Below, piece after piece: positions 1 through 56,555 of a DNA stretch of 56,555 bases (position 1 is the first letter of the stretch; every line of letters begins with the position of its first letter). A program made the position numbers and the translations under genes. This DNA is from Anaeromicrobium sp. Lineage in GTDB: Bacteria > Bacillota > Clostridia > Peptostreptococcales > Thermotaleaceae. The DNA is taken from the NCBI RefSeq assembly GCF_025210435.1, contig NZ_JAOART010000142.1:1-56555 (forward strand), in the 5' to 3' direction. The notes under the pieces are model-generated. The model did not search any database. It was given only the letters and a program-made list of their open reading frames with translations, and was not told where the DNA came from.

Positions 1-110
1 AGCGAAAGTGTGAATCTTCGTATATAGGTTCACGTGTCATGTTGGAGTAGCATAGGATGTTGTGACGTTCCAGGGTTCCAAAGATTTTCAATATATTTTC
101 CCTTATAGGC
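1..110 (+). repeat. Dispersed hairpin repeat, copy 1 (left part outside window)
   Basis: This is the right-hand two thirds of a repeat seen complete at 23761-23923 and 39607-39768. The segment from GCGAAAGTGTGAATC to the end arm CCCTTATAGGC is nearly identical to those copies, and the shared flank AAGTTACTGTA follows directly. The left arm lies before the window. It sits upstream of the ileS promoter in the same orientation as the other copies. Confidence 0.85.
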
Positions 111-235
111 AAGTTACTGTATAAAACAAATTTAAAACCAATAAATCTATAAAGGAATAAACCATATTGTGACGTATGAAAATTTTGTAGTGTGGAAATA
201 ATGTAAAAATAAAAGGATTAATTTGTATAATTTCC

Positions 236-265
236 TTGACATAAGGGGACTTTTCTTATTAAAAT
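236..265 (+). promoter_or_regulatory. Probable sigma-A promoter of ileS
   Basis: A TTGACA box at 236-241 is followed after 18 bases by TAAAAT at 260-265. Transcription would begin near 272, just before the T-box leader, which fits the distance expected for such leaders. Confidence 0.6.
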
Positions 266-284
266 AGGATGTAAACAAATATGT

Positions 285-527
285 AAAAACTGTGATAAGG
301 ACAGTAGTAAAAAAGAAACTTGGTTACAGAGAGATAATCATTAGTTGAGAGATTATTACCAAACTTTTTATGAAGATCACCTTTGAGTTGAAATCCCCAA
401 AGTTTTAGTAAGGATTTCCGTCTACATACGTTACATGTATAAAGTGATAGAACTTTTGTTTTATAACAAGGGTGGTAACGCGGTGAATAATCGTCCCTAA
501 GCATTTATGCTTAGGGATTTTGTTTTT
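285..527 (+). promoter_or_regulatory. T-box leader, isoleucine-specific
   Basis: The leader has the usual T-box order: a stem I start around GATAAGGACAGTAGTA, a specifier region GAAGATCACC with ATC (an Ile codon) at 376-378, the T-box core AAGGGTGGTAACGCGG at 468-483, and a terminator hairpin at 494-517 followed by a T-rich run. In this family, uncharged tRNA pairs with the specifier and with the T-box bulge and stops the terminator from forming, so ileS is expressed when charged tRNA-Ile is scarce. The Ile specifier agrees with the gene downstream. Confidence 0.93.
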
Positions 528-558
528 GGATAAAATAGTTTAGAAAGGATTGATATTA

Positions 559-3500
559 ATGGAAAAGTTTAAAACATTATCATCTCTATCAGTTGCAGAG
601 AATGAAGGTCAAATATCAGACTTTTGGGATAATGCCCAAGTATTAGAAAAATGTATAACCACTAGAGCTGACAAGGAATCATTTGTATTCTTTGAAGGAC
701 CTCCAACTGCCAATGGTAGACCTGGAATACATCACGTTATGGCAAGAACACTAAAGGACTCTGTTTGTAGATTTAAGACTATGCAGGGTTACCAAGTAAA
801 GAGAAAGGCTGGATGGGATACTCATGGTCTTCCTGTTGAGATTGAAGTTGAAAAGCAACTTAAATTATCAAGTAAACCTGAAATAGAAGCCTATGGTCTT
901 GATAAGTTCAATGAAAAGTGTAGAGAGTCAGTATTCTCTTATGAAAAGCAATGGAGAGAAATGACTAGAAGAATGGGATATGCCATTGACTTAGATAATC
1001 CATACATAACACTAGACAACAATTATATAGAGTCCGTATGGTGGATTTTAAATAAGTTCTTCCAAGAAGGATATATGTATGAAGGACATAAGATACTTCC
1101 ATACTGCCCTAGATGTGGAACTGGTCTTGCATCTCATGAGGTTGCCCAAGGATATAAGGAAGTAAAGACTAACACAGTTATAGCTGCATTTAAGAGAAAG
1201 GATGCAGATGAGCATTTCCTAGTATGGACCACTACTCCATGGACATTAGCATCAAATGTAGCATTAGCAGTTAATCCTAATGAGACTTATGTTAAAGCTA
1301 ATTCACAAGGAAACATATTCTATGTGGAAAAATCCCTATCAAAGCGAGTCTTAGGTGAAGATTTTGAAGTATTAGAAGAATTAAAGGGTAAAGACCTAGA
1401 ATACATGGAATATGAGCAATTAATGCCATTTTTAGATGTGGACAAAAAAGGATTCTATGTAACTTGTGCAGACTATGTAACTACAGAAGATGGTACAGGT
1501 ATTGTTCATATAGCACCAGCCTTTGGTGAGGACGATTACCAAGTGGGAAGAAAATATGGTCTTCCAGTACTTAACCCTGTAAGTGAAGAAGGTAAATATA
1601 CAGCAACTCCATGGGAAGGTAAATTCGTAATGGATTGTGACGTAGACATTATAAAGTGGTTACATGGTGAAGGTAAATTATTTAAGAAAGAAAAAATGGA
1701 ACATAACTATCCACATTGTTGGAGATGTTCAACTCCACTAATTTACTATGCTAAACCAAGTTGGTATATAGAAATGACTAAGCTTAAGGACAAGCTTATT
1801 GAAAATAATAATACAGTAAACTGGTATCCAGACTATGTGGGAGAAAAGAGATTTGGAAACTGGCTTGAGAACTTAAATGACTGGGCACTATCTAGAAATA
1901 GATATTGGGGTACACCACTTAATGTTTGGAGATGTGAGTGTGGACATATTGATTCAGTAGGATCACGTGCTGAGCTTGCACAGCGTGCCATTGAAGATAT
2001 AGATGAGTCTATAGAACTTCATAGACCATATGTGGATGACGTTCACTTAAAGTGTGAGAAGTGTGAAGGTACAATGACTAGAGTATCAGAAGTTATTGAC
2101 TGCTGGTTTGATAGTGGAGCTATGCCTTATGCACAACATCACTATCCATTTGAAAATAAAGAAGACTTTGATGGTGGATTATTCCCAGCAGACTTTATCT
2201 GTGAAGGTATTGACCAAACTCGTGGATGGTTCTATTCATTACTTGCCATATCTACTTTTGTTAAGGGTGTTTCTCCTTACAAAAACGTATTGGTAAATGA
2301 TTTATTATTAGATAAAAATGGAAGAAAAATGTCTAAGTCTAAAGGAAATACAGTAGATCCATTTAATTTATTTGATAAATATGGAGCAGATGTATTAAGA
2401 TGGTACCTATTATATGTATCTCCTGCTTGGACTCCAACTAGATTTGATGAAGAGGGTCTTAAGGAAGTTCAATCTAAGTTCTTTGGAACTATTAAGAACG
2501 TATATAACTTCTTTACACTATATGCAAATACAGATAATATAGACCCTAAATCTTTCTTTGTACCATATGATGAAAGACCAGAGTTAGACAGATGGATATT
2601 ATCTAAATTTAACAGCTTAGTTAAAAACGTATTAGGAGAACTTGGAGTATACGATTTAACTAAAACTGTAAGAAAGATTCAAGAGTTTGTAAATGAAGAT
2701 TTATCTAACTGGTATATTCGTCGTGCTAGAAGAAGATTCTGGACTACTGAATTAAATGATGATAAAAAGGCAGTTTACAATACTACTTATGAAATATTAG
2801 TGGGAGTAGCAAAACTTGCTGCACCATTTGCCCCATTCTTAACAGAAGAAATCTATCAAAAATTAACTGGAGATGAATCTGTACATTTAGCATTCTATCC
2901 AACAATTAATGAAAGTTTAATAGATTTAAAGGTTGAAGAAAGAATGGACTTAGTAAGGGATTTAGTAGGCCTTGGCCGTGCTGCAAGGGCTCAATCTAAG
3001 ATAAAGGTACGTCAACCAATAAAGAAGGCATTAGTTGATGGAAAGTATGAAAGTCTAATAGGTGATTTAGTTCCTCTTATGAAGGAAGAGTTAAACATTA
3101 AGGAAGTTTCCTTTGAAAAGGATTTAAGTGAATTTATGAACTTTAGCTTAAAGCCTAACTTTAAAGTTGCTGGACCTAAGCTTGGAAAGAATATAAAATT
3201 ATTTGGTAAAGCTTTAAGTGAATTAGATTCACAAGTGGTAGTTCCTAAGCTTGAAGCTGGAGAGACTATCCAAATAGATTTAAATGGAGAAACTCTAGAA
3301 GTAGATAAGGAATTGGTATTAATAAACATATCTGCTAAAGAAGGTTTCACAGTGGAAATGATGAATAACTTATTCGTAATCCTAGATACTCATTTAACTG
3401 AAGAATTAATAAATGAAGGATATGCGAGGGAGTTCATTTCTAAAGTTCAACAAATGCGTAAGAACAATGGATATGAAATGATGGATAAGATAAAAATTTA

Positions 3501-3657
3501 CTTCAATGCCAATGATGAAGTTTCAAAGGCTATAGAAGGCCACAGGGAATATATCATGCAAGAGGTATTAGCCAAAGAGTTAGTTAAGGTTTCTGAAGAG
3601 CTAGAAATTCAAAATATTAATGGACATGATACGGGAATAAAGTTAGAAAAGATCTAG
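559..3657 (+). CDS. ileS: Isoleucine--tRNA ligase
   Basis: The enzyme charges tRNA-Ile with isoleucine using ATP in the cytoplasm. The class I signature is present as GRPGIHHV near residue 55 (HIGH-type) and KMSKS at 590-594. The editing insertion lies between them, and a CxxC pair (CPRCG) and further CxxC pairs suggest zinc sites. At 1032 residues it matches the long, eukaryote-like form common in clostridia, a form known in other bacteria for low mupirocin sensitivity (family knowledge, not shown here). The ATG at 559 is chosen because AAAGGA lies 9 bases upstream; an in-frame TTG at 550 has no such site. A T-box leader regulates it and a terminator at 3667 ends a single-gene unit. Confidence 0.97.
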   Translation: MEKFKTLSSLSVAENEGQISDFWDNAQVLEKCITTRADKESFVFFEGPPTANGRPGIHHVMARTLKDSVCRFKTMQGYQVKRKAGWDTHGLPVEIEVEKQLKLSSKPEIEAYGLDKFNEKCRESVFSYEKQWREMTRRMGYAIDLDNPYITLDNNYIESVWWILNKFFQEGYMYEGHKILPYCPRCGTGLASHEVAQGYKEVKTNTVIAAFKRKDADEHFLVWTTTPWTLASNVALAVNPNETYVKANSQGNIFYVEKSLSKRVLGEDFEVLEELKGKDLEYMEYEQLMPFLDVDKKGFYVTCADYVTTEDGTGIVHIAPAFGEDDYQVGRKYGLPVLNPVSEEGKYTATPWEGKFVMDCDVDIIKWLHGEGKLFKKEKMEHNYPHCWRCSTPLIYYAKPSWYIEMTKLKDKLIENNNTVNWYPDYVGEKRFGNWLENLNDWALSRNRYWGTPLNVWRCECGHIDSVGSRAELAQRAIEDIDESIELHRPYVDDVHLKCEKCEGTMTRVSEVIDCWFDSGAMPYAQHHYPFENKEDFDGGLFPADFICEGIDQTRGWFYSLLAISTFVKGVSPYKNVLVNDLLLDKNGRKMSKSKGNTVDPFNLFDKYGADVLRWYLLYVSPAWTPTRFDEEGLKEVQSKFFGTIKNVYNFFTLYANTDNIDPKSFFVPYDERPELDRWILSKFNSLVKNVLGELGVYDLTKTVRKIQEFVNEDLSNWYIRRARRRFWTTELNDDKKAVYNTTYEILVGVAKLAAPFAPFLTEEIYQKLTGDESVHLAFYPTINESLIDLKVEERMDLVRDLVGLGRAARAQSKIKVRQPIKKALVDGKYESLIGDLVPLMKEELNIKEVSFEKDLSEFMNFSLKPNFKVAGPKLGKNIKLFGKALSELDSQVVVPKLEAGETIQIDLNGETLEVDKELVLINISAKEGFTVEMMNNLFVILDTHLTEELINEGYAREFISKVQQMRKNNGYEMMDKIKIYFNANDEVSKAIEGHREYIMQEVLAKELVKVSEELEIQNINGHDTGIKLEKI

Positions 3658-3666
3658 TATATAATT

Positions 3667-3693
3667 GAATGGGCTTAGGCCCATTCTTTTTTT
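3667..3693 (+). terminator. Terminator of ileS
   Basis: Perfect hairpin GAATGGGC/GCCCATTC followed by a run of seven T. Confidence 0.9.
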
Positions 3694-3797
3694 CATGTTA
3701 CAAAAATCATTACAATTGAGATTTTCCTAATATTGTAGGAATTTGTTAATTATGATAAACTGAAAATATAATTGAATTATTCCTGCGGGAGGCGAAT

Positions 3798-5522
3798 ATG
3801 TGCTTAGATAATATAGCGATAGATAATATAGAGATAGACAATATGATTTATGAAAATGATCTGGCAAAGACCATCTTAGAAAACACATCAGAGGGAATTG
3901 CCATAGCAGACCAGGATGGTTCTGTATTATGGGTTAACAGAGCTTTTAGTCACATTACAGGATATGGTATTAATGAAATATATGGGAAAAATCCTCGAAT
4001 ATTAAAGTCTAATAAACACAACGAGACCTTCTATGAAGAAATGTGGCATAGTATAGAGGAAAAGGGTTATTGGGAAGGTGAAATATGGAATAGACGAAAG
4101 GATGGAGAGGTTTACCCAGAATGGCTTCTTATTAAGGCTATTAAAGATGAAAATAACAAGGTGGATAAATATGTATCCCTATTTAGGGATTTGTATAAAA
4201 AATATAGAAGTAAAAAGGACTTAAAATATAAAACCTATTATGATCCTTTAACAGGATTACCTAATAGATATTTGCTAAAGGATAGATTAGATTTACTTAT
4301 GGCCCATGCTAAAAGGAATAATGAAAAATTAGCCATAGTATTTTTAGATATAGATAGATTTAAAAGGATAAATGATACACTAGGGTATAATGTGGGGGAT
4401 AAATTATTACAAGTTTTTTCCTCTAGACTTAAGCATATCTTTGGAGTAGATGTGACCATATCTAGACAAGGTGGAGATGAGTTTATATTAATATTTGAAG
4501 ATGTGAAGGGTCCAAAGGAAGTTATAAACCATATAAAAAAGATATTTAAGAGATTAAGAGAACCTTTTAAACTAAAGGATTATGAAATATATGTGACCAT
4601 AAGTGCGGGAATTAGCATATATCCATCTGATGGAGATGGTATAGACAATATACTTAGAAGTGCAGAAGTGGCCATGTATAGGGTTAAAGAAAACGGTAGA
4701 AATAACTATGAGTTATATGAATATAACATGTCTAATGAAATTAGTCAGCAACTTAAAATTGAAAATTATATGATAAAGGCATTAGAAAAGAAAGAGTTTA
4801 TACTCCACTATCAGCCACAAGTTAATACGATTACCAATAGGGTAGAGGGAGCTGAAGCCTTAATTAGATGGCATCATGATGAAATGGGTTACATAGGACC
4901 AATGCAGTTCATACCTTTAGCTGAGGAGACGGGATTTATACTTCCCTTAGGATCTTGGATATTAGAAGAGGCAATTAAGGATGCTAAGGAATTCCAAAAA
5001 GAACTAGGTGATGAGTTTATTATGGCCGTTAACATATCAGCAGTCCAATTGAGAGATGAGAACTTTGTAGGACGGGTGAAAAAATTATTAAATAAATATG
5101 ATTTATCTCCTAAATCTTTAGAACTTGAAATTACTGAGACTCATATTATGACAGGACCAGAATTAGTATTAAGGATATTAGAGGAACTAAAGGTAATGGG
5201 AGTTAAGATTGCCATAGATGATTTTGGAACAGGATATTCATCCCTTTCATATTTCAAGGATTTTCCAATTGATAAATTAAAGATTGACCAATCTTTCATA
5301 AGGGATATTATAAAGGATAAAAATAGTCAAGGAATAGTTTTAGCCATGATAGATATGACAAAGCGATTAGGCCTAATCTCCTTAGCGGAAGGGGTAGAAA
5401 GTATAAAAGAACTGGAATATTTAAAAAAGCATGGTTGTGACTGTATACAGGGATATTTTACAGGAAGACCTATGGATAAAAAAGATTTCATACAAAAAAT
5501 TAAGAAATGTGACAAAAGGTAG
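3798..5522 (+). CDS. PAS-GGDEF-EAL cyclic-di-GMP enzyme
   Basis: A 574-residue soluble signalling protein with a PAS sensor (about residues 20-135), a GGDEF diguanylate cyclase domain (about 145-300) and an EAL phosphodiesterase domain (about 315-570). GGDEF at 225-229 and EAL at 353-355 are both intact, as are the DDFGTGYSS stretch (474-482) and the ExT motif (EITET), so neither catalytic domain looks degenerate. No membrane segment is seen, so the PAS domain would sense a cytoplasmic cue. Whether it makes or breaks c-di-GMP overall cannot be told. The ATG at 3798 follows GGGAGG at good spacing. It is monocistronic, with its terminator overlapping the stop codon. Confidence 0.93.
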   Translation: MCLDNIAIDNIEIDNMIYENDLAKTILENTSEGIAIADQDGSVLWVNRAFSHITGYGINEIYGKNPRILKSNKHNETFYEEMWHSIEEKGYWEGEIWNRRKDGEVYPEWLLIKAIKDENNKVDKYVSLFRDLYKKYRSKKDLKYKTYYDPLTGLPNRYLLKDRLDLLMAHAKRNNEKLAIVFLDIDRFKRINDTLGYNVGDKLLQVFSSRLKHIFGVDVTISRQGGDEFILIFEDVKGPKEVINHIKKIFKRLREPFKLKDYEIYVTISAGISIYPSDGDGIDNILRSAEVAMYRVKENGRNNYELYEYNMSNEISQQLKIENYMIKALEKKEFILHYQPQVNTITNRVEGAEALIRWHHDEMGYIGPMQFIPLAEETGFILPLGSWILEEAIKDAKEFQKELGDEFIMAVNISAVQLRDENFVGRVKKLLNKYDLSPKSLELEITETHIMTGPELVLRILEELKVMGVKIAIDDFGTGYSSLSYFKDFPIDKLKIDQSFIRDIIKDKNSQGIVLAMIDMTKRLGLISLAEGVESIKELEYLKKHGCDCIQGYFTGRPMDKKDFIQKIKKCDKR

Positions 5523-5545
5523 TTGGCCTTTTGTCACATTTTTTT
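5508..5545. terminator. Bidirectional terminator between convergent genes
   Basis: TGTGACAAAAGG pairs with CCTTTTGTCACA and is followed by seven T on the plus strand. It overlaps the 3' end of the GGDEF-EAL gene and abuts the stop of the convergent DUF4397 gene. Confidence 0.85.
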
Positions 5546-6167
5546 AGTAGGAGGCCTTATCTAGGGCAGTTATGATTTGAAGTGGTGGTTTTTCACCTGC
5601 TAGACCTACTGCATAGATAGTGTAGTAGTTTCCATCCTTTAGAACTTGGCGGGGAGCTACTAAAACTTTTGTTGGGGTTCCTGCTAAATTTAGAGAAATA
5701 GTATAGGTGCCATCAGGTAGTATTATATCTCTACTCCTCTCTGTGAACTCCACATCCCTGGCAATTAATTTATCATTGGCATATACATCTACTGCAGGAG
5801 CATTAGGACTTAGGTGAACAAACTTTACTTGAGTATTGTTAGGAGGTATTCTTCTAGCAGTATCAAGGATTCCGAGGGAACTTATATCATCAGGGGTACC
5901 TATAACAGCTGCCGTATAATCCCTGTTAGGTCTTAGGTCTACATAAGAGCGTAGAATAGGGTCTGTCTTGGTGCCTGCTTCATAAACAGTTATAAAATAT
6001 CTGTCTGGTTTTAATCTCCTATAAGGAGTAAATTCCTTATATTTGAGGGATGAAGCAATTTTAAGATCATTGGCATATATATCCACTGCTGGAGCACCTG
6101 GAGAAGCATGGAAAAAACGAATATATGATGGGTCTTCCATGGGAGAATAAATTAATTCATCGTACAT
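5544..6167 (-). CDS. DUF4397 domain protein with two repeats
   Basis: A 207-residue protein with two copies of the DUF4397 beta-sandwich unit. RFFHASPGAPAVDIYAND begins near residue 17 and KFVHLSPNAPAVDVYAND near residue 115. No signal peptide is visible. The ATG at 6167 is preferred because GGAG lies 8 bases upstream; a GTG at 6230 would add 21 residues but has no ribosome binding site. It lies downstream of cwlJ and gerQ on the same strand, 157 bases after gerQ, so a spore-coat or germination role is likely from context only. DUF4397 has no agreed biochemical function. Confidence 0.85.
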   Translation of the reverse strand: MYDELIYSPMEDPSYIRFFHASPGAPAVDIYANDLKIASSLKYKEFTPYRRLKPDRYFITVYEAGTKTDPILRSYVDLRPNRDYTAAVIGTPDDISSLGILDTARRIPPNNTQVKFVHLSPNAPAVDVYANDKLIARDVEFTERSRDIILPDGTYTISLNLAGTPTKVLVAPRQVLKDGNYYTIYAVGLAGEKPPLQIITALDKASY

Positions 6168-6261
6168 ATTATCAACTCCAAAATAGTATTTTTCATAATA
6201 TAAATATGCTAATGTGTAATCATTTGGCACAAAAAAGAAACTCAGCCATTGGTGGAGTTTT

Positions 6262-6325
6262 AGGCATATGAAGAAAATGATTCAAATAACCAGTGAAATG
6301 ACTAATTTATTTTTTGAATATGCCT
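6262..6325. repeat. 64-bp imperfect palindrome, second dispersed repeat family
   Basis: Arms AGGCATAT and ATATGCCT enclose a largely palindromic stretch. The left half (AAGAAAATGATTCAAATAAC and onward) recurs at 16864-16887. The right half, read on the minus strand, recurs at 16762 and in short form at 13241. The right arm directly follows the gerQ stop codon, so it may also act as a transcription stop for gerQ. Confidence 0.6.
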
Positions 6326-6756
6326 TATTTAAATACGGTAACAAACTTAACAGAATATAGGTCACATACTAAAAGGTCATCTGTTTCTGCTAGTTGAAGG
6401 ATAAGATAATTAATACCTACTTCCAATAGGGTACCAGACTTATCAACTAGGATACTAGTACCTATAAGAAACTCTACTCTAACTTGTTCACCTATATAGC
6501 GATTTAAAACATTTTGTAAGTACCCCTTGTCAGCACCAGGAAATGGAATGGGTTCAGGCTGTACAGATATGGTTCTATCTGGAACATTTGGCCTTTGAGG
6601 AGGTGCTGGACGGCCAGAAGGTGGTTGGGTTGACTGTTTTGACTGTCTTGACATGGGCATGGGCCTTGGCTGATTAGTATCTGCCATATTCATATAATCT
6701 GCATACATATTTGCATTCATAGGGTTAAAACTTCTTGAAAACTTGTCTTGGAACAT
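6325..6756 (-). CDS. gerQ: Spore coat protein GerQ-like
   Basis: A 143-residue protein with a Met/Pro/Gln/Ser-rich, low-complexity first half (to about residue 60) and a conserved C-terminal domain. That domain includes KGYLQNVLNRYIGEQVRVEF and ends in CDLYSVKFVTVF, like the GerQ (YwdL) family. In Bacillus, GerQ is cross-linked into the coat and is needed to hold the cortex lytic enzyme CwlJ there. Here a CwlJ-like gene lies 22 bases upstream in the same unit, which supports the assignment. The ATG follows AAGGGGG at good spacing. Confidence 0.85.
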   Translation of the reverse strand: MFQDKFSRSFNPMNANMYADYMNMADTNQPRPMPMSRQSKQSTQPPSGRPAPPQRPNVPDRTISVQPEPIPFPGADKGYLQNVLNRYIGEQVRVEFLIGTSILVDKSGTLLEVGINYLILQLAETDDLLVCDLYSVKFVTVFK

Positions 6757-6778
6757 ATAATTTCCCCCTTATTATATT

Positions 6779-7222
6779 TTAGGTATCATAATACTTAGAA
6801 GTTGGATTGTAAAAACAATGTAGAGCTATGTGAACTTGAAAGCTCCCCACTCTATTTGGTGGAAAAAAGTAGGGACATAATGGGTTGAATGGATTAAAAT
6901 ACCATAAAGAATACCCTACATCATATAGTCTATTACCAGCAAGGGCCCAATCTGCAATATCGTAATGAACTTGATCTGGAGCCATATTGTAGATATTTTG
7001 AGGATTAGGAACACCACCTATAGATGTCTTTAGGCAAGTGAATTGATCCTCTTGAAATATGACTCTTCGTATATCTCCTTGATTAACTCTTTGATATTCA
7101 CCAAAGGGCACCCTAACTCTGTTCATAACAACACTGGCAACAGCCTTCATCCCATTTTCCCCTTCACCTTCAGCTTCACATTTTATCAGTCTTGCTAAAA
7201 GTTCTCTCTCAGAAAATCCCAT
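6779..7222 (-). CDS. cwlJ: Cell wall hydrolase CwlJ/SleB family (spore cortex lytic enzyme)
   Basis: A 147-residue Hydrolase_2 protein made of the catalytic domain alone, with no signal peptide or binding domain, which is the CwlJ rather than SleB arrangement. The N-terminal ARLIKCEAEGE stretch holds the family's catalytic Glu (probably E16), and VASVVMNRV matches the conserved helix. Family members degrade spore cortex peptidoglycan during germination. The GAGGTG site 8 bases before the ATG fits the start. It is the first gene of cwlJ-gerQ-DUF4397, probably made in the mother cell during sporulation (inferred from homologues). Confidence 0.92.
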   Translation of the reverse strand: MGFSERELLARLIKCEAEGEGENGMKAVASVVMNRVRVPFGEYQRVNQGDIRRVIFQEDQFTCLKTSIGGVPNPQNIYNMAPDQVHYDIADWALAGNRLYDVGYSLWYFNPFNPLCPYFFPPNRVGSFQVHIALHCFYNPTSKYYDT

Positions 7223-7315
7223 GGGCTATTCACCTCACTTAATATTAGGAGATGATTATTAGGTTGGAAGGTTAAGATTCAAATAACCATCTTCTTAAAA
7301 AATAAATTCATATAG

Positions 7316-7342
7316 ATTTTCCTTATAGGCAAGTTACTGTAT
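7316..7342 (+). repeat. Solo right arm of the 163-bp hairpin repeat
   Basis: ATTTTCCTTATAGGC plus the flank AAGTTACTGTAT match the right arm and flank of the full copies. The rest of the element is absent, so this looks like a remnant or a separate use of the arm. It lies upstream of the GNAT gene in the same orientation as the complete copies have to their downstream genes. Confidence 0.7.
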
Positions 7343-7507
7343 AGAAAAACCTAAGTGCTTATAATATCATCTTATGAATATATAAAAGAAATGTCACAAT
7401 ATTTTTCAATGACTTTTTAAGTTAGAAATTGATTTAAAGAGCTTAGATTATATCTACATAAATGTTATAATATGGATATATAAGTAAAATGAAGGAGGCA
7501 TATGGGG

Positions 7508-8047
7508 ATGTTTAAATTTGAGGTTGATGATGAGATTGTACTTAAATTATTAGATAGGAGAGATGGGAATAGATTATATGAATTGATAGATTCTTGTCGT
7601 TCATATCTGAGAGAGTGGCTTCCTTGGGTAGATGGAACAAAGAGTGTTGAGGATACTAAAGGGTTTATTGAAATGACAAAAAAACAATTTGCGTCAGATA
7701 GTGGGTTTCAAGCTGGAATTTGGTACAAAGGTAATATTGTAGGGGTTATTGGATTTCATGGAATGAACTGGAGTAGCAGGTCCACAAGTATTGGATATTG
7801 GATTGATAAAAGGTATCAAGGGAATGGAATCATGACTAAGTCTTGTAGGGCACTTGTTGAATATGCTTTTAATGAATTAAATCTAAATAGAGTTGAAATT
7901 AGATGTGCAGAAAAAAACATAAAAAGTAGGGCTATTCCTGAGAGATTAGGTTTTATTAAAGAAGGTGTAATTAGAGAATCAGAATGGTTATATGATCATT
8001 TTGTTGACCATGTAGTTTATGGAGTTCTTGCACGGGATTGGGCATGA
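7508..8047 (+). CDS. GNAT family N-acetyltransferase (RimJ/RimL type)
   Basis: A 179-residue acetyltransferase like the RimL/RimJ and YdaF group, which acetylate protein N-termini or small amines from acetyl-CoA. The early W-x-x-W-V-D motif (REWLPWVD), the strand IGYWID followed by RYQGNGIMTKS (the acetyl-CoA pyrophosphate loop, Q-x-x-G-x-x-T) and RAIPERLGF near the end are typical. The ATG at 7508 is chosen because AAGGAGG is 9 bases upstream; another ATG at 7502 is only 3 bases from it. The substrate cannot be predicted. It opens an accessory block of poorly conserved genes. Confidence 0.9.
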   Translation: MFKFEVDDEIVLKLLDRRDGNRLYELIDSCRSYLREWLPWVDGTKSVEDTKGFIEMTKKQFASDSGFQAGIWYKGNIVGVIGFHGMNWSSRSTSIGYWIDKRYQGNGIMTKSCRALVEYAFNELNLNRVEIRCAEKNIKSRAIPERLGFIKEGVIRESEWLYDHFVDHVVYGVLARDWA

Positions 8048-8102
8048 TGTGAAGATAGAAGGGTGTTAGCTAACAGAAGAACAATGTATGAGGAGGGAGA
8101 AT

Positions 8103-8690
8103 ATGCAAGATTTTTTTGGAATAGTTGAAGCATTTTACTCTAGATTTATCTTAAGAGATTTACTAGCAAAAGTAGTTCCAGGAGCCTTATTAATGATGAT
8201 AGTTTTTCAGAGAATAATTCCAGTTGAAATTATGATTGATAATATGTCATTTATTTTAGGAGTATTATTTATTTCTGTATCATGGATTGTGGGATTTGCA
8301 ATACAGGGCATAGGTGAAAAATGTAAGTTGATCAAATACCATGTAGATGACCATGCAAGAGATAGATATGTAATACTGTTAAAGCAATCGGCATTACAAA
8401 ATAATAAAGATATAGAACGAGTTGTTGTTATTAAAGAAGCTTGTGGTAATACATATGTATCTTTGCTTATAATATCTATATTTATTATATTAAAATATTT
8501 GTCTAAATATATTTTTAATATTAGCTTAAATATGTTGATAGACTTAATAATGGATTTAATATATCTTGGCCCAGAAGTGATTGTATTTATTACATTGTTA
8601 TTAGCATTAAGATATATGCATTTTGAACATGTTAAAAGACAAAACACTCTAATAGAAAGTTTTTTATCGGAAAGAGGAAATCAGAGTTAG
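8103..8690 (+). CDS. Membrane protein of unknown function
   Basis: A 195-residue protein not recognised beyond its topology. Hydrophobic segments are at about residues 22-40, 46-67, 118-134 and 152-170, with a charged loop between the second and third and a basic C-terminal tail. The start FFGIVEAFYSRFILRDLLAK and the pattern of helices recall membrane components of uncharacterised accessory loci. The ATG at 8103 follows AGGAGGG by 5 bases; the ATG at 8088 lies before that site. It follows the GNAT gene after 55 bases and may share its transcript. Confidence 0.75.
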   Translation: MQDFFGIVEAFYSRFILRDLLAKVVPGALLMMIVFQRIIPVEIMIDNMSFILGVLFISVSWIVGFAIQGIGEKCKLIKYHVDDHARDRYVILLKQSALQNNKDIERVVVIKEACGNTYVSLLIISIFIILKYLSKYIFNISLNMLIDLIMDLIYLGPEVIVFITLLLALRYMHFEHVKRQNTLIESFLSERGNQS

Positions 8691-8866
8691 CTAAAGTGAA
8701 AGTAATTGATAAGAAGAAAATAGATGATGTACTACAAAAAGACAATATAATGATGAAAGTATGAAACAGGTTGATTAAATAATCTTTAATTGTACAGATA
8801 AAACAAGAGTTTTCAAAATAGTGTCAAGTGTCATGGAATCTATTTTATTAATGGGAGGGATATAAA

Positions 8867-9055
8867 ATGCTCAGAAATAAGATCGAAGAAGAAGTGAAAA
8901 AAAGAATAGAAACTAGAGAGACCAACTATTATTTAGATGAACATAATCAGAAAAAACTGGCAAGTGATTTAGCAGTAGAATATAAAGATGAATCAAACCA
9001 TGAGTACGGGGAACTATTAGAATTTATATTAGAATTAATTGTAGGAATATTGTAG
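8867..9055 (+). CDS. Small hypothetical protein, 62 residues
   Basis: A short acidic, helical protein (many E/K, then a hydrophobic C-terminus LLEFILELIVGIL). A good GGGAGG site precedes the ATG, which supports real translation. No family was recognised. The 176 bases upstream show no other gene. Confidence 0.6.
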   Translation: MLRNKIEEEVKKRIETRETNYYLDEHNQKKLASDLAVEYKDESNHEYGELLEFILELIVGIL

Positions 9056-9110
9056 AAAATTAAAATACATAATTATTAGGGCAGGAATAGAAATCATGAG
9101 GCCAAAGTAG

Positions 9111-9345
9111 TGTTTCAAGTTTGGTCATTTCCATATGGTGGATATGGTGCAATTGAGTTTTTAATCAAATCGTTTGGTTTTGAAGTAACTGACTTAAATG
9201 TTAATTAGGTTAAATTAGGGTGCTTCTGCAATATTCTTCAGATAATATTATTGATAGAGGTTCTATATTGTTGAAGTTCTTTAGAGGTTCTAGTGAAAGA
9301 TGGTATATGAATTATAGAGTTCCCTATCAAAATAATGGCTGTTAA
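9111..9345 (+). pseudogene. Decayed gene remnant
   Basis: Two short open stretches without starts lie in this intergenic space. The frame at 9111 reads SFPYGGYGAIEFLIKSFGF before a stop, and the frame at 9229 reads SERWYMNYRVPYQNNGC before a stop at 9343. Both look like protein-coding sequence, not random AT-rich DNA, and probably come from lost genes. No family could be named. Confidence 0.35.
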
Positions 9346-9505
9346 TTGAAATAATACCAGTTAAAATTTGATTATAGGGAAACCTTGTGTCAATAATAGG
9401 AAAGGATTTGTGCTTAAATTGTATATTCATCTAATTATTGAAGTATAGTTGGAAAAAAATTAAAGTACATCACAAAAATCTAGAATTTGAAAGGGGTTGA
9501 AATAT

Positions 9506-10030
9506 GTGAAAATCACATACAGCATATCTAAAGAAGATCTTTGGAACTATAATAAACATGTTCTTTATAATAATTTTAAGGGGAAGTTAAATCTTGTTTT
9601 ATCAATTATTGTTTTACCGATTTTAATCTATATAGCAATTTTTTATGTGGCAAACTCTAAAATAGGTGCTTTAGTTGCCTCAGGTTTTATATTGGTATTT
9701 GCTTATTATATGAGATTTCCTTATTTAAAAAAGAAAGTTTTCAAACTTGCAGAAAGTGGTAAACATATATTAGAGGAAAAAACATTAGAGATAGAAATGG
9801 AAGGAATTTCACAAGTGTCATGTTGCACAAATGGTTCCTATAAGTGGAACGCTATACATAAGATAGAAATGACCCATAAGTATGTCTTCATTTTTGTAGA
9901 CCAAGTGACAGCTATTATTATCCCTAAGAGAATATTTAAGTTAGAAGATGAATTTATCCTATTTTACAACACCGCTATGAAATATTTTCAAGACCCTTTA
10001 TCGGGACCAGTGTCAACAAGTTTATCATAG
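9506..10030 (+). CDS. YcxB-like membrane protein
   Basis: A 174-residue protein with a short soluble N-terminus (ITYSISKEDLWNYNKHVL), two adjacent hydrophobic segments near residues 30-48 and 53-70, and a C-terminal beta-rich domain (EGISQVSCCTNGSYKWNAI, then FIFVDQVTAIIIPKRIF). This is the arrangement of the YcxB-like family, whose function is unknown. The GTG at 9506 is chosen over a TTG at 9497 because AAGGGG ends 9 bases before the GTG and touches the TTG. Confidence 0.7.
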   Translation: MKITYSISKEDLWNYNKHVLYNNFKGKLNLVLSIIVLPILIYIAIFYVANSKIGALVASGFILVFAYYMRFPYLKKKVFKLAESGKHILEEKTLEIEMEGISQVSCCTNGSYKWNAIHKIEMTHKYVFIFVDQVTAIIIPKRIFKLEDEFILFYNTAMKYFQDPLSGPVSTSLS

Positions 10031-10316
10031 TGTGTAAATAATGTATCTATAATTAGATATTTAAAATATAAATAATTGAAAATATTTGAAACTATGCCAT
10101 TAGATTTATAACAAATGTGATAATTCCAATTCTTTTTCTAAATATAGTTCAAAGATATTGCTAATAAATAATCTCAAAAAAGTTGAAAATGCAACAGTTT
10201 TATAAATATATATTTTTTTTTTAATGGCACAGGTGGAAACATTTTTAGAGCATAATGGGAAGTTCCTAATTGTATCGGAAGAGTATTGGAATATTAAAAT
10301 TTGAAGGAGAGTTTAT

Positions 10317-10931
10317 ATGTTTAAATCTCATAAAAAAATAACATTTGTACTGTCAATTATTGTTTCAATTAGTTTATTTGTTATAGGTTGTAGTTATAAG
10401 CCAAAATTAGATATAAATAAAAACATCAAAGATACATCTAATCAAGACACAAGTGAAATTATTAAAGAAATACCTTATTTTTATGAGGAAAATGAGATTC
10501 CAGATTTTGATAATTTTAAGTGGGGGATGAATCCAGGTCAAGTTGCATACTTACAACCTGAAAAAAATTATACTACAGGGTACAGTAAATCTTACTTATC
10601 CATGAAGTATAATAATATTAATCCTCCATCATGGACAACAGTAAAGTCAGTAGATTTACAATACACATTTAATGAAAATAAACAGCTTGCTTTTGCCTTC
10701 TATTATCTTAAACCTACAAATGAAGACGATTCTATAACCTGTTCAAACGACATAATAGATTACTTAACACTTTTATATGGAGAAGCTGTATCGGGTCTAA
10801 ATGAATCAGCACAAATGTATATGTGGCAAACAGAAACTACAGATATAGTGCTAGTCAAGGATATGAATCGTGCTCCTGTAGCCCTAACTTATGCAAGTAA
10901 ACACATAAAACTTCCTAATTGGAGAAAATAA
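10317..10931 (+). CDS. Lipoprotein of unknown function
   Basis: A 204-residue protein with a lipoprotein signal: basic start, hydrophobic stretch, then a lipobox (FVIGC) with the lipidated Cys at residue 25. It should be anchored on the outer face of the membrane. The mature part is a linker and then a small domain beginning about residue 60 (FDNFKWGMNPGQV), a pattern seen in clostridial proteins of unknown role. AAGGAG precedes the ATG. The 285 bases before it are AT-rich with no recognisable gene. Confidence 0.75.
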   Translation: MFKSHKKITFVLSIIVSISLFVIGCSYKPKLDINKNIKDTSNQDTSEIIKEIPYFYEENEIPDFDNFKWGMNPGQVAYLQPEKNYTTGYSKSYLSMKYNNINPPSWTTVKSVDLQYTFNENKQLAFAFYYLKPTNEDDSITCSNDIIDYLTLLYGEAVSGLNESAQMYMWQTETTDIVLVKDMNRAPVALTYASKHIKLPNWRK

Positions 10932-11130
10932 AATATAGCTATATTAATATATAATTGTTAGATTAGAAAATACGCAATAATACAATGAATTACTTAAGAG
11001 TGTCATATTTTTATAGAGGCTAAAAGTGTGTTTAATGGTTAGACTTGAGAACTAATTTGTTCTATTGATAGAATTTTCAATCTAGAAATATATTTATTAA
11101 AATAAATTTTGTTTGGGAAAATTATTAGGG

Positions 11131-11162
11131 CAGGAATAGAATATATCCTGTTCTTTTTTTTT
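11131..11162 (+). terminator. Probable terminator
   Basis: CAGGAATA and TATATCCTG form an imperfect stem followed by a T-rich run. A 21-bp sequence overlapping its start also occurs at 9072-9092. The remaining 10932-11307 holds no gene that I can see. Confidence 0.6.
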
Positions 11163-11307
11163 GGGAGAAATTAAAAAGAATGTCATAATATCTTTAAATT
11201 ACTTTTTAAGTTAGGAACTTACGGTTATAATGTATATATGTTGTTATAGTAAGGAAGTGGGGGACGGTTATTTTGAATAAATAAAATGGTTGAGAGGTGT
11301 TTGTACA

Positions 11308-12072
11308 TTGAAAATATATTCTTGGAACGTAAATGGAATAAGGGCCGTTGAAAAAAAGGGTTTTATAGATTGGATAAAAGAAGAAAATCCTGATATACTA
11401 GGTATTCAGGAGACTAAGGCCCATGTGGAACAATTAAATGAAGAGTTAATAAATATAGATGGGTATGAGTCTTTCTTTTGTAGTGGAGAGAGGAAAGGAT
11501 ACAGTGGTGTGGCTGTATATACTAAAATAAAACCTAAAAGTGTGAAATATGGTATTGGTATAGAAGAATTTGATAAGGAGGGTAGAATACTTATACTTGA
11601 GTATAATGATTTTACCTTTTTAAATATATATTTTCCAAATGGGCAAAAGGACGAAATAAGATTAGATTATAAACTTAGATTTTATGATGCCATATTAGAT
11701 TATTGTAATGATTTAAGGAAAAGGGGCATAAAGGTAGTAATATCAGGAGATTATAATACGGCCCATAATGAGATAGATCTGAAGAATCCAAAATCAAATG
11801 AAAAAAGATCTGGATTTTTAAGAATAGAAAGGGACTGGATAGACAAGCTCATAGCTAATGGATATATAGATACCTTTAGATATTTAAATCCAGAAACTAT
11901 AAAGTATTCCTGGTGGAGCTATAGATTTAATGCTAGAAAAAATAATGCAGGATGGAGAATTGATTATCATTTTGTATCCAAAGAGCTAAAAGATAATATA
12001 CTAAGTACAGAAATATTAAATCATGTAATGGGATCAGACCATTGCCCTGTAGTATTAGAATTGAAATTTTAA
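11308..12072 (+). CDS. exoA: Exodeoxyribonuclease III
   Basis: A 254-residue apurinic/apyrimidinic endonuclease and 3'-5' exonuclease of the ExoIII/ExoA family, acting in base excision repair. The motifs are complete: SWNVNGIRA at the start, IQETK (metal-binding Glu 35), SGDYNTAH, WWSYRFNARKNNAGWRIDY and the terminal SDHCPV with the catalytic Asp-His. The TTG at 11308 is chosen because the family begins MKxxSWNVNG and GAGAGGTG lies 8 bases before it; a TTG at 11290 would add six residues. The DEAD-box gene starts 16 bases downstream. Confidence 0.95.
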   Translation: MKIYSWNVNGIRAVEKKGFIDWIKEENPDILGIQETKAHVEQLNEELINIDGYESFFCSGERKGYSGVAVYTKIKPKSVKYGIGIEEFDKEGRILILEYNDFTFLNIYFPNGQKDEIRLDYKLRFYDAILDYCNDLRKRGIKVVISGDYNTAHNEIDLKNPKSNEKRSGFLRIERDWIDKLIANGYIDTFRYLNPETIKYSWWSYRFNARKNNAGWRIDYHFVSKELKDNILSTEILNHVMGSDHCPVVLELKF

Positions 12073-12088
12073 CGAAGGAGAAATAAAT

Positions 12089-13240
12089 ATGAATAAGTTT
12101 ACAGACTATAAGTTACAGGATTTTATAATTAATAATTTAAAAGCGGAACATATAGAATCGCCCACGGAGGTTCAAGAGAAAAGTTTGCCCTTTACCCTAT
12201 CTGGTAAGGATGTAATAGGAAAGGCTAAAACTGGAACGGGAAAGACTTTCAGTTACCTAATTCCCATGGTGGAAAAAATAGATGAGAATAATAGAAATGT
12301 TCAAATGATAGTTTTATCACCTAGTAGGGAACTTGCCATGCAAATATTAAAGGAAGCTAAAAAACTAACAAAGGATACTAATATAAGATGTCAATCCTTT
12401 GTAGAAGGTCATGATATGAATAAGCAAATAAAGAAGGTAAAGGAAAAGCCCCAATTAATAGTGGCCACTCCAGGAAGGCTTATTCATCTATTAGGAGATA
12501 AAAATATTAAGGTCCATGATACAAAGATAATAGCTTTAGATGAAGTGGATCAAATACTCCAAAAGGGTTCTAAGGAGAAGGTTTATAAAATAATAAAAAG
12601 CACTTTAAAGGATAGACAAATCCTTAGTTTCTCAGCTACCCTATCAGAGGAAGCTAAAACGGTTTTAGAAGATATTATGGAAAATCCAATTAGATTATAT
12701 TTAGATCACGCAAAGCCTGTACCACAAAACATTGAGCATAAATACATAGTGAGCAAAGCACCAACGAAGACTCATACTTTAGATGATTTATTAAAGATAA
12801 TAAAGCCTAAAAAATCTCTAGTTTTCATAAATAAAAATGAAAATGTGGAAAGATTTGTAAAGAGCATAAGGAAAAGGGGATACTTAGTTGAGGGAATTCA
12901 AACTAGAACGAAGAATCAACAAAGGGAAACCTATATAAGTCAATTTAATAGAGGAAAAATAAAGATATTAGTTACTACAGATTTATTTACTAGGGGAATG
13001 GACTTTGAAGATGTTACCCATGTATTTAATATGGATTTACCACTAGATAATGTGGATTATTTACATAGAGCAGGTAGAACGGGAAGAATGGACAAGGATG
13101 GCCTTGTTGTGAATATAGTAAGAGATAGGGAAAAATTCGTATTATATAAGATGATGAAAAAACTAAATATCCATGTGGAAGCAATTCATATTATAAAAAA
13201 TAAGATTATGGCAGAGAAAAAAGTGGTAAGAAGAAAATAA
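12089..13240 (+). CDS. DEAD-box family RNA helicase (DEVD variant)
   Basis: A 383-residue ATP-dependent RNA helicase core without an RNA-binding extension. The motifs are AKTGTGKT (residues 46-53), PSRELA, ATPGR, DEVD at 151-154 in place of DEAD, SAT and HRAGRTGR. DEVD keeps the catalytic Asp-Glu and the last Asp, so the enzyme should be active. It lies 16 bases after exoA with AAGGAG before the ATG, so the two are probably co-transcribed. The stop codon runs straight into a short copy of the GGCATATGAA repeat. Confidence 0.92.
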   Translation: MNKFTDYKLQDFIINNLKAEHIESPTEVQEKSLPFTLSGKDVIGKAKTGTGKTFSYLIPMVEKIDENNRNVQMIVLSPSRELAMQILKEAKKLTKDTNIRCQSFVEGHDMNKQIKKVKEKPQLIVATPGRLIHLLGDKNIKVHDTKIIALDEVDQILQKGSKEKVYKIIKSTLKDRQILSFSATLSEEAKTVLEDIMENPIRLYLDHAKPVPQNIEHKYIVSKAPTKTHTLDDLLKIIKPKKSLVFINKNENVERFVKSIRKRGYLVEGIQTRTKNQQRETYISQFNRGKIKILVTTDLFTRGMDFEDVTHVFNMDLPLDNVDYLHRAGRTGRMDKDGLVVNIVRDREKFVLYKMMKKLNIHVEAIHIIKNKIMAEKKVVRRK

Positions 13241-13270
13241 GGCATATGAAAGAAATAAGGGGGGGTAGCA

Positions 13271-13945
13271 TTGGTTATAAACACGGAGGTTATAATACGC
13301 CTCGTTTTATCTGCCGTACTAGGTGGAATCATAGGTATGGAGAGGGAAGTAAATAATAGACCTGCAGGCCTTAGGACCCATATACTAGTTACCCTAGGAG
13401 CAGCTCTTGTAATGCTCATATCAATGGATGGTTTCTTAGGAGGAGATCCAGGTCGTCTTGCTGCCCAGGTTGTAAGTGGTATAGGTTTTTTAGGAGCAGG
13501 AACCATATTGGTACAGGGAAAATCCATACATGGTTTGACTACAGCTGCTAGTTTGTGGGTGTGTGCATGTATTGGCCTAGCTATAGGAAATGGATACTAT
13601 GTAGGTGGAATAGTAACTTTTCTAATAGTATTATTTACTTTAATGACATTAGGTTTTTTTGAGAAAAAAGTTCTTCAAAATAGTTATAAAACCCTTCATA
13701 TAATAGGCTATGAAAAACCAGGACTTATAGGGGAGATAGGAACTTTACTAGGAAATGAAAAAATAATAATCAAAAATATTGAAATATCTCCAGTGGCTGA
13801 TGAAATTAAAGAAGGGGGCAATATCCACATAGATATGGCCATAAAACTTCCTTACAAGTATGAAGATAAGGATTTATTTGAAAATATTAAACTTATTGAT
13901 GGTGTAAGTTTTGTTCAATGGGAAAGGCAAGTGAAGGAATTATAG
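13271..13945 (+). CDS. MgtC/SapB family membrane protein
   Basis: A 224-residue protein with the MgtC signature: helices from residue 5, GGIIGMEREVNNRPAGLRTH, then GAALVMLIS and VVSGIGFLGAGTI, followed by a soluble C-terminal ACT-like domain (about 140-224). Members modulate Mg2+ homeostasis or membrane ATP synthase in other bacteria; the role here is not known. It starts at TTG 13271 after a GGGGGG-rich site, 30 bases after the helicase gene. Confidence 0.92.
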   Translation: MVINTEVIIRLVLSAVLGGIIGMEREVNNRPAGLRTHILVTLGAALVMLISMDGFLGGDPGRLAAQVVSGIGFLGAGTILVQGKSIHGLTTAASLWVCACIGLAIGNGYYVGGIVTFLIVLFTLMTLGFFEKKVLQNSYKTLHIIGYEKPGLIGEIGTLLGNEKIIIKNIEISPVADEIKEGGNIHIDMAIKLPYKYEDKDLFENIKLIDGVSFVQWERQVKEL

Positions 13946-14040
13946 TAATTTTAATTACCTAACAACCTATACTATATTAAAAGTATGTGATATGATAATT
14001 AGGTATGATGAAAGTTTATTTACAAAGGAGAAATGTAGAA

Positions 14041-14799
14041 ATGGAAAAAAACGTAATAGCTAGAGTTGGCGACAGAGAAATAACTAAAGAACAATTGGAT
14101 TTTGCAATTAGCCATGCACCACAACAACAGGCTATGCAATTTCAAACATTAGCAGGAAAAAAATACTTAGTTAATGAATTGATTTCTCAGGAGTTATTAT
14201 TCATAGATGCTAAGGAGCAGGGATTTGACAAGAATGAAGATTTCTTAAAGGAATTAGAAATACTTAAGGATAATCTTTTAAAGCAATATGCAGTTAAGAG
14301 ATTAATCGGAAATATTACTATGACTGATGAAGAACTTAAGGCTTACTATGACGAGAATCCAGATCACTTCGTAAAGGCAGAACAAGTTAGAGCTAGACAT
14401 ATATTACTTAAAGATGAAGAAAAGGCTAAGGAAGTACTTGCAGAAGTTAAGGGTGGATTAGACTTTAAAGAAGCTGCACAAAAGTATTCTGAGTGTCCTT
14501 CAAAGGAAAATGGTGGAGATTTAGGATTATTCCAAAGCGGACAAATGGTGCCAGAATTTGAAAAGGCTGCGTTTGGATTAAATGTTGGTGAAATGAGTGA
14601 TTTAGTTAAAACTCAATTTGGATATCACATAATCTTAACTGAAGAAAAGCAAGAAAAATCTACTATGGAATTTGATGCTGTAAAGGATCAAATTAGACAA
14701 TACTTAGTAACTGCTAAGCAGGAAAAAGCATATAAGTCTTATGTGGATGGGTTAAGAGAAAAGGTTGAAATCGACTTTGATGAAGAAAAAATCAAGTAG
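14041..14799 (+). CDS. PpiC-type peptidylprolyl isomerase (parvulin)
   Basis: A 252-residue protein with an N-terminal SurA/PrsA-like helical region (REITKEQLDFAI, about 10-115) and a parvulin domain (about 120-215) with RARHILLKDEEKAKEVL, GGDLGLFQSGQMVPEFE and FGYHIILTEEK. It lacks a signal peptide or lipobox, so unlike PrsA it should work in the cytoplasm. The ATG at 14041 fits the MEKxVIARVGDREIT start and has AAAGGAG upstream; an ATG at 14005 lacks a site. A terminator follows. Confidence 0.92.
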   Translation: MEKNVIARVGDREITKEQLDFAISHAPQQQAMQFQTLAGKKYLVNELISQELLFIDAKEQGFDKNEDFLKELEILKDNLLKQYAVKRLIGNITMTDEELKAYYDENPDHFVKAEQVRARHILLKDEEKAKEVLAEVKGGLDFKEAAQKYSECPSKENGGDLGLFQSGQMVPEFEKAAFGLNVGEMSDLVKTQFGYHIILTEEKQEKSTMEFDAVKDQIRQYLVTAKQEKAYKSYVDGLREKVEIDFDEEKIK

Positions 14800-14819
14800 T
14801 ACATAAATTTTACTAAAGG

Positions 14820-14846
14820 GGCCATTAAGATAATATCTTATTGGCC
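14820..14846 (+). terminator. Probable terminator after the parvulin gene
   Basis: GGCCATTAAGATA pairs with TATCTTATTGGCC apart from one mismatch, around a single central A. The T tract that follows is weak (TTATTTAAG), so termination may be partial. Confidence 0.6.
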
Positions 14847-14959
14847 TTATTTAAGTATTGTAAAGATGAAATAGGTTAATCCTATATATAGTAGTTGGAA
14901 CCTAGGCTTTGGTGAGCCAATTTCGGCACCATATATTAAAAATTAAGGAGATGGATAAA

Positions 14960-15196
14960 ATGGAAGAGAAGAATATAATAACTTTTATGGGTGAAGATGG
15001 AAAGGCCGTAGAATTACAATTAGTAGAGAGATTAAAGATTGAAGAGGATGAGTATGTATTGTTTGCTCCTATTGGAGAAGAGGATGATGCTTATGTTTAT
15101 AAGGTAAGTATGGTGGATGGAAAAGAGACTTATGAAGGTGTGGAAGATGATGATGAATTTGAAAGAGTATTAGAGGAGTATGAGTCATTATTCTAA
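14960..15196 (+). CDS. DUF1292 family protein (YrzB-like)
   Basis: A 78-residue strongly acidic protein with the DUF1292 pattern: EYVLFAPIGEEDDAYVYKVS, then a terminal acidic stretch EDDDEFERVLEEYESLF. The family is widespread in Firmicutes, often near ruvX/mutS2-type genes, with no established function. AAGGAG lies 9 bases before the ATG. rlmN follows after 16 bases. Confidence 0.88.
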   Translation: MEEKNIITFMGEDGKAVELQLVERLKIEEDEYVLFAPIGEEDDAYVYKVSMVDGKETYEGVEDDDEFERVLEEYESLF

Positions 15197-15212
15197 AAGG
15201 AGTAATAGGTAG

Positions 15213-16244
15213 ATGGAAAAGATAAATTTGAAGAATATGAGTCTTTCAGAGTTAGAGGAGTTTATAGTTTCTATAGGTGAAAAAAAGTTTAGGGCTAAAC
15301 AGGTGTATAACTGGATGTATAAGGGTGTTTCTTCTTTTAATGAGATGAAAAATATTTCAAAAGACTTAAAGGGTAAGTTAGAAGAAAATGCTTATATTAA
15401 TAATGTAGCCATAGAAGAGGTTTTAGTTTCTAAGGTAGATGGGACTAGGAAGTATTTATTTAGCTTAAGGGATAACAATATAATAGAAAGTGTTCTAATG
15501 AGATATGAACATGGAAATTCTGTTTGTGTATCCTCACAAGTGGGTTGTAGAATGGGATGTACCTTTTGTGCATCTACCATAGATGGTGTAATTAGAAATT
15601 TATCTGCTGGAGAAATACTAGACCAGATCCTTTCCATTCAAAGGGACATTGGAGAGAGGGTATCTAATATAGTCATAATGGGAAGTGGAGAACCCTTTGA
15701 TAATTATGATGAAATAGTTAAGTTTTTTAAGCTTATAAATAGTGAAGAAGGACTTAATCTAAGCCTTAGAAATGTGGTAGTATCCACCTGTGGTATAGTT
15801 CCTAAAATAAGGGAATTGGCAGATGAGAAGATGCCTGTAACCTTAGCCATTTCCCTTCATGCTACTAACAATGAAGACAGAAGTAAGATTATGCCCATAA
15901 ATAAAAAGTATCCTATTGAAGAGGTAATAGATGCATGTAAATATTATATAAAAAAGACTAAGAGACGAGTTACTTTTGAATATGCCCTAATCCATGGAGT
16001 AAATGATACATTAGAACATGGAAAGGCTTTGATAAAGTTATTAAGAGGAATCATGTGTCATGTGAACCTAATTCCCCTAAATAAGGTGGAAGAAAGGAAC
16101 TATGAGACTTCTAAGAATTCTAAGAAATTTCGTGATACCTTAAAAGCAGGGAAAATAGAGGCTACCATAAGAAGAGAATTAGGTAGTGATATTAATGCTG
16201 CCTGTGGTCAATTGAGAAGAAAATATTTAAAGGAAAAATCTTAA
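15213..16244 (+). CDS. rlmN: Dual-specificity 23S rRNA/tRNA adenine-C2 methyltransferase
   Basis: A 343-residue radical SAM enzyme that methylates C2 of A2503 in 23S rRNA and A37 in some tRNAs. The CxxxCxxC cluster motif is at C112, C116 and C119 (GCRMGCTFC), and the methyl-accepting C-terminal Cys is at 331 (INAACGQL). GSGEPFDNYDEIV and ISLHATNNEDR match RlmN, not Cfr, by overall length and context, though the two are paralogues. AAAGGAG lies about 10 bases before the ATG. Confidence 0.95.
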   Translation: MEKINLKNMSLSELEEFIVSIGEKKFRAKQVYNWMYKGVSSFNEMKNISKDLKGKLEENAYINNVAIEEVLVSKVDGTRKYLFSLRDNNIIESVLMRYEHGNSVCVSSQVGCRMGCTFCASTIDGVIRNLSAGEILDQILSIQRDIGERVSNIVIMGSGEPFDNYDEIVKFFKLINSEEGLNLSLRNVVVSTCGIVPKIRELADEKMPVTLAISLHATNNEDRSKIMPINKKYPIEEVIDACKYYIKKTKRRVTFEYALIHGVNDTLEHGKALIKLLRGIMCHVNLIPLNKVEERNYETSKNSKKFRDTLKAGKIEATIRRELGSDINAACGQLRRKYLKEKS

Positions 16245-16360
16245 AAATAATCTAATTCCAGAAGGAATTTAGCGAATGGTGTAGAAAGTTAAATATAACG
16301 CAATTTTTAGAAAATTAACTTCATTCTAAGGATTGACACTTTTCTGGGAGGGCGATAAAA

Positions 16361-16771
16361 ATGATAAAGCTAATTGCAGGAGAAAAGGGTTCAGGAAAAA
16401 CTAAGAAAATGATAGATATGGCTAATGAAATGGTGGAAAATACTTTAGGAAATGTAGTATTTATAGATGTTAATAATAAAAATATGTATAATCTTAAACA
16501 CCACATTAGATTTGTAAATATTAAAGAATATGACATTAATGATATTAAAAACCTGGTAAGCTTCATCAGTGGTATCATGTGTAGAGATCATGATATAGAT
16601 AGTATTTTTATAGATGGTCTATTAAAAATAAAGTCCATCGAGATGGATAACATACTAGATAATATGGATAATATAAAATCTTTAAGTGAGAAGTTTAAGA
16701 CAAATTTTGTCCTTAGCTTAAGTTGTAATGAGAATGATTTACCAGAATCCTTAAAGGAATTAGGCATATGA
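16361..16771 (+). CDS. Small P-loop NTPase
   Basis: A 136-residue protein with a Walker A motif GEKGSGKT at residues 7-14 and a Walker B-like strand SIFIDG. It is too short for a full AAA or RecA domain and lacks fusion partners, so it resembles a small family of clostridial ATP/GTP-binding proteins with no known job. GGGAGG lies before the ATG. Its stop codon lies within a repeat arm (GGCATATGA). Confidence 0.8.
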   Translation: MIKLIAGEKGSGKTKKMIDMANEMVENTLGNVVFIDVNNKNMYNLKHHIRFVNIKEYDINDIKNLVSFISGIMCRDHDIDSIFIDGLLKIKSIEMDNILDNMDNIKSLSEKFKTNFVLSLSCNENDLPESLKELGI

Positions 16772-16887
16772 AAAAAATAAACTAGTCAATTTCCTGTGGA
16801 ATTTAGATTATTTTCAAGGCATGGTGAGGGAGCATATTAAACATATGTAAGGGATTTCATAACGAAGAAAATAATTCAAATAGCCAG
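16761..16887. repeat. Second dispersed repeat family, long copy
   Basis: The left end AGGCATATGAAAAAAATAAA and onward matches the minus-strand reading of 6326-6300. The right end (GAAGAAAATAATTCAAATAG and onward) matches 6269-6293. About 75 unrelated bases separate the two halves. The left end overlaps the stop codon of the P-loop gene. Confidence 0.5.
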
Positions 16888-16902
16888 TTAATATAAAATA
16901 AA

Positions 16903-16954
16903 GGGTAATAGGAAGTAGATAAAATATATTTATTTTAATCTACTGCTATTACCC
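16903..16954 (-). terminator. Terminator of the minus-strand hypothetical gene
   Basis: GGGTAATAG-GAAGTAGAT pairs with ATCTACTGCTATTACCC; both sides have T-rich or A-rich runs, so it could work in either direction. Confidence 0.75.
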
Positions 16955-16958
16955 CTTT

Positions 16959-17204
16959 TTATTTTTTCAAGAACTTTGAACCTAGATATTTTTTTATATC
17001 TGATGGGTCACTAAAAGGTGTCACAAGGACTTCTCTTTCGCTTTCTAGAAAATAAACTAAAACTTCCGTATCACCCTCTAAAAAGAACTTTGCCACAGTA
17101 TTTTCAGTTACTTCCCTTACTTTATTTTTTTTAGATCCCTTTTTTTCAAATTCCTTAGTAAAGTAGTAACCAGTCATTGAAATAACCTTTGTATATCTTT
17201 TCAT
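16959..17204 (-). CDS. Hypothetical protein, 81 residues
   Basis: A small basic protein that starts MKRYTKVISMTGYYFTKEFE and ends in a Lys-rich segment. The ATG at 17204 is preceded by AGGAGG at ideal spacing, so an upstream ATG at 17249 is rejected. No family recognised; it stands alone between two plus-strand genes. Confidence 0.65.
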   Translation of the reverse strand: MKRYTKVISMTGYYFTKEFEKKGSKKNKVREVTENTVAKFFLEGDTEVLVYFLESEREVLVTPFSDPSDIKKYLGSKFLKK

Positions 17205-17418
17205 TTTATTCCTCCTACATATGTTGGTACATATAGTATAAATACACAATAATTAGTATACCATATTTAGGGTGAAAAAATTATAAAACTATTTCTAATT
17301 GATTTTGGAAAAAAATAATTTCTTATTTAAACCTTAATTATTGTACAATCTATAGTAGAGAATATATCTTTTATAGTATAATTAAGGTGAGATTATTTTC
17401 TCGAAAGGGGTTTTAGCA

Positions 17419-17811
17419 ATGAATACTATAAAAAACATCATGGTATGTGTAACTCAACAAAAGACTTGTAAGAGACTTATAAAAAAAGGTGTAAAAATTA
17501 GAGATGAACATGATGGAGATCTTTTTGTAATACATGTGGCTAAGGAAGGATGCCATTTTTTAAATAAAGAGGAAGATGGAGATGCGTTAGAATTTCTATT
17601 TGATGTGGCAAAATCTCACGGAGCTAGTTTAACAGTAGTAAGGGCCCAAGATGTATTGGGAACATTAAGAGATTTAGCAGTAAAAAACGAAATTGACTTA
17701 ATTGTATTAGGGGAATCCTATGAGAATAAGCAGGAAAAGAATATGGTTAATATGTTAGAAGATAGTCTTCCAGATGGAATTGGTATTGAAATAGTACCAG
17801 TTGCTAGCTAA
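17419..17811 (+). CDS. Universal stress protein-like protein
   Basis: A 130-residue single UspA-like alpha/beta domain: IKNIMVCVTQQKTCKRLIKK, then LFVIHVAKEG, and IDLIVLGES near the C-terminus, resembling the Usp domain of KdpD. The usual ATP-binding G-x2-G-x9-G(S/T) tail is not evident, so it is probably of the non-ATP-binding kind. GAAAGGGG precedes the ATG. The radical SAM gene follows after 29 bases. Confidence 0.82.
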   Translation: MNTIKNIMVCVTQQKTCKRLIKKGVKIRDEHDGDLFVIHVAKEGCHFLNKEEDGDALEFLFDVAKSHGASLTVVRAQDVLGTLRDLAVKNEIDLIVLGESYENKQEKNMVNMLEDSLPDGIGIEIVPVAS

Positions 17812-17840
17812 TTAACCTTCATAGAAGGGATATTAAATAC

Positions 17841-18782
17841 ATGTTAGAAAATAGATATAGAATATATTCTCAACATCTTAAGGATAAATATGGTGAAAAA
17901 GTATATAAAATACCTATACAGCTTTCTGTAACATGCCCTAATAGGGACGGCTTACTTGGTAGTAGGGGTTGTATATTTTGTGGAGAAAAGGGTGCTGGTT
18001 TTGAAAATCTAGAGAGTTCTATCCCTGTGAAAGACCAATTAAAGCAGAACATAGAATATATATCAAAAAAATATAAGGCTAAAAAGTTTATAGCATATTT
18101 TCAAAACTTTACTAATACCTATATGCCCTTAGATGAATTTAAAAAATATATAAGGGATGCATGTAGAGATGACGTTGTTGAAATAGCCATATCCACAAGG
18201 CCCGATTGTATAAAAGATGAATATTTAAGTTTTTTAGATGAAATAAAAAGGGAAAAGAATATAAATATAACCATTGAGTTAGGTCTTCAAAGTGTTAATT
18301 ATAAAACATTAGAGAAGATAGAAAGGGGACATACCCTTGCAGAATTCATAGATGCCATGTGGATGATTAAAAGATACGATTTTCAAGTTTGCGTTCACAT
18401 GATATTAAATTTACCTTGGGATACTTTGGAAGATATTATAGAGGGAGCTAAAATATTATCATCCCTAAGGGTAGATCAGGTGAAATTACATTCATTATAC
18501 ATTGTAGAAAATAGTGTAATGGGTAATATGTATAAAAATAATGAGTTTGAAATAATACCACTAGATGAGTATGTGGATAGGGTAGTAATCTTCTTAGAAT
18601 ATTTAAACCCTAATATGGTCCTTCAAAGATTAGTAGGAAGGGCTCCTAAGGAAGAAACCCTATTTTGTAATTGGAATACAAGTTGGTGGAAAATTAAGGA
18701 CTATATAGATGAGAAAATGGATAGGGAAGATTCTTATCAAGGGAAAAAATTTAATTACTTAGGCGGCAAAGGATTAGAATAA
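17841..18782 (+). CDS. TIGR01212 family radical SAM protein (YhcC-like)
   Basis: A 313-residue radical SAM protein with an unusual cluster motif: C32, C44 and C47, spaced C-x11-C-x2-C (TCPNRDGLLGSRGCIFC). This spacing marks the TIGR01212/YhcC group. ELGLQSVNYKTLEKIERGHT is the conserved SAM-binding region. The reaction is not firmly known. The ATG at 17841 has a weak site (GAAGGGA 12 bases before). A terminator follows the stop codon. Confidence 0.92.
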   Translation: MLENRYRIYSQHLKDKYGEKVYKIPIQLSVTCPNRDGLLGSRGCIFCGEKGAGFENLESSIPVKDQLKQNIEYISKKYKAKKFIAYFQNFTNTYMPLDEFKKYIRDACRDDVVEIAISTRPDCIKDEYLSFLDEIKREKNINITIELGLQSVNYKTLEKIERGHTLAEFIDAMWMIKRYDFQVCVHMILNLPWDTLEDIIEGAKILSSLRVDQVKLHSLYIVENSVMGNMYKNNEFEIIPLDEYVDRVVIFLEYLNPNMVLQRLVGRAPKEETLFCNWNTSWWKIKDYIDEKMDREDSYQGKKFNYLGGKGLE

Positions 18783-18812
18783 GTAGGTACTTTTGTATCT
18801 ACTTATTTTATT
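18779..18812 (+). terminator. Terminator after the radical SAM gene
   Basis: AATAAGTAGGTAC and GTATCTACTTATT form a stem around TTTT, followed by TTATTTTC. Confidence 0.75.
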
Positions 18813-18853
18813 TTCTTATATAGATAAGGTATACTAATAGGGGAGGGGTTAAT

Positions 18854-19522
18854 ATGGACAATATATTGTTAGTATGGGATATTGATGGAACCCTAATAAA
18901 AAGTCATGGCAGTGGAAGAAAAGCTATGGATAAGGCTTTTTTTCAAGTATATGGTATAGAGGATGCCTTTTTACATATAGATATGGCAGGAAGAATAGAT
19001 GGGGCCATAGTAAGAGACGGATTAAAAAAACATGAAGTAGAATTTGAAGAAGAATTTTTTATTATATATAAAGAAATCCTAAAGGAAGTAGTAAATATAA
19101 AAGAAATGGTGGAAGTATTACCTGGAATAAGGGACATATTAGAAAATGCAGTGAATTATGAAAAAATTCATCATGTATTAGGTACTGGAAATATGATGGA
19201 TGGGGCTAGGATTAAATTAAGTTCCCATAAATTGAATTCATATTTTCCAACGGGAGGATTTGGAGATGAATTAATGGAGAGATGGGAGGTTATTAAAAGG
19301 GCCATAGAAGAAGGGGAGAAGCATTATAAAACAAAATACCAAAAGGAAAACATATATATAATTGGAGATACTCCAAGGGATATTGAGTGTGCAAAAATAT
19401 TAGGAACAAAATCTATTGCAGTGGCCACTGGGAGTTATGAATATGAAGTATTAAAAGAACATGAACCAGACTATATTTTCCATGATCTTTTGGAGACAAA
19501 GGGGTTTTTCCATTTACTCTAG
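18854..19522 (+). CDS. HAD family hydrolase
   Basis: A 222-residue phosphatase-type HAD protein. Motif I is WDIDGTLIKSHG (nucleophile Asp 9), the cap domain spans about 20-85, motif II is near GTGNMMD, and motif IV is IIGDTPRDIEC. It resembles phosphoglycolate-phosphatase-like proteins, but the substrate cannot be told from sequence. GGGGAGGGG lies before the ATG. Confidence 0.88.
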   Translation: MDNILLVWDIDGTLIKSHGSGRKAMDKAFFQVYGIEDAFLHIDMAGRIDGAIVRDGLKKHEVEFEEEFFIIYKEILKEVVNIKEMVEVLPGIRDILENAVNYEKIHHVLGTGNMMDGARIKLSSHKLNSYFPTGGFGDELMERWEVIKRAIEEGEKHYKTKYQKENIYIIGDTPRDIECAKILGTKSIAVATGSYEYEVLKEHEPDYIFHDLLETKGFFHLL

Positions 19523-19587
19523 ACAATGTTTTATAAATGGGTTTTTAAGGGTTATGGATTTCTTGTGTGGAAATGGGTTTTATTTGG

Positions 19588-19604
19588 GCCTACTTCAGGA
19601 AAAT
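19588..19604 (+). repeat. Solo left arm of the 163-bp hairpin repeat
   Basis: GCCTACTTCAGGAAAAT is identical to the left arm at 39607. The sequence then diverges (GTGAGAGTATAAAC). No right arm lies near, so this is a remnant. Confidence 0.55.
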
Positions 19605-19796
19605 GTGAGAGTATAAACTTTAAAAATATGATATAATTATTGGGGATATTGTATAGAAAAATAGTTAGTTAGAGTAGCTCTAATTAGTATTGAGAATTAG
19701 GGTTAGGAATTATGTACATATTAAAAAAAAATGAACATATAATAAATAGGTTGTAGAGGGGAAATTGTATTAAGTTGAATTAGGGGTGAGCTAAGA

Positions 19797-20579
19797 ATGA
19801 GACAGTGGAAAAATATATTAATACCATATGAACAAGCAATAGGGGAGCTAAAAGTTAAGTTCAAGGCCATTCGTGCTGAGTATAGAAAACGAAATGAATA
19901 TTCACCTATAGAGTTTGTGACAGGAAGGGTAAAGAGAGTTTCTAGTATTATAGAGAAGGCTAAAAAATATGGGATAGATGAAAAGAATATAGAAGAAGAG
20001 ATTGAAGATATAGCTGGAATAAGGATAATGTGCCAATTTGTAGATGATATCTATAAGGTTTTGGAACTTATAAAAGAAAGAGATGGTAAAGATTTAACTA
20101 TTGTATATGAAAAGGATTATATTAATAATCAAAAGGATAGTGGATATAGAAGTTATCATGTGATTATTAGATATCCAGTTCAAACGGCCTATGGAGAAAA
20201 AAACATATTAGCAGAAATACAAATACGTACTTTAGCAATGAATTTTTGGGCTACAATAGAGCATTCTGTAAACTATAAGTACAAAAATCATATTCCAGAA
20301 AAGATCAAACTTAGATTGAAAAAATCTGCTGAGGCAGCCCATAGATTAGATGAAGAAATGCTAACAATTAGGGATGAAGTAATAAATGCACAAAAATTAT
20401 TTGAATTAAAATCTAACACCGTATCTAGTATAGTAAGTAATATTCAACTACTTAAAAACTTAGGAAGACATGATAAGGCTGAATATTTCCAAGGAAAATT
20501 TGATGATTATTGGTTAGATACTAATTTAGTAAATTTAAATAAGTTAAATGAAGATATTAAAAATGCAATAGAATCATAA
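19797..20579 (+). CDS. Small alarmone synthetase (GTP pyrophosphokinase family)
   Basis: A 260-residue RelA/SpoT synthetase-domain protein without the hydrolase, TGS or ACT domains of full RelA, like YjbM/YwaC. It transfers pyrophosphate from ATP to GDP or GTP to make (p)ppGpp. GYRSYH at 116-121 and EIQIRTLAMNFWATIEH at 140-156 are the synthetase signatures. A helical C-terminus (about 175-260) fits oligomer formation. The start at 19797 follows GGGGTGAG. Its terminator is shared with the convergent flavin reductase gene. Confidence 0.93.
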   Translation: MRQWKNILIPYEQAIGELKVKFKAIRAEYRKRNEYSPIEFVTGRVKRVSSIIEKAKKYGIDEKNIEEEIEDIAGIRIMCQFVDDIYKVLELIKERDGKDLTIVYEKDYINNQKDSGYRSYHVIIRYPVQTAYGEKNILAEIQIRTLAMNFWATIEHSVNYKYKNHIPEKIKLRLKKSAEAAHRLDEEMLTIRDEVINAQKLFELKSNTVSSIVSNIQLLKNLGRHDKAEYFQGKFDDYWLDTNLVNLNKLNEDIKNAIES

Positions 20580-20580
20580 A

Positions 20581-20606
20581 AATAAGGGTCAATTTGACCC
20601 TTATTT
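20581..20606. terminator. Bidirectional terminator
   Basis: AATAAGGGTCAA pairs with TTGACCCTTATT with no loop bases to spare, and T-rich sequence follows. It lies between the alarmone synthetase stop and the convergent gene, and overlaps the 3' end of the latter. Confidence 0.8.
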
Positions 20607-21188
20607 CTTTTTCTTCTTTTTAGTTTTTTTCTTTTTTACTGAATAACCAAAATGACCGATAGATTCTTTTAAAGAATAATATTGACCATGGGAATAGGTT
20701 ATGGGCTTAGCCTTATCTAAGTGGAATTTGCCCTTTTCGTCCATGTAGTAATCATCCACATTAACGGCAACAACTTCTCCAATGAACATGTGATGGGATC
20801 CAAGTTCTACAATTTCCTTTAATTTACATTCAATATTAACGGGACTCTCATCTATTAAAGGAGCAGATACTTGGGTTGCCTTTTTAGGAGTTAGTTTCAT
20901 TTCTTTGAATTTATTAACGTCACGTCCAGATTTTACACCACAATAATCTGTGGCATAGGTTAGTTGTTCTGTTGTTAAGTTTATTACGAATTCACCCGTT
21001 TCTTTTATAATGTCATAAGAGTGTCTTTCTGGTCTTATGGATATATAAGCCATAGGTGGATTAGTACATATGGTTCCTGTCCAAGCAATAGTAATTATAT
21101 TATAATTTTCTTCATTATTTCCACAACTGACCATGACTGCTGGAACAGGATATACCATATTACCTGGTTTCCAAGTAGTTTTAGACAA
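20601..21188 (-). CDS. Flavin reductase family protein
   Basis: A 195-residue FMN-binding split-barrel protein (flavin_reduct family): NIITIAWTGTICTNPPMAYI near the start, then ISIRPERHSYDII and FVINLTTEQL. Such proteins bind FMN and are often NAD(P)H:flavin oxidoreductases. The C-terminus is an odd run of Lys (VKKKKTKKKKKK) encoded by the A-rich side of the terminator region. The start is TTG 21188 with AGGAG 9 bases upstream. It lies 11 bases after a nitroreductase gene and may share its flavin chemistry. Confidence 0.9.
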   Translation of the reverse strand: MSKTTWKPGNMVYPVPAVMVSCGNNEENYNIITIAWTGTICTNPPMAYISIRPERHSYDIIKETGEFVINLTTEQLTYATDYCGVKSGRDVNKFKEMKLTPKKATQVSAPLIDESPVNIECKLKEIVELGSHHMFIGEVVAVNVDDYYMDEKGKFHLDKAKPITYSHGQYYSLKESIGHFGYSVKKKKTKKKKKK

Positions 21189-21199
21189 TTATATCACTC

Positions 21200-21832
21200 C
21201 TAAAGTACAGTCATAACTTCTTCAATATCTTTTCTAGGTGGGAATTTCACTTCACCCTCAGGTACTCCTAGGGGAGTCATAGCCATTAGGGAGAATCCTT
21301 CTTTACCTAGGTTTATGTAATTTTCTATTTTTCTTATGGCATAGTTTGGACTAGTCATCCAGCAAGTACCATATCCCATGTCAGTAGCTGCAAGCATTAG
21401 GTTTTGAATGGCAGCACCAATATTTTGAACAGCTGGATTTGGTTTTGTTAAAGCATCTATTTCTTCTTGTGGTGCATTTATATCTTGTAGTATATTAAGT
21501 CCTGTTGGTTCATATGGTCCTCCATATACTAAAATAAGAACAGGAGCCTTTCTAAATAATGTTGAGAATCTTAAAAATTTAGTAAAGGATGCCTTTGCCT
21601 TTTCATCTGTCATTTCCTCAGCTATTTCACCATTTCTTTCTTCTACTAATTTTGCAATATGATCTATTTTTTCCTTATCATTTACTACAACAAAATGCCA
21701 GTTTTGAACGTTCTTTCCAGATGGAGCACTAGTAGCACATTTGATTATTTCTTTAATATCCTCCATAGGAACTTCTTTTTCAGTGTATTTTCTAACACTA
21801 TGACGTTCAAATAACAAACTTCTTTTATTCAT
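21200..21832 (-). CDS. Nitroreductase family protein
   Basis: A 210-residue FMN-dependent oxidoreductase. The N-terminal RHSVRKYTEKEVP binds FMN phosphate; APSGKNVQNWHFVVV and NLMLAATDMGYGTCWM are family signatures. It probably reduces nitro compounds or quinones with NAD(P)H; the true substrate is unknown. GGAGG precedes the ATG at 21832. It forms a two-gene unit with the flavin reductase gene. Confidence 0.93.
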   Translation of the reverse strand: MNKRSLLFERHSVRKYTEKEVPMEDIKEIIKCATSAPSGKNVQNWHFVVVNDKEKIDHIAKLVEERNGEIAEEMTDEKAKASFTKFLRFSTLFRKAPVLILVYGGPYEPTGLNILQDINAPQEEIDALTKPNPAVQNIGAAIQNLMLAATDMGYGTCWMTSPNYAIRKIENYINLGKEGFSLMAMTPLGVPEGEVKFPPRKDIEEVMTVL

Positions 21833-22016
21833 AACATATTACCTCCATTTATTTAGTTTTCCAATCACATTATATATTATGGAAAAAATTAATTCAAACC
21901 TATTTTTAATTGTAAAATAAAAACTTATATGTAATATTTATGATAGGTTGTTATAATTTTTAGGATATAATATAATGTATAAGTTAGAATTGAAAAAATA
22001 GTAAGTAGGTGAGTTA

Positions 22017-22697
22017 ATGTCTTTATATGCTATAGGAGATTTACATTTAAGCTTTAGCACTGAGAAACCAATGGATATATTTGGTGAGAATTGGATAGAT
22101 CATCATATAAAAATAGAAGAAAATTGGAAAAGTAAAATAACTAATGAAGATACAGTATTAATTCCAGGAGACATATCTTGGGCCATGAGTTTAGAAGATG
22201 CAAAGGTAGATTTAGAGTGGATAGATAAACTACCTGGTAAAAAAATATTACTTAGGGGAAATCATGACTATTGGTGGACATCCTTAAAGAAGATGAATAG
22301 TTTATTTGAAAATATGGTATTTTTACAAAATAATCATGTGGAATATGAGGATTATGCCATATGTGGCACTAGGGGATGGATTTGTCCTAATGATAACAAA
22401 TTTACAGACCATGACCAAAAAGTTTATGATAGGGAATTACATAGATTAAAATTGTCATTAGATTCAACTAAAAAGGATAAGATTCTAGTTATGACCCATT
22501 ATCCTCCAACTAACGATAAATTACAAGAATCAGCTTTTACTAAAATATATGAAGAATATAATGTGGAGAAAGTAATATATGGTCATCTTCATGGGAAGCA
22601 TTCCTATAATACGGGATTTAAAGGGTGTCGCAATAATGTGGAATATTTATTAACATCTTGTGATTACTTAGATTTTAATCCAGTCAAAATATTATGA
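22017..22697 (+). CDS. Metallophosphoesterase
   Basis: A 226-residue calcineurin-like phosphoesterase with all metal-site motifs: GDLHLS (residues 7-12), GDISWAMS, GNHDYWW, THYPP and GHLHGKHS. It binds two metal ions and cleaves phosphate esters; the substrate is unknown. The ATG at 22017 follows AGGTGAG. A terminator follows. Confidence 0.92.
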   Translation: MSLYAIGDLHLSFSTEKPMDIFGENWIDHHIKIEENWKSKITNEDTVLIPGDISWAMSLEDAKVDLEWIDKLPGKKILLRGNHDYWWTSLKKMNSLFENMVFLQNNHVEYEDYAICGTRGWICPNDNKFTDHDQKVYDRELHRLKLSLDSTKKDKILVMTHYPPTNDKLQESAFTKIYEEYNVEKVIYGHLHGKHSYNTGFKGCRNNVEYLLTSCDYLDFNPVKIL

Positions 22698-22720
22698 TGA
22701 AAATTAATAATGTTACATAG

Positions 22721-22750
22721 ACAGCTCATAAATCTTAGGGCTGTTTTTTT
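22721..22750 (+). terminator. Terminator of the phosphoesterase gene
   Basis: ACAGCTC and GGGCTGT form a stem around AATCTTA, followed by seven T. Confidence 0.75.
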
Positions 22751-22798
22751 ATGCTATAGGAAATTATAAATTTTGAAAAACTGTGGATAAGTAAAAAA

Positions 22799-22920
22799 TA
22801 AGGGGGGTGTGGGGGAAGAATTCCCCTGCCTTTTCAAAGGAGGGGGCTCAGTAACGTTAGTTGCGTCGAAGGGAACCATAGGGTTCCATAGCGAATCGTA
22901 CGAAGTACGATTTTTTATAT
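22799..22920 (+). other. Structured intergenic sequence, possible ncRNA
   Basis: This stretch is far richer in G+C than its surroundings and packed with hairpins. GGGGGAAGAATTCCCC is near 22812, GGGAACCATAGGGTTCC near 22870 and AATCGTACGAAGTACGATT near 22895, the last followed by TTTT like a terminator. No open frame of note lies here. It could be a small RNA, a decayed mobile element or a repeat not present elsewhere in this window. Confidence 0.4.
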
Positions 22921-22932
22921 TAATATAAAATT

Positions 22933-22994
22933 TTTCTATTGGATTATTATATAAATTTAAATTCTCTATTGGATTATTATGTTAATTTAAATTA
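22933..22994 (+). repeat. Two tandem copies of an about 31-bp AT-rich unit
   Basis: The unit CTATTGGATTATTAT followed by about 6 variable bases and TTTAAATT occurs twice in a row. It lies in the 455-bp gap before the rhodanese gene. Confidence 0.75.
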
Positions 22995-23153
22995 TAATCA
23001 GTAATAGTCCAAAAAAAATTGCATTAATTTCCAGTTAGGAATAAAAAAAGATTTATGAAAATCTTGAAGACAAAATATTTTTACACAAAGTATAGTCCAT
23101 TGTAAATTAATATAGCAATGATTAAAGTATAAACACTAAAGGAGGATAAAATC

Positions 23154-23642
23154 ATGAAAAAGAAACTTTTAGCAGGATTACTAATGGTGACTCTTTCCCT
23201 ATCTGTAGTAGGTTGTGGAGCTAAGGAGTCACAAGAGACTACAGGAGGAGAAAACCAAAAGGTTGAAAGTCAACAGCAACAGAGTGAAGAAAAGGTGTAT
23301 CAGTACTATACAGCTGATCAGGTTAAAGAGGCAATTGAAAAGGGTGATGACATAATACTTGTGGATATACAGGTAGAAGAAGAGTGGAATAAACATCACA
23401 TAAAGGGAGCCATATCTACAAAGGCTTATCCTGTTAAAACTGATGAAGAAAGGGGTAAGGTTCAGGCTGTAATACCTAAGCTTGAAGGAGATAATCCAAT
23501 AATAGTAGTTTGTCCTGGAGGTAAAGGTGGAGCTCAAAGAACTATAAACTACCTTAGTGAAAGTGGCATAAAGGATGAAAGACTTTTTATACTTGAGAAC
23601 GGTCAAGGCGGATGGCCTTATGATGAACTTTTAGAAAAATAA
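23154..23642 (+). CDS. Rhodanese-like lipoprotein
   Basis: A 162-residue secreted lipoprotein. The signal ends in the lipobox SVVGC with Cys 21, a Gln/Glu-rich linker follows (about 25-48), then a rhodanese domain (about 52-162) with ILVDIQVEEEWNKHHIKGAI and the active-site loop VVCPGGKGGAQRT (Cys 120). The domain usually carries sulfur on the Cys; outside the membrane it may handle thiosulfate or disulfides. AAGGAGG precedes the ATG. A terminator follows. Confidence 0.9.
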   Translation: MKKKLLAGLLMVTLSLSVVGCGAKESQETTGGENQKVESQQQQSEEKVYQYYTADQVKEAIEKGDDIILVDIQVEEEWNKHHIKGAISTKAYPVKTDEERGKVQAVIPKLEGDNPIIVVCPGGKGGAQRTINYLSESGIKDERLFILENGQGGWPYDELLEK

Positions 23643-23689
23643 ATATTATAGTTAGTTAAAATTATTATAATAAAAATTAATAGATTATA

Positions 23690-23726
23690 GAAAAGGCAGT
23701 TACAAATTTTGTAGCTGTCTTTTTCT
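23690..23726 (+). terminator. Terminator of the rhodanese gene
   Basis: AAAGGCAGTTAC pairs with GTAGCTGTCTTT, followed by TTCT. An A-rich upstream side makes it possibly bidirectional. Confidence 0.75.
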
Positions 23727-23760
23727 ATAGATTTTGTATTTATGAATCAGCTTTATGTGT

Positions 23761-23923
23761 GCCTATTTCAGGAAAATATATTGAAAATCTTTTCCACCCA
23801 AGTCCTTGTCACAAGCGAAAGTGTGAATCTTCGTAGATAGGGTCATGAGTCATGTTAAAGTAGAATAAGATGTTGTGACGTTCCAGGGTTCCAAAGATTT
23901 TCAATATATTTTCCCTTATAGGC
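23761..23923 (+). repeat. Dispersed hairpin repeat, copy 2 (complete)
   Basis: The ends are inverted repeats of about 30 bp: the left begins GCCTATTTCAGGAAAATATA and the right ends TTTTCCCTTATAGGC. A second inner pair GTCACAA/TTGTGAC adds to a long hairpin. The interior carries CGAAAGTGTGAATCTTCG, itself a small hairpin. The flank AAGTTACTGTAT is shared with all copies that have a right arm. There is no open frame. It lies upstream of pflB. Confidence 0.88.
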
Positions 23924-24060
23924 AAGTTACTGTATAAAGAAAGCTTAGTGTTACGAAATCTATATAGAAAACAAAAGTTAGTTATAAAATAAACAATGTG
24001 CAATGTGATATATAGAAATGATTATATACATGATAGATCAAACAAGAAGAGTTGGAAAAA

Positions 24061-24078
24061 TTGATAAAAAAATATCAA
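24061..24078. promoter_or_regulatory. Possible operator upstream of pflB
   Basis: TTGATA and TATCAA form a perfect 6-6-6 inverted repeat about 110 bases before pflB. It resembles sites of redox regulators in spacing only loosely (Fnr has 4 central bases between TTGAT and ATCAA), so the regulator is unknown. Confidence 0.35.
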
Positions 24079-24188
24079 AAAAAATGTAGAAATGTGTTGC
24101 GAATGATTATCATATATAGTATCATGTATACAAGAAGAAGATTATGTATACAATATACCTTTCCGAAAGGATAAAAGGAGGATATGGT

Positions 24189-26417
24189 ATGAAACCATAT
24201 AAAGGATTTATAACAGGAAAATGGCAAAAAGAAATTAATGTGAGAGATTTTATTCAAAGAAATTATAAGGCATACGAGGGGGATGAATCTTTCCTAGTAG
24301 GTACAAGTGATAGAACTAATAAACTATTTGATAAAGTTAAGACTTTATTTAAAGAAGAGACTAAGAAAAAGGGAACATTAGATATAGATACTAAAACCGT
24401 ATCAACAATCGTATCCCATGGTCCTGGATATATAGATAAGGATTTAGAAGTTATTGTGGGTATTCAAACGGACGCACCCCTTAAAAGGGCTATTATGCCC
24501 TTTGGTGGAATTAGAATGATGGCTAATGCTTGTAAGGAATATGGATATGAATTAGATCCTACAATTGAAGAAACCTTTACTAAATATAGAAAAACTCATA
24601 ACCAAGGAGTATTTGAAGCTTATACACCAGAAATCAAATTAGCTAGGAAAACTGGAGTTATAACAGGCCTTCCTGATGCATATGGAAGAGGACGTATCAT
24701 AGGAGACTACAGAAGGGTAGCATTATATGGTGTAGATAGATTGATTGAAGAGAAAAAGGAGCAATTAGCTTCCCTTGAACTGGACTTCATGTTAGAAGAT
24801 ACAATAAGATTAAGGGAAGAGATTTCAGAACAAATAGCTTCCTTAAAAGAATTAATAGAAATGGGTAAATCTTATGGATTTAATATTTCTAGACCGGCTA
24901 TAGATTCTAAGGAAGCTATTCAGTGGACATATCTTGCATACCTGGGAGCTATTAAAGAACAAAATGGTGCTGCCATGAGTATTGGTAGAGTAGCCACTTT
25001 CCTAGATATTTACATGGAAAGGGATTTAGATAACGGAATTTACAATGAAGATGAGTTACAAGAAATGATGGATCATTTTGTAATGAAGTTAAGAATGGTA
25101 AGATTCTTAAGGCCAGAATCATATAACCAATTATTCAGTGGAGATCCTAACTGGGTAACAGAAGTTATAGGTGGTATGGGTGTGGATGGAAGAACATTAG
25201 TAACTAAAAACTCCTTTAGAATATTAAATACACTATATAATCTAGGACCAGCTCCTGAGCCAAACTTAACAGTTTTATGGTCTAAGGATATGCCAGAGGG
25301 ATTCAAGAAGTTCTGTTCTAGGGTTTCTATTGATACTTCATCTATTCAATATGAAAATGATGACTTAATGAGATCATACTGGGGAGATGACTACGGCATT
25401 GCATGCTGTGTATCTGCCATGAGAATAGGAAAGCAAATGCAATTCTTTGGAGCTCGTGCTAACTTAGCTAAAGCATTACTTTACGCTATTAATGGTGGAG
25501 TTGATGAAAAGTTAAATATTCAAGTTGCTCCTAAGTTTGAGAAAATCCAATCTGAATACTTAAACTATGATGAGGTAATGGAAAAGTTTGATAAATTAAT
25601 GGAGTGGTTAGCTAAGACCTATGTAAATGCCCTTAATGTTATCCACTATATGCATGACAAGTATTCCTATGAAAAGCTTGAGATGGCTCTACATGATAGG
25701 GATATATTAAGAACTATGGCTTGCGGAGTTGCTGGATTATCAGTAGTGGCTGACTCCTTATCTGCAATTAAGTATGCTAAAGTTAAGACTATTAGAAATG
25801 AAGAAGGATTAGCTCTAGATTTTGAAATTGAAGGAGAATATCCGGCCTTTGGTAACGATGATGATAGGGCAGATGATATAGCTAGAGATTTAGTTAAGAT
25901 ATTCATGGATAAGATTAGAAAGCGTAAGACTTATAGAAATGCAACTCCAACTATGAGTATATTAACTATCACATCAAATGTGGTATATGGAAAGAAGACT
26001 GGTAACACTCCAGATGGAAGAAAAGCAGGAGAGCCATTTGCACCAGGGGCTAACCCAATGCATAAAAGGGATAAAAAGGGTGCCATTGCATCTATGAATT
26101 CTGTGGCAAAATTACCATACGAACACAGTGAAGATGGTATATCATATACATTCTCAATCGTTCCAGGAGCCCTTGGAAAGTCTGAAGATGAGAGAATTAA
26201 CAATTTAAAGGGTCTCCTTGATGGATACTTTATTCAAGATGGACACCATATTAATATTAACGTATTTGACAAAGAAACATTATTAGATGCTATGGAACAC
26301 CCAGAAGAATACCCTCAATTAACAGTGAGAGTTTCAGGATATGCAGTAAACTTTATTAAATTAACTAGGGAACAACAATTAGATGTAATTAACCGTACAT
26401 TCCATAGGCAAATATAG
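24189..26417 (+). CDS. pflB: Formate C-acetyltransferase (pyruvate formate-lyase)
   Basis: A 742-residue glycyl radical enzyme that turns pyruvate and CoA into acetyl-CoA and formate during fermentation. The active-site Cys pair is C406-C407 (GIACCVSAM), which marks true PFL among the glycyl radical enzymes. The radical Gly is at about 717 in RVSGYAVNF. The ATG at 24189 is chosen because AAAGGAGG lies just upstream; an ATG at 24144 would add 15 residues with no site. The activase gene follows after 11 bases. Confidence 0.97.
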
Positions 26418-26428
26418 GAGTGATTAAA

Positions 26429-27160
26429 ATGAGTAAATCTGCTTATGTACATTCTATAGAGACTTGTGGAACAGTAGATGGACCAGGAATTAGATATATA
26501 TTATTTTTAAAGGGATGCCCACTAAGATGCAAATACTGCCATAATCCAGATACATGGGTAAATGGGGACTCAGAAGAAAAATCTGTGGATGAGATTATGA
26601 AAGAAGTGAGAAGGTATAAAAGCTATTTCAATGCTTCTGGTGGTGGTATAACCATATCTGGTGGGGAACCTACCCTACAAGCTGAATTTGTGGAAGAACT
26701 ATTTAAAGAATGTAGAAAAGAAGGAATCCATACTTGTTTAGATACATCGGGCTATTGTGAGATAGAACAAGTTAAGGGCCTTTTAGAAAATACAGATTTA
26801 GTCTTATTAGATATTAAGCAGATAGACAATATTAAGCATAGGGAACTTACTGGAGTAGAAAATACAAAGACCCTAGAATTTGCAAAATACCTAGAAGAAC
26901 AAAATATCCCCGTGTGGATAAGATACGTGTTAGTTCCTAAGCATACGGATTATACAAAGGATATTGAAGATTTAGGAGCATATTTGGAAACATTAAGTAA
27001 TGTTAAGAGGGTAGAAGTACTTCCATACCATGAGATGGGTATATCAAAATGGGAAAGTATGAATATGGACTATCCATTAATAGGGATAGATCCACCAAGT
27101 AAAGAATCTGTAGAAAGAACAAAAGATATATTAAAAAAATACAACCTAGAGGTCTATTAG
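26429..27160 (+). CDS. pflA: Pyruvate formate-lyase-activating enzyme
   Basis: A 243-residue radical SAM activase that makes the glycyl radical on PflB. C30, C34 and C37 (KGCPLRCKYCHNP) bind the [4Fe-4S] cluster. ETCGTVDGPGIRYILFLKGC is the family signature, and GGGITISGGEP binds SAM. The ATG at 26429 has AGGAG 9 bases before it; a GTG at 26420 is too close. It is co-transcribed with pflB and ends in a terminator. Confidence 0.97.
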   Translation: MSKSAYVHSIETCGTVDGPGIRYILFLKGCPLRCKYCHNPDTWVNGDSEEKSVDEIMKEVRRYKSYFNASGGGITISGGEPTLQAEFVEELFKECRKEGIHTCLDTSGYCEIEQVKGLLENTDLVLLDIKQIDNIKHRELTGVENTKTLEFAKYLEEQNIPVWIRYVLVPKHTDYTKDIEDLGAYLETLSNVKRVEVLPYHEMGISKWESMNMDYPLIGIDPPSKESVERTKDILKKYNLEVY

Positions 27161-27175
27161 ACTTCTAGGTTTTTT
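27142..27175 (+). terminator. Terminator of pflBA
   Basis: AACCTAGAGGTC pairs with GACTTCTAGGTT and is followed by T residues. It overlaps the pflA stop codon. A further small hairpin with T tail (AACGTTT/AAACGTT) lies near 27197-27226. Confidence 0.85.
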
Positions 27176-27234
27176 AATTATTAAGAAATGAAAAAAACGT
27201 TTGCATAATATGGAAACGTTTTTTTATGCATATT

Positions 27235-27252
27235 AATGCATAAAAATTCAGA
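27235..27252. promoter_or_regulatory. ARG box 1 (ArgR/AhrC operator)
   Basis: The 18 bases match the Bacillus AhrC consensus CATGAATAAAAATTCAAG at 14 of 18 positions by eye. It lies about 90 bases before argF, so arginine-dependent repression of the operon is expected. Confidence 0.6.
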
Positions 27253-27277
27253 AAACTATTGAAAAAAGGGCGAAATA

Positions 27278-27295
27278 CATGTATAATTATTTAAA
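27278..27295. promoter_or_regulatory. ARG box 2
   Basis: CATGTATAATTATTTAAA matches the same consensus at about 13 of 18 positions. Two boxes in tandem fit ArgR hexamer binding. The ArgR gene itself is not in the window. Confidence 0.5.
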
Positions 27296-27337
27296 AAATA
27301 TAATAAATATACAATACGCCTATAGAGGAGGAGTTAT

Positions 27338-28282
27338 ATGAACTTAAAGGGAAGACATTTAATTAGTCTTAAGGATTATACAAAGGAAGAAATTTTATAT
27401 TTAATAGATTTAGCTAATAAGGTTAAGAATGAAAAAAAATCTGGCCATATAAAGAAGAAACTAAAGGGAAAAAATATTGCTCTCATATTTGAAAAACCAT
27501 CTACTAGAACTAGATGTGCCTTCACAGTTGCATGTGTAGATGAAGGCGCCCATGGTGAGTATTTAGGTAAAAACGACATTCAATTGGGACATAAGGAAAG
27601 TATAGAGGATACGGCTAGAGTTTTAGGTAGATACTTTGACGGAATACAGTTTAGAGGATTTAAGCAGGAGACGGTGGAAAAATTAGCCAAATATAGTGGA
27701 GTTCCCGTATGGAATGGACTTACGGATTTATTTCACCCAACTCAAGTTTTAGCAGACCTTTTAACTATTAAAGAACATGTGGGAACCTTAGAAGAGATCA
27801 ATATGGTTTATATGGGTGATGGAAGAAATAATATGGCTAACAGTCTCATGATAGGGGCAGCTAAGGTAGGTATTAATTTTACCATAATAGGCCCTAAGGA
27901 ATTGTGGCCAGAAGAAGAACTATTAGAAGAGTGTAAGAAAATGGCAAAATCAAAAATAGAAGTTACAGAAAATATTGAAAATTATGCAAAAGGTGCCCAG
28001 GTCATATATACGGATGTATGGTGTTCCATGGGAGAAGAGCATAAATCTAAAGAGAGAATTGAATTATTAAAGGATTACCAAGTGACAGAGAAGATTATGG
28101 ATATGAATAAATCCTATGACACCATATTCATGCATTGTCTGCCAGCTGTTAGGGGAAATGAAGTAGCTAAGGAAGTTATAGATGGACATAAATCTGTAGT
28201 ATTTGATCAAGCAGAAAATAGAATGCATACCATAAAGGCCGTCATGGTGGCAACCCTAGTTAAAAAGGAGGAAGCTGTATGA
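27338..28282 (+). CDS. argF: Ornithine carbamoyltransferase
   Basis: A 314-residue enzyme that joins ornithine and carbamoyl phosphate into citrulline. The carbamoyl phosphate site is FEKPSTRTRCAF, with HPTQVLADLLT and the ornithine loop MHCLPA downstream. TAGAGGAGG precedes the ATG. It is the first gene of an arginine operon that also makes its two substrates (through argB-argD and carA-carB), behind two ARG boxes. It could in principle be a catabolic arcB, but the biosynthetic neighbours argue for argF. Confidence 0.95.
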   Translation: MNLKGRHLISLKDYTKEEILYLIDLANKVKNEKKSGHIKKKLKGKNIALIFEKPSTRTRCAFTVACVDEGAHGEYLGKNDIQLGHKESIEDTARVLGRYFDGIQFRGFKQETVEKLAKYSGVPVWNGLTDLFHPTQVLADLLTIKEHVGTLEEINMVYMGDGRNNMANSLMIGAAKVGINFTIIGPKELWPEEELLEECKKMAKSKIEVTENIENYAKGAQVIYTDVWCSMGEEHKSKERIELLKDYQVTEKIMDMNKSYDTIFMHCLPAVRGNEVAKEVIDGHKSVVFDQAENRMHTIKAVMVATLVKKEEAV

Positions 28283-29316
28283 TAAAGGTGGGAATCATAG
28301 GTGCTACAGGGTATGTAGGTCAAGAGCTCATAAGGATTTTAAATAATCACAGGGAGGCTAAAATAGAGTTTATAACTTCTAGTTCCTATGAAGGAGAAGA
28401 ATATAACTCAATTTATTTAAATTACAATAATATATTTAGCCATGTGTGTGAAGAAGAAAATATTAATGAGCTAATAAAAAGGGTAGATCTTTTGTTTATG
28501 GCCCTACCCCATGGTATGACCCATAGAAAAATAGATGAAGAAATCCTAAAAAAGGTAAAGGTAATTGACTTAGGAGCAGATTTTAGATTTCATAATATAG
28601 ATACCTATGAAGAACATTATAAAGTGAACCATGAAAATAAAAAATTGAATAAAAAGGCCGTATATGGATTATGTGAAGTATATAAGGATGAGATAAAAAA
28701 ATCTTCTTTAATAGGAAATCCAGGGTGCTATACTACCTGTTCCATACTTAGTTTAGCACCCTTAGTAAAAAATAAATTAATAGATCTTAATAATATTATA
28801 ATAGATGCTAAATCGGGCATATCAGGTATGGGAAGAAATCTTAACCTAAAGGCCCACTACACCCAATCTAATGAATCCATAGAAGCATATAGTATGTTTA
28901 ATCATAGACATACACCAGAAATTGAAGAAAAATTATCAGAAATAGGTGAAAGTAAGGTAAATGTAATCTTTACTCCCCATCTAATTCCCATGAATAGGGG
29001 AATATTAACTACTTCCTATTGTAAATTAACTGAGCATGTGGACTATGACCACATAAAGAAATTGTATTTAGATTACTATGAGGATTCACCCTTTATAAGG
29101 ATTTTAACTGAAAATATAAGTCCATCTACTAAGTGGGTTAAGGGGTCTAATTATGTGGACATGAATTTTTTTGTGAAGGATGATAGATTAATAGTCATAT
29201 CAGCCCTAGATAACTTAGTAAAGGGAGCAGCAGGTCAGGCCGTTCAAAATATGAACTTAATATTTAATATGGATGAAACTACAGGATTAAAAATGGTACC
29301 CATATTTACAGCTTAA
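28279..29316 (+). CDS. argC: N-acetyl-gamma-glutamyl-phosphate reductase
   Basis: A 345-residue NADPH-dependent enzyme, the third step from glutamate to ornithine. The dinucleotide-binding start VGIIGATGYVGQELIRIL and the active-site Cys in GNPGCYTT are clear. It overlaps argF by 4 bases (ATGA), so translation is probably coupled. AAGGAGG lies before the ATG inside argF. Confidence 0.97.
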   Translation: MIKVGIIGATGYVGQELIRILNNHREAKIEFITSSSYEGEEYNSIYLNYNNIFSHVCEEENINELIKRVDLLFMALPHGMTHRKIDEEILKKVKVIDLGADFRFHNIDTYEEHYKVNHENKKLNKKAVYGLCEVYKDEIKKSSLIGNPGCYTTCSILSLAPLVKNKLIDLNNIIIDAKSGISGMGRNLNLKAHYTQSNESIEAYSMFNHRHTPEIEEKLSEIGESKVNVIFTPHLIPMNRGILTTSYCKLTEHVDYDHIKKLYLDYYEDSPFIRILTENISPSTKWVKGSNYVDMNFFVKDDRLIVISALDNLVKGAAGQAVQNMNLIFNMDETTGLKMVPIFTA

Positions 29317-29331
29317 GAAGGAGGAGAAAAT

Positions 29332-30552
29332 ATGAAAATAATCAAGGGAGGAGTTGTAGCACCAAAGGGATTTATGGCATCGGGATTTTACTCAGGAGTT
29401 AAGAGAAAGAGAAAGGATTTATCATTAATATATTGTGAAGGTGGAGCCACCACTGTGGGCATGTTTACCACTAATAAAGTAAAGGCTGCTCCTGTTTTAA
29501 TAAATGAGGAGACTTTAAGTAAAAGCAATAATATAAAGGCCATTGTAATAAATAGTGGTGTGGCAAATGCCTGTACTGGGAAAAAGGGATATGAAGATGC
29601 CATGAAAATTACCCATATAACAGGGGAAAGTTTAAATATAAAAAGTAGTGAAGTTTTAGTTGCATCTACGGGAGTTATAGGTGAGTTTTTACCTATGGAT
29701 AAGATTAAACTTGGTATAAAAAAATTGAGTAAAGAACTAGGTAATGACTTAGAACATGGAAAATGGGCGGCAGAGGGAATAATGACTACAGATACATTTA
29801 TAAAGGAAATGGCAGTTGAAATAAACATAGGTGGAGTACCTATAAAAATAGGAGCCATGGCAAAGGGCTCTGGAATGATACATCCTAATATGGCCACCAT
29901 GCTTAGTTTTGTAACTACAGATATTAACATGGATAAGGATTTATTAAATAAGGCATTAAAAGAAAGTGTGGAGGATTCTTATAATATGATTTCTGTAGAT
30001 GGAGACACATCTACAAATGATATGGTCCTTTTAATGGCCAGTGGACAGGGGAAAAATAATTTTATAAATAGTGAAGATGAGGATTATAAGAAATTTAAAG
30101 ATGCCCTTCACATTATAAACACTACCTTAGCCAAAAAGATAGCAAAGGATGGAGAAGGGGCTACTAAATTAATAGAGGTACAGGTTAAAGGTGCATTAAG
30201 TAAGGATGATGGGAAAAAAATATGTAAATCCATATTAATGTCTAGTCTAGTGAAGACAGCCATATATGGAGAAGATCCTAATTGGGGAAGAATAATAGCA
30301 GCAGCTGGATATTCAAAGGGAAATTTTGATCCTAATAAAGTAGATCTATTTTTAGGAAATGGTGAAGAGGAAATATACCTTATGAAGGATGGAACCCCTT
30401 GTATATTCCATGAAGAAATGGCTAAAAAGATTATGGAATCGGATTTGATAATAATAAGTATAGACCTTAAGGAAGGGAATAATAATGTGAAAGGTTGGGG
30501 ATGTGATTTTAGTCATGACTATGTGAACATAAATGCATCCTATAGAAGTTAA
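29332..30552 (+). CDS. argJ: Bifunctional ornithine acetyltransferase / N-acetylglutamate synthase
   Basis: A 406-residue enzyme that moves the acetyl group from N-acetylornithine to glutamate and so recycles it. The self-cleavage and nucleophile site is DGEGATKLIEVQV, with Thr 278 as the new N-terminus of the beta chain. The presence of argJ means that no argE deacetylase is needed. Whether it also makes acetylglutamate from acetyl-CoA (bifunctional form) cannot be read from sequence. AGGAGG lies before the ATG. Confidence 0.97.
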   Translation: MKIIKGGVVAPKGFMASGFYSGVKRKRKDLSLIYCEGGATTVGMFTTNKVKAAPVLINEETLSKSNNIKAIVINSGVANACTGKKGYEDAMKITHITGESLNIKSSEVLVASTGVIGEFLPMDKIKLGIKKLSKELGNDLEHGKWAAEGIMTTDTFIKEMAVEINIGGVPIKIGAMAKGSGMIHPNMATMLSFVTTDINMDKDLLNKALKESVEDSYNMISVDGDTSTNDMVLLMASGQGKNNFINSEDEDYKKFKDALHIINTTLAKKIAKDGEGATKLIEVQVKGALSKDDGKKICKSILMSSLVKTAIYGEDPNWGRIIAAAGYSKGNFDPNKVDLFLGNGEEEIYLMKDGTPCIFHEEMAKKIMESDLIIISIDLKEGNNNVKGWGCDFSHDYVNINASYRS

Positions 30553-30554
30553 TT

Positions 30555-31361
30555 ATGAGTATAGACCATAAGAATATAGTAGTAATTAAATATGGAGGAA
30601 GTACCCTTTCAAAAGATGATTCCATAAAAAATATAAGCGAAGACATATGTTATTTAAAAAGTAAGGGAATGTATCCTGTAATTGTCCATGGAGGTGGCCC
30701 ATATATAAATGAAGAGATGAAAAAAAGTGGAAAGGAAAGTTTATTTATAAAAGGATTAAGGGTTACAGACAAGGACACGGTTGACATAGTAAAAAAAGTT
30801 TTAATAGGTAAAGTAAATAAGGATATTGTTTCAGAGATAAATAAATTTAAAGGAAATGCCATAGGTATCAGTGGCATTGATGGGGATTTAATAGAAGTAA
30901 GTAAAAAGCATATGGATAATGTGGATTTAGGATTTGTAGGTAAAATAGAAAAAATAAATAAGGGTATATTAGAAATTTTGATTAAATCAGGTTATATACC
31001 AGTGATAGCTCCCCTTGGAGTAGATGAAAAAAAGGATCCATATAATGTGAATGCAGATTACGGGGCCACCCATATAGCATCAGCCCTAGGTGCCCATACA
31101 TTAATATTTTTAACAGATGTGGCAGGCATATTAAGGGATAGTAATGATGAGTCTACCTTAATAGAAAAGATAGAGATCAATGAAGTGGATGATTATATAG
31201 ATAAGGGGATTATAAGGGGAGGGATGATACCTAAGATTAAGTGTTGTGCAGAAGGTATAAAACATAATGTGAAAAGGGTCTATATAACTAATGGGAAAAA
31301 GAAAAACTCCGTAAGGGACTTGTTTTTTAACGAAAAAGTCAAGAGAACTGTAGTAGTTTAA
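30555..31361 (+). CDS. argB: Acetylglutamate kinase
   Basis: A 268-residue amino acid kinase that phosphorylates N-acetylglutamate with ATP. The ATP loop IKYGGSTLS and HGGGPYINEEM near the start are diagnostic, as is ADYGATHIASALGAHTLIFL. The N-terminal helix linked to arginine feedback in hexameric forms is short or absent, so feedback control is uncertain. It starts 2 bases after argJ with only a weak ribosome site, so coupling is likely. Confidence 0.95.
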   Translation: MSIDHKNIVVIKYGGSTLSKDDSIKNISEDICYLKSKGMYPVIVHGGGPYINEEMKKSGKESLFIKGLRVTDKDTVDIVKKVLIGKVNKDIVSEINKFKGNAIGISGIDGDLIEVSKKHMDNVDLGFVGKIEKINKGILEILIKSGYIPVIAPLGVDEKKDPYNVNADYGATHIASALGAHTLIFLTDVAGILRDSNDESTLIEKIEINEVDDYIDKGIIRGGMIPKIKCCAEGIKHNVKRVYITNGKKKNSVRDLFFNEKVKRTVVV

Positions 31362-31384
31362 AAAGTACAAAGGGAGGCATAAGA

Positions 31385-32575
31385 GTGGAGAAAAATTGGA
31401 TTCACCAAGGTAAGAATCTATTTATGAATGTATATAAGCAAAAGGATTTAGTCATAGATCATGGACATGGGGTCTACCTATGGGATATGAATGGAAATAA
31501 GTATCTAGATTTTGTATCGGGAGTGGCAGTTAATTCATTAGGATATAAGGACAAAGAATGGATGGATAGTATAGTAGAACAATTAAATAAGATACACCAT
31601 TGTTCCAATATCTATTGGAATAAACCATCCATTGAACTAGCTAAAGCCCTTGTGAGTAAAAGTGAATTTGAGAAAGTATTTTTTGTAAATAGTGGCACAG
31701 AGGCGGTGGAGGCTGCCATTAAACTTAGTAGAAAATATGGACTTAAAGATGGTAAAAATGAAATTATAGCCATGAAAAATTCTTTCCATGGAAGAACATT
31801 AGGAGCCTTAAGTGTTACAGGCCAGGGGAAATATCAAAATTCCTTTAAGCCCCTCATACCTAATATAAAATTTGGAGAGTTTAATGATTTTGAAAGTGTA
31901 AAAAAATTAGTAAATAAGAATACCTGTGCCATAATAGTTGAACCAATTCAAGGAGAAGGTGGTATCCATGTGGCCACAAAGGAGTTTTTACAAGATTTAA
32001 GAGAACTATGTACTAAGGAAGATATAGTTTTAATATATGATGAGGTTCAATGTGGAATAGGTAGAACAGGATATTTGTTTGCCTATGAATATTTTAATAT
32101 ATGTCCAGATATAATCTGTATGGCAAAGGGCCTAGGAGGAGGATTTCCCATAGGGGCCATTATGGCTAAGGAAAAAATAGCTAGTGCCTTTACTCCAGGA
32201 GATCATGGATGTACCTTTGGAGGAAATCCACTTGCTACAAGTGCAGGAAAGGTAGTAATAGAGAAATTATCACGTGAAGATATGTTAAATATTATAAGAG
32301 AAAATTCTAAATTGCTATATGATGAATTAGAAAAACTAAAAAAAGATAATGATTTAATAAGCTCTATTAGGGGCCTTGGTTATATGTTAGGTGTGGAATT
32401 TAATATACCAGTAGGTGGAATTATAGATAATTGTAAGGATAAGGGATTATTGTTAGTGGGAGCTGGAGAGAAGGTCATAAGAATAGTTCCACCTCTCATT
32501 ATAGAGAAGGAACATATTTATGAGGGAATAGGAATATTAAAAGATGTGTTAGGAGGGATGAAGGATGACGGCTAG
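31385..32575 (+). CDS. argD: Acetylornithine aminotransferase
   Basis: A 396-residue PLP enzyme that makes N-acetylornithine from the semialdehyde and glutamate. FVNSGTEAVEAAIKLSRKYG is the cofactor phosphate region, IIVEPIQGEGG and LIYDEVQCGIGRTG follow, and the PLP Lys is in MAKGLGGGFPIGA. Start GTG 31385 is preceded by GGGAGG. Its end overlaps the start of carA by 11 bases. Confidence 0.95.
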   Translation: MEKNWIHQGKNLFMNVYKQKDLVIDHGHGVYLWDMNGNKYLDFVSGVAVNSLGYKDKEWMDSIVEQLNKIHHCSNIYWNKPSIELAKALVSKSEFEKVFFVNSGTEAVEAAIKLSRKYGLKDGKNEIIAMKNSFHGRTLGALSVTGQGKYQNSFKPLIPNIKFGEFNDFESVKKLVNKNTCAIIVEPIQGEGGIHVATKEFLQDLRELCTKEDIVLIYDEVQCGIGRTGYLFAYEYFNICPDIICMAKGLGGGFPIGAIMAKEKIASAFTPGDHGCTFGGNPLATSAGKVVIEKLSREDMLNIIRENSKLLYDELEKLKKDNDLISSIRGLGYMLGVEFNIPVGGIIDNCKDKGLLLVGAGEKVIRIVPPLIIEKEHIYEGIGILKDVLGGMKDDG

Positions 32576-33635
32576 TATTTTACTAGAAGATGGAACTATT
32601 TTAGAAGGTATTTCCTTTGGAAGTAAAAAGACTATTGTAGGTGAGATAGTTTTTAATACGGGAATGACTGGATATGAAGAGATTCTTACGGACCCATCCT
32701 ATGGAGGTCAAGTAGTAGTCATGACCTATCCATTAATAGGGAATTATGGCATAAACCTAGAGGATAAGGAATCAGAAAAAATCCAACCTAAGGCCCTAGT
32801 TGTTAAGGAATATATTAATCATCCAAGCAATTATAGAAGTATAAAGAATTTATATGAGTATTTAGAAGAAAACAATATTATTGGAGTTAGTAATGTGGAT
32901 ACTAGAATGCTCACTAAAAAAATAAGAGAAAAGGGTGTTATGAAGTGTTTAATAACTACAGAAACTATTAGCTCCTTTATGAAGGAACAACTAGATAATT
33001 ACACTTTTCCCAAGGATATAGTATGTAAGGTTTCTATTAAGGATAAGAAAATAATTGAGAATAAAAATAATAAGATAAATGTTGGTATTATGGATTTTGG
33101 AGTTAAAAAATCTATCGTAGATGAGCTTGTGGGAAATGGATGTAATGTGACTATATATCCTCACAATACGAAGGCCAATGAAATTTTAAAGGATCATTTA
33201 GATGGATTGTTTTTATCTAATGGTCCTGGAGATCCTAAAGACTTAGATTATGTAATAGATAATATAAAAAATCTCATAGGGAAAATCCCCCTATATGGGA
33301 TATGCCTAGGTCATCAACTATTAGCTTTGGCCCTAGGGGCAGATACTTATAAACTAAAGTATGGCCACAGGGGAAGTAACCATCCTGTTATGAACTTACT
33401 TAATAATAAGGTTATTATAACTAGTCAAAACCATGGTTATGCCGTGGATGAGGATAGTTTAACTAGTGAGATGGAGATTACTTATAAGAATTTGAATGAT
33501 CATACTATAGAAGGATTTATGGTTAAGGATAAATATATAAAATCAGTTCAGTTTCATCCAGAGGCAGGGCCAGGTCCTGTAGATGGAAATGTGATAATTA
33601 AAGAATGGATAGATGAAATTAAGAATCTTGTGTAG
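32565..33635 (+). CDS. carA: Carbamoyl-phosphate synthase small subunit
   Basis: A 356-residue glutaminase subunit that hands ammonia to CarB. The C-terminal class I amidotransferase domain has GICLGHQLLALALG with nucleophile Cys 247 and the HPEAGPGP end with the catalytic His-Glu. GGAGGG lies before the ATG in the argD 3' end. Its place inside the arg operon suggests an arginine-dedicated carbamoyl phosphate synthase. Confidence 0.97.
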   Translation: MTASILLEDGTILEGISFGSKKTIVGEIVFNTGMTGYEEILTDPSYGGQVVVMTYPLIGNYGINLEDKESEKIQPKALVVKEYINHPSNYRSIKNLYEYLEENNIIGVSNVDTRMLTKKIREKGVMKCLITTETISSFMKEQLDNYTFPKDIVCKVSIKDKKIIENKNNKINVGIMDFGVKKSIVDELVGNGCNVTIYPHNTKANEILKDHLDGLFLSNGPGDPKDLDYVIDNIKNLIGKIPLYGICLGHQLLALALGADTYKLKYGHRGSNHPVMNLLNNKVIITSQNHGYAVDEDSLTSEMEITYKNLNDHTIEGFMVKDKYIKSVQFHPEAGPGPVDGNVIIKEWIDEIKNLV

Positions 33636-33744
33636 AGTTATATTTAAACTAGAGGTTTGTGAACCTACCACGTTGATATAGTTTATTGGGTTTAAAAGTC
33701 GGTAGTATGTCTACACATAAAAATAACAAAAGGGGTGATGTATT

Positions 33745-36700
33745 ATGCCTAAGAAGGAAGAACTAAAAAAGGTTGTTGTAATAGGTTCAGGGCCTATAGT
33801 TATAGGGCAAGGGGCTGAGTTTGATTATGCGGGGACTCAGGCTTGTAAGGCCCTGAAGGAAGAAAATATTCACGTTGTATTAATAAATAGTAATCCAGCC
33901 ACCATTATGACTGATGAGAATGTGGCTGATAAAGTGTATATAGAACCACTTACTGTGGATGTAATAGAGGAAATAATAAAAAAAGAAAAGCCCCAGGGTT
34001 TAATTCCTACTTTAGGTGGGCAAACGGCCCTTAACTTAGCGGTAGAGTTAGTGGAGCAAGATATATTAAATAAATATAATGTGAAGTTACTTGGAACTTC
34101 ACTAGAGAGTATAAAAAAGGCAGAAGATAGGGAGTTATTTAAAAAGCTTATGAAGGATATAGATGAGCCCATATGTCCGAGTAAAATAATAAGTTCCATA
34201 GATGACGCTATAGACTTTGTAGAGAAAATTGGATTTCCCATAATAGTAAGACCTGCCTATACACTAGGAGGAACGGGTGGTGGAATAGCCCATAACATGG
34301 ATGAATTAAAGGATACTATAAAAAAGGGAATACTTCATAGTAAAATAGGTCAGGTTCTACTTGAAAAAAGTGTTTATGGATGGAAAGAAATAGAGTATGA
34401 AGTAATGAGAGATAGTAATGATACGGCCATTGTAGTTTGTAATATGGAAAATATGGATCCTGTAGGAATACACACGGGAGATAGTATAGTAGTAGCCCCA
34501 TCCCAGACCTTATCTGATAAGGAATATCACATGCTCAGAAAGTCGTCCATAAAGATTATTAAGTCCCTAAAAATTGAGGGAGGATGCAATGTTCAATTTG
34601 CCCTAGATCCTAAATCTTCTGATTATGTGGTAATAGAAGTAAATCCGAGGGTAAGTAGATCATCCGCCTTAGCATCAAAGGCAACGGCCTATCCAATAGC
34701 TAAAATTGCAGCTAAAATAGCCATAGGATATGATTTACATGAAATACCTAATTATGTTACTAAAACTACTAAGGCAGCCTTTGAACCTAGTCTTGATTAT
34801 GTGGTCACTAAAATGCCTAAATGGCCCTTTGATAAATTTTCCTATGCCGATAGAAGACTAGGAACTCAAATGAAGGCCACAGGTGAGGTTATGGCCATAG
34901 ATAGAAATTTTGAAAGTAGCCTACTTAAGGCAGTTGCATCATTAGAAGGAGAGGACACAGCCCTTCGTAGAAAGAAATTTGAAATTATGGATGAAACAGA
35001 ATTAATAAAAGAACTAGAAAATCCAACGGATGAGAGAATATTTGCCTTAGGAGAAGCCTTAAGAAGAAACATGAGTATAGAATCTATAAATCATATTACA
35101 AAGATTGATAAATGGTTTTTATATAAAATAGATAATATTATTCAGATTGAAAATAAATTAAAGGCATCAGGATTAGAATTACATCTATTAAAAAAGGCCC
35201 AGGAGATGGGATTTACGGATAAGGAGATCATGAACCTTACTGGGGAGAAGGCATATACTATAGACATATTAAGACGAGCCCATGATATTTATCCTGTATA
35301 TAAAATGGTAGATACTTGTTCTGCTGAATTTAAATCAGATACACCATACTATTATTCAACCTATGATAAGGAAGATGATAACATAATAACAGAAAAGGAA
35401 AAGATCATAGTAGTAGGTTCTGGGGCCATAAGAATTGGTCAGGGAATAGAATTTGATTATTGTTCAGTACATTCTGTAAAGGCCATAAAGGATTGTGCAT
35501 ATGAAGCCATAATGATAAATAACAACCCAGAGACTGTTAGTACAGATTTTGATGTGGCTGATAAATTATACTTTGAGCCCCTATTTATTGAAGACGTTTT
35601 AAACGTTATAAAAAAGGAGAAACCAAAGGGAGTAATACTTCAATTTGGAGGGCAGACTTCCATAAATCTAGCCAATGGGCTTATGAAAAGGGGAGTAAAT
35701 ATATTAGGAACTTCTGTAGAGTCCATAAATGTGGCAGAGGACAGACATTATTTTGGACAATTATTAGAAAAATTACAAATTCCTCAACCAAAGGGTTCTG
35801 CCCTTAGTAATATAGAAGAAGCTAAAGGGGTTGCTAAAGAAATAGGATATCCATTAATCATAAGACCATCCTTCGTAATTGGGGGCCGCTGTATGGATAT
35901 TATAAGAAATGAAGAACAATTATGTGAATATATGAAGGAAGCAAGTGAGGTAAGTAAGGACTACAAAATATTAATCGACCAATATATAGAAGGTAAGGAA
36001 GTGGAAATAGATGCCATTTGTGACGGAAAGGATATTTTAATTCCAGGAATAATGGAACATATAGAGCCTACAGGAGTTCATTCAGGAGATAGTATAAGTG
36101 TATATCCTGCCATGAATATTTCCTCAAAGGTAAAGGATACCATAGTTGAATATTCAAAGAAAATTGGAAAGGCCCTAGGAGTAGTAGGTCTTATGAATAT
36201 TCAATTTGTAATTAAAGATGAGTTAGTATATATAATAGAAGTAAATCCAAGGGCTTCAAGAACAGTACCTATTTTAAGTAAGGTTACTAATGTACCTATG
36301 ATAGATTTAGCCATTAAAATCATATTAGGTAAAAGCCTTAAGAAATTATCCTATGGAATTGGACTACTCCCAGATAGAGATATGTATGCTGTAAAGATGC
36401 CCGTATTCTCTTTCCAAAAGTTAGACAATGTGGATGTGGCCCTAACTCCTGAAATGAAATCAACAGGAGAAGTATTAGGTGTAGATAAGACCTATGAAAA
36501 GGCCTTAATAAAAGCATTTAAAGGAGCCTTATATGATTTTCCTAAATATGGGAAAATATTAGTTTCTCTAAATAAAAGAAGCAGAGAAGAAGCCTATTAT
36601 CCACTACTAAATTTTGCAAAGTTAGGATTTAAAATATTCTGTACAGAAGGAACCTATGAGTATTATAAGGAAAAGGGTCTAAAGGTAAATAAAATGAATG

Positions 36701-36939
36701 CTAATACTCCTGAAGAAATTAAAAAATTAATGGATAAGGGAGAAATAAATATTGTCCTGAATACTCCTAATAAGGGAAAGGATAAAAGTAAAAGGGGTTT
36801 CATCATAAGAAGTATGGCACATCAATACAAGATACCTACATTTACTAATGTATATACCTTTAAGAGTTATTTAGATGCTTTAAAGGAATATTATAAGGAT
36901 GATGAATTAGAATACAATACTATAGATTATTATAGATAA
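33745..36939 (+). CDS. carB: Carbamoyl-phosphate synthase large subunit
   Basis: A 1064-residue enzyme with the usual duplicated ATP-grasp halves. The first half begins VVVIGSGPIVIGQGAEFDYA and the second IIVVGSGAIRIGQGIEFDYC near residue 552. An MGS-like allosteric domain closes the protein (about 930-1064). It forms carbamoyl phosphate from ammonia, bicarbonate and two ATP. A 109-base gap separates it from carA and holds no obvious terminator, so it should be co-transcribed. AAAGGGGTG precedes the ATG. Confidence 0.97.
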   Translation: MPKKEELKKVVVIGSGPIVIGQGAEFDYAGTQACKALKEENIHVVLINSNPATIMTDENVADKVYIEPLTVDVIEEIIKKEKPQGLIPTLGGQTALNLAVELVEQDILNKYNVKLLGTSLESIKKAEDRELFKKLMKDIDEPICPSKIISSIDDAIDFVEKIGFPIIVRPAYTLGGTGGGIAHNMDELKDTIKKGILHSKIGQVLLEKSVYGWKEIEYEVMRDSNDTAIVVCNMENMDPVGIHTGDSIVVAPSQTLSDKEYHMLRKSSIKIIKSLKIEGGCNVQFALDPKSSDYVVIEVNPRVSRSSALASKATAYPIAKIAAKIAIGYDLHEIPNYVTKTTKAAFEPSLDYVVTKMPKWPFDKFSYADRRLGTQMKATGEVMAIDRNFESSLLKAVASLEGEDTALRRKKFEIMDETELIKELENPTDERIFALGEALRRNMSIESINHITKIDKWFLYKIDNIIQIENKLKASGLELHLLKKAQEMGFTDKEIMNLTGEKAYTIDILRRAHDIYPVYKMVDTCSAEFKSDTPYYYSTYDKEDDNIITEKEKIIVVGSGAIRIGQGIEFDYCSVHSVKAIKDCAYEAIMINNNPETVSTDFDVADKLYFEPLFIEDVLNVIKKEKPKGVILQFGGQTSINLANGLMKRGVNILGTSVESINVAEDRHYFGQLLEKLQIPQPKGSALSNIEEAKGVAKEIGYPLIIRPSFVIGGRCMDIIRNEEQLCEYMKEASEVSKDYKILIDQYIEGKEVEIDAICDGKDILIPGIMEHIEPTGVHSGDSISVYPAMNISSKVKDTIVEYSKKIGKALGVVGLMNIQFVIKDELVYIIEVNPRASRTVPILSKVTNVPMIDLAIKIILGKSLKKLSYGIGLLPDRDMYAVKMPVFSFQKLDNVDVALTPEMKSTGEVLGVDKTYEKALIKAFKGALYDFPKYGKILVSLNKRSREEAYYPLLNFAKLGFKIFCTEGTYEYYKEKGLKVNKMNANTPEEIKKLMDKGEINIVLNTPNKGKDKSKRGFIIRSMAHQYKIPTFTNVYTFKSYLDALKEYYKDDELEYNTIDYYR

Positions 36940-36963
36940 GGGAACTTTTTAAGTTCCCTTTTT
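36938..36963 (+). terminator. Terminator of the arg-car operon
   Basis: AAGGGAACTT pairs with AAGTTCCCTT, followed by TTT; it starts at the carB stop codon. Confidence 0.88.
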
Positions 36964-37195
36964 CAGTGTAAAGAAAACAGATTAAATAGTTAAGATAGAA
37001 TCAAAGGAATGAATAATGTAGATAATAATTTTAAATAACATTGCTATAATTCAGTAAGTGAATTGACAGATGACAACTATTAAAGAATATATATTATGTA
37101 GAGCTTATACTATTTAACAATATTAACTAACAAAGGAGAATAATCATGTGTAAATCTGTGTTACCATGTCCTAAAAGATCTAGTGTGTTTATACA

Positions 37196-37609
37196 ATGCT
37201 AGTAGCATATGTAGTAGTCAGATCAGAATGGAGTATAGGTAATATACTTATACTAAGTATATTAGAGTTATTATTCATATTTACTTCTATTGTAAGTATG
37301 ATAGGAAAATCACCTTTATTATTTTTATGCTTTTGGGTTTTAGGTGCCATTGGATTGATTTTAGCTACAGTGAAGGAGGTTATTCATCTATACTTTAAGA
37401 GTTATGAAATGTATTTACATGTTTTTGAAGTTGCTGTACCTATTTTTATCTGCCTGTCCCTAATATCTTTATTTGCCTCAGCATTTAAGCACGGAAAAGA
37501 AGATGATGTAAGAGGTTTAAAATGGGCATTAACATATAGAGCATTACCTGCAATATTAGTAATGATTGCTATGTCACTATATATTAGATTTAATAGAAGC
37601 AGATATTAG
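37196..37609 (+). CDS. Small membrane protein, 5' end possibly frameshifted
   Basis: A 137-residue protein with about four hydrophobic segments (near 16-34, 41-62, 75-95 and 115-130) and a basic C-terminus. No family recognised. The ATG at 37196 lacks a ribosome binding site. A good AAAGGAG site lies before another ATG at 37146, which reads 18 residues (CKSVLPCPKRSSVFIQC) in another frame and stops just after 37196. The real gene may start at 37146 with a one-base frameshift, or the short frame may be a coupled leader. Confidence 0.55.
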   Translation: MLVAYVVVRSEWSIGNILILSILELLFIFTSIVSMIGKSPLLFLCFWVLGAIGLILATVKEVIHLYFKSYEMYLHVFEVAVPIFICLSLISLFASAFKHGKEDDVRGLKWALTYRALPAILVMIAMSLYIRFNRSRY

Positions 37610-37776
37610 AAAAAATAACAATAATATTACTATTGCTAATTATTACTTTGACGGAATATGAAAATGAGGTGTTATGCACATATGTATAAACTTTAGACTG
37701 AATAACGCAATAAGAATAAATAAAAGTTAATGACAATATTAAATGATCCATAATTTTTTTAAAGGTGATGATAATT

Positions 37777-38100
37777 TTGAATCCTGCAATATGGATATCT
37801 ATATATTTACCAATGTTTGTAGTACTATTTATTTTAATACCATCTGAACATAGAATTATTACTGCTAAAATTAAGCAAAAGAAGAAAAGAGGCGTTAAAA
37901 TGTCAAATGACTTAATTAAAAGTTATATAGGTAAGGTTTGTAATATATCATCTGGTTCCTTCGGTCCTAAGTTCCAAAAAGTAAAAATTATTGAAGTGGT
38001 GGATAATTGGATTAAGGTTGAAGGAAAAGGGAAAATAGATTTGATCAATATAGACTTCATCCAAAACATTAAGATATTAGATAGCAAATATCAGAAGTAA
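37777..38100 (+). CDS. Hypothetical protein with N-terminal membrane helix
   Basis: A 107-residue protein: one membrane segment (about residues 4-22), a very basic linker (KIKQKKKRGVK) and a small C-terminal beta domain (IGKVCNISSGSFGPKFQKVK, then WIKVEGKGKIDLINIDFIQN) that resembles small Sm-like or coat-associated domains. Function unknown. The TTG at 37777 has AAAGGTG 9 bases before it; a GTG at 37765 overlaps that site. An internal ATG (VKMSNDLIK) preceded by GAGGCG could give a soluble short form. Confidence 0.55.
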   Translation: MNPAIWISIYLPMFVVLFILIPSEHRIITAKIKQKKKRGVKMSNDLIKSYIGKVCNISSGSFGPKFQKVKIIEVVDNWIKVEGKGKIDLINIDFIQNIKILDSKYQK

Positions 38101-38124
38101 TTATCATGATGAAACCATATAGAT

Positions 38125-38150
38125 AGGGAACTTTTAAAGTTCTCTTTTTT
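38125..38150 (+). terminator. Terminator
   Basis: AGGGAACTTT pairs with AAAGTTCTCT around a minimal loop, followed by six T. It resembles the terminator after carB, as if duplicated with it. Confidence 0.75.
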
Positions 38151-38257
38151 AATGTAATGGAATAAACTAAATGATTAGTTTGTATTTATTAATAAGGGAC
38201 AATTAATATGAAAATATGTAATTGGATTTGAATAATAGTATGAAGGGGGATTTTTCT

Positions 38258-38773
38258 ATGAGTTATACTACAAATGGAATACCACAGAAGTTACCCTTAA
38301 ATATGTGTAGCCTATTAAGGGAAGGATTGGTAGGGGAGATAGTAGCTATTGATGCATATGAAAGACATATGGCTCAAAGTGCAAATCCAGAGTTTAATAG
38401 GGTTTGGTCATATATTTTAAAAAGAGAGAAGATTCATTACGGAATATTTTTAGATTTGATAAGAGAATATGATCTAGTAGAATATGAAGAGTATTTAAGT
38501 GTAAAAGAAAAACTTCATGTGAAAAAGGGAAGTACTAAAAAGTGTATACTTAGACAAGATGATTCCTTATTAAATATGATTAGGGAAGATATAAAGGGAG
38601 AATGTGAGGCCATATTATTATATGAAAAGCACTTATCGATGGTAAATATACCAAAAGTGAGGAAAGCATTAGAAGGGGTAATAAGGGATGAAAAGCGTCA
38701 TGTGGAAATGTTAACATTATTATTATTAAATTATGATAAAGATTCCTATGGACCTATAAGTGTCAGGGGATAA
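38258..38773 (+). CDS. Ferritin-like diiron protein
   Basis: A 171-residue four-helix protein with ligands in the rubrerythrin/ferritin order: E27 (GEIVAIDAYERH), E57-x-x-H60, E117 (GECEAILLYEKH) and E145-x-x-H148 (RDEKRHVEM). It may serve in peroxide or oxygen defence or iron handling; some relatives are annotated as DUF2202/Coq7-like. No rubredoxin domain is present. The ATG at 38258 follows AAGGGGGA by 7 bases. Confidence 0.85.
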   Translation: MSYTTNGIPQKLPLNMCSLLREGLVGEIVAIDAYERHMAQSANPEFNRVWSYILKREKIHYGIFLDLIREYDLVEYEEYLSVKEKLHVKKGSTKKCILRQDDSLLNMIREDIKGECEAILLYEKHLSMVNIPKVRKALEGVIRDEKRHVEMLTLLLLNYDKDSYGPISVRG

Positions 38774-38878
38774 ATGAGCTAGCGCATTTTATCGAAAAAT
38801 ATCGTATTAAGGTTTGCATATATGATATATATATGATAATCTATTTTCGATAGATAAGTTGAAAGTAGGTGGTAGGAA

Positions 38879-39535
38879 GTGTTTAATAACATTGAAGCTG
38901 TAATATTTGACTTAGATGGAACCTTAGTAGATTCCATGTGGATATGGCTAGATATTGATATAGAATATTTAAAAAGAAAGAATGTGGATGTGGATAGTAT
39001 AGATCACTTAAAGTTGCAAAAGGATATAGAGGGTATGAGCTATACGGAAGTTGCCCTATATTTTAAGGATACTTTTAATCTAGAGGATTCCATAGAACAG
39101 ATAAAGGCTGATTGGCTAGATATGACTAGGGAATTTTATGCTGAGAAGATTCTATTGAAAGAAGGGGTAAAGGAACTTTTAGATAATATAAAAGATAATG
39201 AACTAAAACTTGGTGTTGCCACAAGTAATACAAGGGAATTAGTGGATGCAGTTCTTAAAAATAACGAAATACATGATTATTTTGAGATTATAAGAACTTC
39301 ATGTGAAGTTGAAAAGGGAAAGCCCCATCCTCACATATATTTAAAGGTTGCAGAGGATTTAGGTGTAGATCCACAAAACTGCCTTGCCTTTGAAGATACC
39401 CACGCAGGTGTATTGGCAGCTAAAAGTGCAGGTATGAAAGTATTTGCCATAGCAGATGAAACTTCACTACCTTTTAAAGAGGACATTATGAAGGATGCAG
39501 ATAGATATTTAAATGGATACCATGAAATTGCTTAA
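38879..39535 (+). CDS. HAD family phosphatase, beta-phosphoglucomutase-like
   Basis: A 218-residue HAD subfamily IA protein. Motif I is FDLDGTLVDSMW (nucleophile Asp 11), the helical cap spans about 18-90, motif II is VATSNTR, motif III is around EKGKPHP, and motif IV is AFEDTHAGVLAA. It probably dephosphorylates a small sugar phosphate or nucleotide. The GTG at 38879 follows AGGTGG. A terminator follows. Confidence 0.92.
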   Translation: MFNNIEAVIFDLDGTLVDSMWIWLDIDIEYLKRKNVDVDSIDHLKLQKDIEGMSYTEVALYFKDTFNLEDSIEQIKADWLDMTREFYAEKILLKEGVKELLDNIKDNELKLGVATSNTRELVDAVLKNNEIHDYFEIIRTSCEVEKGKPHPHIYLKVAEDLGVDPQNCLAFEDTHAGVLAAKSAGMKVFAIADETSLPFKEDIMKDADRYLNGYHEIA

Positions 39536-39560
39536 AAGTCGAGCTTAAAAGCTCGGCTTT
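39535..39560 (+). terminator. Terminator of the HAD gene
   Basis: AAGTCGAGCTT pairs with AAGCTCGGCTT and is followed by a short T-rich stretch. Confidence 0.8.
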
Positions 39561-39606
39561 AATAATGATAAATTGGGAAAACTATATCCAATATAAATGT
39601 ATGTGG

Positions 39607-39768
39607 GCCTACTTCAGGAAAATATATTGAAATTTTTTCCATTGAAGTCCTTGTCACAAGCGAAAGTGTGAATCTTCGTAGATAGGTTCATGAGTCATGT
39701 TCAAGTAGCATAGGATGTTGTGACGTTCCCGGGTTCCAAAAATTTTCAATATATTTTCCCTTGTAGGC
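39607..39768 (+). repeat. Dispersed hairpin repeat, copy 3 (complete)
   Basis: The same layout as copy 2: left arm GCCTACTTCAGGAAAATATA, inner GTCACAA/TTGTGAC pair, right arm ending TTTTCCCTTGTAGGC, then AAGTTACTGTA. It lies 70 bases before rlmD and in the same orientation. One arm base change (TTGTAGGC for TTATAGGC) and CCCGGG for CCAGGG in the interior mark slow divergence. Confidence 0.88.
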
Positions 39769-39839
39769 AAGTTACTGTACAGGGAAAGATTAGGATTGAA
39801 AAATTTATAGATATGAAGATCAGTTAAAAGGAGAATAAT

Positions 39840-41204
39840 ATGAAAAAGAAATCCATAATTGAAATAAAAATTGAAGAAGTAGAATTTCCTTCAAAGGGAA
39901 TCGGTTATTACGAAGGTAAGAAAATATATGTAAAAAATGGTATCGTAGGCCAAGTTGTAAAGGTATATATTAAAAAGGTAAGAAAAGAATATGCAGAGGG
40001 AAAACTGTTAGAAGTTATAAGTAGGTCTGAAAATGAAAGGGATTCTTTTTGTCCTCACTTTGGTCTATGTGGTGGATGTGCTAACCAAACGGTTGAGTAT
40101 GATGACCAAGTAAAATTAAAGGAAAAGCTAGTTAAAAAGCTTCTTGATGATGCGGGAGTAAAAGGATATGAATTTGAAGGAATAGAAAAAAGTCCTGAAG
40201 TCTATGAATATAGAAATAAGATGGAGTATTCCTTTGGAGATGAAACAAAGGGTGGTATACTAAATCTTGGAATGCACAAAAGAGGATCTTTCCAATCTGT
40301 AGTAACGGTAGATCAGTGTAAATTAGTAGACGATGATTTTAATAAGATATTAAAGACAGCTCTAGATTATTTTAGAGAAAGACAAGTTCCACACTACAAT
40401 GCTAAAACTCACCAAGGATTTTTGAGACACTTTATTGTTAGAAAAGCTAAAGGAACTAAAGAGATATTAGTAAATTTAGTTACTTCAACTCAAATGGATA
40501 TGGATATGAGTCAATTAGTTGAAATGACTAAGAATTTAGATTTAGATGGTAAGTTAGTTGGATATTTACATACTTTTAATGACAACTTATCTGATTGTGT
40601 AACTAATGAAAAATTAGAAATATTATATGGAAGAGACTATTTCTACGAAGAAATATTAGGTCTTAAGTTTAAAATATCAGCCTTTTCATTCTTCCAAACA
40701 AATCCACTTGGAGCGGAAAAACTATACTCTATAGCTATGGACTATATGGGAGATGCAAAGGACAAGGTTGTATATGACCTATATTGCGGAACAGGAACTA
40801 TAGGACAGATCGCATCAACTCGTTCTAAAGAAGTATATGGTATAGAACTTATTGAGGAAGCAGTTGAAGCTGCTAATGAAAATGCCAAGTTAAATGGACT
40901 TACTAATTGTCAATTTATAGCTGGGGATGTATTTGAGAAGTTAGATGAATTGGCTAAAAAGCCAGAGGTTATTATTGTAGACCCACCAAGGGTAGGTATT
41001 AATCCAAAGGCACTTAAGAAGATATTAAGGTATAAGTGTAAGGAGATTGTGTATGTATCTTGCAATCCAAAGTCACTAGCCGAGAATTTGGCTGATATGC
41101 AGGAGTATGGATATAAGGTTAAGAAGGTGAGATGCATGGACATGTTCCCTCATACGCCTCATGTTGAGACAGTAGTGAGGATAGAGAAGGCGTTGTCTAA
41201 GTAA
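39840..41204 (+). CDS. rlmD: 23S rRNA (uracil-C5) methyltransferase RlmD/RlmCD-type
   Basis: A 454-residue SAM-dependent enzyme that methylates a uracil in 23S rRNA. An N-terminal TRAM domain (about 1-60) precedes an iron-sulfur Cys set (C71, C77, C80 in CPHFGLCGGC). The SAM site is VVYDLYCGTGTIG, and the nucleophilic Cys 408 lies in VYVSCNPKSL. Firmicute members often act on two uracils (RlmCD). The last two codons and stop (TCT AAG TAA) are contributed by the TGTCTAAG end of the Tn7-like element, so the protein end is altered by a few residues. The ATG follows AGGAG. Confidence 0.93.
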   Translation: MKKKSIIEIKIEEVEFPSKGIGYYEGKKIYVKNGIVGQVVKVYIKKVRKEYAEGKLLEVISRSENERDSFCPHFGLCGGCANQTVEYDDQVKLKEKLVKKLLDDAGVKGYEFEGIEKSPEVYEYRNKMEYSFGDETKGGILNLGMHKRGSFQSVVTVDQCKLVDDDFNKILKTALDYFRERQVPHYNAKTHQGFLRHFIVRKAKGTKEILVNLVTSTQMDMDMSQLVEMTKNLDLDGKLVGYLHTFNDNLSDCVTNEKLEILYGRDYFYEEILGLKFKISAFSFFQTNPLGAEKLYSIAMDYMGDAKDKVVYDLYCGTGTIGQIASTRSKEVYGIELIEEAVEAANENAKLNGLTNCQFIAGDVFEKLDELAKKPEVIIVDPPRVGINPKALKKILRYKCKEIVYVSCNPKSLAENLADMQEYGYKVKKVRCMDMFPHTPHVETVVRIEKALSK

Positions 41205-41262
41205 AACAAACCCTTTCATTTTAAAATAAACTCTTTGCATTTTTAAAATAAAGTTTTGTAAT
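41194..41262 (+). repeat. Transposon end on the rlmD side with two TnsB-like sites
   Basis: TGTCTAAG starts the end inside rlmD. TTTTAAAATAAA occurs at 41219 and 41241, exactly 22 bases apart, within two similar 22-bp units (CATTTTAAAATAAACTCTTT and CATTTTTAAAATAAAGTTTT). Tn7 TnsB sites are also about 22 bp. Confidence 0.8.
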
Positions 41263-41328
41263 GAAAGAGTTTGTCTGATATAGGGGCAAAAAATGGAAGT
41301 AAAAATGGAAATATGAATAGAATTATTA

Positions 41329-41373
41329 AGGGGAAAGAATCATGGTTTAAGCCTTGAATCTAGCCCCTTTTTT
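41329..41373 (+). terminator. Terminator inside the transposon end
   Basis: AAGGGG and TAGCCCCTT bound a long stem with an inner ATCATGGTTT/AAGCCTTGAAT part and a run of T. It now ends rlmD transcription and insulates the cargo. The same hairpin lies in the second end copy at 54599-54643. Confidence 0.8.
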
Positions 41374-41489
41374 ATCTTTATATATACATTTGAAGGTAAA
41401 TTTGTTATGAAATTATGGAAAAATTTAGTTTATTAGATTACAATATATATATAAGAATTTTATAGAAAAAACTTATAAAAGGTGATATA

Positions 41490-42212
41490 ATGGCTAAATT
41501 TACTTCTAAAGCATTAAAAATTGTGAAAGACTATTTTGATGAAGGAAAATTTATTATTCAAGAGGGCAGAATATATAAAAAATATGCGAATTATTACTCT
41601 ATAACAGTTGATGGTAAAGGATATTCTATAATGACCAAAAAAATTATAAAGTTCTTAGAAGATGGTATTTGGATTTCGAGGTCTAGAAAAGTGACTTCAA
41701 AAGTGCTTTCAACTATAAAAGAAAAATATGATAATAAAGAAATAATTATCAGAAATAATTGTATTTATAAAAAATATGGAGGAAAACATCAAAGAGGTTA
41801 CATTCATTTTTGGAGTACAATTGAAGGAATTAAGTATAGAACTTTTGCTCATAAAATAATATATTTTTTACATTATGGGATATGGGATGATGTAAATGTA
41901 ATAAATCATTTAGATGGCAATAAAGAAAATAATAGAATTGAAAATTTAGAATTAATTTCCCAATTTGAAAATGTACTTTATTCATTAAGAAATGATGAAA
42001 TTATTTTTTATATAGACTTTATTGATGATGTGACTAGAGCGAAATATAGATTAGATGGAACACTATGGAAAATATTTAAGGAAGAAGCATATTCTAATGC
42101 TAGAAGAAATGTTTTAAATAGTTATCCGCATGATATTTTAGATTATGAAGCATGGAGAAACTGTAATACTTTTGAAGAATATGAAGAATATATTAACAAG
42201 AATAGAAAATAA
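41490..42212 (+). CDS. HNH endonuclease-like protein with duplicated N-terminal module
   Basis: A 240-residue cargo protein. Residues about 5-60 and 69-130 are two copies of a module: SKxLxxxxxYxxxxxxI, then IYKKY, then a hydrophobic helix ending in GIW. An HNH_3-type motif follows: H121 (FAHKIIYFL), N139-H140 and NNRIENLEL (about 147-155). Such proteins are phage or homing endonucleases, but the role here could be defence or an orphan. The start has AAAGGTG upstream. It is the first gene after the transposon end. Confidence 0.75.
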   Translation: MAKFTSKALKIVKDYFDEGKFIIQEGRIYKKYANYYSITVDGKGYSIMTKKIIKFLEDGIWISRSRKVTSKVLSTIKEKYDNKEIIIRNNCIYKKYGGKHQRGYIHFWSTIEGIKYRTFAHKIIYFLHYGIWDDVNVINHLDGNKENNRIENLELISQFENVLYSLRNDEIIFYIDFIDDVTRAKYRLDGTLWKIFKEEAYSNARRNVLNSYPHDILDYEAWRNCNTFEEYEEYINKNRK

Positions 42213-42328
42213 GAAGGTTTTGAGAGTTGAACATATAACAGAATTTAGAAAAATTGTATTAATTGGAGTTATGTGATAAAAATAAAAATCTAAAATTCAT
42301 CTGAAATTTTAAAAGGGGGAAGAAAGCT

Positions 42329-43356
42329 ATCGGTAATATTTATAATAGACTATTAAGGTTATATAGAAAAAATAAAGATTCTGGGAAAACACCATTAGAA
42401 GATTATACTACAGAGATTTTAGTAGGCTTGCTTCAAGAAAATCCTAATATACTTAATGATTTTGTAAATAATGTATTAGAAATTGCAGGAGATAATTTTC
42501 GAGTACAGTCTCAAAGAAAATTTTATTTAAAAAATGATACTGATTGCATAGTTGATATTGTATTGGAAAATGATTATACAATCTGTTTCATTGAAAATAA
42601 GGTCAATTCTACAGAAGGTGATAGACAGCTAGAAAGATATGGCAAGATTCTTGACAATATACTGAAAGAGGAAAACAAGAGTGTTTATTTGAGATATTGC
42701 ACCAAATATTATGATAAAAAAACATTACCAATATAGATTTTAAGCAGTTCAGATGGATGAATGTCTATAAATTTTTAAAAAGATATGAAGATAACAAAAT
42801 AGTTAGACAATTTTTAGATTTTATGAGGAGTGAGGAAATGTCTAGTGCAGGAGAGTTTAACTTTCAAGATATGATAGTTTTAAGTAATGTTAATTATACC
42901 TTTTCAAAAATAAATGAATGCTTTGATAATGTAAGAAGTATGTTGGCAGATAGTTTTGGAGTATCAAAACAGACATCTACTGTAAAACAGATTAATGAGA
43001 GTAATGGTTGTTGGTTATGGGTAGAACAAGTATTTGGACAAGGATATTCGGAAGTATATGTGGGATTCTCTATTTCGGCAAATGAGGGAAAAATAATCCC
43101 TAATTTGATGGTAGGTATAAAGTGTAAAAAAAACAATGATAATTGTAGTAAGTTTAATGAAATTATAGAAGATGATGATAGTGTTTTTGATTGTATATAT
43201 GTAGGTAATGATGGAAGTAATGCATGGTTTAAAGAACCACTTTCTAAATTTATATCTAGTGAAAATCAGCTAGCCGAAATACAGGAATGGTTTGTAAAAA
43301 AGTTAGAGGAGTTAGATGAATTTAGAAAAAATACTAGTGAATTGGATTGGAAATAG
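42329..43356 (+). pseudogene. PD-(D/E)XK nuclease family protein, frameshifted, ATC start
   Basis: Reading GNIYNRLLRLYRKNKD from an ATC at 42329 (AAGGGGG 9 bases upstream) gives the usual family N-terminus. The nuclease core is VDIVLENDYTICFIENK, with D76, E89 and K91 as catalytic residues. At 42716-42722 a run of seven A shifts the frame and stops it at 42736; one A fewer would join it to the next frame, which continues DFKQFRWMNVYKFLKRYED through to 43356. The restored protein is about 342 residues. It is either broken, rescued by slippage on the A run, or a sequence error. Such proteins are common defence genes. Confidence 0.75.
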
Positions 43357-43436
43357 GAGTTTGCGTATATGAAATTATAATTTTTTATTTAAATACATGA
43401 GTATGTATAATTGAACATAATGGAAAGGATATCTAA

Positions 43437-44309
43437 ATGAAAAATATTGTGAAGATAGATAGCAATAATATATATCAGTCATTTGTGGATAATTTCGGTA
43501 TAAATAAAGGCGTTGTTGAGGAGTATATTTACTCTAATTTAAGAGAACTATTATGTGTAGACAGTGTGAAAGAAATAAATGTGCAAAAATTTATAAATTA
43601 TATTATAAGTAAATCCAGTGATTCTATTAAAAGTGTAGAAGATGTTTATATTGATAAAATAACTATTTCACATTTAACAACTAGAAAAAATAAAAAAGAA
43701 TTAGAGAATAATCCAATAAGAAATTTATTTAATGTATTAACTGAATCAACGACGCTACAAAAACATTTTGCTAAGCATAATATTATATTTAAAAAATATA
43801 AAGGAATTTTAAGAATATATAATGATGGAATACTAGTTGATTTTAGTGATTATTATAATAAGTCAAATGGACCAACAGCTAGAATGATTTCAAGAAGGTT
43901 TGAAGGAAATAGTTTTTATGGGCCAGATAAATGTGTCAATGGATTCTTATTCAATAAAGAGCTTGAATCAAATGGAAATGTAAGACATATTCAATATTAT
44001 CCAGAGATACTTGAAAATATTGCTAGAGTAATAAAAAAGAATGAATTAATAAACGATTGGCAATATCAAAATAAAACTTTTAAAGTGACTTTTTGGGTAG
44101 ATGTAAATAATCTTACATTTGATAATAATAAATATTTAAATTATAAAAGAAAAGTATTTCTGATATACAGATATTTATTATATTTTTTGATTAAAGATAT
44201 GTATTCAAATTGGGATGGACATGATAACCCAATTATACGACTTAAAGATGGAATAGATGTGAGCAGCAAAGATATTTATTTGATTGAAGAGATTAAGGAG
44301 CGAATTTAA
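43437..44309 (+). CDS. Cargo protein of unknown function, 290 residues
   Basis: A soluble, AT-biased protein with no family recognised. GGAAAGG precedes the ATG. It has basic stretches (LTTRKNKKELENNPIRN) and an aromatic middle part (RRFEGNSFYGPDKCVNGFLF). It sits between a nuclease gene and further unknown cargo, so a role in defence or in the element is possible but unsupported. Confidence 0.65.
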   Translation: MKNIVKIDSNNIYQSFVDNFGINKGVVEEYIYSNLRELLCVDSVKEINVQKFINYIISKSSDSIKSVEDVYIDKITISHLTTRKNKKELENNPIRNLFNVLTESTTLQKHFAKHNIIFKKYKGILRIYNDGILVDFSDYYNKSNGPTARMISRRFEGNSFYGPDKCVNGFLFNKELESNGNVRHIQYYPEILENIARVIKKNELINDWQYQNKTFKVTFWVDVNNLTFDNNKYLNYKRKVFLIYRYLLYFLIKDMYSNWDGHDNPIIRLKDGIDVSSKDIYLIEEIKERI

Positions 44310-44404
44310 GTTATACTATATAACCCAAAGTATTGATAATTAAAAAATATATATAAGTTCCAGAGTGTGGTAATTACAATAATTAGTGCTGATTTATGGA
44401 AATA

Positions 44405-44468
44405 AGCGGTATAATAAAGTTATATCCAATAAAAAAATAATATAGATATAGAGGGGTCTTTTCATAGA
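44405..44468 (+). repeat. Duplicated cargo upstream sequence, copy A
   Basis: AGCGGTATAATAAAGTTATA, then GATATAGAGGGGTCTTTTCA and TAG are shared with 45687-45752. TATAAT could be a -10 box. Confidence 0.7.
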
Positions 44469-44497
44469 AGAAGTTTACCACTTAAATAAGCGGTAGG

Positions 44498-44686
44498 GTG
44501 CCCTGCTTAGGACAGTTGCTTCAGAGAATGGAAGAAGATGATGCGATATATGCCATAGCAGTAACAGATATTCCTCAATATTATAATCAATGTAAACAGA
44601 TAAAGAGATGGTTACTACAAAATTTAAATATTTATTTTATATTTGTAAGTATAGATAAAGATGTTAAAATATTAATACCAAAGTGA
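44498..44686 (+). pseudogene. C-terminal fragment of a lost cargo gene
   Basis: A 62-residue open stretch from GTG with no ribosome site. GQLLQRMEEDDAIYAIAV followed by a hydrophobic strand (IYFIFVSIDKD) resembles the last part of restriction-like nucleases with a Q-x-x-x-Y type helix, seen by pattern only. The start of the gene is missing. Confidence 0.4.
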
Positions 44687-44767
44687 TGAACTATAAGAAT
44701 AGTAAAATGAAACTTTGCATTATTTAGTTTTATTTGTAATGAATATAATCTAGGGGGAATAAGTGTT

Positions 44768-45652
44768 ATGGGTATGATTGAATATAGAGATTATGCAGAT
44801 ATTAAAAAAATTCTAGAGCTTTATATTTCTAAAAATAATAATCAAGTTGTAGCGGACTTACTTTCATTCTATTTTTTCGATGAAATAATACATATTGAAG
44901 AGAAAAATGGATTTTTTAAATTATATTGGAAAAATTATGATATACAAAATATGGATGAGGTAATTGATATTTTTCAAGCACATTATATATATTTGGGAGG
45001 ACAGATTGAAAAAATAAAAGTAGTTAATATGGATGGAAGAGAATATATAGTTATTAAAATGTTCAGAATGGAACATAGAGATATAAGAAGGAGTTTAGGA
45101 CTTCCGAATAATCATCCGATTGTATCAAGTAGTGCTGACTTTTTTTCAGAATTGAGATATATTAAGAACAATAAAGTTTATCAATGTATTATAAATGATA
45201 TGCCTTTTTTTAGTGTGGTTTTAACTCGCAAACCAGGTCCTAATATTGAATATACAACAGATTTTCTTAGATTTATGAATTTAATAGATATTGAAGAACA
45301 GGTAGAATCAATAAAAAGTGATGCTAAGAACACAAATAAATATGATTATATGAAAATTAGTAATATGGGAAATTCATTGAGAGTTCTATTGGAGAGAGCA
45401 TTAAAGTTCTATAATATTAACCTAAATAGTAATTATATTACAACTGCTAATTATAGAAAGAAAACATTAAATCAGCTTGAACAAGATGTTAAAAAAAATA
45501 ACACCAATATGGATAAGTTAATTGAACAGAAAAAAAGATGGATAATGAATGATTATTCCCATGATTCTGGCAGTCGTCCTAATTTAAATGATATAGAGAT
45601 GTTAGCAGACTATATAATAAATATATTATATGCAATGGCAGAAGATTTATAG
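44768..45652 (+). CDS. Cargo protein of unknown function, possible HEPN-like C-terminus
   Basis: A 294-residue protein. The first 190 residues are unrecognised (DYADIKKILELYISKNNNQV and onward). The last 90 are helical: SNMGNSLRVLLERALKFY, a Lys-rich linker, and YSHDSGSRPNLNDIEMLADY near the end, a layout like the final helices of HEPN/DUF4145 proteins, in which H-x-x-G is common. No RxxxxH motif is seen, so the link is weak. GGGGG lies 10 bases before the ATG. Confidence 0.6.
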   Translation: MGMIEYRDYADIKKILELYISKNNNQVVADLLSFYFFDEIIHIEEKNGFFKLYWKNYDIQNMDEVIDIFQAHYIYLGGQIEKIKVVNMDGREYIVIKMFRMEHRDIRRSLGLPNNHPIVSSSADFFSELRYIKNNKVYQCIINDMPFFSVVLTRKPGPNIEYTTDFLRFMNLIDIEEQVESIKSDAKNTNKYDYMKISNMGNSLRVLLERALKFYNINLNSNYITTANYRKKTLNQLEQDVKKNNTNMDKLIEQKKRWIMNDYSHDSGSRPNLNDIEMLADYIINILYAMAEDL

Positions 45653-45686
45653 TGTTTTAGGTAAAGGCTACAAAAATACATTTTGA

Positions 45687-45752
45687 AGCGGTATAATAAA
45701 GTTATATCAATTTATAATAAAATAATTTGAATATAGAGGTGTCTTTTCATAG
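45687..45752 (+). repeat. Duplicated cargo upstream sequence, copy B
   Basis: The same block as 44405-44468, 1.28 kb downstream, before the small membrane gene. The middle A/T tract differs. Confidence 0.7.
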
Positions 45753-45841
45753 ATGCAATTATTACTTTAAAAAAAGTGACTAATTTGCAGATATGGAAAG
45801 GCATCTTTTGTTTTATCTGTGAAGAAATGAGGTGATTAATC

Positions 45842-46111
45842 ATGAGCGAGTTAGCCTATTTTGTTAATTGTGCTTGTAGCATCGCTCTAATAGTTTTTAA
45901 CATCTACATTGAAAATAAGTACTTTAAAGATGATAAAAAGAGAAACAAAATTTATATAACAATTGATATATCAAATCCATTGCATATTCTTACGTTTATT
46001 ATGCTGATATCTTTAATAGTAATGAGTCCGATTATATGGTTCCTAGCAATTACATATGGAATTATAATTCTTTGGTGGGCATATAAACGTAATAAAAAAT
46101 GTAAGAAGTAA
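45842..46111 (+). CDS. Small membrane protein upstream of tnsA
   Basis: An 89-residue protein with a helix at about 5-23 and two more at about 49-80, ending in a basic tail (KRNKKCKK). GAGGTGATT precedes the ATG. It lies 4 bases before tnsA, so it may be translated with the transposition genes. No family recognised. Confidence 0.6.
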   Translation: MSELAYFVNCACSIALIVFNIYIENKYFKDDKKRNKIYITIDISNPLHILTFIMLISLIVMSPIIWFLAITYGIIILWWAYKRNKKCKK

Positions 46112-46115
46112 AAGC

Positions 46116-46928
46116 ATGAAAGGGAGAGGAAATTTGAATTTTAGCAAGAAAGACCTAAGAAAATATAATCAAGAAAATCGAGGAAAGGGAGAAGGTTCTA
46201 GTTATATTCTTTGGACAAAGATAAATGAATTTTCCTCAAAAGGTAGAGCAAGTAGAATATATGGAATCAAAAGCAATAGAATCCACCATCTACATTCTGA
46301 TAATCAGTTAAGAGCATTCTTACTATTTGAATTCAGTCCTAAGGTTATTGATATAAGGGAGAGTTACCCCCTAATTGATATTTTTAATGTAATTGATGAT
46401 AAAGAGACTTTAAGATTTGATAAGTTTAAGGATTCAAAGAGTGGTGAGTATTTTGTATTGACCACAAATTTTTTATTAACACTAAAAGACGGAGGTTCAA
46501 CAAAATATATTGCGAGAGCTGTAAAAAACTGCTCTGAATTTAATAGAAAAACTATCATTGAAAAACTGGAGATAGAAAGACGATATTGGCATGCAAAAGG
46601 AATTGACTTTAAAGTCATAACGAACAAAGAGCTAAACAGACAATTTTGTAAGAATATTGAATGGGTTAGAGAAACGGTAATTAATGAAAAAGATAGTGGA
46701 TTAGACATTTATACTTTATCAAATGAATTATATTCTTTTTTACAAAATAATAGCCATATTCGATTAAAAGACTTATTAAAGGAATTTGACCGTATCAAAG
46801 AACTAGAAGATGGGACAGGACTATATTTATTCAGATATTTGATAGCCAAAAGAACAATTAATATTGATATGAGGTTAAAAGTAGATTTAAATTCTACAGT
46901 AGAAGATATAGTCATAGGGTATGCGTAA
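46116..46928 (+). CDS. tnsA: TnsA-like endonuclease with substituted catalytic residues
   Basis: A 270-residue homologue of Tn7 TnsA, which nicks the 5' ends of the element. RASRIYGIKSNRIHHLHSDN and VIDIRESYPL align well with Tn7 TnsA (recalled from memory), as does EKLEIERRYWHAKGIDFKVI. At the Tn7 catalytic positions E63, D114 and K132 this protein has Q64 (SDNQLRAF), N118 (TTNFLLT) and K137 (RAVK). Two of three are changed to the non-acidic look-alike. The nuclease is thus probably dead, while TnsC/TnsB contacts may remain. A TTG at 46134 is an alternative start with a closer ribosome site. Confidence 0.9.
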   Translation: MKGRGNLNFSKKDLRKYNQENRGKGEGSSYILWTKINEFSSKGRASRIYGIKSNRIHHLHSDNQLRAFLLFEFSPKVIDIRESYPLIDIFNVIDDKETLRFDKFKDSKSGEYFVLTTNFLLTLKDGGSTKYIARAVKNCSEFNRKTIIEKLEIERRYWHAKGIDFKVITNKELNRQFCKNIEWVRETVINEKDSGLDIYTLSNELYSFLQNNSHIRLKDLLKEFDRIKELEDGTGLYLFRYLIAKRTINIDMRLKVDLNSTVEDIVIGYA

Positions 46929-46940
46929 AGGAGGGAGAGA

Positions 46941-49061
46941 ATGATTTATGAAAATGCATTAATTAAATATACAAATGGTAAAATTGCAAGAATTTTATAT
47001 ATAGATAATTTAGCTCAAGTTAGTATTCTTATCAGTATGGATGTAAATAGATGGCCGTATATTAACAAAATAGAACAATTGGAAAAGGATTTAAAGCAAG
47101 AATGTGCAAGCATCTTAGAAGGTGATGATTATACTCCATTGATTATAGAGGAAGAGATAAAACCATTAGAATTACAAAAAAGAGATGAAATTTGGGAAGT
47201 TGTGCAGTATGTGTTAAGTAATAAGCTAGAAGAGAAAAACCTCTATATTAGCAAATATAGAACACCTGTTATTAAAGAAGCAGCTACTCGTTATGATATA
47301 AGTGAGAACACTATAAAAAATTATTTGATTCGATTTTGGAAAGGTGGAAAGACAAAAAACAGTTTATTACCTAAATATCTTAATTGTGGAGGTAGAGGGA
47401 AAGAAAGAAGTATATCAGCAAATAAGAGAGGAAGACCAATAATTATTGGAACAAATACAGGGGTAAATGTGGATAATAATATGAAGAAAATATTTAAAAC
47501 TGGATTAAATAAATACTACTATAACGACAGAAGAAATAGCATAAAAACAACATATGAACTAATTATAAAAGATTATTTTGTCAAGGATTATGCTATTCAA
47601 AATGGTGTGAAAGTTCCTATTTTAGAAGATAGCTCTAAAATACCAACTTATCATCAATTTTACTATTGGTTCAAGAAGTTTAATGATAGTAAAAAAGAAG
47701 TAATGAAGAGGCAAGGGGATAGAATATATTATCAGAATTATAGAAGTATAATTGGTAATTCAATAACGGATGCTGAATTTGGTCCAGGGAGTTTATATCA
47801 GATAGATAGTACTATTGCAGATATTTACTTGGTAAGTTCCCTTGATAGAAATTTGATAATATCTCGTCCTGTTTTATATTTTGTAATAGATGTATATTCA
47901 AGAGGCATTGTTGGTGTTCATGTAACTTTAGAATCTTTCAACTCATATACAGGAGCAATGATGGCATTAATAAATAGCATGACAAGTAAAAAAGAGTACT
48001 GCTCAAAATATGGAATAGATATAGATGAGGAAGAATGGCCTAATGCAATACCTTTGCGTATTTTGGCTGATAGAGGAGAATTAGTAAATGGTCAAATTGA
48101 GCAAGCAATAGAGAATTTAGGAATAATTATTCAAAATAGTCCTCCTTATAGAGCTGATTACAAAGGCATCATCGAAAGGTCCTTTGGTTCCATCAATTTA
48201 AAATTAAAACCATTCGTTGATGGAGCAGTTACAAATGGTATCAATAAAGTAGGGAGAGGAGAAAAGGATTATCGATTACAAGCCAATCTAACTCTAAAGG
48301 AATTCACTAAAATAGTGATAAAGTGTGTACTTTTTCATAATAATCACCATGTTTTAAGTAATTATATTATTGACGATATGGTTGTTGAGGAAAGTATAGA
48401 GAAGATACCGATTAAAATATGGAAATATGGAATTGAGAATAAAAAGGGCATGTTAAGGAAATTTCCAGAAAATATTATTAAACTAAATTTACTTCCAAGA
48501 GAAGAGGCAACGGTCAGTTCTAGAGGAGTAGCTTTTAAGAAAATGTTGTATGCATGTGAATATGCACTAAAGGATGGGTGGTTTCAGAAGGCACGAAGTA
48601 GTGGAAGCTGGAAAATAAAAGTGGCATATGACCCTCGTGATTTAACCAATATATATGTTTTAGATGAAGAAGGGAGAAACTATAAAACCCTATCCCTATT
48701 AGAGCATTTGAGTAAATATAAAGGTTTGAGCATGGATGAATATGATGAGTTTCAGCAACATGAGAAGGAGATGGAGACAAAAAGTAAAGAGAAAGAGCTT
48801 CAGCATAAAATTAAATTATATGGTGAAATAGAAGAAATTGTTGGGAAGGCAAGAGAGAAGGCTGAAATTCAAAAAGATGATACTTTATCAAAATCACAAA
48901 GACTTAAAGGTATTACAGAAAATAATAAGATAGAAAAGGAATTATATAAAGAAGCTATTGTAATAGGGGAAGAATCTAAGAATATTATAAGTGAAGGAAC
49001 AATTGAAAAAGAATATGATGAATTTGATATATTTACACAAATACAAGAAGAAATAAGGTGA
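46941..49061 (+). CDS. tnsB: TnsB-like DDE transposase
   Basis: A 706-residue transposase that cuts and joins the 3' ends. An N-terminal DNA-binding part holds a helix-turn-helix-like region (AATRYDISENTIKNYLIRFW, about 114-133). The retroviral integrase-like core has D289 (YQIDSTIAD), D377 (ILADRGELV) and E412 (DYKGIIERSFG), all intact. The C-terminus is Lys/Glu-rich and may contact TnsC. AAGGAGGGAGAG precedes the ATG, 12 bases after tnsA. The tnsC gene starts 4 bases after the stop. Confidence 0.95.
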   Translation: MIYENALIKYTNGKIARILYIDNLAQVSILISMDVNRWPYINKIEQLEKDLKQECASILEGDDYTPLIIEEEIKPLELQKRDEIWEVVQYVLSNKLEEKNLYISKYRTPVIKEAATRYDISENTIKNYLIRFWKGGKTKNSLLPKYLNCGGRGKERSISANKRGRPIIIGTNTGVNVDNNMKKIFKTGLNKYYYNDRRNSIKTTYELIIKDYFVKDYAIQNGVKVPILEDSSKIPTYHQFYYWFKKFNDSKKEVMKRQGDRIYYQNYRSIIGNSITDAEFGPGSLYQIDSTIADIYLVSSLDRNLIISRPVLYFVIDVYSRGIVGVHVTLESFNSYTGAMMALINSMTSKKEYCSKYGIDIDEEEWPNAIPLRILADRGELVNGQIEQAIENLGIIIQNSPPYRADYKGIIERSFGSINLKLKPFVDGAVTNGINKVGRGEKDYRLQANLTLKEFTKIVIKCVLFHNNHHVLSNYIIDDMVVEESIEKIPIKIWKYGIENKKGMLRKFPENIIKLNLLPREEATVSSRGVAFKKMLYACEYALKDGWFQKARSSGSWKIKVAYDPRDLTNIYVLDEEGRNYKTLSLLEHLSKYKGLSMDEYDEFQQHEKEMETKSKEKELQHKIKLYGEIEEIVGKAREKAEIQKDDTLSKSQRLKGITENNKIEKELYKEAIVIGEESKNIISEGTIEKEYDEFDIFTQIQEEIR

Positions 49062-49065
49062 GTAA

Positions 49066-50519
49066 ATGGATAAAAAAATATATTTGCCCAATGGGATGGA
49101 GGCAATAGAAGCAGTTTATAAAGAGTCAGAAATTGAAGAGTATAATAATAATCCTTTTATTCAAGCATTACCTCCTTTATACAAGAAAGAAGAAATTATA
49201 AGAAAGCTCATGTTGACACCAACAATGAAAAAAGAAGAAAAAGAATTAGATGCTACGATACGACTTCATATTATACAAAGATTATATAAAGTATTTCAGC
49301 CGTTACCAAGGCATATAGAGATATGGAATATGGTGAATTCTCTTATTAGGCAAGGTTATATTGCAAGAAATCCTTATGATAAAAATTACAAAAGATATGT
49401 GAATGAAACTGGGGAATCTCTTATAAATAAGAAATATGAGATAAGCAATAATATGAATTTTAGAACGACGGCAAGCTCTGGTCTTGTTATTGGATTTTCT
49501 GGCATGGGAAAGACAACAACTGTGAATCGTATTTTAAGCCATATCCCTCAAATCATTTGCCATAACTATTACAAGGAGCAACATTTTAATAATATGCAAT
49601 TGACGTGGCTTAAATTGGAAGCACCACATAATTCAAGTCTGAAGGCTTTAACTCTTCAATTCTTTATGAAAATCGATGAATTATTAGGAACAGAGAATTT
49701 TAAGAGGTATGTATCTAGAAATCTTTCGGTGGATGCAATGATGCCACTTATGGGTAAGGCTGCACAAAGTGTGAATTTAGGAATGCTTATCATAGATGAA
49801 TTACAAAACTTATCAAAGAATGTATCACAGATAATGAATTATTTCGTCACTCTTATCAATAGTTTGAGTTGAGGATTGCTAGAAGAGTTACGGGTAATGG
49901 TGAGGTCATATGGAATAATATGAACAATGATAAGGAGTTTAGATTATTTTTAAATGGTATATGGAAATATCAATGGGTAAGAAAAGAGACTAAATTAACT
50001 GATGAAATAACAAATTTGATATATGAGAAAACTCAAGGAATATCAGACCTAATAGTGAAGCTATTAGTAAATTCTCAATATAAGGCTATAAGTATAGGAA
50101 AAGAAGAGCTTACTTCAGAATTAATTGAGAAAGTGGCGGATGAAGAGTTTAGACTTATGAAACCTATGTTAGCAGCTATTCGCTCGAAAAACCCTTATAA
50201 AATAATGCAGTATGAAGATATTAGAAGGATTGAAGAAGTAGGAAATATAATAGTACCCAAAGACCAGATAAGACCATCTATTAATAGAAGAACTATAGTC
50301 AAAGAAAATAAGATAGATAAAAAGCAAGAAATAAATATTGAGCAAACAGTAAAAACAAAGACTAGGAATAAAAAAATAAAAGTAGAGGATTTACCGCAAG
50401 ATGATATTCGTGTGCTTGTAAATGAAGGAGTAAAAAAGAATTTAACTGTTCATGTAGTGTTTGTTAGCAATGGATTAATAGATAACTTAGAGTTCCTAGA
50501 GGTAGGTGATATAAATTGA
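49066..50519 (+). pseudogene. tnsC: TnsC-like AAA+ ATPase gene with internal deletion and frameshift
   Basis: The first part (49066-49872) carries Walker A GFSGMGKT (143-150) and Walker B LIIDELQNLS, then stops at NYFVTLINSLS. The second part resumes in another frame at 49863 with FELRIARRVTGNGEVIW and runs to 50519. In TnsC proteins about 15-20 residues (a strand with sensor 1, like PVVLIGT) normally lie between these points. Loss of roughly 50 bases that is not a multiple of three explains both gap and frame. TnsC links TnsD-bound target to TnsAB, so the element should not move without help. The stop overlaps the tniQ ATG. Confidence 0.88.
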
Positions 50520-52027
50520 TGAATTGTTTTCCACTTTTATATAAAGATTCTTTGCTTTATGATATTATATCCCGTTATAGACGTATGAATGGAATTATTA
50601 GCACTAAGGCATTGGTAAAAGATTTATATGGTAAAGAGGTAACACTAACATCTATATATTTTCCACCACATATAAGTGGTATTGTAAGTAATTTACCCTA
50701 TACCTCAAAAATTACAGAGGATATAATTATAAAAAACCATACGATGTATCCCTTTTATACAGCTTTTTTATCACCAGATAAATCAAAAGAAATTTATGAT
50801 GCTATGTCTGTTTCAAATGGGCATAGTTTTTTTAATAAAGTTGGAATTTGCAGTAGCCAAATAAGAATGAATAAGTATTTGAAGTTTTGTCCTATATGCT
50901 TCAAAGAGGACATGAAAAAATATGGAGAAAGTTATTGGAGAAGATTGCATCAGATTCCAGGAGTTTTTTATTGCTTAGAACATGAATGTGAGCTATTGGA
51001 TAGTGATGTAACACCAATTAACTGTAGAGTTCAGTATTCTTGTGCATATGAGGAAACATGTGTTGATATAGGGGAGAATAAAATTATAAATCCTAGATTT
51101 AAAGAGCTAAATCTACAATTGATTAGACAGGTAAATTATTTATTGAGAAATGATGTTGAGAGAAAAGAATTAGATTTTATAATTGATTTTTATATAGATA
51201 GATTAAGAGATAGAGGTCTTACAGCTTCATCAGGAGCCATATATATGAAAGAATTTCAGAGGGAATTTGTAAATTTTTATTCTCACGAGTATTTGCAGTT
51301 GCTTCAAAGTGATATTGATATAGAAAAAGAATATAATTGGCTAAGAGTATTTATAAGGCATAATGGTAAGAATAGAAATCCATTAAGACATTTGTTATTG
51401 TTGCAATTCCTTGGAGTAGAAGTAAAACATTTATTTCAATGCAAACAAGTAATAGGAAAACGTAAGGTAAATCATATACCTATACCAAAGTTAGATAGAG
51501 ATGAAATGAGAGAAAAATGGATACAAATTATAAAAGATAACCCAGATGCAACACGTTCAGAATTAAAGAAAATAGCAAAAGGAATACATACTTGGATTTA
51601 TAAACATGATAGGGAATGGTATGAACAGGTATCGCCAGCTCCTAAAAAGAAAAAAGAAAAATCTAACTTAATTAATTGGGAAAAGAGAGATGCAGAATGT
51701 TTAGTATTGGTCAAAAAGGCAGTGGAACAATTACTAAATCAAGAGGGTAAGCCTGTAAGAATATGCAAATCCACTATAAGAAGAAAATTAGGATTCAATA
51801 CGTGGTTCAATAATAAGAAACTGGTCAAGACGCATGAATATATTGAAAAGGTTAAAGAGGATATTGAGAGTTATAGAATAAGAAAGATTAAATGGGCTAT
51901 TAATGAGATGTTAGAAAAGGAGATGACCATTACTACATATAAGATTCAGTTGTATGCGGGATTTGGGGGGATAAATAAAGATGAAGTTAAAAATTTCATA
52001 TTAGAGCAATTAGGTCTACAATATTAA
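50519..52027 (+). CDS. tniQ: TniQ/TnsD-like target selector
   Basis: A 502-residue protein with the TniQ N-terminal domain (NCFPLLYKDSLLYDIISRY) and a zinc-binding site: C124-x2-C127 (KFCPICF), H144 and C152-x2-H155 (YCLEHECEL). A C-terminal TnsD-type DNA-binding region (about 320-500) contains helix-turn-helix-like segments. TnsD proteins bind a conserved site in the host gene next to the insertion, here presumably the 3' part of rlmD. The ATG at 50519 overlaps the tnsC stop, with AGGTGAT upstream. Confidence 0.9.
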   Translation: MNCFPLLYKDSLLYDIISRYRRMNGIISTKALVKDLYGKEVTLTSIYFPPHISGIVSNLPYTSKITEDIIIKNHTMYPFYTAFLSPDKSKEIYDAMSVSNGHSFFNKVGICSSQIRMNKYLKFCPICFKEDMKKYGESYWRRLHQIPGVFYCLEHECELLDSDVTPINCRVQYSCAYEETCVDIGENKIINPRFKELNLQLIRQVNYLLRNDVERKELDFIIDFYIDRLRDRGLTASSGAIYMKEFQREFVNFYSHEYLQLLQSDIDIEKEYNWLRVFIRHNGKNRNPLRHLLLLQFLGVEVKHLFQCKQVIGKRKVNHIPIPKLDRDEMREKWIQIIKDNPDATRSELKKIAKGIHTWIYKHDREWYEQVSPAPKKKKEKSNLINWEKRDAECLVLVKKAVEQLLNQEGKPVRICKSTIRRKLGFNTWFNNKKLVKTHEYIEKVKEDIESYRIRKIKWAINEMLEKEMTITTYKIQLYAGFGGINKDEVKNFILEQLGLQY

Positions 52028-52111
52028 AAATACATTTGAAATTTACCAAAATAAGGAGTAATATTGATAGTATAATTTATAGAATAATTTGTATTTAAAG
52101 GAGTTTTGAGA

Positions 52112-53017
52112 ATGGCAGACAAAGCATTGGAAAAGTTTAATGAAAGTATTGGTTATGAAAAAATTTTACTTAAAGAATCATTAACAATAAAATCTATTAA
52201 TACAGGTGTCAAATTAAGAGGCGGTATTGCATTTTTAAATCATGAATATGAATCTCATTTATTGAATCTTAGCGATAGTTTGGCGGGAAATAAGATTAAT
52301 AGCTTTATCAACAAAAATCTTCTACCATTAATTTTCACATCAAGTTTTAAAATTATAGATATGTTTATTGAGTTTATAATAGATTATAATGGTCATGAAG
52401 TACCATGGCAATTTGCTAAAAAAATTAAACTAGTTGATAATAATAGAAATTTATTTAATCTTCCAAATACATTGGAAAATAAAGAATTTCAAGCCATTTA
52501 TATGTTGTATAAAAATTTAACAAAAAAAAGAAATTTAATAGTTCATGGAGTTTGGGGAGAAGTAAAAAATGAAACTTTAGAATTTAAAGATGGCTCATGT
52601 ATTAACGATGAAAAAGTAATGTCATTGGCGAATATTGCATATTTAGTAATTAATATTCTTAATTTGGATGTTAGTAATCAGTTTTTTGAAGGAATAAAAT
52701 TTACCTTACATAGAAATTTAAATGTCATTTCTGATATTATAGGAAATAATTTCACAAAATTTGATGAAAATACTGTACTATTTTATCAAATAGAATATAA
52801 GATTACTAATAGTGACTTTAAAGTAGATGTGGGAAAAATAAAAAGAATGATTGATAGCGAAGTTAATTCTTATAGTAATGAAAATCATAAGTATAAGGGT
52901 ATATTTAAACTTATTGTGGAAAATGGAGATGATAAATGGATAATATCTTCTAATGAAATCGATGATAGCATAAATGAAATTGATTTAAAAGATTATGATA
53001 ATTTTAAGGAAGTTTAA
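52112..53017 (+). CDS. HEPN-like protein with RxxxxH motif
   Basis: A 301-residue cargo protein. Helices at about 65-92 and 123-147 end in KKRNLIVHGVWG, where R140 and H145 give the RX4-6H motif of HEPN ribonucleases. The C-terminal 120 residues are unrecognised. HEPN proteins often act as toxins in abortive defence. AAGGAG lies before the ATG at 52112. The metallopeptidase-like gene follows after 50 bases and might be its partner, but no such pair is established here. Confidence 0.65.
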   Translation: MADKALEKFNESIGYEKILLKESLTIKSINTGVKLRGGIAFLNHEYESHLLNLSDSLAGNKINSFINKNLLPLIFTSSFKIIDMFIEFIIDYNGHEVPWQFAKKIKLVDNNRNLFNLPNTLENKEFQAIYMLYKNLTKKRNLIVHGVWGEVKNETLEFKDGSCINDEKVMSLANIAYLVINILNLDVSNQFFEGIKFTLHRNLNVISDIIGNNFTKFDENTVLFYQIEYKITNSDFKVDVGKIKRMIDSEVNSYSNENHKYKGIFKLIVENGDDKWIISSNEIDDSINEIDLKDYDNFKEV

Positions 53018-53067
53018 AAATAGTGATGGTAATAAAATAGAAGATATGATAATAGAAGGTGAAGATA

Positions 53068-53658
53068 TTGGCAATTAAATATATAGAAATAAAAGCAACG
53101 AAAATTGAAAGAATGATAAAAAGTGAAGATTTTAAATGTTTTAAAAAACATATAGAAACAGTAATTGGAATAAAAAACGATATATACGAAATAGTAATAG
53201 AAAATGTTGCATATGATGAAAGTGGATTGCCTAATGAAGAAGTAAATGCTAGGGTTACATTTAAGAATAATTATTCTAAAGTTGATAAAATTGTATTTTT
53301 TAGAGATTCTTTAGGAAAAAATATTAATAGAAAATTTGGTAGAATATCACATAATAATGACATATTCAATAAAATTGCAGATATATATATTAAAAATGCA
53401 CTTGTGCATGAATTAGTGCACATCAAACAATTTGAAAATGGTAAGTTAACAATAGAAACAATTATGGATGAAAAAAAGTTACATTATACCGATAGAACTC
53501 TAGAAATTGAAGCGGAAAATAGAGCAAGAAAAATTATAAGTAGCTATGGAAATTTCGAAGAAGAGATAATGAAATATATAAGTTCTAAGAACTGCTTTAC
53601 TAATGATTCAATGTGTAAAATTGAAGAAATATATTTAGATAAAAAAACTAGTAAGTAA
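53068..53658 (+). CDS. HExxH metallopeptidase-like protein
   Basis: A 196-residue protein. ALVHELVHIKQFENG holds H114-E115-x-x-H118, followed about 30 residues later by LEIEAENRARKI, which could give the third zinc ligand (E147 or E150). This is the layout of ImmA/IrrE-like or SprT-like small metallopeptidases, though no HTH partner is seen. The start is TTG 53068 with GAAGGTG upstream. It lies in the second cargo block, behind the HEPN-like gene. Confidence 0.65.
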   Translation: MAIKYIEIKATKIERMIKSEDFKCFKKHIETVIGIKNDIYEIVIENVAYDESGLPNEEVNARVTFKNNYSKVDKIVFFRDSLGKNINRKFGRISHNNDIFNKIADIYIKNALVHELVHIKQFENGKLTIETIMDEKKLHYTDRTLEIEAENRARKIISSYGNFEEEIMKYISSKNCFTNDSMCKIEEIYLDKKTSK

Positions 53659-53753
53659 TAGTATAGTAATAAGAGAAAATTATATTTTAATATTTTGAAT
53701 TTAACTATAGACATTAAAAGAATAAAGAACTAGAAATGAGGTGTAATATTTAT

Positions 53754-54395
53754 ATGCTAAGGACGAATGAGTTTATGCTACAAGAATACATTAATAGACT
53801 AGAAGCTAACAGAATAACTTTAATAAGTGAAATAGAAGAACTATATAAATTTGACCTACAAACTTCTAATGCAAGATTTAACAAATTAATCTTCTATACA
53901 GATATACTAATTAAGTATTCAATGATGTCTTATAATAGTGCTATTCAAGATGACTATACATTCTCATATTTAAATTTAAGAAGAATGATAGAGGCATATT
54001 CATATATTGTTCTTTGGGTTTATTTTCATATATCTTATAAAGAATTTAATGAGAATTTTTTTTTCAAGTATGTGAAGGACTTTAAAATTGATAAAAAGAG
54101 TAAAAAAGGTATACCTAAAATACATCATCTAATTGACTGCAGTGAACTACTGAATTGTTTTGGAAACTCATTTGTTAAATCTAACAAAGATATAAAAAAC
54201 TCTTACAAAAACATAAGTGAAGAAGTTTTACATATTCCTAAATATAAAACAGGGTATACTCCATTATTAAAAAAAGTTATAACATTCATAGAAGTTGAAG
54301 AGCATTTGAAATTGAACTTATTAATTATGCAAAATACTTGTACATTATTCAATTATGTTAAAAAGCCCTTGATAAATCCAATTACTTTCGCTTAA
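53754..54395 (+). CDS. Cargo protein of unknown function, helical
   Basis: A 213-residue protein, largely helical. SYLNLRRMIEAYSYIVLWVY recalls the first helices of HEPN-type DUF proteins (in which LxRxxxE is common), but the RxxxxH motif is absent. The ATG at 53754 is favoured by GAGGTG 10 bases upstream; an ATG at 53736 is also possible. It is the last cargo gene before the end copies. Confidence 0.55.
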   Translation: MLRTNEFMLQEYINRLEANRITLISEIEELYKFDLQTSNARFNKLIFYTDILIKYSMMSYNSAIQDDYTFSYLNLRRMIEAYSYIVLWVYFHISYKEFNENFFFKYVKDFKIDKKSKKGIPKIHHLIDCSELLNCFGNSFVKSNKDIKNSYKNISEEVLHIPKYKTGYTPLLKKVITFIEVEEHLKLNLLIMQNTCTLFNYVKKPLINPITFA

Positions 54396-54463
54396 TTATG
54401 TTAGAAAAGTTTAAATAGCATGTTATATTATCGATATATAGAATTAGAGTAAATTATATAATA

Positions 54464-54645
54464 TGTCTAATTAAAACAACCCCTTTCAATTTAAAATAAA
54501 CTCTTTGCATTTTTAAAATAAAGTCTTGGAATGAAAGAGTTTGTCTGATATAGGGGCAAAAAAATGGAAGTAAAATGGAAATATGAATAGAATTATTAAG
54601 GGGAAAGAATCATGGTTTAAGCCTTGAATCTAGCCCCTTTTTTAT
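54464..54645 (+). repeat. Second copy of the rlmD-side transposon end
   Basis: From TGTCTAA to the terminator, about 182 bases match 41194-41375 with roughly seven differences. Both TnsB-like sites keep the 22-bp spacing (54489 and 54511). It points the same way as the first copy, so it is not the expected inverted end. No host gene remnant lies before it. Confidence 0.85.
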
Positions 54646-54838
54646 GTAGAAATTTAAGGACTAATAGAATATGGATTAACTCTAAGCCCCTGAAAAATAG
54701 AGGTTATTAAAGAAAAAATTAAATGGATTCATAATGAGATAAAATACTGAATCTTAGTAAATAAGTGCTGAAAAAATAGATTTTTAAATGGAAAAGAAAA
54801 GAGAAAATTAAAGAGCTCAATAATCAAAAATGAAAATG

Positions 54839-54925
54839 TTTATTTTAAAATAAAATAAAGTTTTGGAATGGACTTGAAAGAAAATGGAAAACGAAAAGCG
54901 TCATATTAAAAGACTTTATTTTAAA
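54839..54925 (-). repeat. Distal transposon end: inverted TnsB-like sites
   Basis: TTTATTTTAAA, the reverse of the sites near rlmD, occurs at 54839-54849 (in a palindrome TTTATTTTAAAATAAA) and at 54915-54925. Read inward on the minus strand, the outer one is TTCGTTCCAATTTAAAATAA. The outermost bases are unclear. Confidence 0.65.
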
Positions 54926-55100
54926 TTGGAACGAAAGAATGAGGGATTCAGATGGGTGAAAAGCAAATTGTTTATTATAAACTCACACACGTAAGTGTTG
55001 AAATAGCTAGTGTGTAGAGTTTCTATCGGTTTGTTGTCACAAGGGTCGGTTGGGACTAGCATGTAAATATAAATACGCAAAACTAAATATTAAAATAATT

Positions 55101-55131
55101 ACATCTATCCATTAAGGGTAGATGTTTTTTT
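55101..55131 (+). terminator. Terminator, perhaps the former rlmD terminator
   Basis: ACATCTATCC and GGGTAGATGT form a stem around ATTAA, followed by seven T. No gene lies between the transposon end and this hairpin, so it may be the original rlmD terminator, displaced by the insertion. The rest of 54946-55316 holds TTACTAG repeated three times at 55191-55210 and no gene. Confidence 0.65.
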
Positions 55132-55316
55132 ACTATGAAAATAATTATAATAGTTTGCCTTTGTAGGATAGAATTTAAACTTACTAGTTACTAGTTACTA
55201 AAGTATTTCGTTGTGGTAAAATAAGTAAAAAATAAAGGAATCTGTTATAATTAGATATACTGAGATTAATAAGTAAATTACTAGGAAATTAATAAAAGGA
55301 AAAGAGGGGATGAGAT

Positions 55317-56339
55317 ATTGCTAAATTAGAAAAAAGTAAAATAAAAGTTTCAAGAGCCAATATTTCTGAAATAATTTTTATTATTTCTTTGATGGCGCTA
55401 ACAGCTGTGATAATATATTTTATGTTTAAAAGCATGGCTGTTAAAAATATTGTTATAAACGCTAAGGGAACGACTCTTAGAAATGAAGTGGATCTTATTA
55501 TGGCAGCCACAGATAATGCCATCAATAAAATTTATAATATGCTAGTAGTTACAACAATATTTTTTACTGTAATAGTAGCTTCAATTTCGATATTTCAATA
55601 TCTAAAAATTAAAGAATCTAATGAAATAAAAAAAGAATTGGAAAAAGAATTAGAACAAGTGAGAGCAAATTTGATTGAATATCAATTAAAGTTTAAACAA
55701 TTAGAAAATGATAATAACGGCAATAAAAATAGAATTAAAAGCGCTATAGATAATTTTGATAAAAAGTCCGCTGAAATAGAAGTTGAAGTTTCTTTTATTA
55801 GAGCAGATGATGCTTTTCGAATGAAATATTATGATTCTAAAGAGATTAGATTTGATTGCTATAATAAAATATTGAAATTAAACGAGAGGTATCCTGGATT
55901 AATAAGTAAAGTTAGGTTGTCAAATACATATTGTAATCTTGGAGTTGTGTATTATGAACAAAATAGTCTGTATAAAGCAAAAGAGTATTTTCAAAAATCT
56001 TTGGATTTAGATAATACAGGAGAAAAAATAGGTACATTAAAAAATATTGGGATGATAGAATATAAATTAGGTAATTTACGAAAATCAGTTGGATATTTCG
56101 AAAAAGTATATTGTCTTAATGAAAATAATTTAGAAACAATAGAATTACTTATTAAGGCATTAAATAATATTAATGAAGAAGAAGACATAGATAAAGCTTT
56201 AAAATATTGTACAATCCTTGTTAAAAGACATGGTCATTCAGGATTGAAGTGTTTAGATAAAATCGAAGCAGAGGGTTATCTACATAATATAAAAATAAAA
56301 TATAAAGAAGAATTAAATAAATTAAGAAAGAGCTTGTAA
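55317..56339 (+). CDS. Membrane protein with TPR repeats
   Basis: A 340-residue protein. AKLEKSKIKVSRANISE precedes a first membrane helix (about 18-37), then a second (about 75-95), then a coiled coil (about 100-140) and TPR-like repeats (about 205-310, such as NTYCNLGVVYYEQNSLYKAK and LKNIGMIEYKLGNLRKSV). The ATT at 55317 is proposed as start because GAGGGG lies 7 bases before it and a stop precedes it; the first TTG/ATG (55389/55392) would cut the first helix. Its role is unknown and it may or may not belong to the mobile region. Confidence 0.65.
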   Translation: MAKLEKSKIKVSRANISEIIFIISLMALTAVIIYFMFKSMAVKNIVINAKGTTLRNEVDLIMAATDNAINKIYNMLVVTTIFFTVIVASISIFQYLKIKESNEIKKELEKELEQVRANLIEYQLKFKQLENDNNGNKNRIKSAIDNFDKKSAEIEVEVSFIRADDAFRMKYYDSKEIRFDCYNKILKLNERYPGLISKVRLSNTYCNLGVVYYEQNSLYKAKEYFQKSLDLDNTGEKIGTLKNIGMIEYKLGNLRKSVGYFEKVYCLNENNLETIELLIKALNNINEEEDIDKALKYCTILVKRHGHSGLKCLDKIEAEGYLHNIKIKYKEELNKLRKSL

Positions 56340-56555
56340 ATAATATATACTTAAATGGAAATTTTCTAGTCCACTTGATGGACTAAAATAAATTATTATT
56401 TGGACTACTTTTAAGGTTCTTCGTTAATCTTGGTGAATTTAAAACAATTTAAAAGAGATATTAATTGTAATTTATATCCATTAATATTTATACAGACATA
56501 ACTTTTTTTCTTAATAATTGGAAACTTGCTTTGCCATACATGATTCTTTTTATAG
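56340..56555. other. Non-coding tail of the window
   Basis: TAGTCCACTTGATGGACTA at about 56368 is a clean hairpin, perhaps a terminator of the TPR gene. No gene is seen in the rest. Confidence 0.4.

Follow-up and report, generated by a model that had tools for sequence, protein, structure and literature searches.

A Tn7-like element inserted in the stop codon of rlmD supplies the end of the gene

Where does a gene end when a transposon begins inside its stop codon, and how did the transposon come to that codon? The question is raised by the window analysed here, a stretch of 56,555 bp that is the entire contig C102 of the draft genome G000. In this window, the frame of rlmD continues into the TGTCTAAG terminus of a Tn7-like element, by which the last three residues of the RlmD protein (LSK) and the stop codon are altered. 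An earlier note on this DNA had observed that a Tn7-like end completes rlmD: the observation is confirmed, and the interpretation that came with it is, as a whole, partly supported. The argument uses the following features.

39840..41204, + strand: rlmD, 23S rRNA uracil-1939 C5-methyltransferase family, 454 aa (TIGR00479, 324.1 bits against a cut-off of 183.55)
41133..41168, + strand: predicted TnsD recognition site, codons 432-443 of rlmD, CMDMFPHTPHVE, ending at Glu443 (placed by analogy with Tn7 and from the junction spacing)
41189..41193, + strand: left flank and left copy of the target duplication, GGCGT, ending in the T with which the former stop codon began
41194..41376, + strand: target-proximal end of the element, with a TGT terminus, TnsB-like repeats and a terminator-like hairpin
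41328..41373, + strand: the terminator-like hairpin and six T (-18.9 kcal/mol, z -3.28, 1 of 200 shuffles as good)
41490..42212, + strand: cargo, HNH endonuclease (PF13392, 3.2e-11)
42320..42736, + strand: cargo, fragment resembling PADLOC PDC-S26, a candidate for defence (PDLC04983, 1.8e-08, profile positions 70-150 of 413)
42757..45652, + strand: cargo, three ORFs (42757-43356, 43437-44309, 44768-45652), no family match
46116..46928, + strand: tnsA (PF08722, 5.6e-15; PF08721, 7.7e-15)
46941..49061, + strand: tnsB, 706 aa (PF09299, 2.5e-11)
49066..50519, + strand: tnsC, broken, a TnsC-type AAA/TniB-like ATPase by Pfam (overlapping ORFs 49066-49872 and 49869-50519)
50516..52027, + strand: tnsD, 503 aa, target selector (PF15978, 6.6e-49; PF06527, 7.6e-20; Tn7 TnsD structure 8glu, 3.6e-24)
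52106..54395, + strand: cargo, three ORFs (52106-53017, 53059-53658, 53736-54395), no family match
54464..54645, + strand: second copy of the proximal end, in direct orientation, 96% identical
54826..54987, + strand: distal end of the element, with inverted TnsB-like repeats and the terminus ACTCACA (the same end is found in the genomes G135 and G005)
54988..54992, + strand: right flank CACGT
54990..55132, + strand: continuation of the host DNA, matching what lies downstream of rlmD in the empty-site relative; a terminator-like hairpin and its T run occupy 55101-55131

The protein of the host gene also matches the RlmCD chains of S. pneumoniae (1.2e-64), and its Glu443 is aligned to E443, which PMC6235398 describes as the general base of the pneumococcal enzyme. 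Upstream of the gene, at 39600-39793, lies an interspersed repeat of about 190 bases whose three other copies (23754-23948, 1-121 and L048:1854-2034, one of them upstream of glmS) are 91-95% identical to it; at gathering score, Rfam has no match for the copy preceding rlmD, and none within 38000-56555.

The junction is best read against the empty site of G001, the sole genome of the same genus in our sample, whose RlmD is 95% identical to that of the window. There, rlmD ends GCG TAA, and the protein ends ...IEKA. The left flank of the window matches G001 up to position 41193 and no further (88% over 43 bp), and the DNA downstream of rlmD in G001 resumes at 54990-55132 of the window (69% over 174 columns, E 2e-17). 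The insertion point is thus after the first base (T, 41193) of the stop codon. Since the stop codon is split after its T, the element supplies TG TCT AAG TAA: the codons across the junction are GCG, from the host, T|TG, made of the host T and two bases of the element, then TCT, AAG and TAA, which converts GCG TAA into GCG TTG TCT AAG TAA. The window protein ends ...IEKALSK. That the terminus lies inside the rlmD frame, as had been claimed, holds: the end TGTCTAAGTAAAACAAACCC begins at 41194, in frame. The element had been said to give the last two codons and the stop, which is right for the stop and for TCT AAG and too small in extent, for the element also gives two thirds of a third codon. 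A test had been set beforehand, namely whether relatives without the transposon share both the rlmD end and the 180 bases downstream, and G001 differs at both.

On the two sides of the element, the flanking 5-mers GGCGT and CACGT differ at 2 of 5 positions, so that the 5-bp target duplication of the window is imperfect, with 3 of 5 identical.

The element itself spans 41194-54987, or 13,794 bp. Genes for TnsA and TnsB are present together with the broken gene for TnsC and a target selector of the TniQ/TnsD family, and cargo flanks the tns genes on both sides. Two other TnsB proteins are 39% and 46% identical to this TnsB, and D289, D377 and E412, which we take to be the DDE residues, are among the invariant columns. 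Compared with a relative of 490 amino acids in G201, tnsC lacks about 20 codons and has its frame shifted near 49870, and the window copy is consequently probably immobile by itself. Among the cargo, the HNH endonuclease sits directly inside the proximal end and has a weak PADLOC match to a homing endonuclease (HEase, 3.5e-06); PADLOC gives no match for the other six element ORFs submitted to it.

The ends read TGT...ACA and carry arrays of TnsB-like repeats, as judged from their sequence, inverted between the two ends: they are about 22 bp apart at the rlmD side, and more widely spaced at the far end, which was placed by alignment to G135 and to a 306-bp mini-element of G005. In Tn7, glmS is adjoined by the right end, which lies nearest tnsA and has the denser array. 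The rlmD-side end of the window, also nearest tnsA and denser, presumably corresponds to this right end. The proximal end is repeated 0.5 kb ahead of the distal end; this second copy begins exactly at its TGT, and is preceded neither by a distal end nor by GGCGT. The genome G135, from another family, carries this second-copy module too (L078, reverse strand, about 7271-7451), preceded there by a TnsD remnant and further ORFs. Nested or adjacent insertions that yield several ends have been noted for Tn7-like elements (PMC8649781), and recombination between the two end copies would leave a mini-element at rlmD.

Why should such an element stop inside a stop codon? Tn7 reportedly lies in the terminator of glmS, by the title of one paper. 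According to PMC2918618, the TnsD protein of Tn7 occupies the final 36 bp of glmS, a stretch with active-site codons, and the element enters about 25 bp beyond the TnsD site, or about 20 bp past the stop of the gene. Between the codon of Glu443 and the element, the window has exactly 25 bases. The RlmD of the empty-site relative stops 8 codons after this catalytic residue, and a ruler of about 25 bp would therefore land on the stop codon, not beyond the gene. The likeness to Tn7, as it is described in that source, extends to TnsA, TnsB, TnsC and TnsD, to TGT ends with repeat arrays, and to an insertion shortly past active-site codons; the differences are the target, rlmD, and an insertion in the stop codon by an element that encodes the C-terminus and the stop.

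The same genome offers a comparison. Its glmS (TIGR01135) is followed by another Tn7-like element, canonical in kind (L048, G000:C39, 2400-10990), whose first TGT, in a terminus assigned by eye, is 24 nt past the glmS stop; this bears out the earlier remark that Tn7-type sites such as glmS are hit downstream of the gene. The gene adjacent to the window element is rlmD, which sets this element apart from the glmS-targeting subtype. In a third place of this genome (L047, G000:C41, about 6750-11177), another tnsD and a tnsA-like ORF lie directly downstream of a gene of 430 amino acids that weakly resembles methionine gamma-lyase, below cut-off. This locus is a possible further Tn7-like site, since the mini-element of G005 is likewise preceded by a gene of equal length and with the same neighbourhood.

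If the position of the junction reflects a choice of target, it should recur. RlmD is matched in 58 of 60 relatives, and the 30 best loci, with two more, amount to 32 distinct rlmD loci; 30 could be parsed (L039 could not, and L040 is cut off). The end follows rlmD in 2 of these 30, the window and G009, a remnant of it in one more, G014, and none was seen in the bases just after the frame in the other 27; the stop codon falls exactly at the insertion position in 12 of the 30. The 182-bp end was also compared with 394 genomes of the order and 391 of the class, both samples being draws from larger groups. In the order, four genomes have matches below E 1e-40 (G000, G005, G009 and G135), and 19 have matches at E 0.001; the other 15 matches are short, that of G014 lying at rlmD and the rest being probably due to chance. 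In the class, the 3 matching genomes at E 1e-5 are the genome of the window itself and two with short matches. One of 71 genomes in the family of G135 matches at 1e-8, and 2 of 4 in the genus of G009 at 0.001.

These copies stand in various relations to rlmD. In G005, the end is joined to a 3' fragment of rlmD, away from that genome's own rlmD: the mini-element, 306 bp long, with a perfect GAAAT duplication, lies in this fragment (L077:14866-15221, G005:C40), downstream of a 430-amino-acid gene for a PLP-enzyme-like protein, and the DNA to its right reads, as we take it, like part of a transposase. On an IMG/VR contig, L107, the end directly follows the final 11 codons and the stop of an rlmD, and the element sits two bases later, past rlmD's own stop. 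In G135, the end lies away from rlmD, which is empty; a TnsD remnant adjoins the end, and its C-terminal part is 71% identical to the TnsD of the window. Counted from the first base of the codon of His441, in the motif HVE, the TGT of the end is reached after 34 nt in the window, in G009 and in the rlmD fragment of G005, and after 36 nt on L107. A constant spacing from a conserved target characterizes Tn7-like insertion, and the present recurrence, with three junctions sharing one base and the fourth lying two bases away, is beyond chance.

We thus consider it probable that a Tn7-like transposon with its own TnsD took the 3' end of rlmD as its attachment site. Most likely, TnsD would bind the conserved FPHTPHVE codons, at the catalytic end of RlmD, and TnsABC would insert the element at a fixed distance, about 25 bp downstream, where the ruler ends on the stop codon. 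The element end repairs the frame with LSK and TAA, and brings a terminator-like hairpin, while the former downstream hairpin of rlmD is now 13.9 kb away. With the residues, the stop and the hairpin provided by the element, rlmD should stay functional. Against this reading we count the unequal 5-mers of the window, the presence of tns genes at rlmD in the window only, the place of the G005 junction in a fragment apart from that genome's own rlmD, the lack of an rlmD near the C-terminal TnsD matches of other genomes, mostly drafts, discussed below, the empty rlmD of G135 despite its TnsD remnant, and the two bases by which L107 is off.

The element had also been credited with a terminator of its own in place of that of the host, and this agrees with the sequence: the hairpin lies within the element end, and the one found just downstream of rlmD in G001 is now beyond the element, at 55101-55131. 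A simple terminator scan of 41000-41600 leaves the hairpin at 41328-41373 unflagged, for which its internal loops are the probable reason. In 6 of 6 end copies, the sequence folds into a hairpin with T after it (-11.1 to -18.9 kcal/mol), and the 3' arms differ between copies; shuffled sequences do as well in 1 of 200 cases for the window copies, 3 of 200 for the G005 copy and 109 of 200 for the G009 copy.

Has selection shaped the end so that, in the phase imposed by the target, it encodes a stop in frame and a C-terminus that does no harm? The three junctions at 34 nt all read xTG TC(T/C) AA(G/T) TAA, and the new tail of 11 residues after Glu443 falls within the 7 to 17 residues of relatives. 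However, when all 355 TGT sites of the element are considered, 40.6% of them would bring an in-phase stop no later than the third full codon, so that the encoded stop needs no special explanation; its letters overlap with the outermost TnsB-like repeat and may owe their conservation to it; and the insertion on L107 comes after rlmD's own stop. We hold such selection, a stronger form of what had been proposed earlier, to be unsupported and unlikely; on the sequences at hand, the terminator appears the better candidate for selection.

The position of the junction also bears on TnsD. Among the searches made with TnsD and with the end, tns genes are found beside rlmD in the window only, so that the specificity of TnsD is argued from position alone. 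No match to TnsA, TnsB, TnsC or TnsD is present in the 12-20 kb around the ends in G009, G005, G014 and L107, and a search for the distal end in the G009 and G014 loci did not find it. TnsD has matches in 5 of 17 genomes of the family at E 1e-60 and in 4 of 394 of the order at 1e-70, and its C-terminal part in 14 of 394 at 1e-12. In 11 of the 13 other genomes with a C-terminal match, mostly drafts, the position of rlmD is known, and it is near in none. The closest full-length relatives found outside are 47-48% identical, in 7 loci of Alicyclobacillus; the flanks fetched for these loci have no RlmD match, and the 5 genomes have no strong one (none at E 1e-60). The target of these relatives was not found, and the right flanks of four candidate distal ends differ among themselves. 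The viral_contigs set has no TnsD relative, plasmids have no match to the tns genes, and neither plasmids nor phages have one to the right-end module.

One could therefore suppose that TnsD recognises some other site, and that the window copy arrived in rlmD by accident, since a single tns-bearing copy was found there and the Alicyclobacillus relatives show no such neighbour. Junctions of different genomes at the same base make this quite improbable.

Serine integrases provide another candidate for the junction. Streptococcal ICEs with such integrases integrate in rumA, which is rlmD, exchange its 3' part and alter the C-terminus of RlmD (PMC4701971, for the part consulted), and the direct repeat CAGACGCATCACGTGGAG of an ICE (PMC13214566), which we translated, reads QTHHVE, the same codons as in the rlmD target. 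The gene is the same as in the window; the enzyme class is unrelated, and these ICEs carry out a reciprocal exchange within the gene, in contrast to a Tn7-like insertion at its stop. On L107, a split gene for a large serine recombinase (7234-9086, two ORFs with Resolvase, Recombinase and zinc-ribbon domains) reads into the rlmD tail, which is directly adjoined by the Tn7-like end of the mini-element; this contig also has matches to a phage portal, an amidase and a T4SS coupling protein. From the repeat and from this stacking, the two machineries appear to share a few codons of rlmD as their site. It could then be argued that an ICE made the junction of the window, and that the Tn7-like element merely travelled with it or joined it later, as the arrangement on L107 and the known exchange of the 3' part would allow. 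We find this very improbable: the element ORFs scanned with Pfam include no serine recombinase, which sets the element apart from ICEs, and the rlmD tail of the window matches G001 to the exact terminus of the Tn7-like end.

That the DNA after rlmD is ordinary host DNA, with no insertion at 41194, is a reading we reject as having next to no probability: the empty site of G001, whose downstream DNA resumes after 54987, rules it out, and nothing was found in its favour.

How new is the site? The gene rsmJ codes, like rlmD, for an rRNA methyltransferase. As far as PMC11406308 and PMC10293859 were consulted, other Tn7-like elements use sites (parE, tRNA genes, guaC, yciA, ffs, rsmJ, comM) that are likewise conserved in chromosomes, and find them through a dedicated selector or a guide RNA, the latter in the case of rsmJ (PMC11406308); rlmD is not among the sites named there. 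The earlier note did not recall rlmD as a described target of this type, and in the literature searched, consulted in part, no report of it was found, a mention in the tables of a large survey being possible; it is nevertheless a known integration gene, that of the serine-integrase ICEs.

It is tempting to go further, and to conjecture that the catalytic codons of rlmD are a general docking site, found independently by TnsD-guided transposases and by large serine integrases; that a Tn7-like family has adapted to it with an end that serves as a replacement 3' end of the gene, giving C-terminus, stop and terminator; and that short non-autonomous derivatives (306 and about 496 bp) live there and can be captured by integrase elements. 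We offer this tentatively, as a possibility that may well prove wrong; if it were true, the last residues of a host gene would be encoded by transposons. The finding adds a protein-guided attachment site of Tn7 type, not found in print in the literature searched, where the gene needs the element for its completion. The ruler of Tn7 becomes testable in this way, with equal spacing, another gene geometry and another outcome for the host frame, and the finding also suggests a convergence of two unrelated classes of mobile elements on the same codons of rlmD. A TnsD with a target of Firmicute type could also interest the builders of site-specific insertion tools, if an active copy were found.
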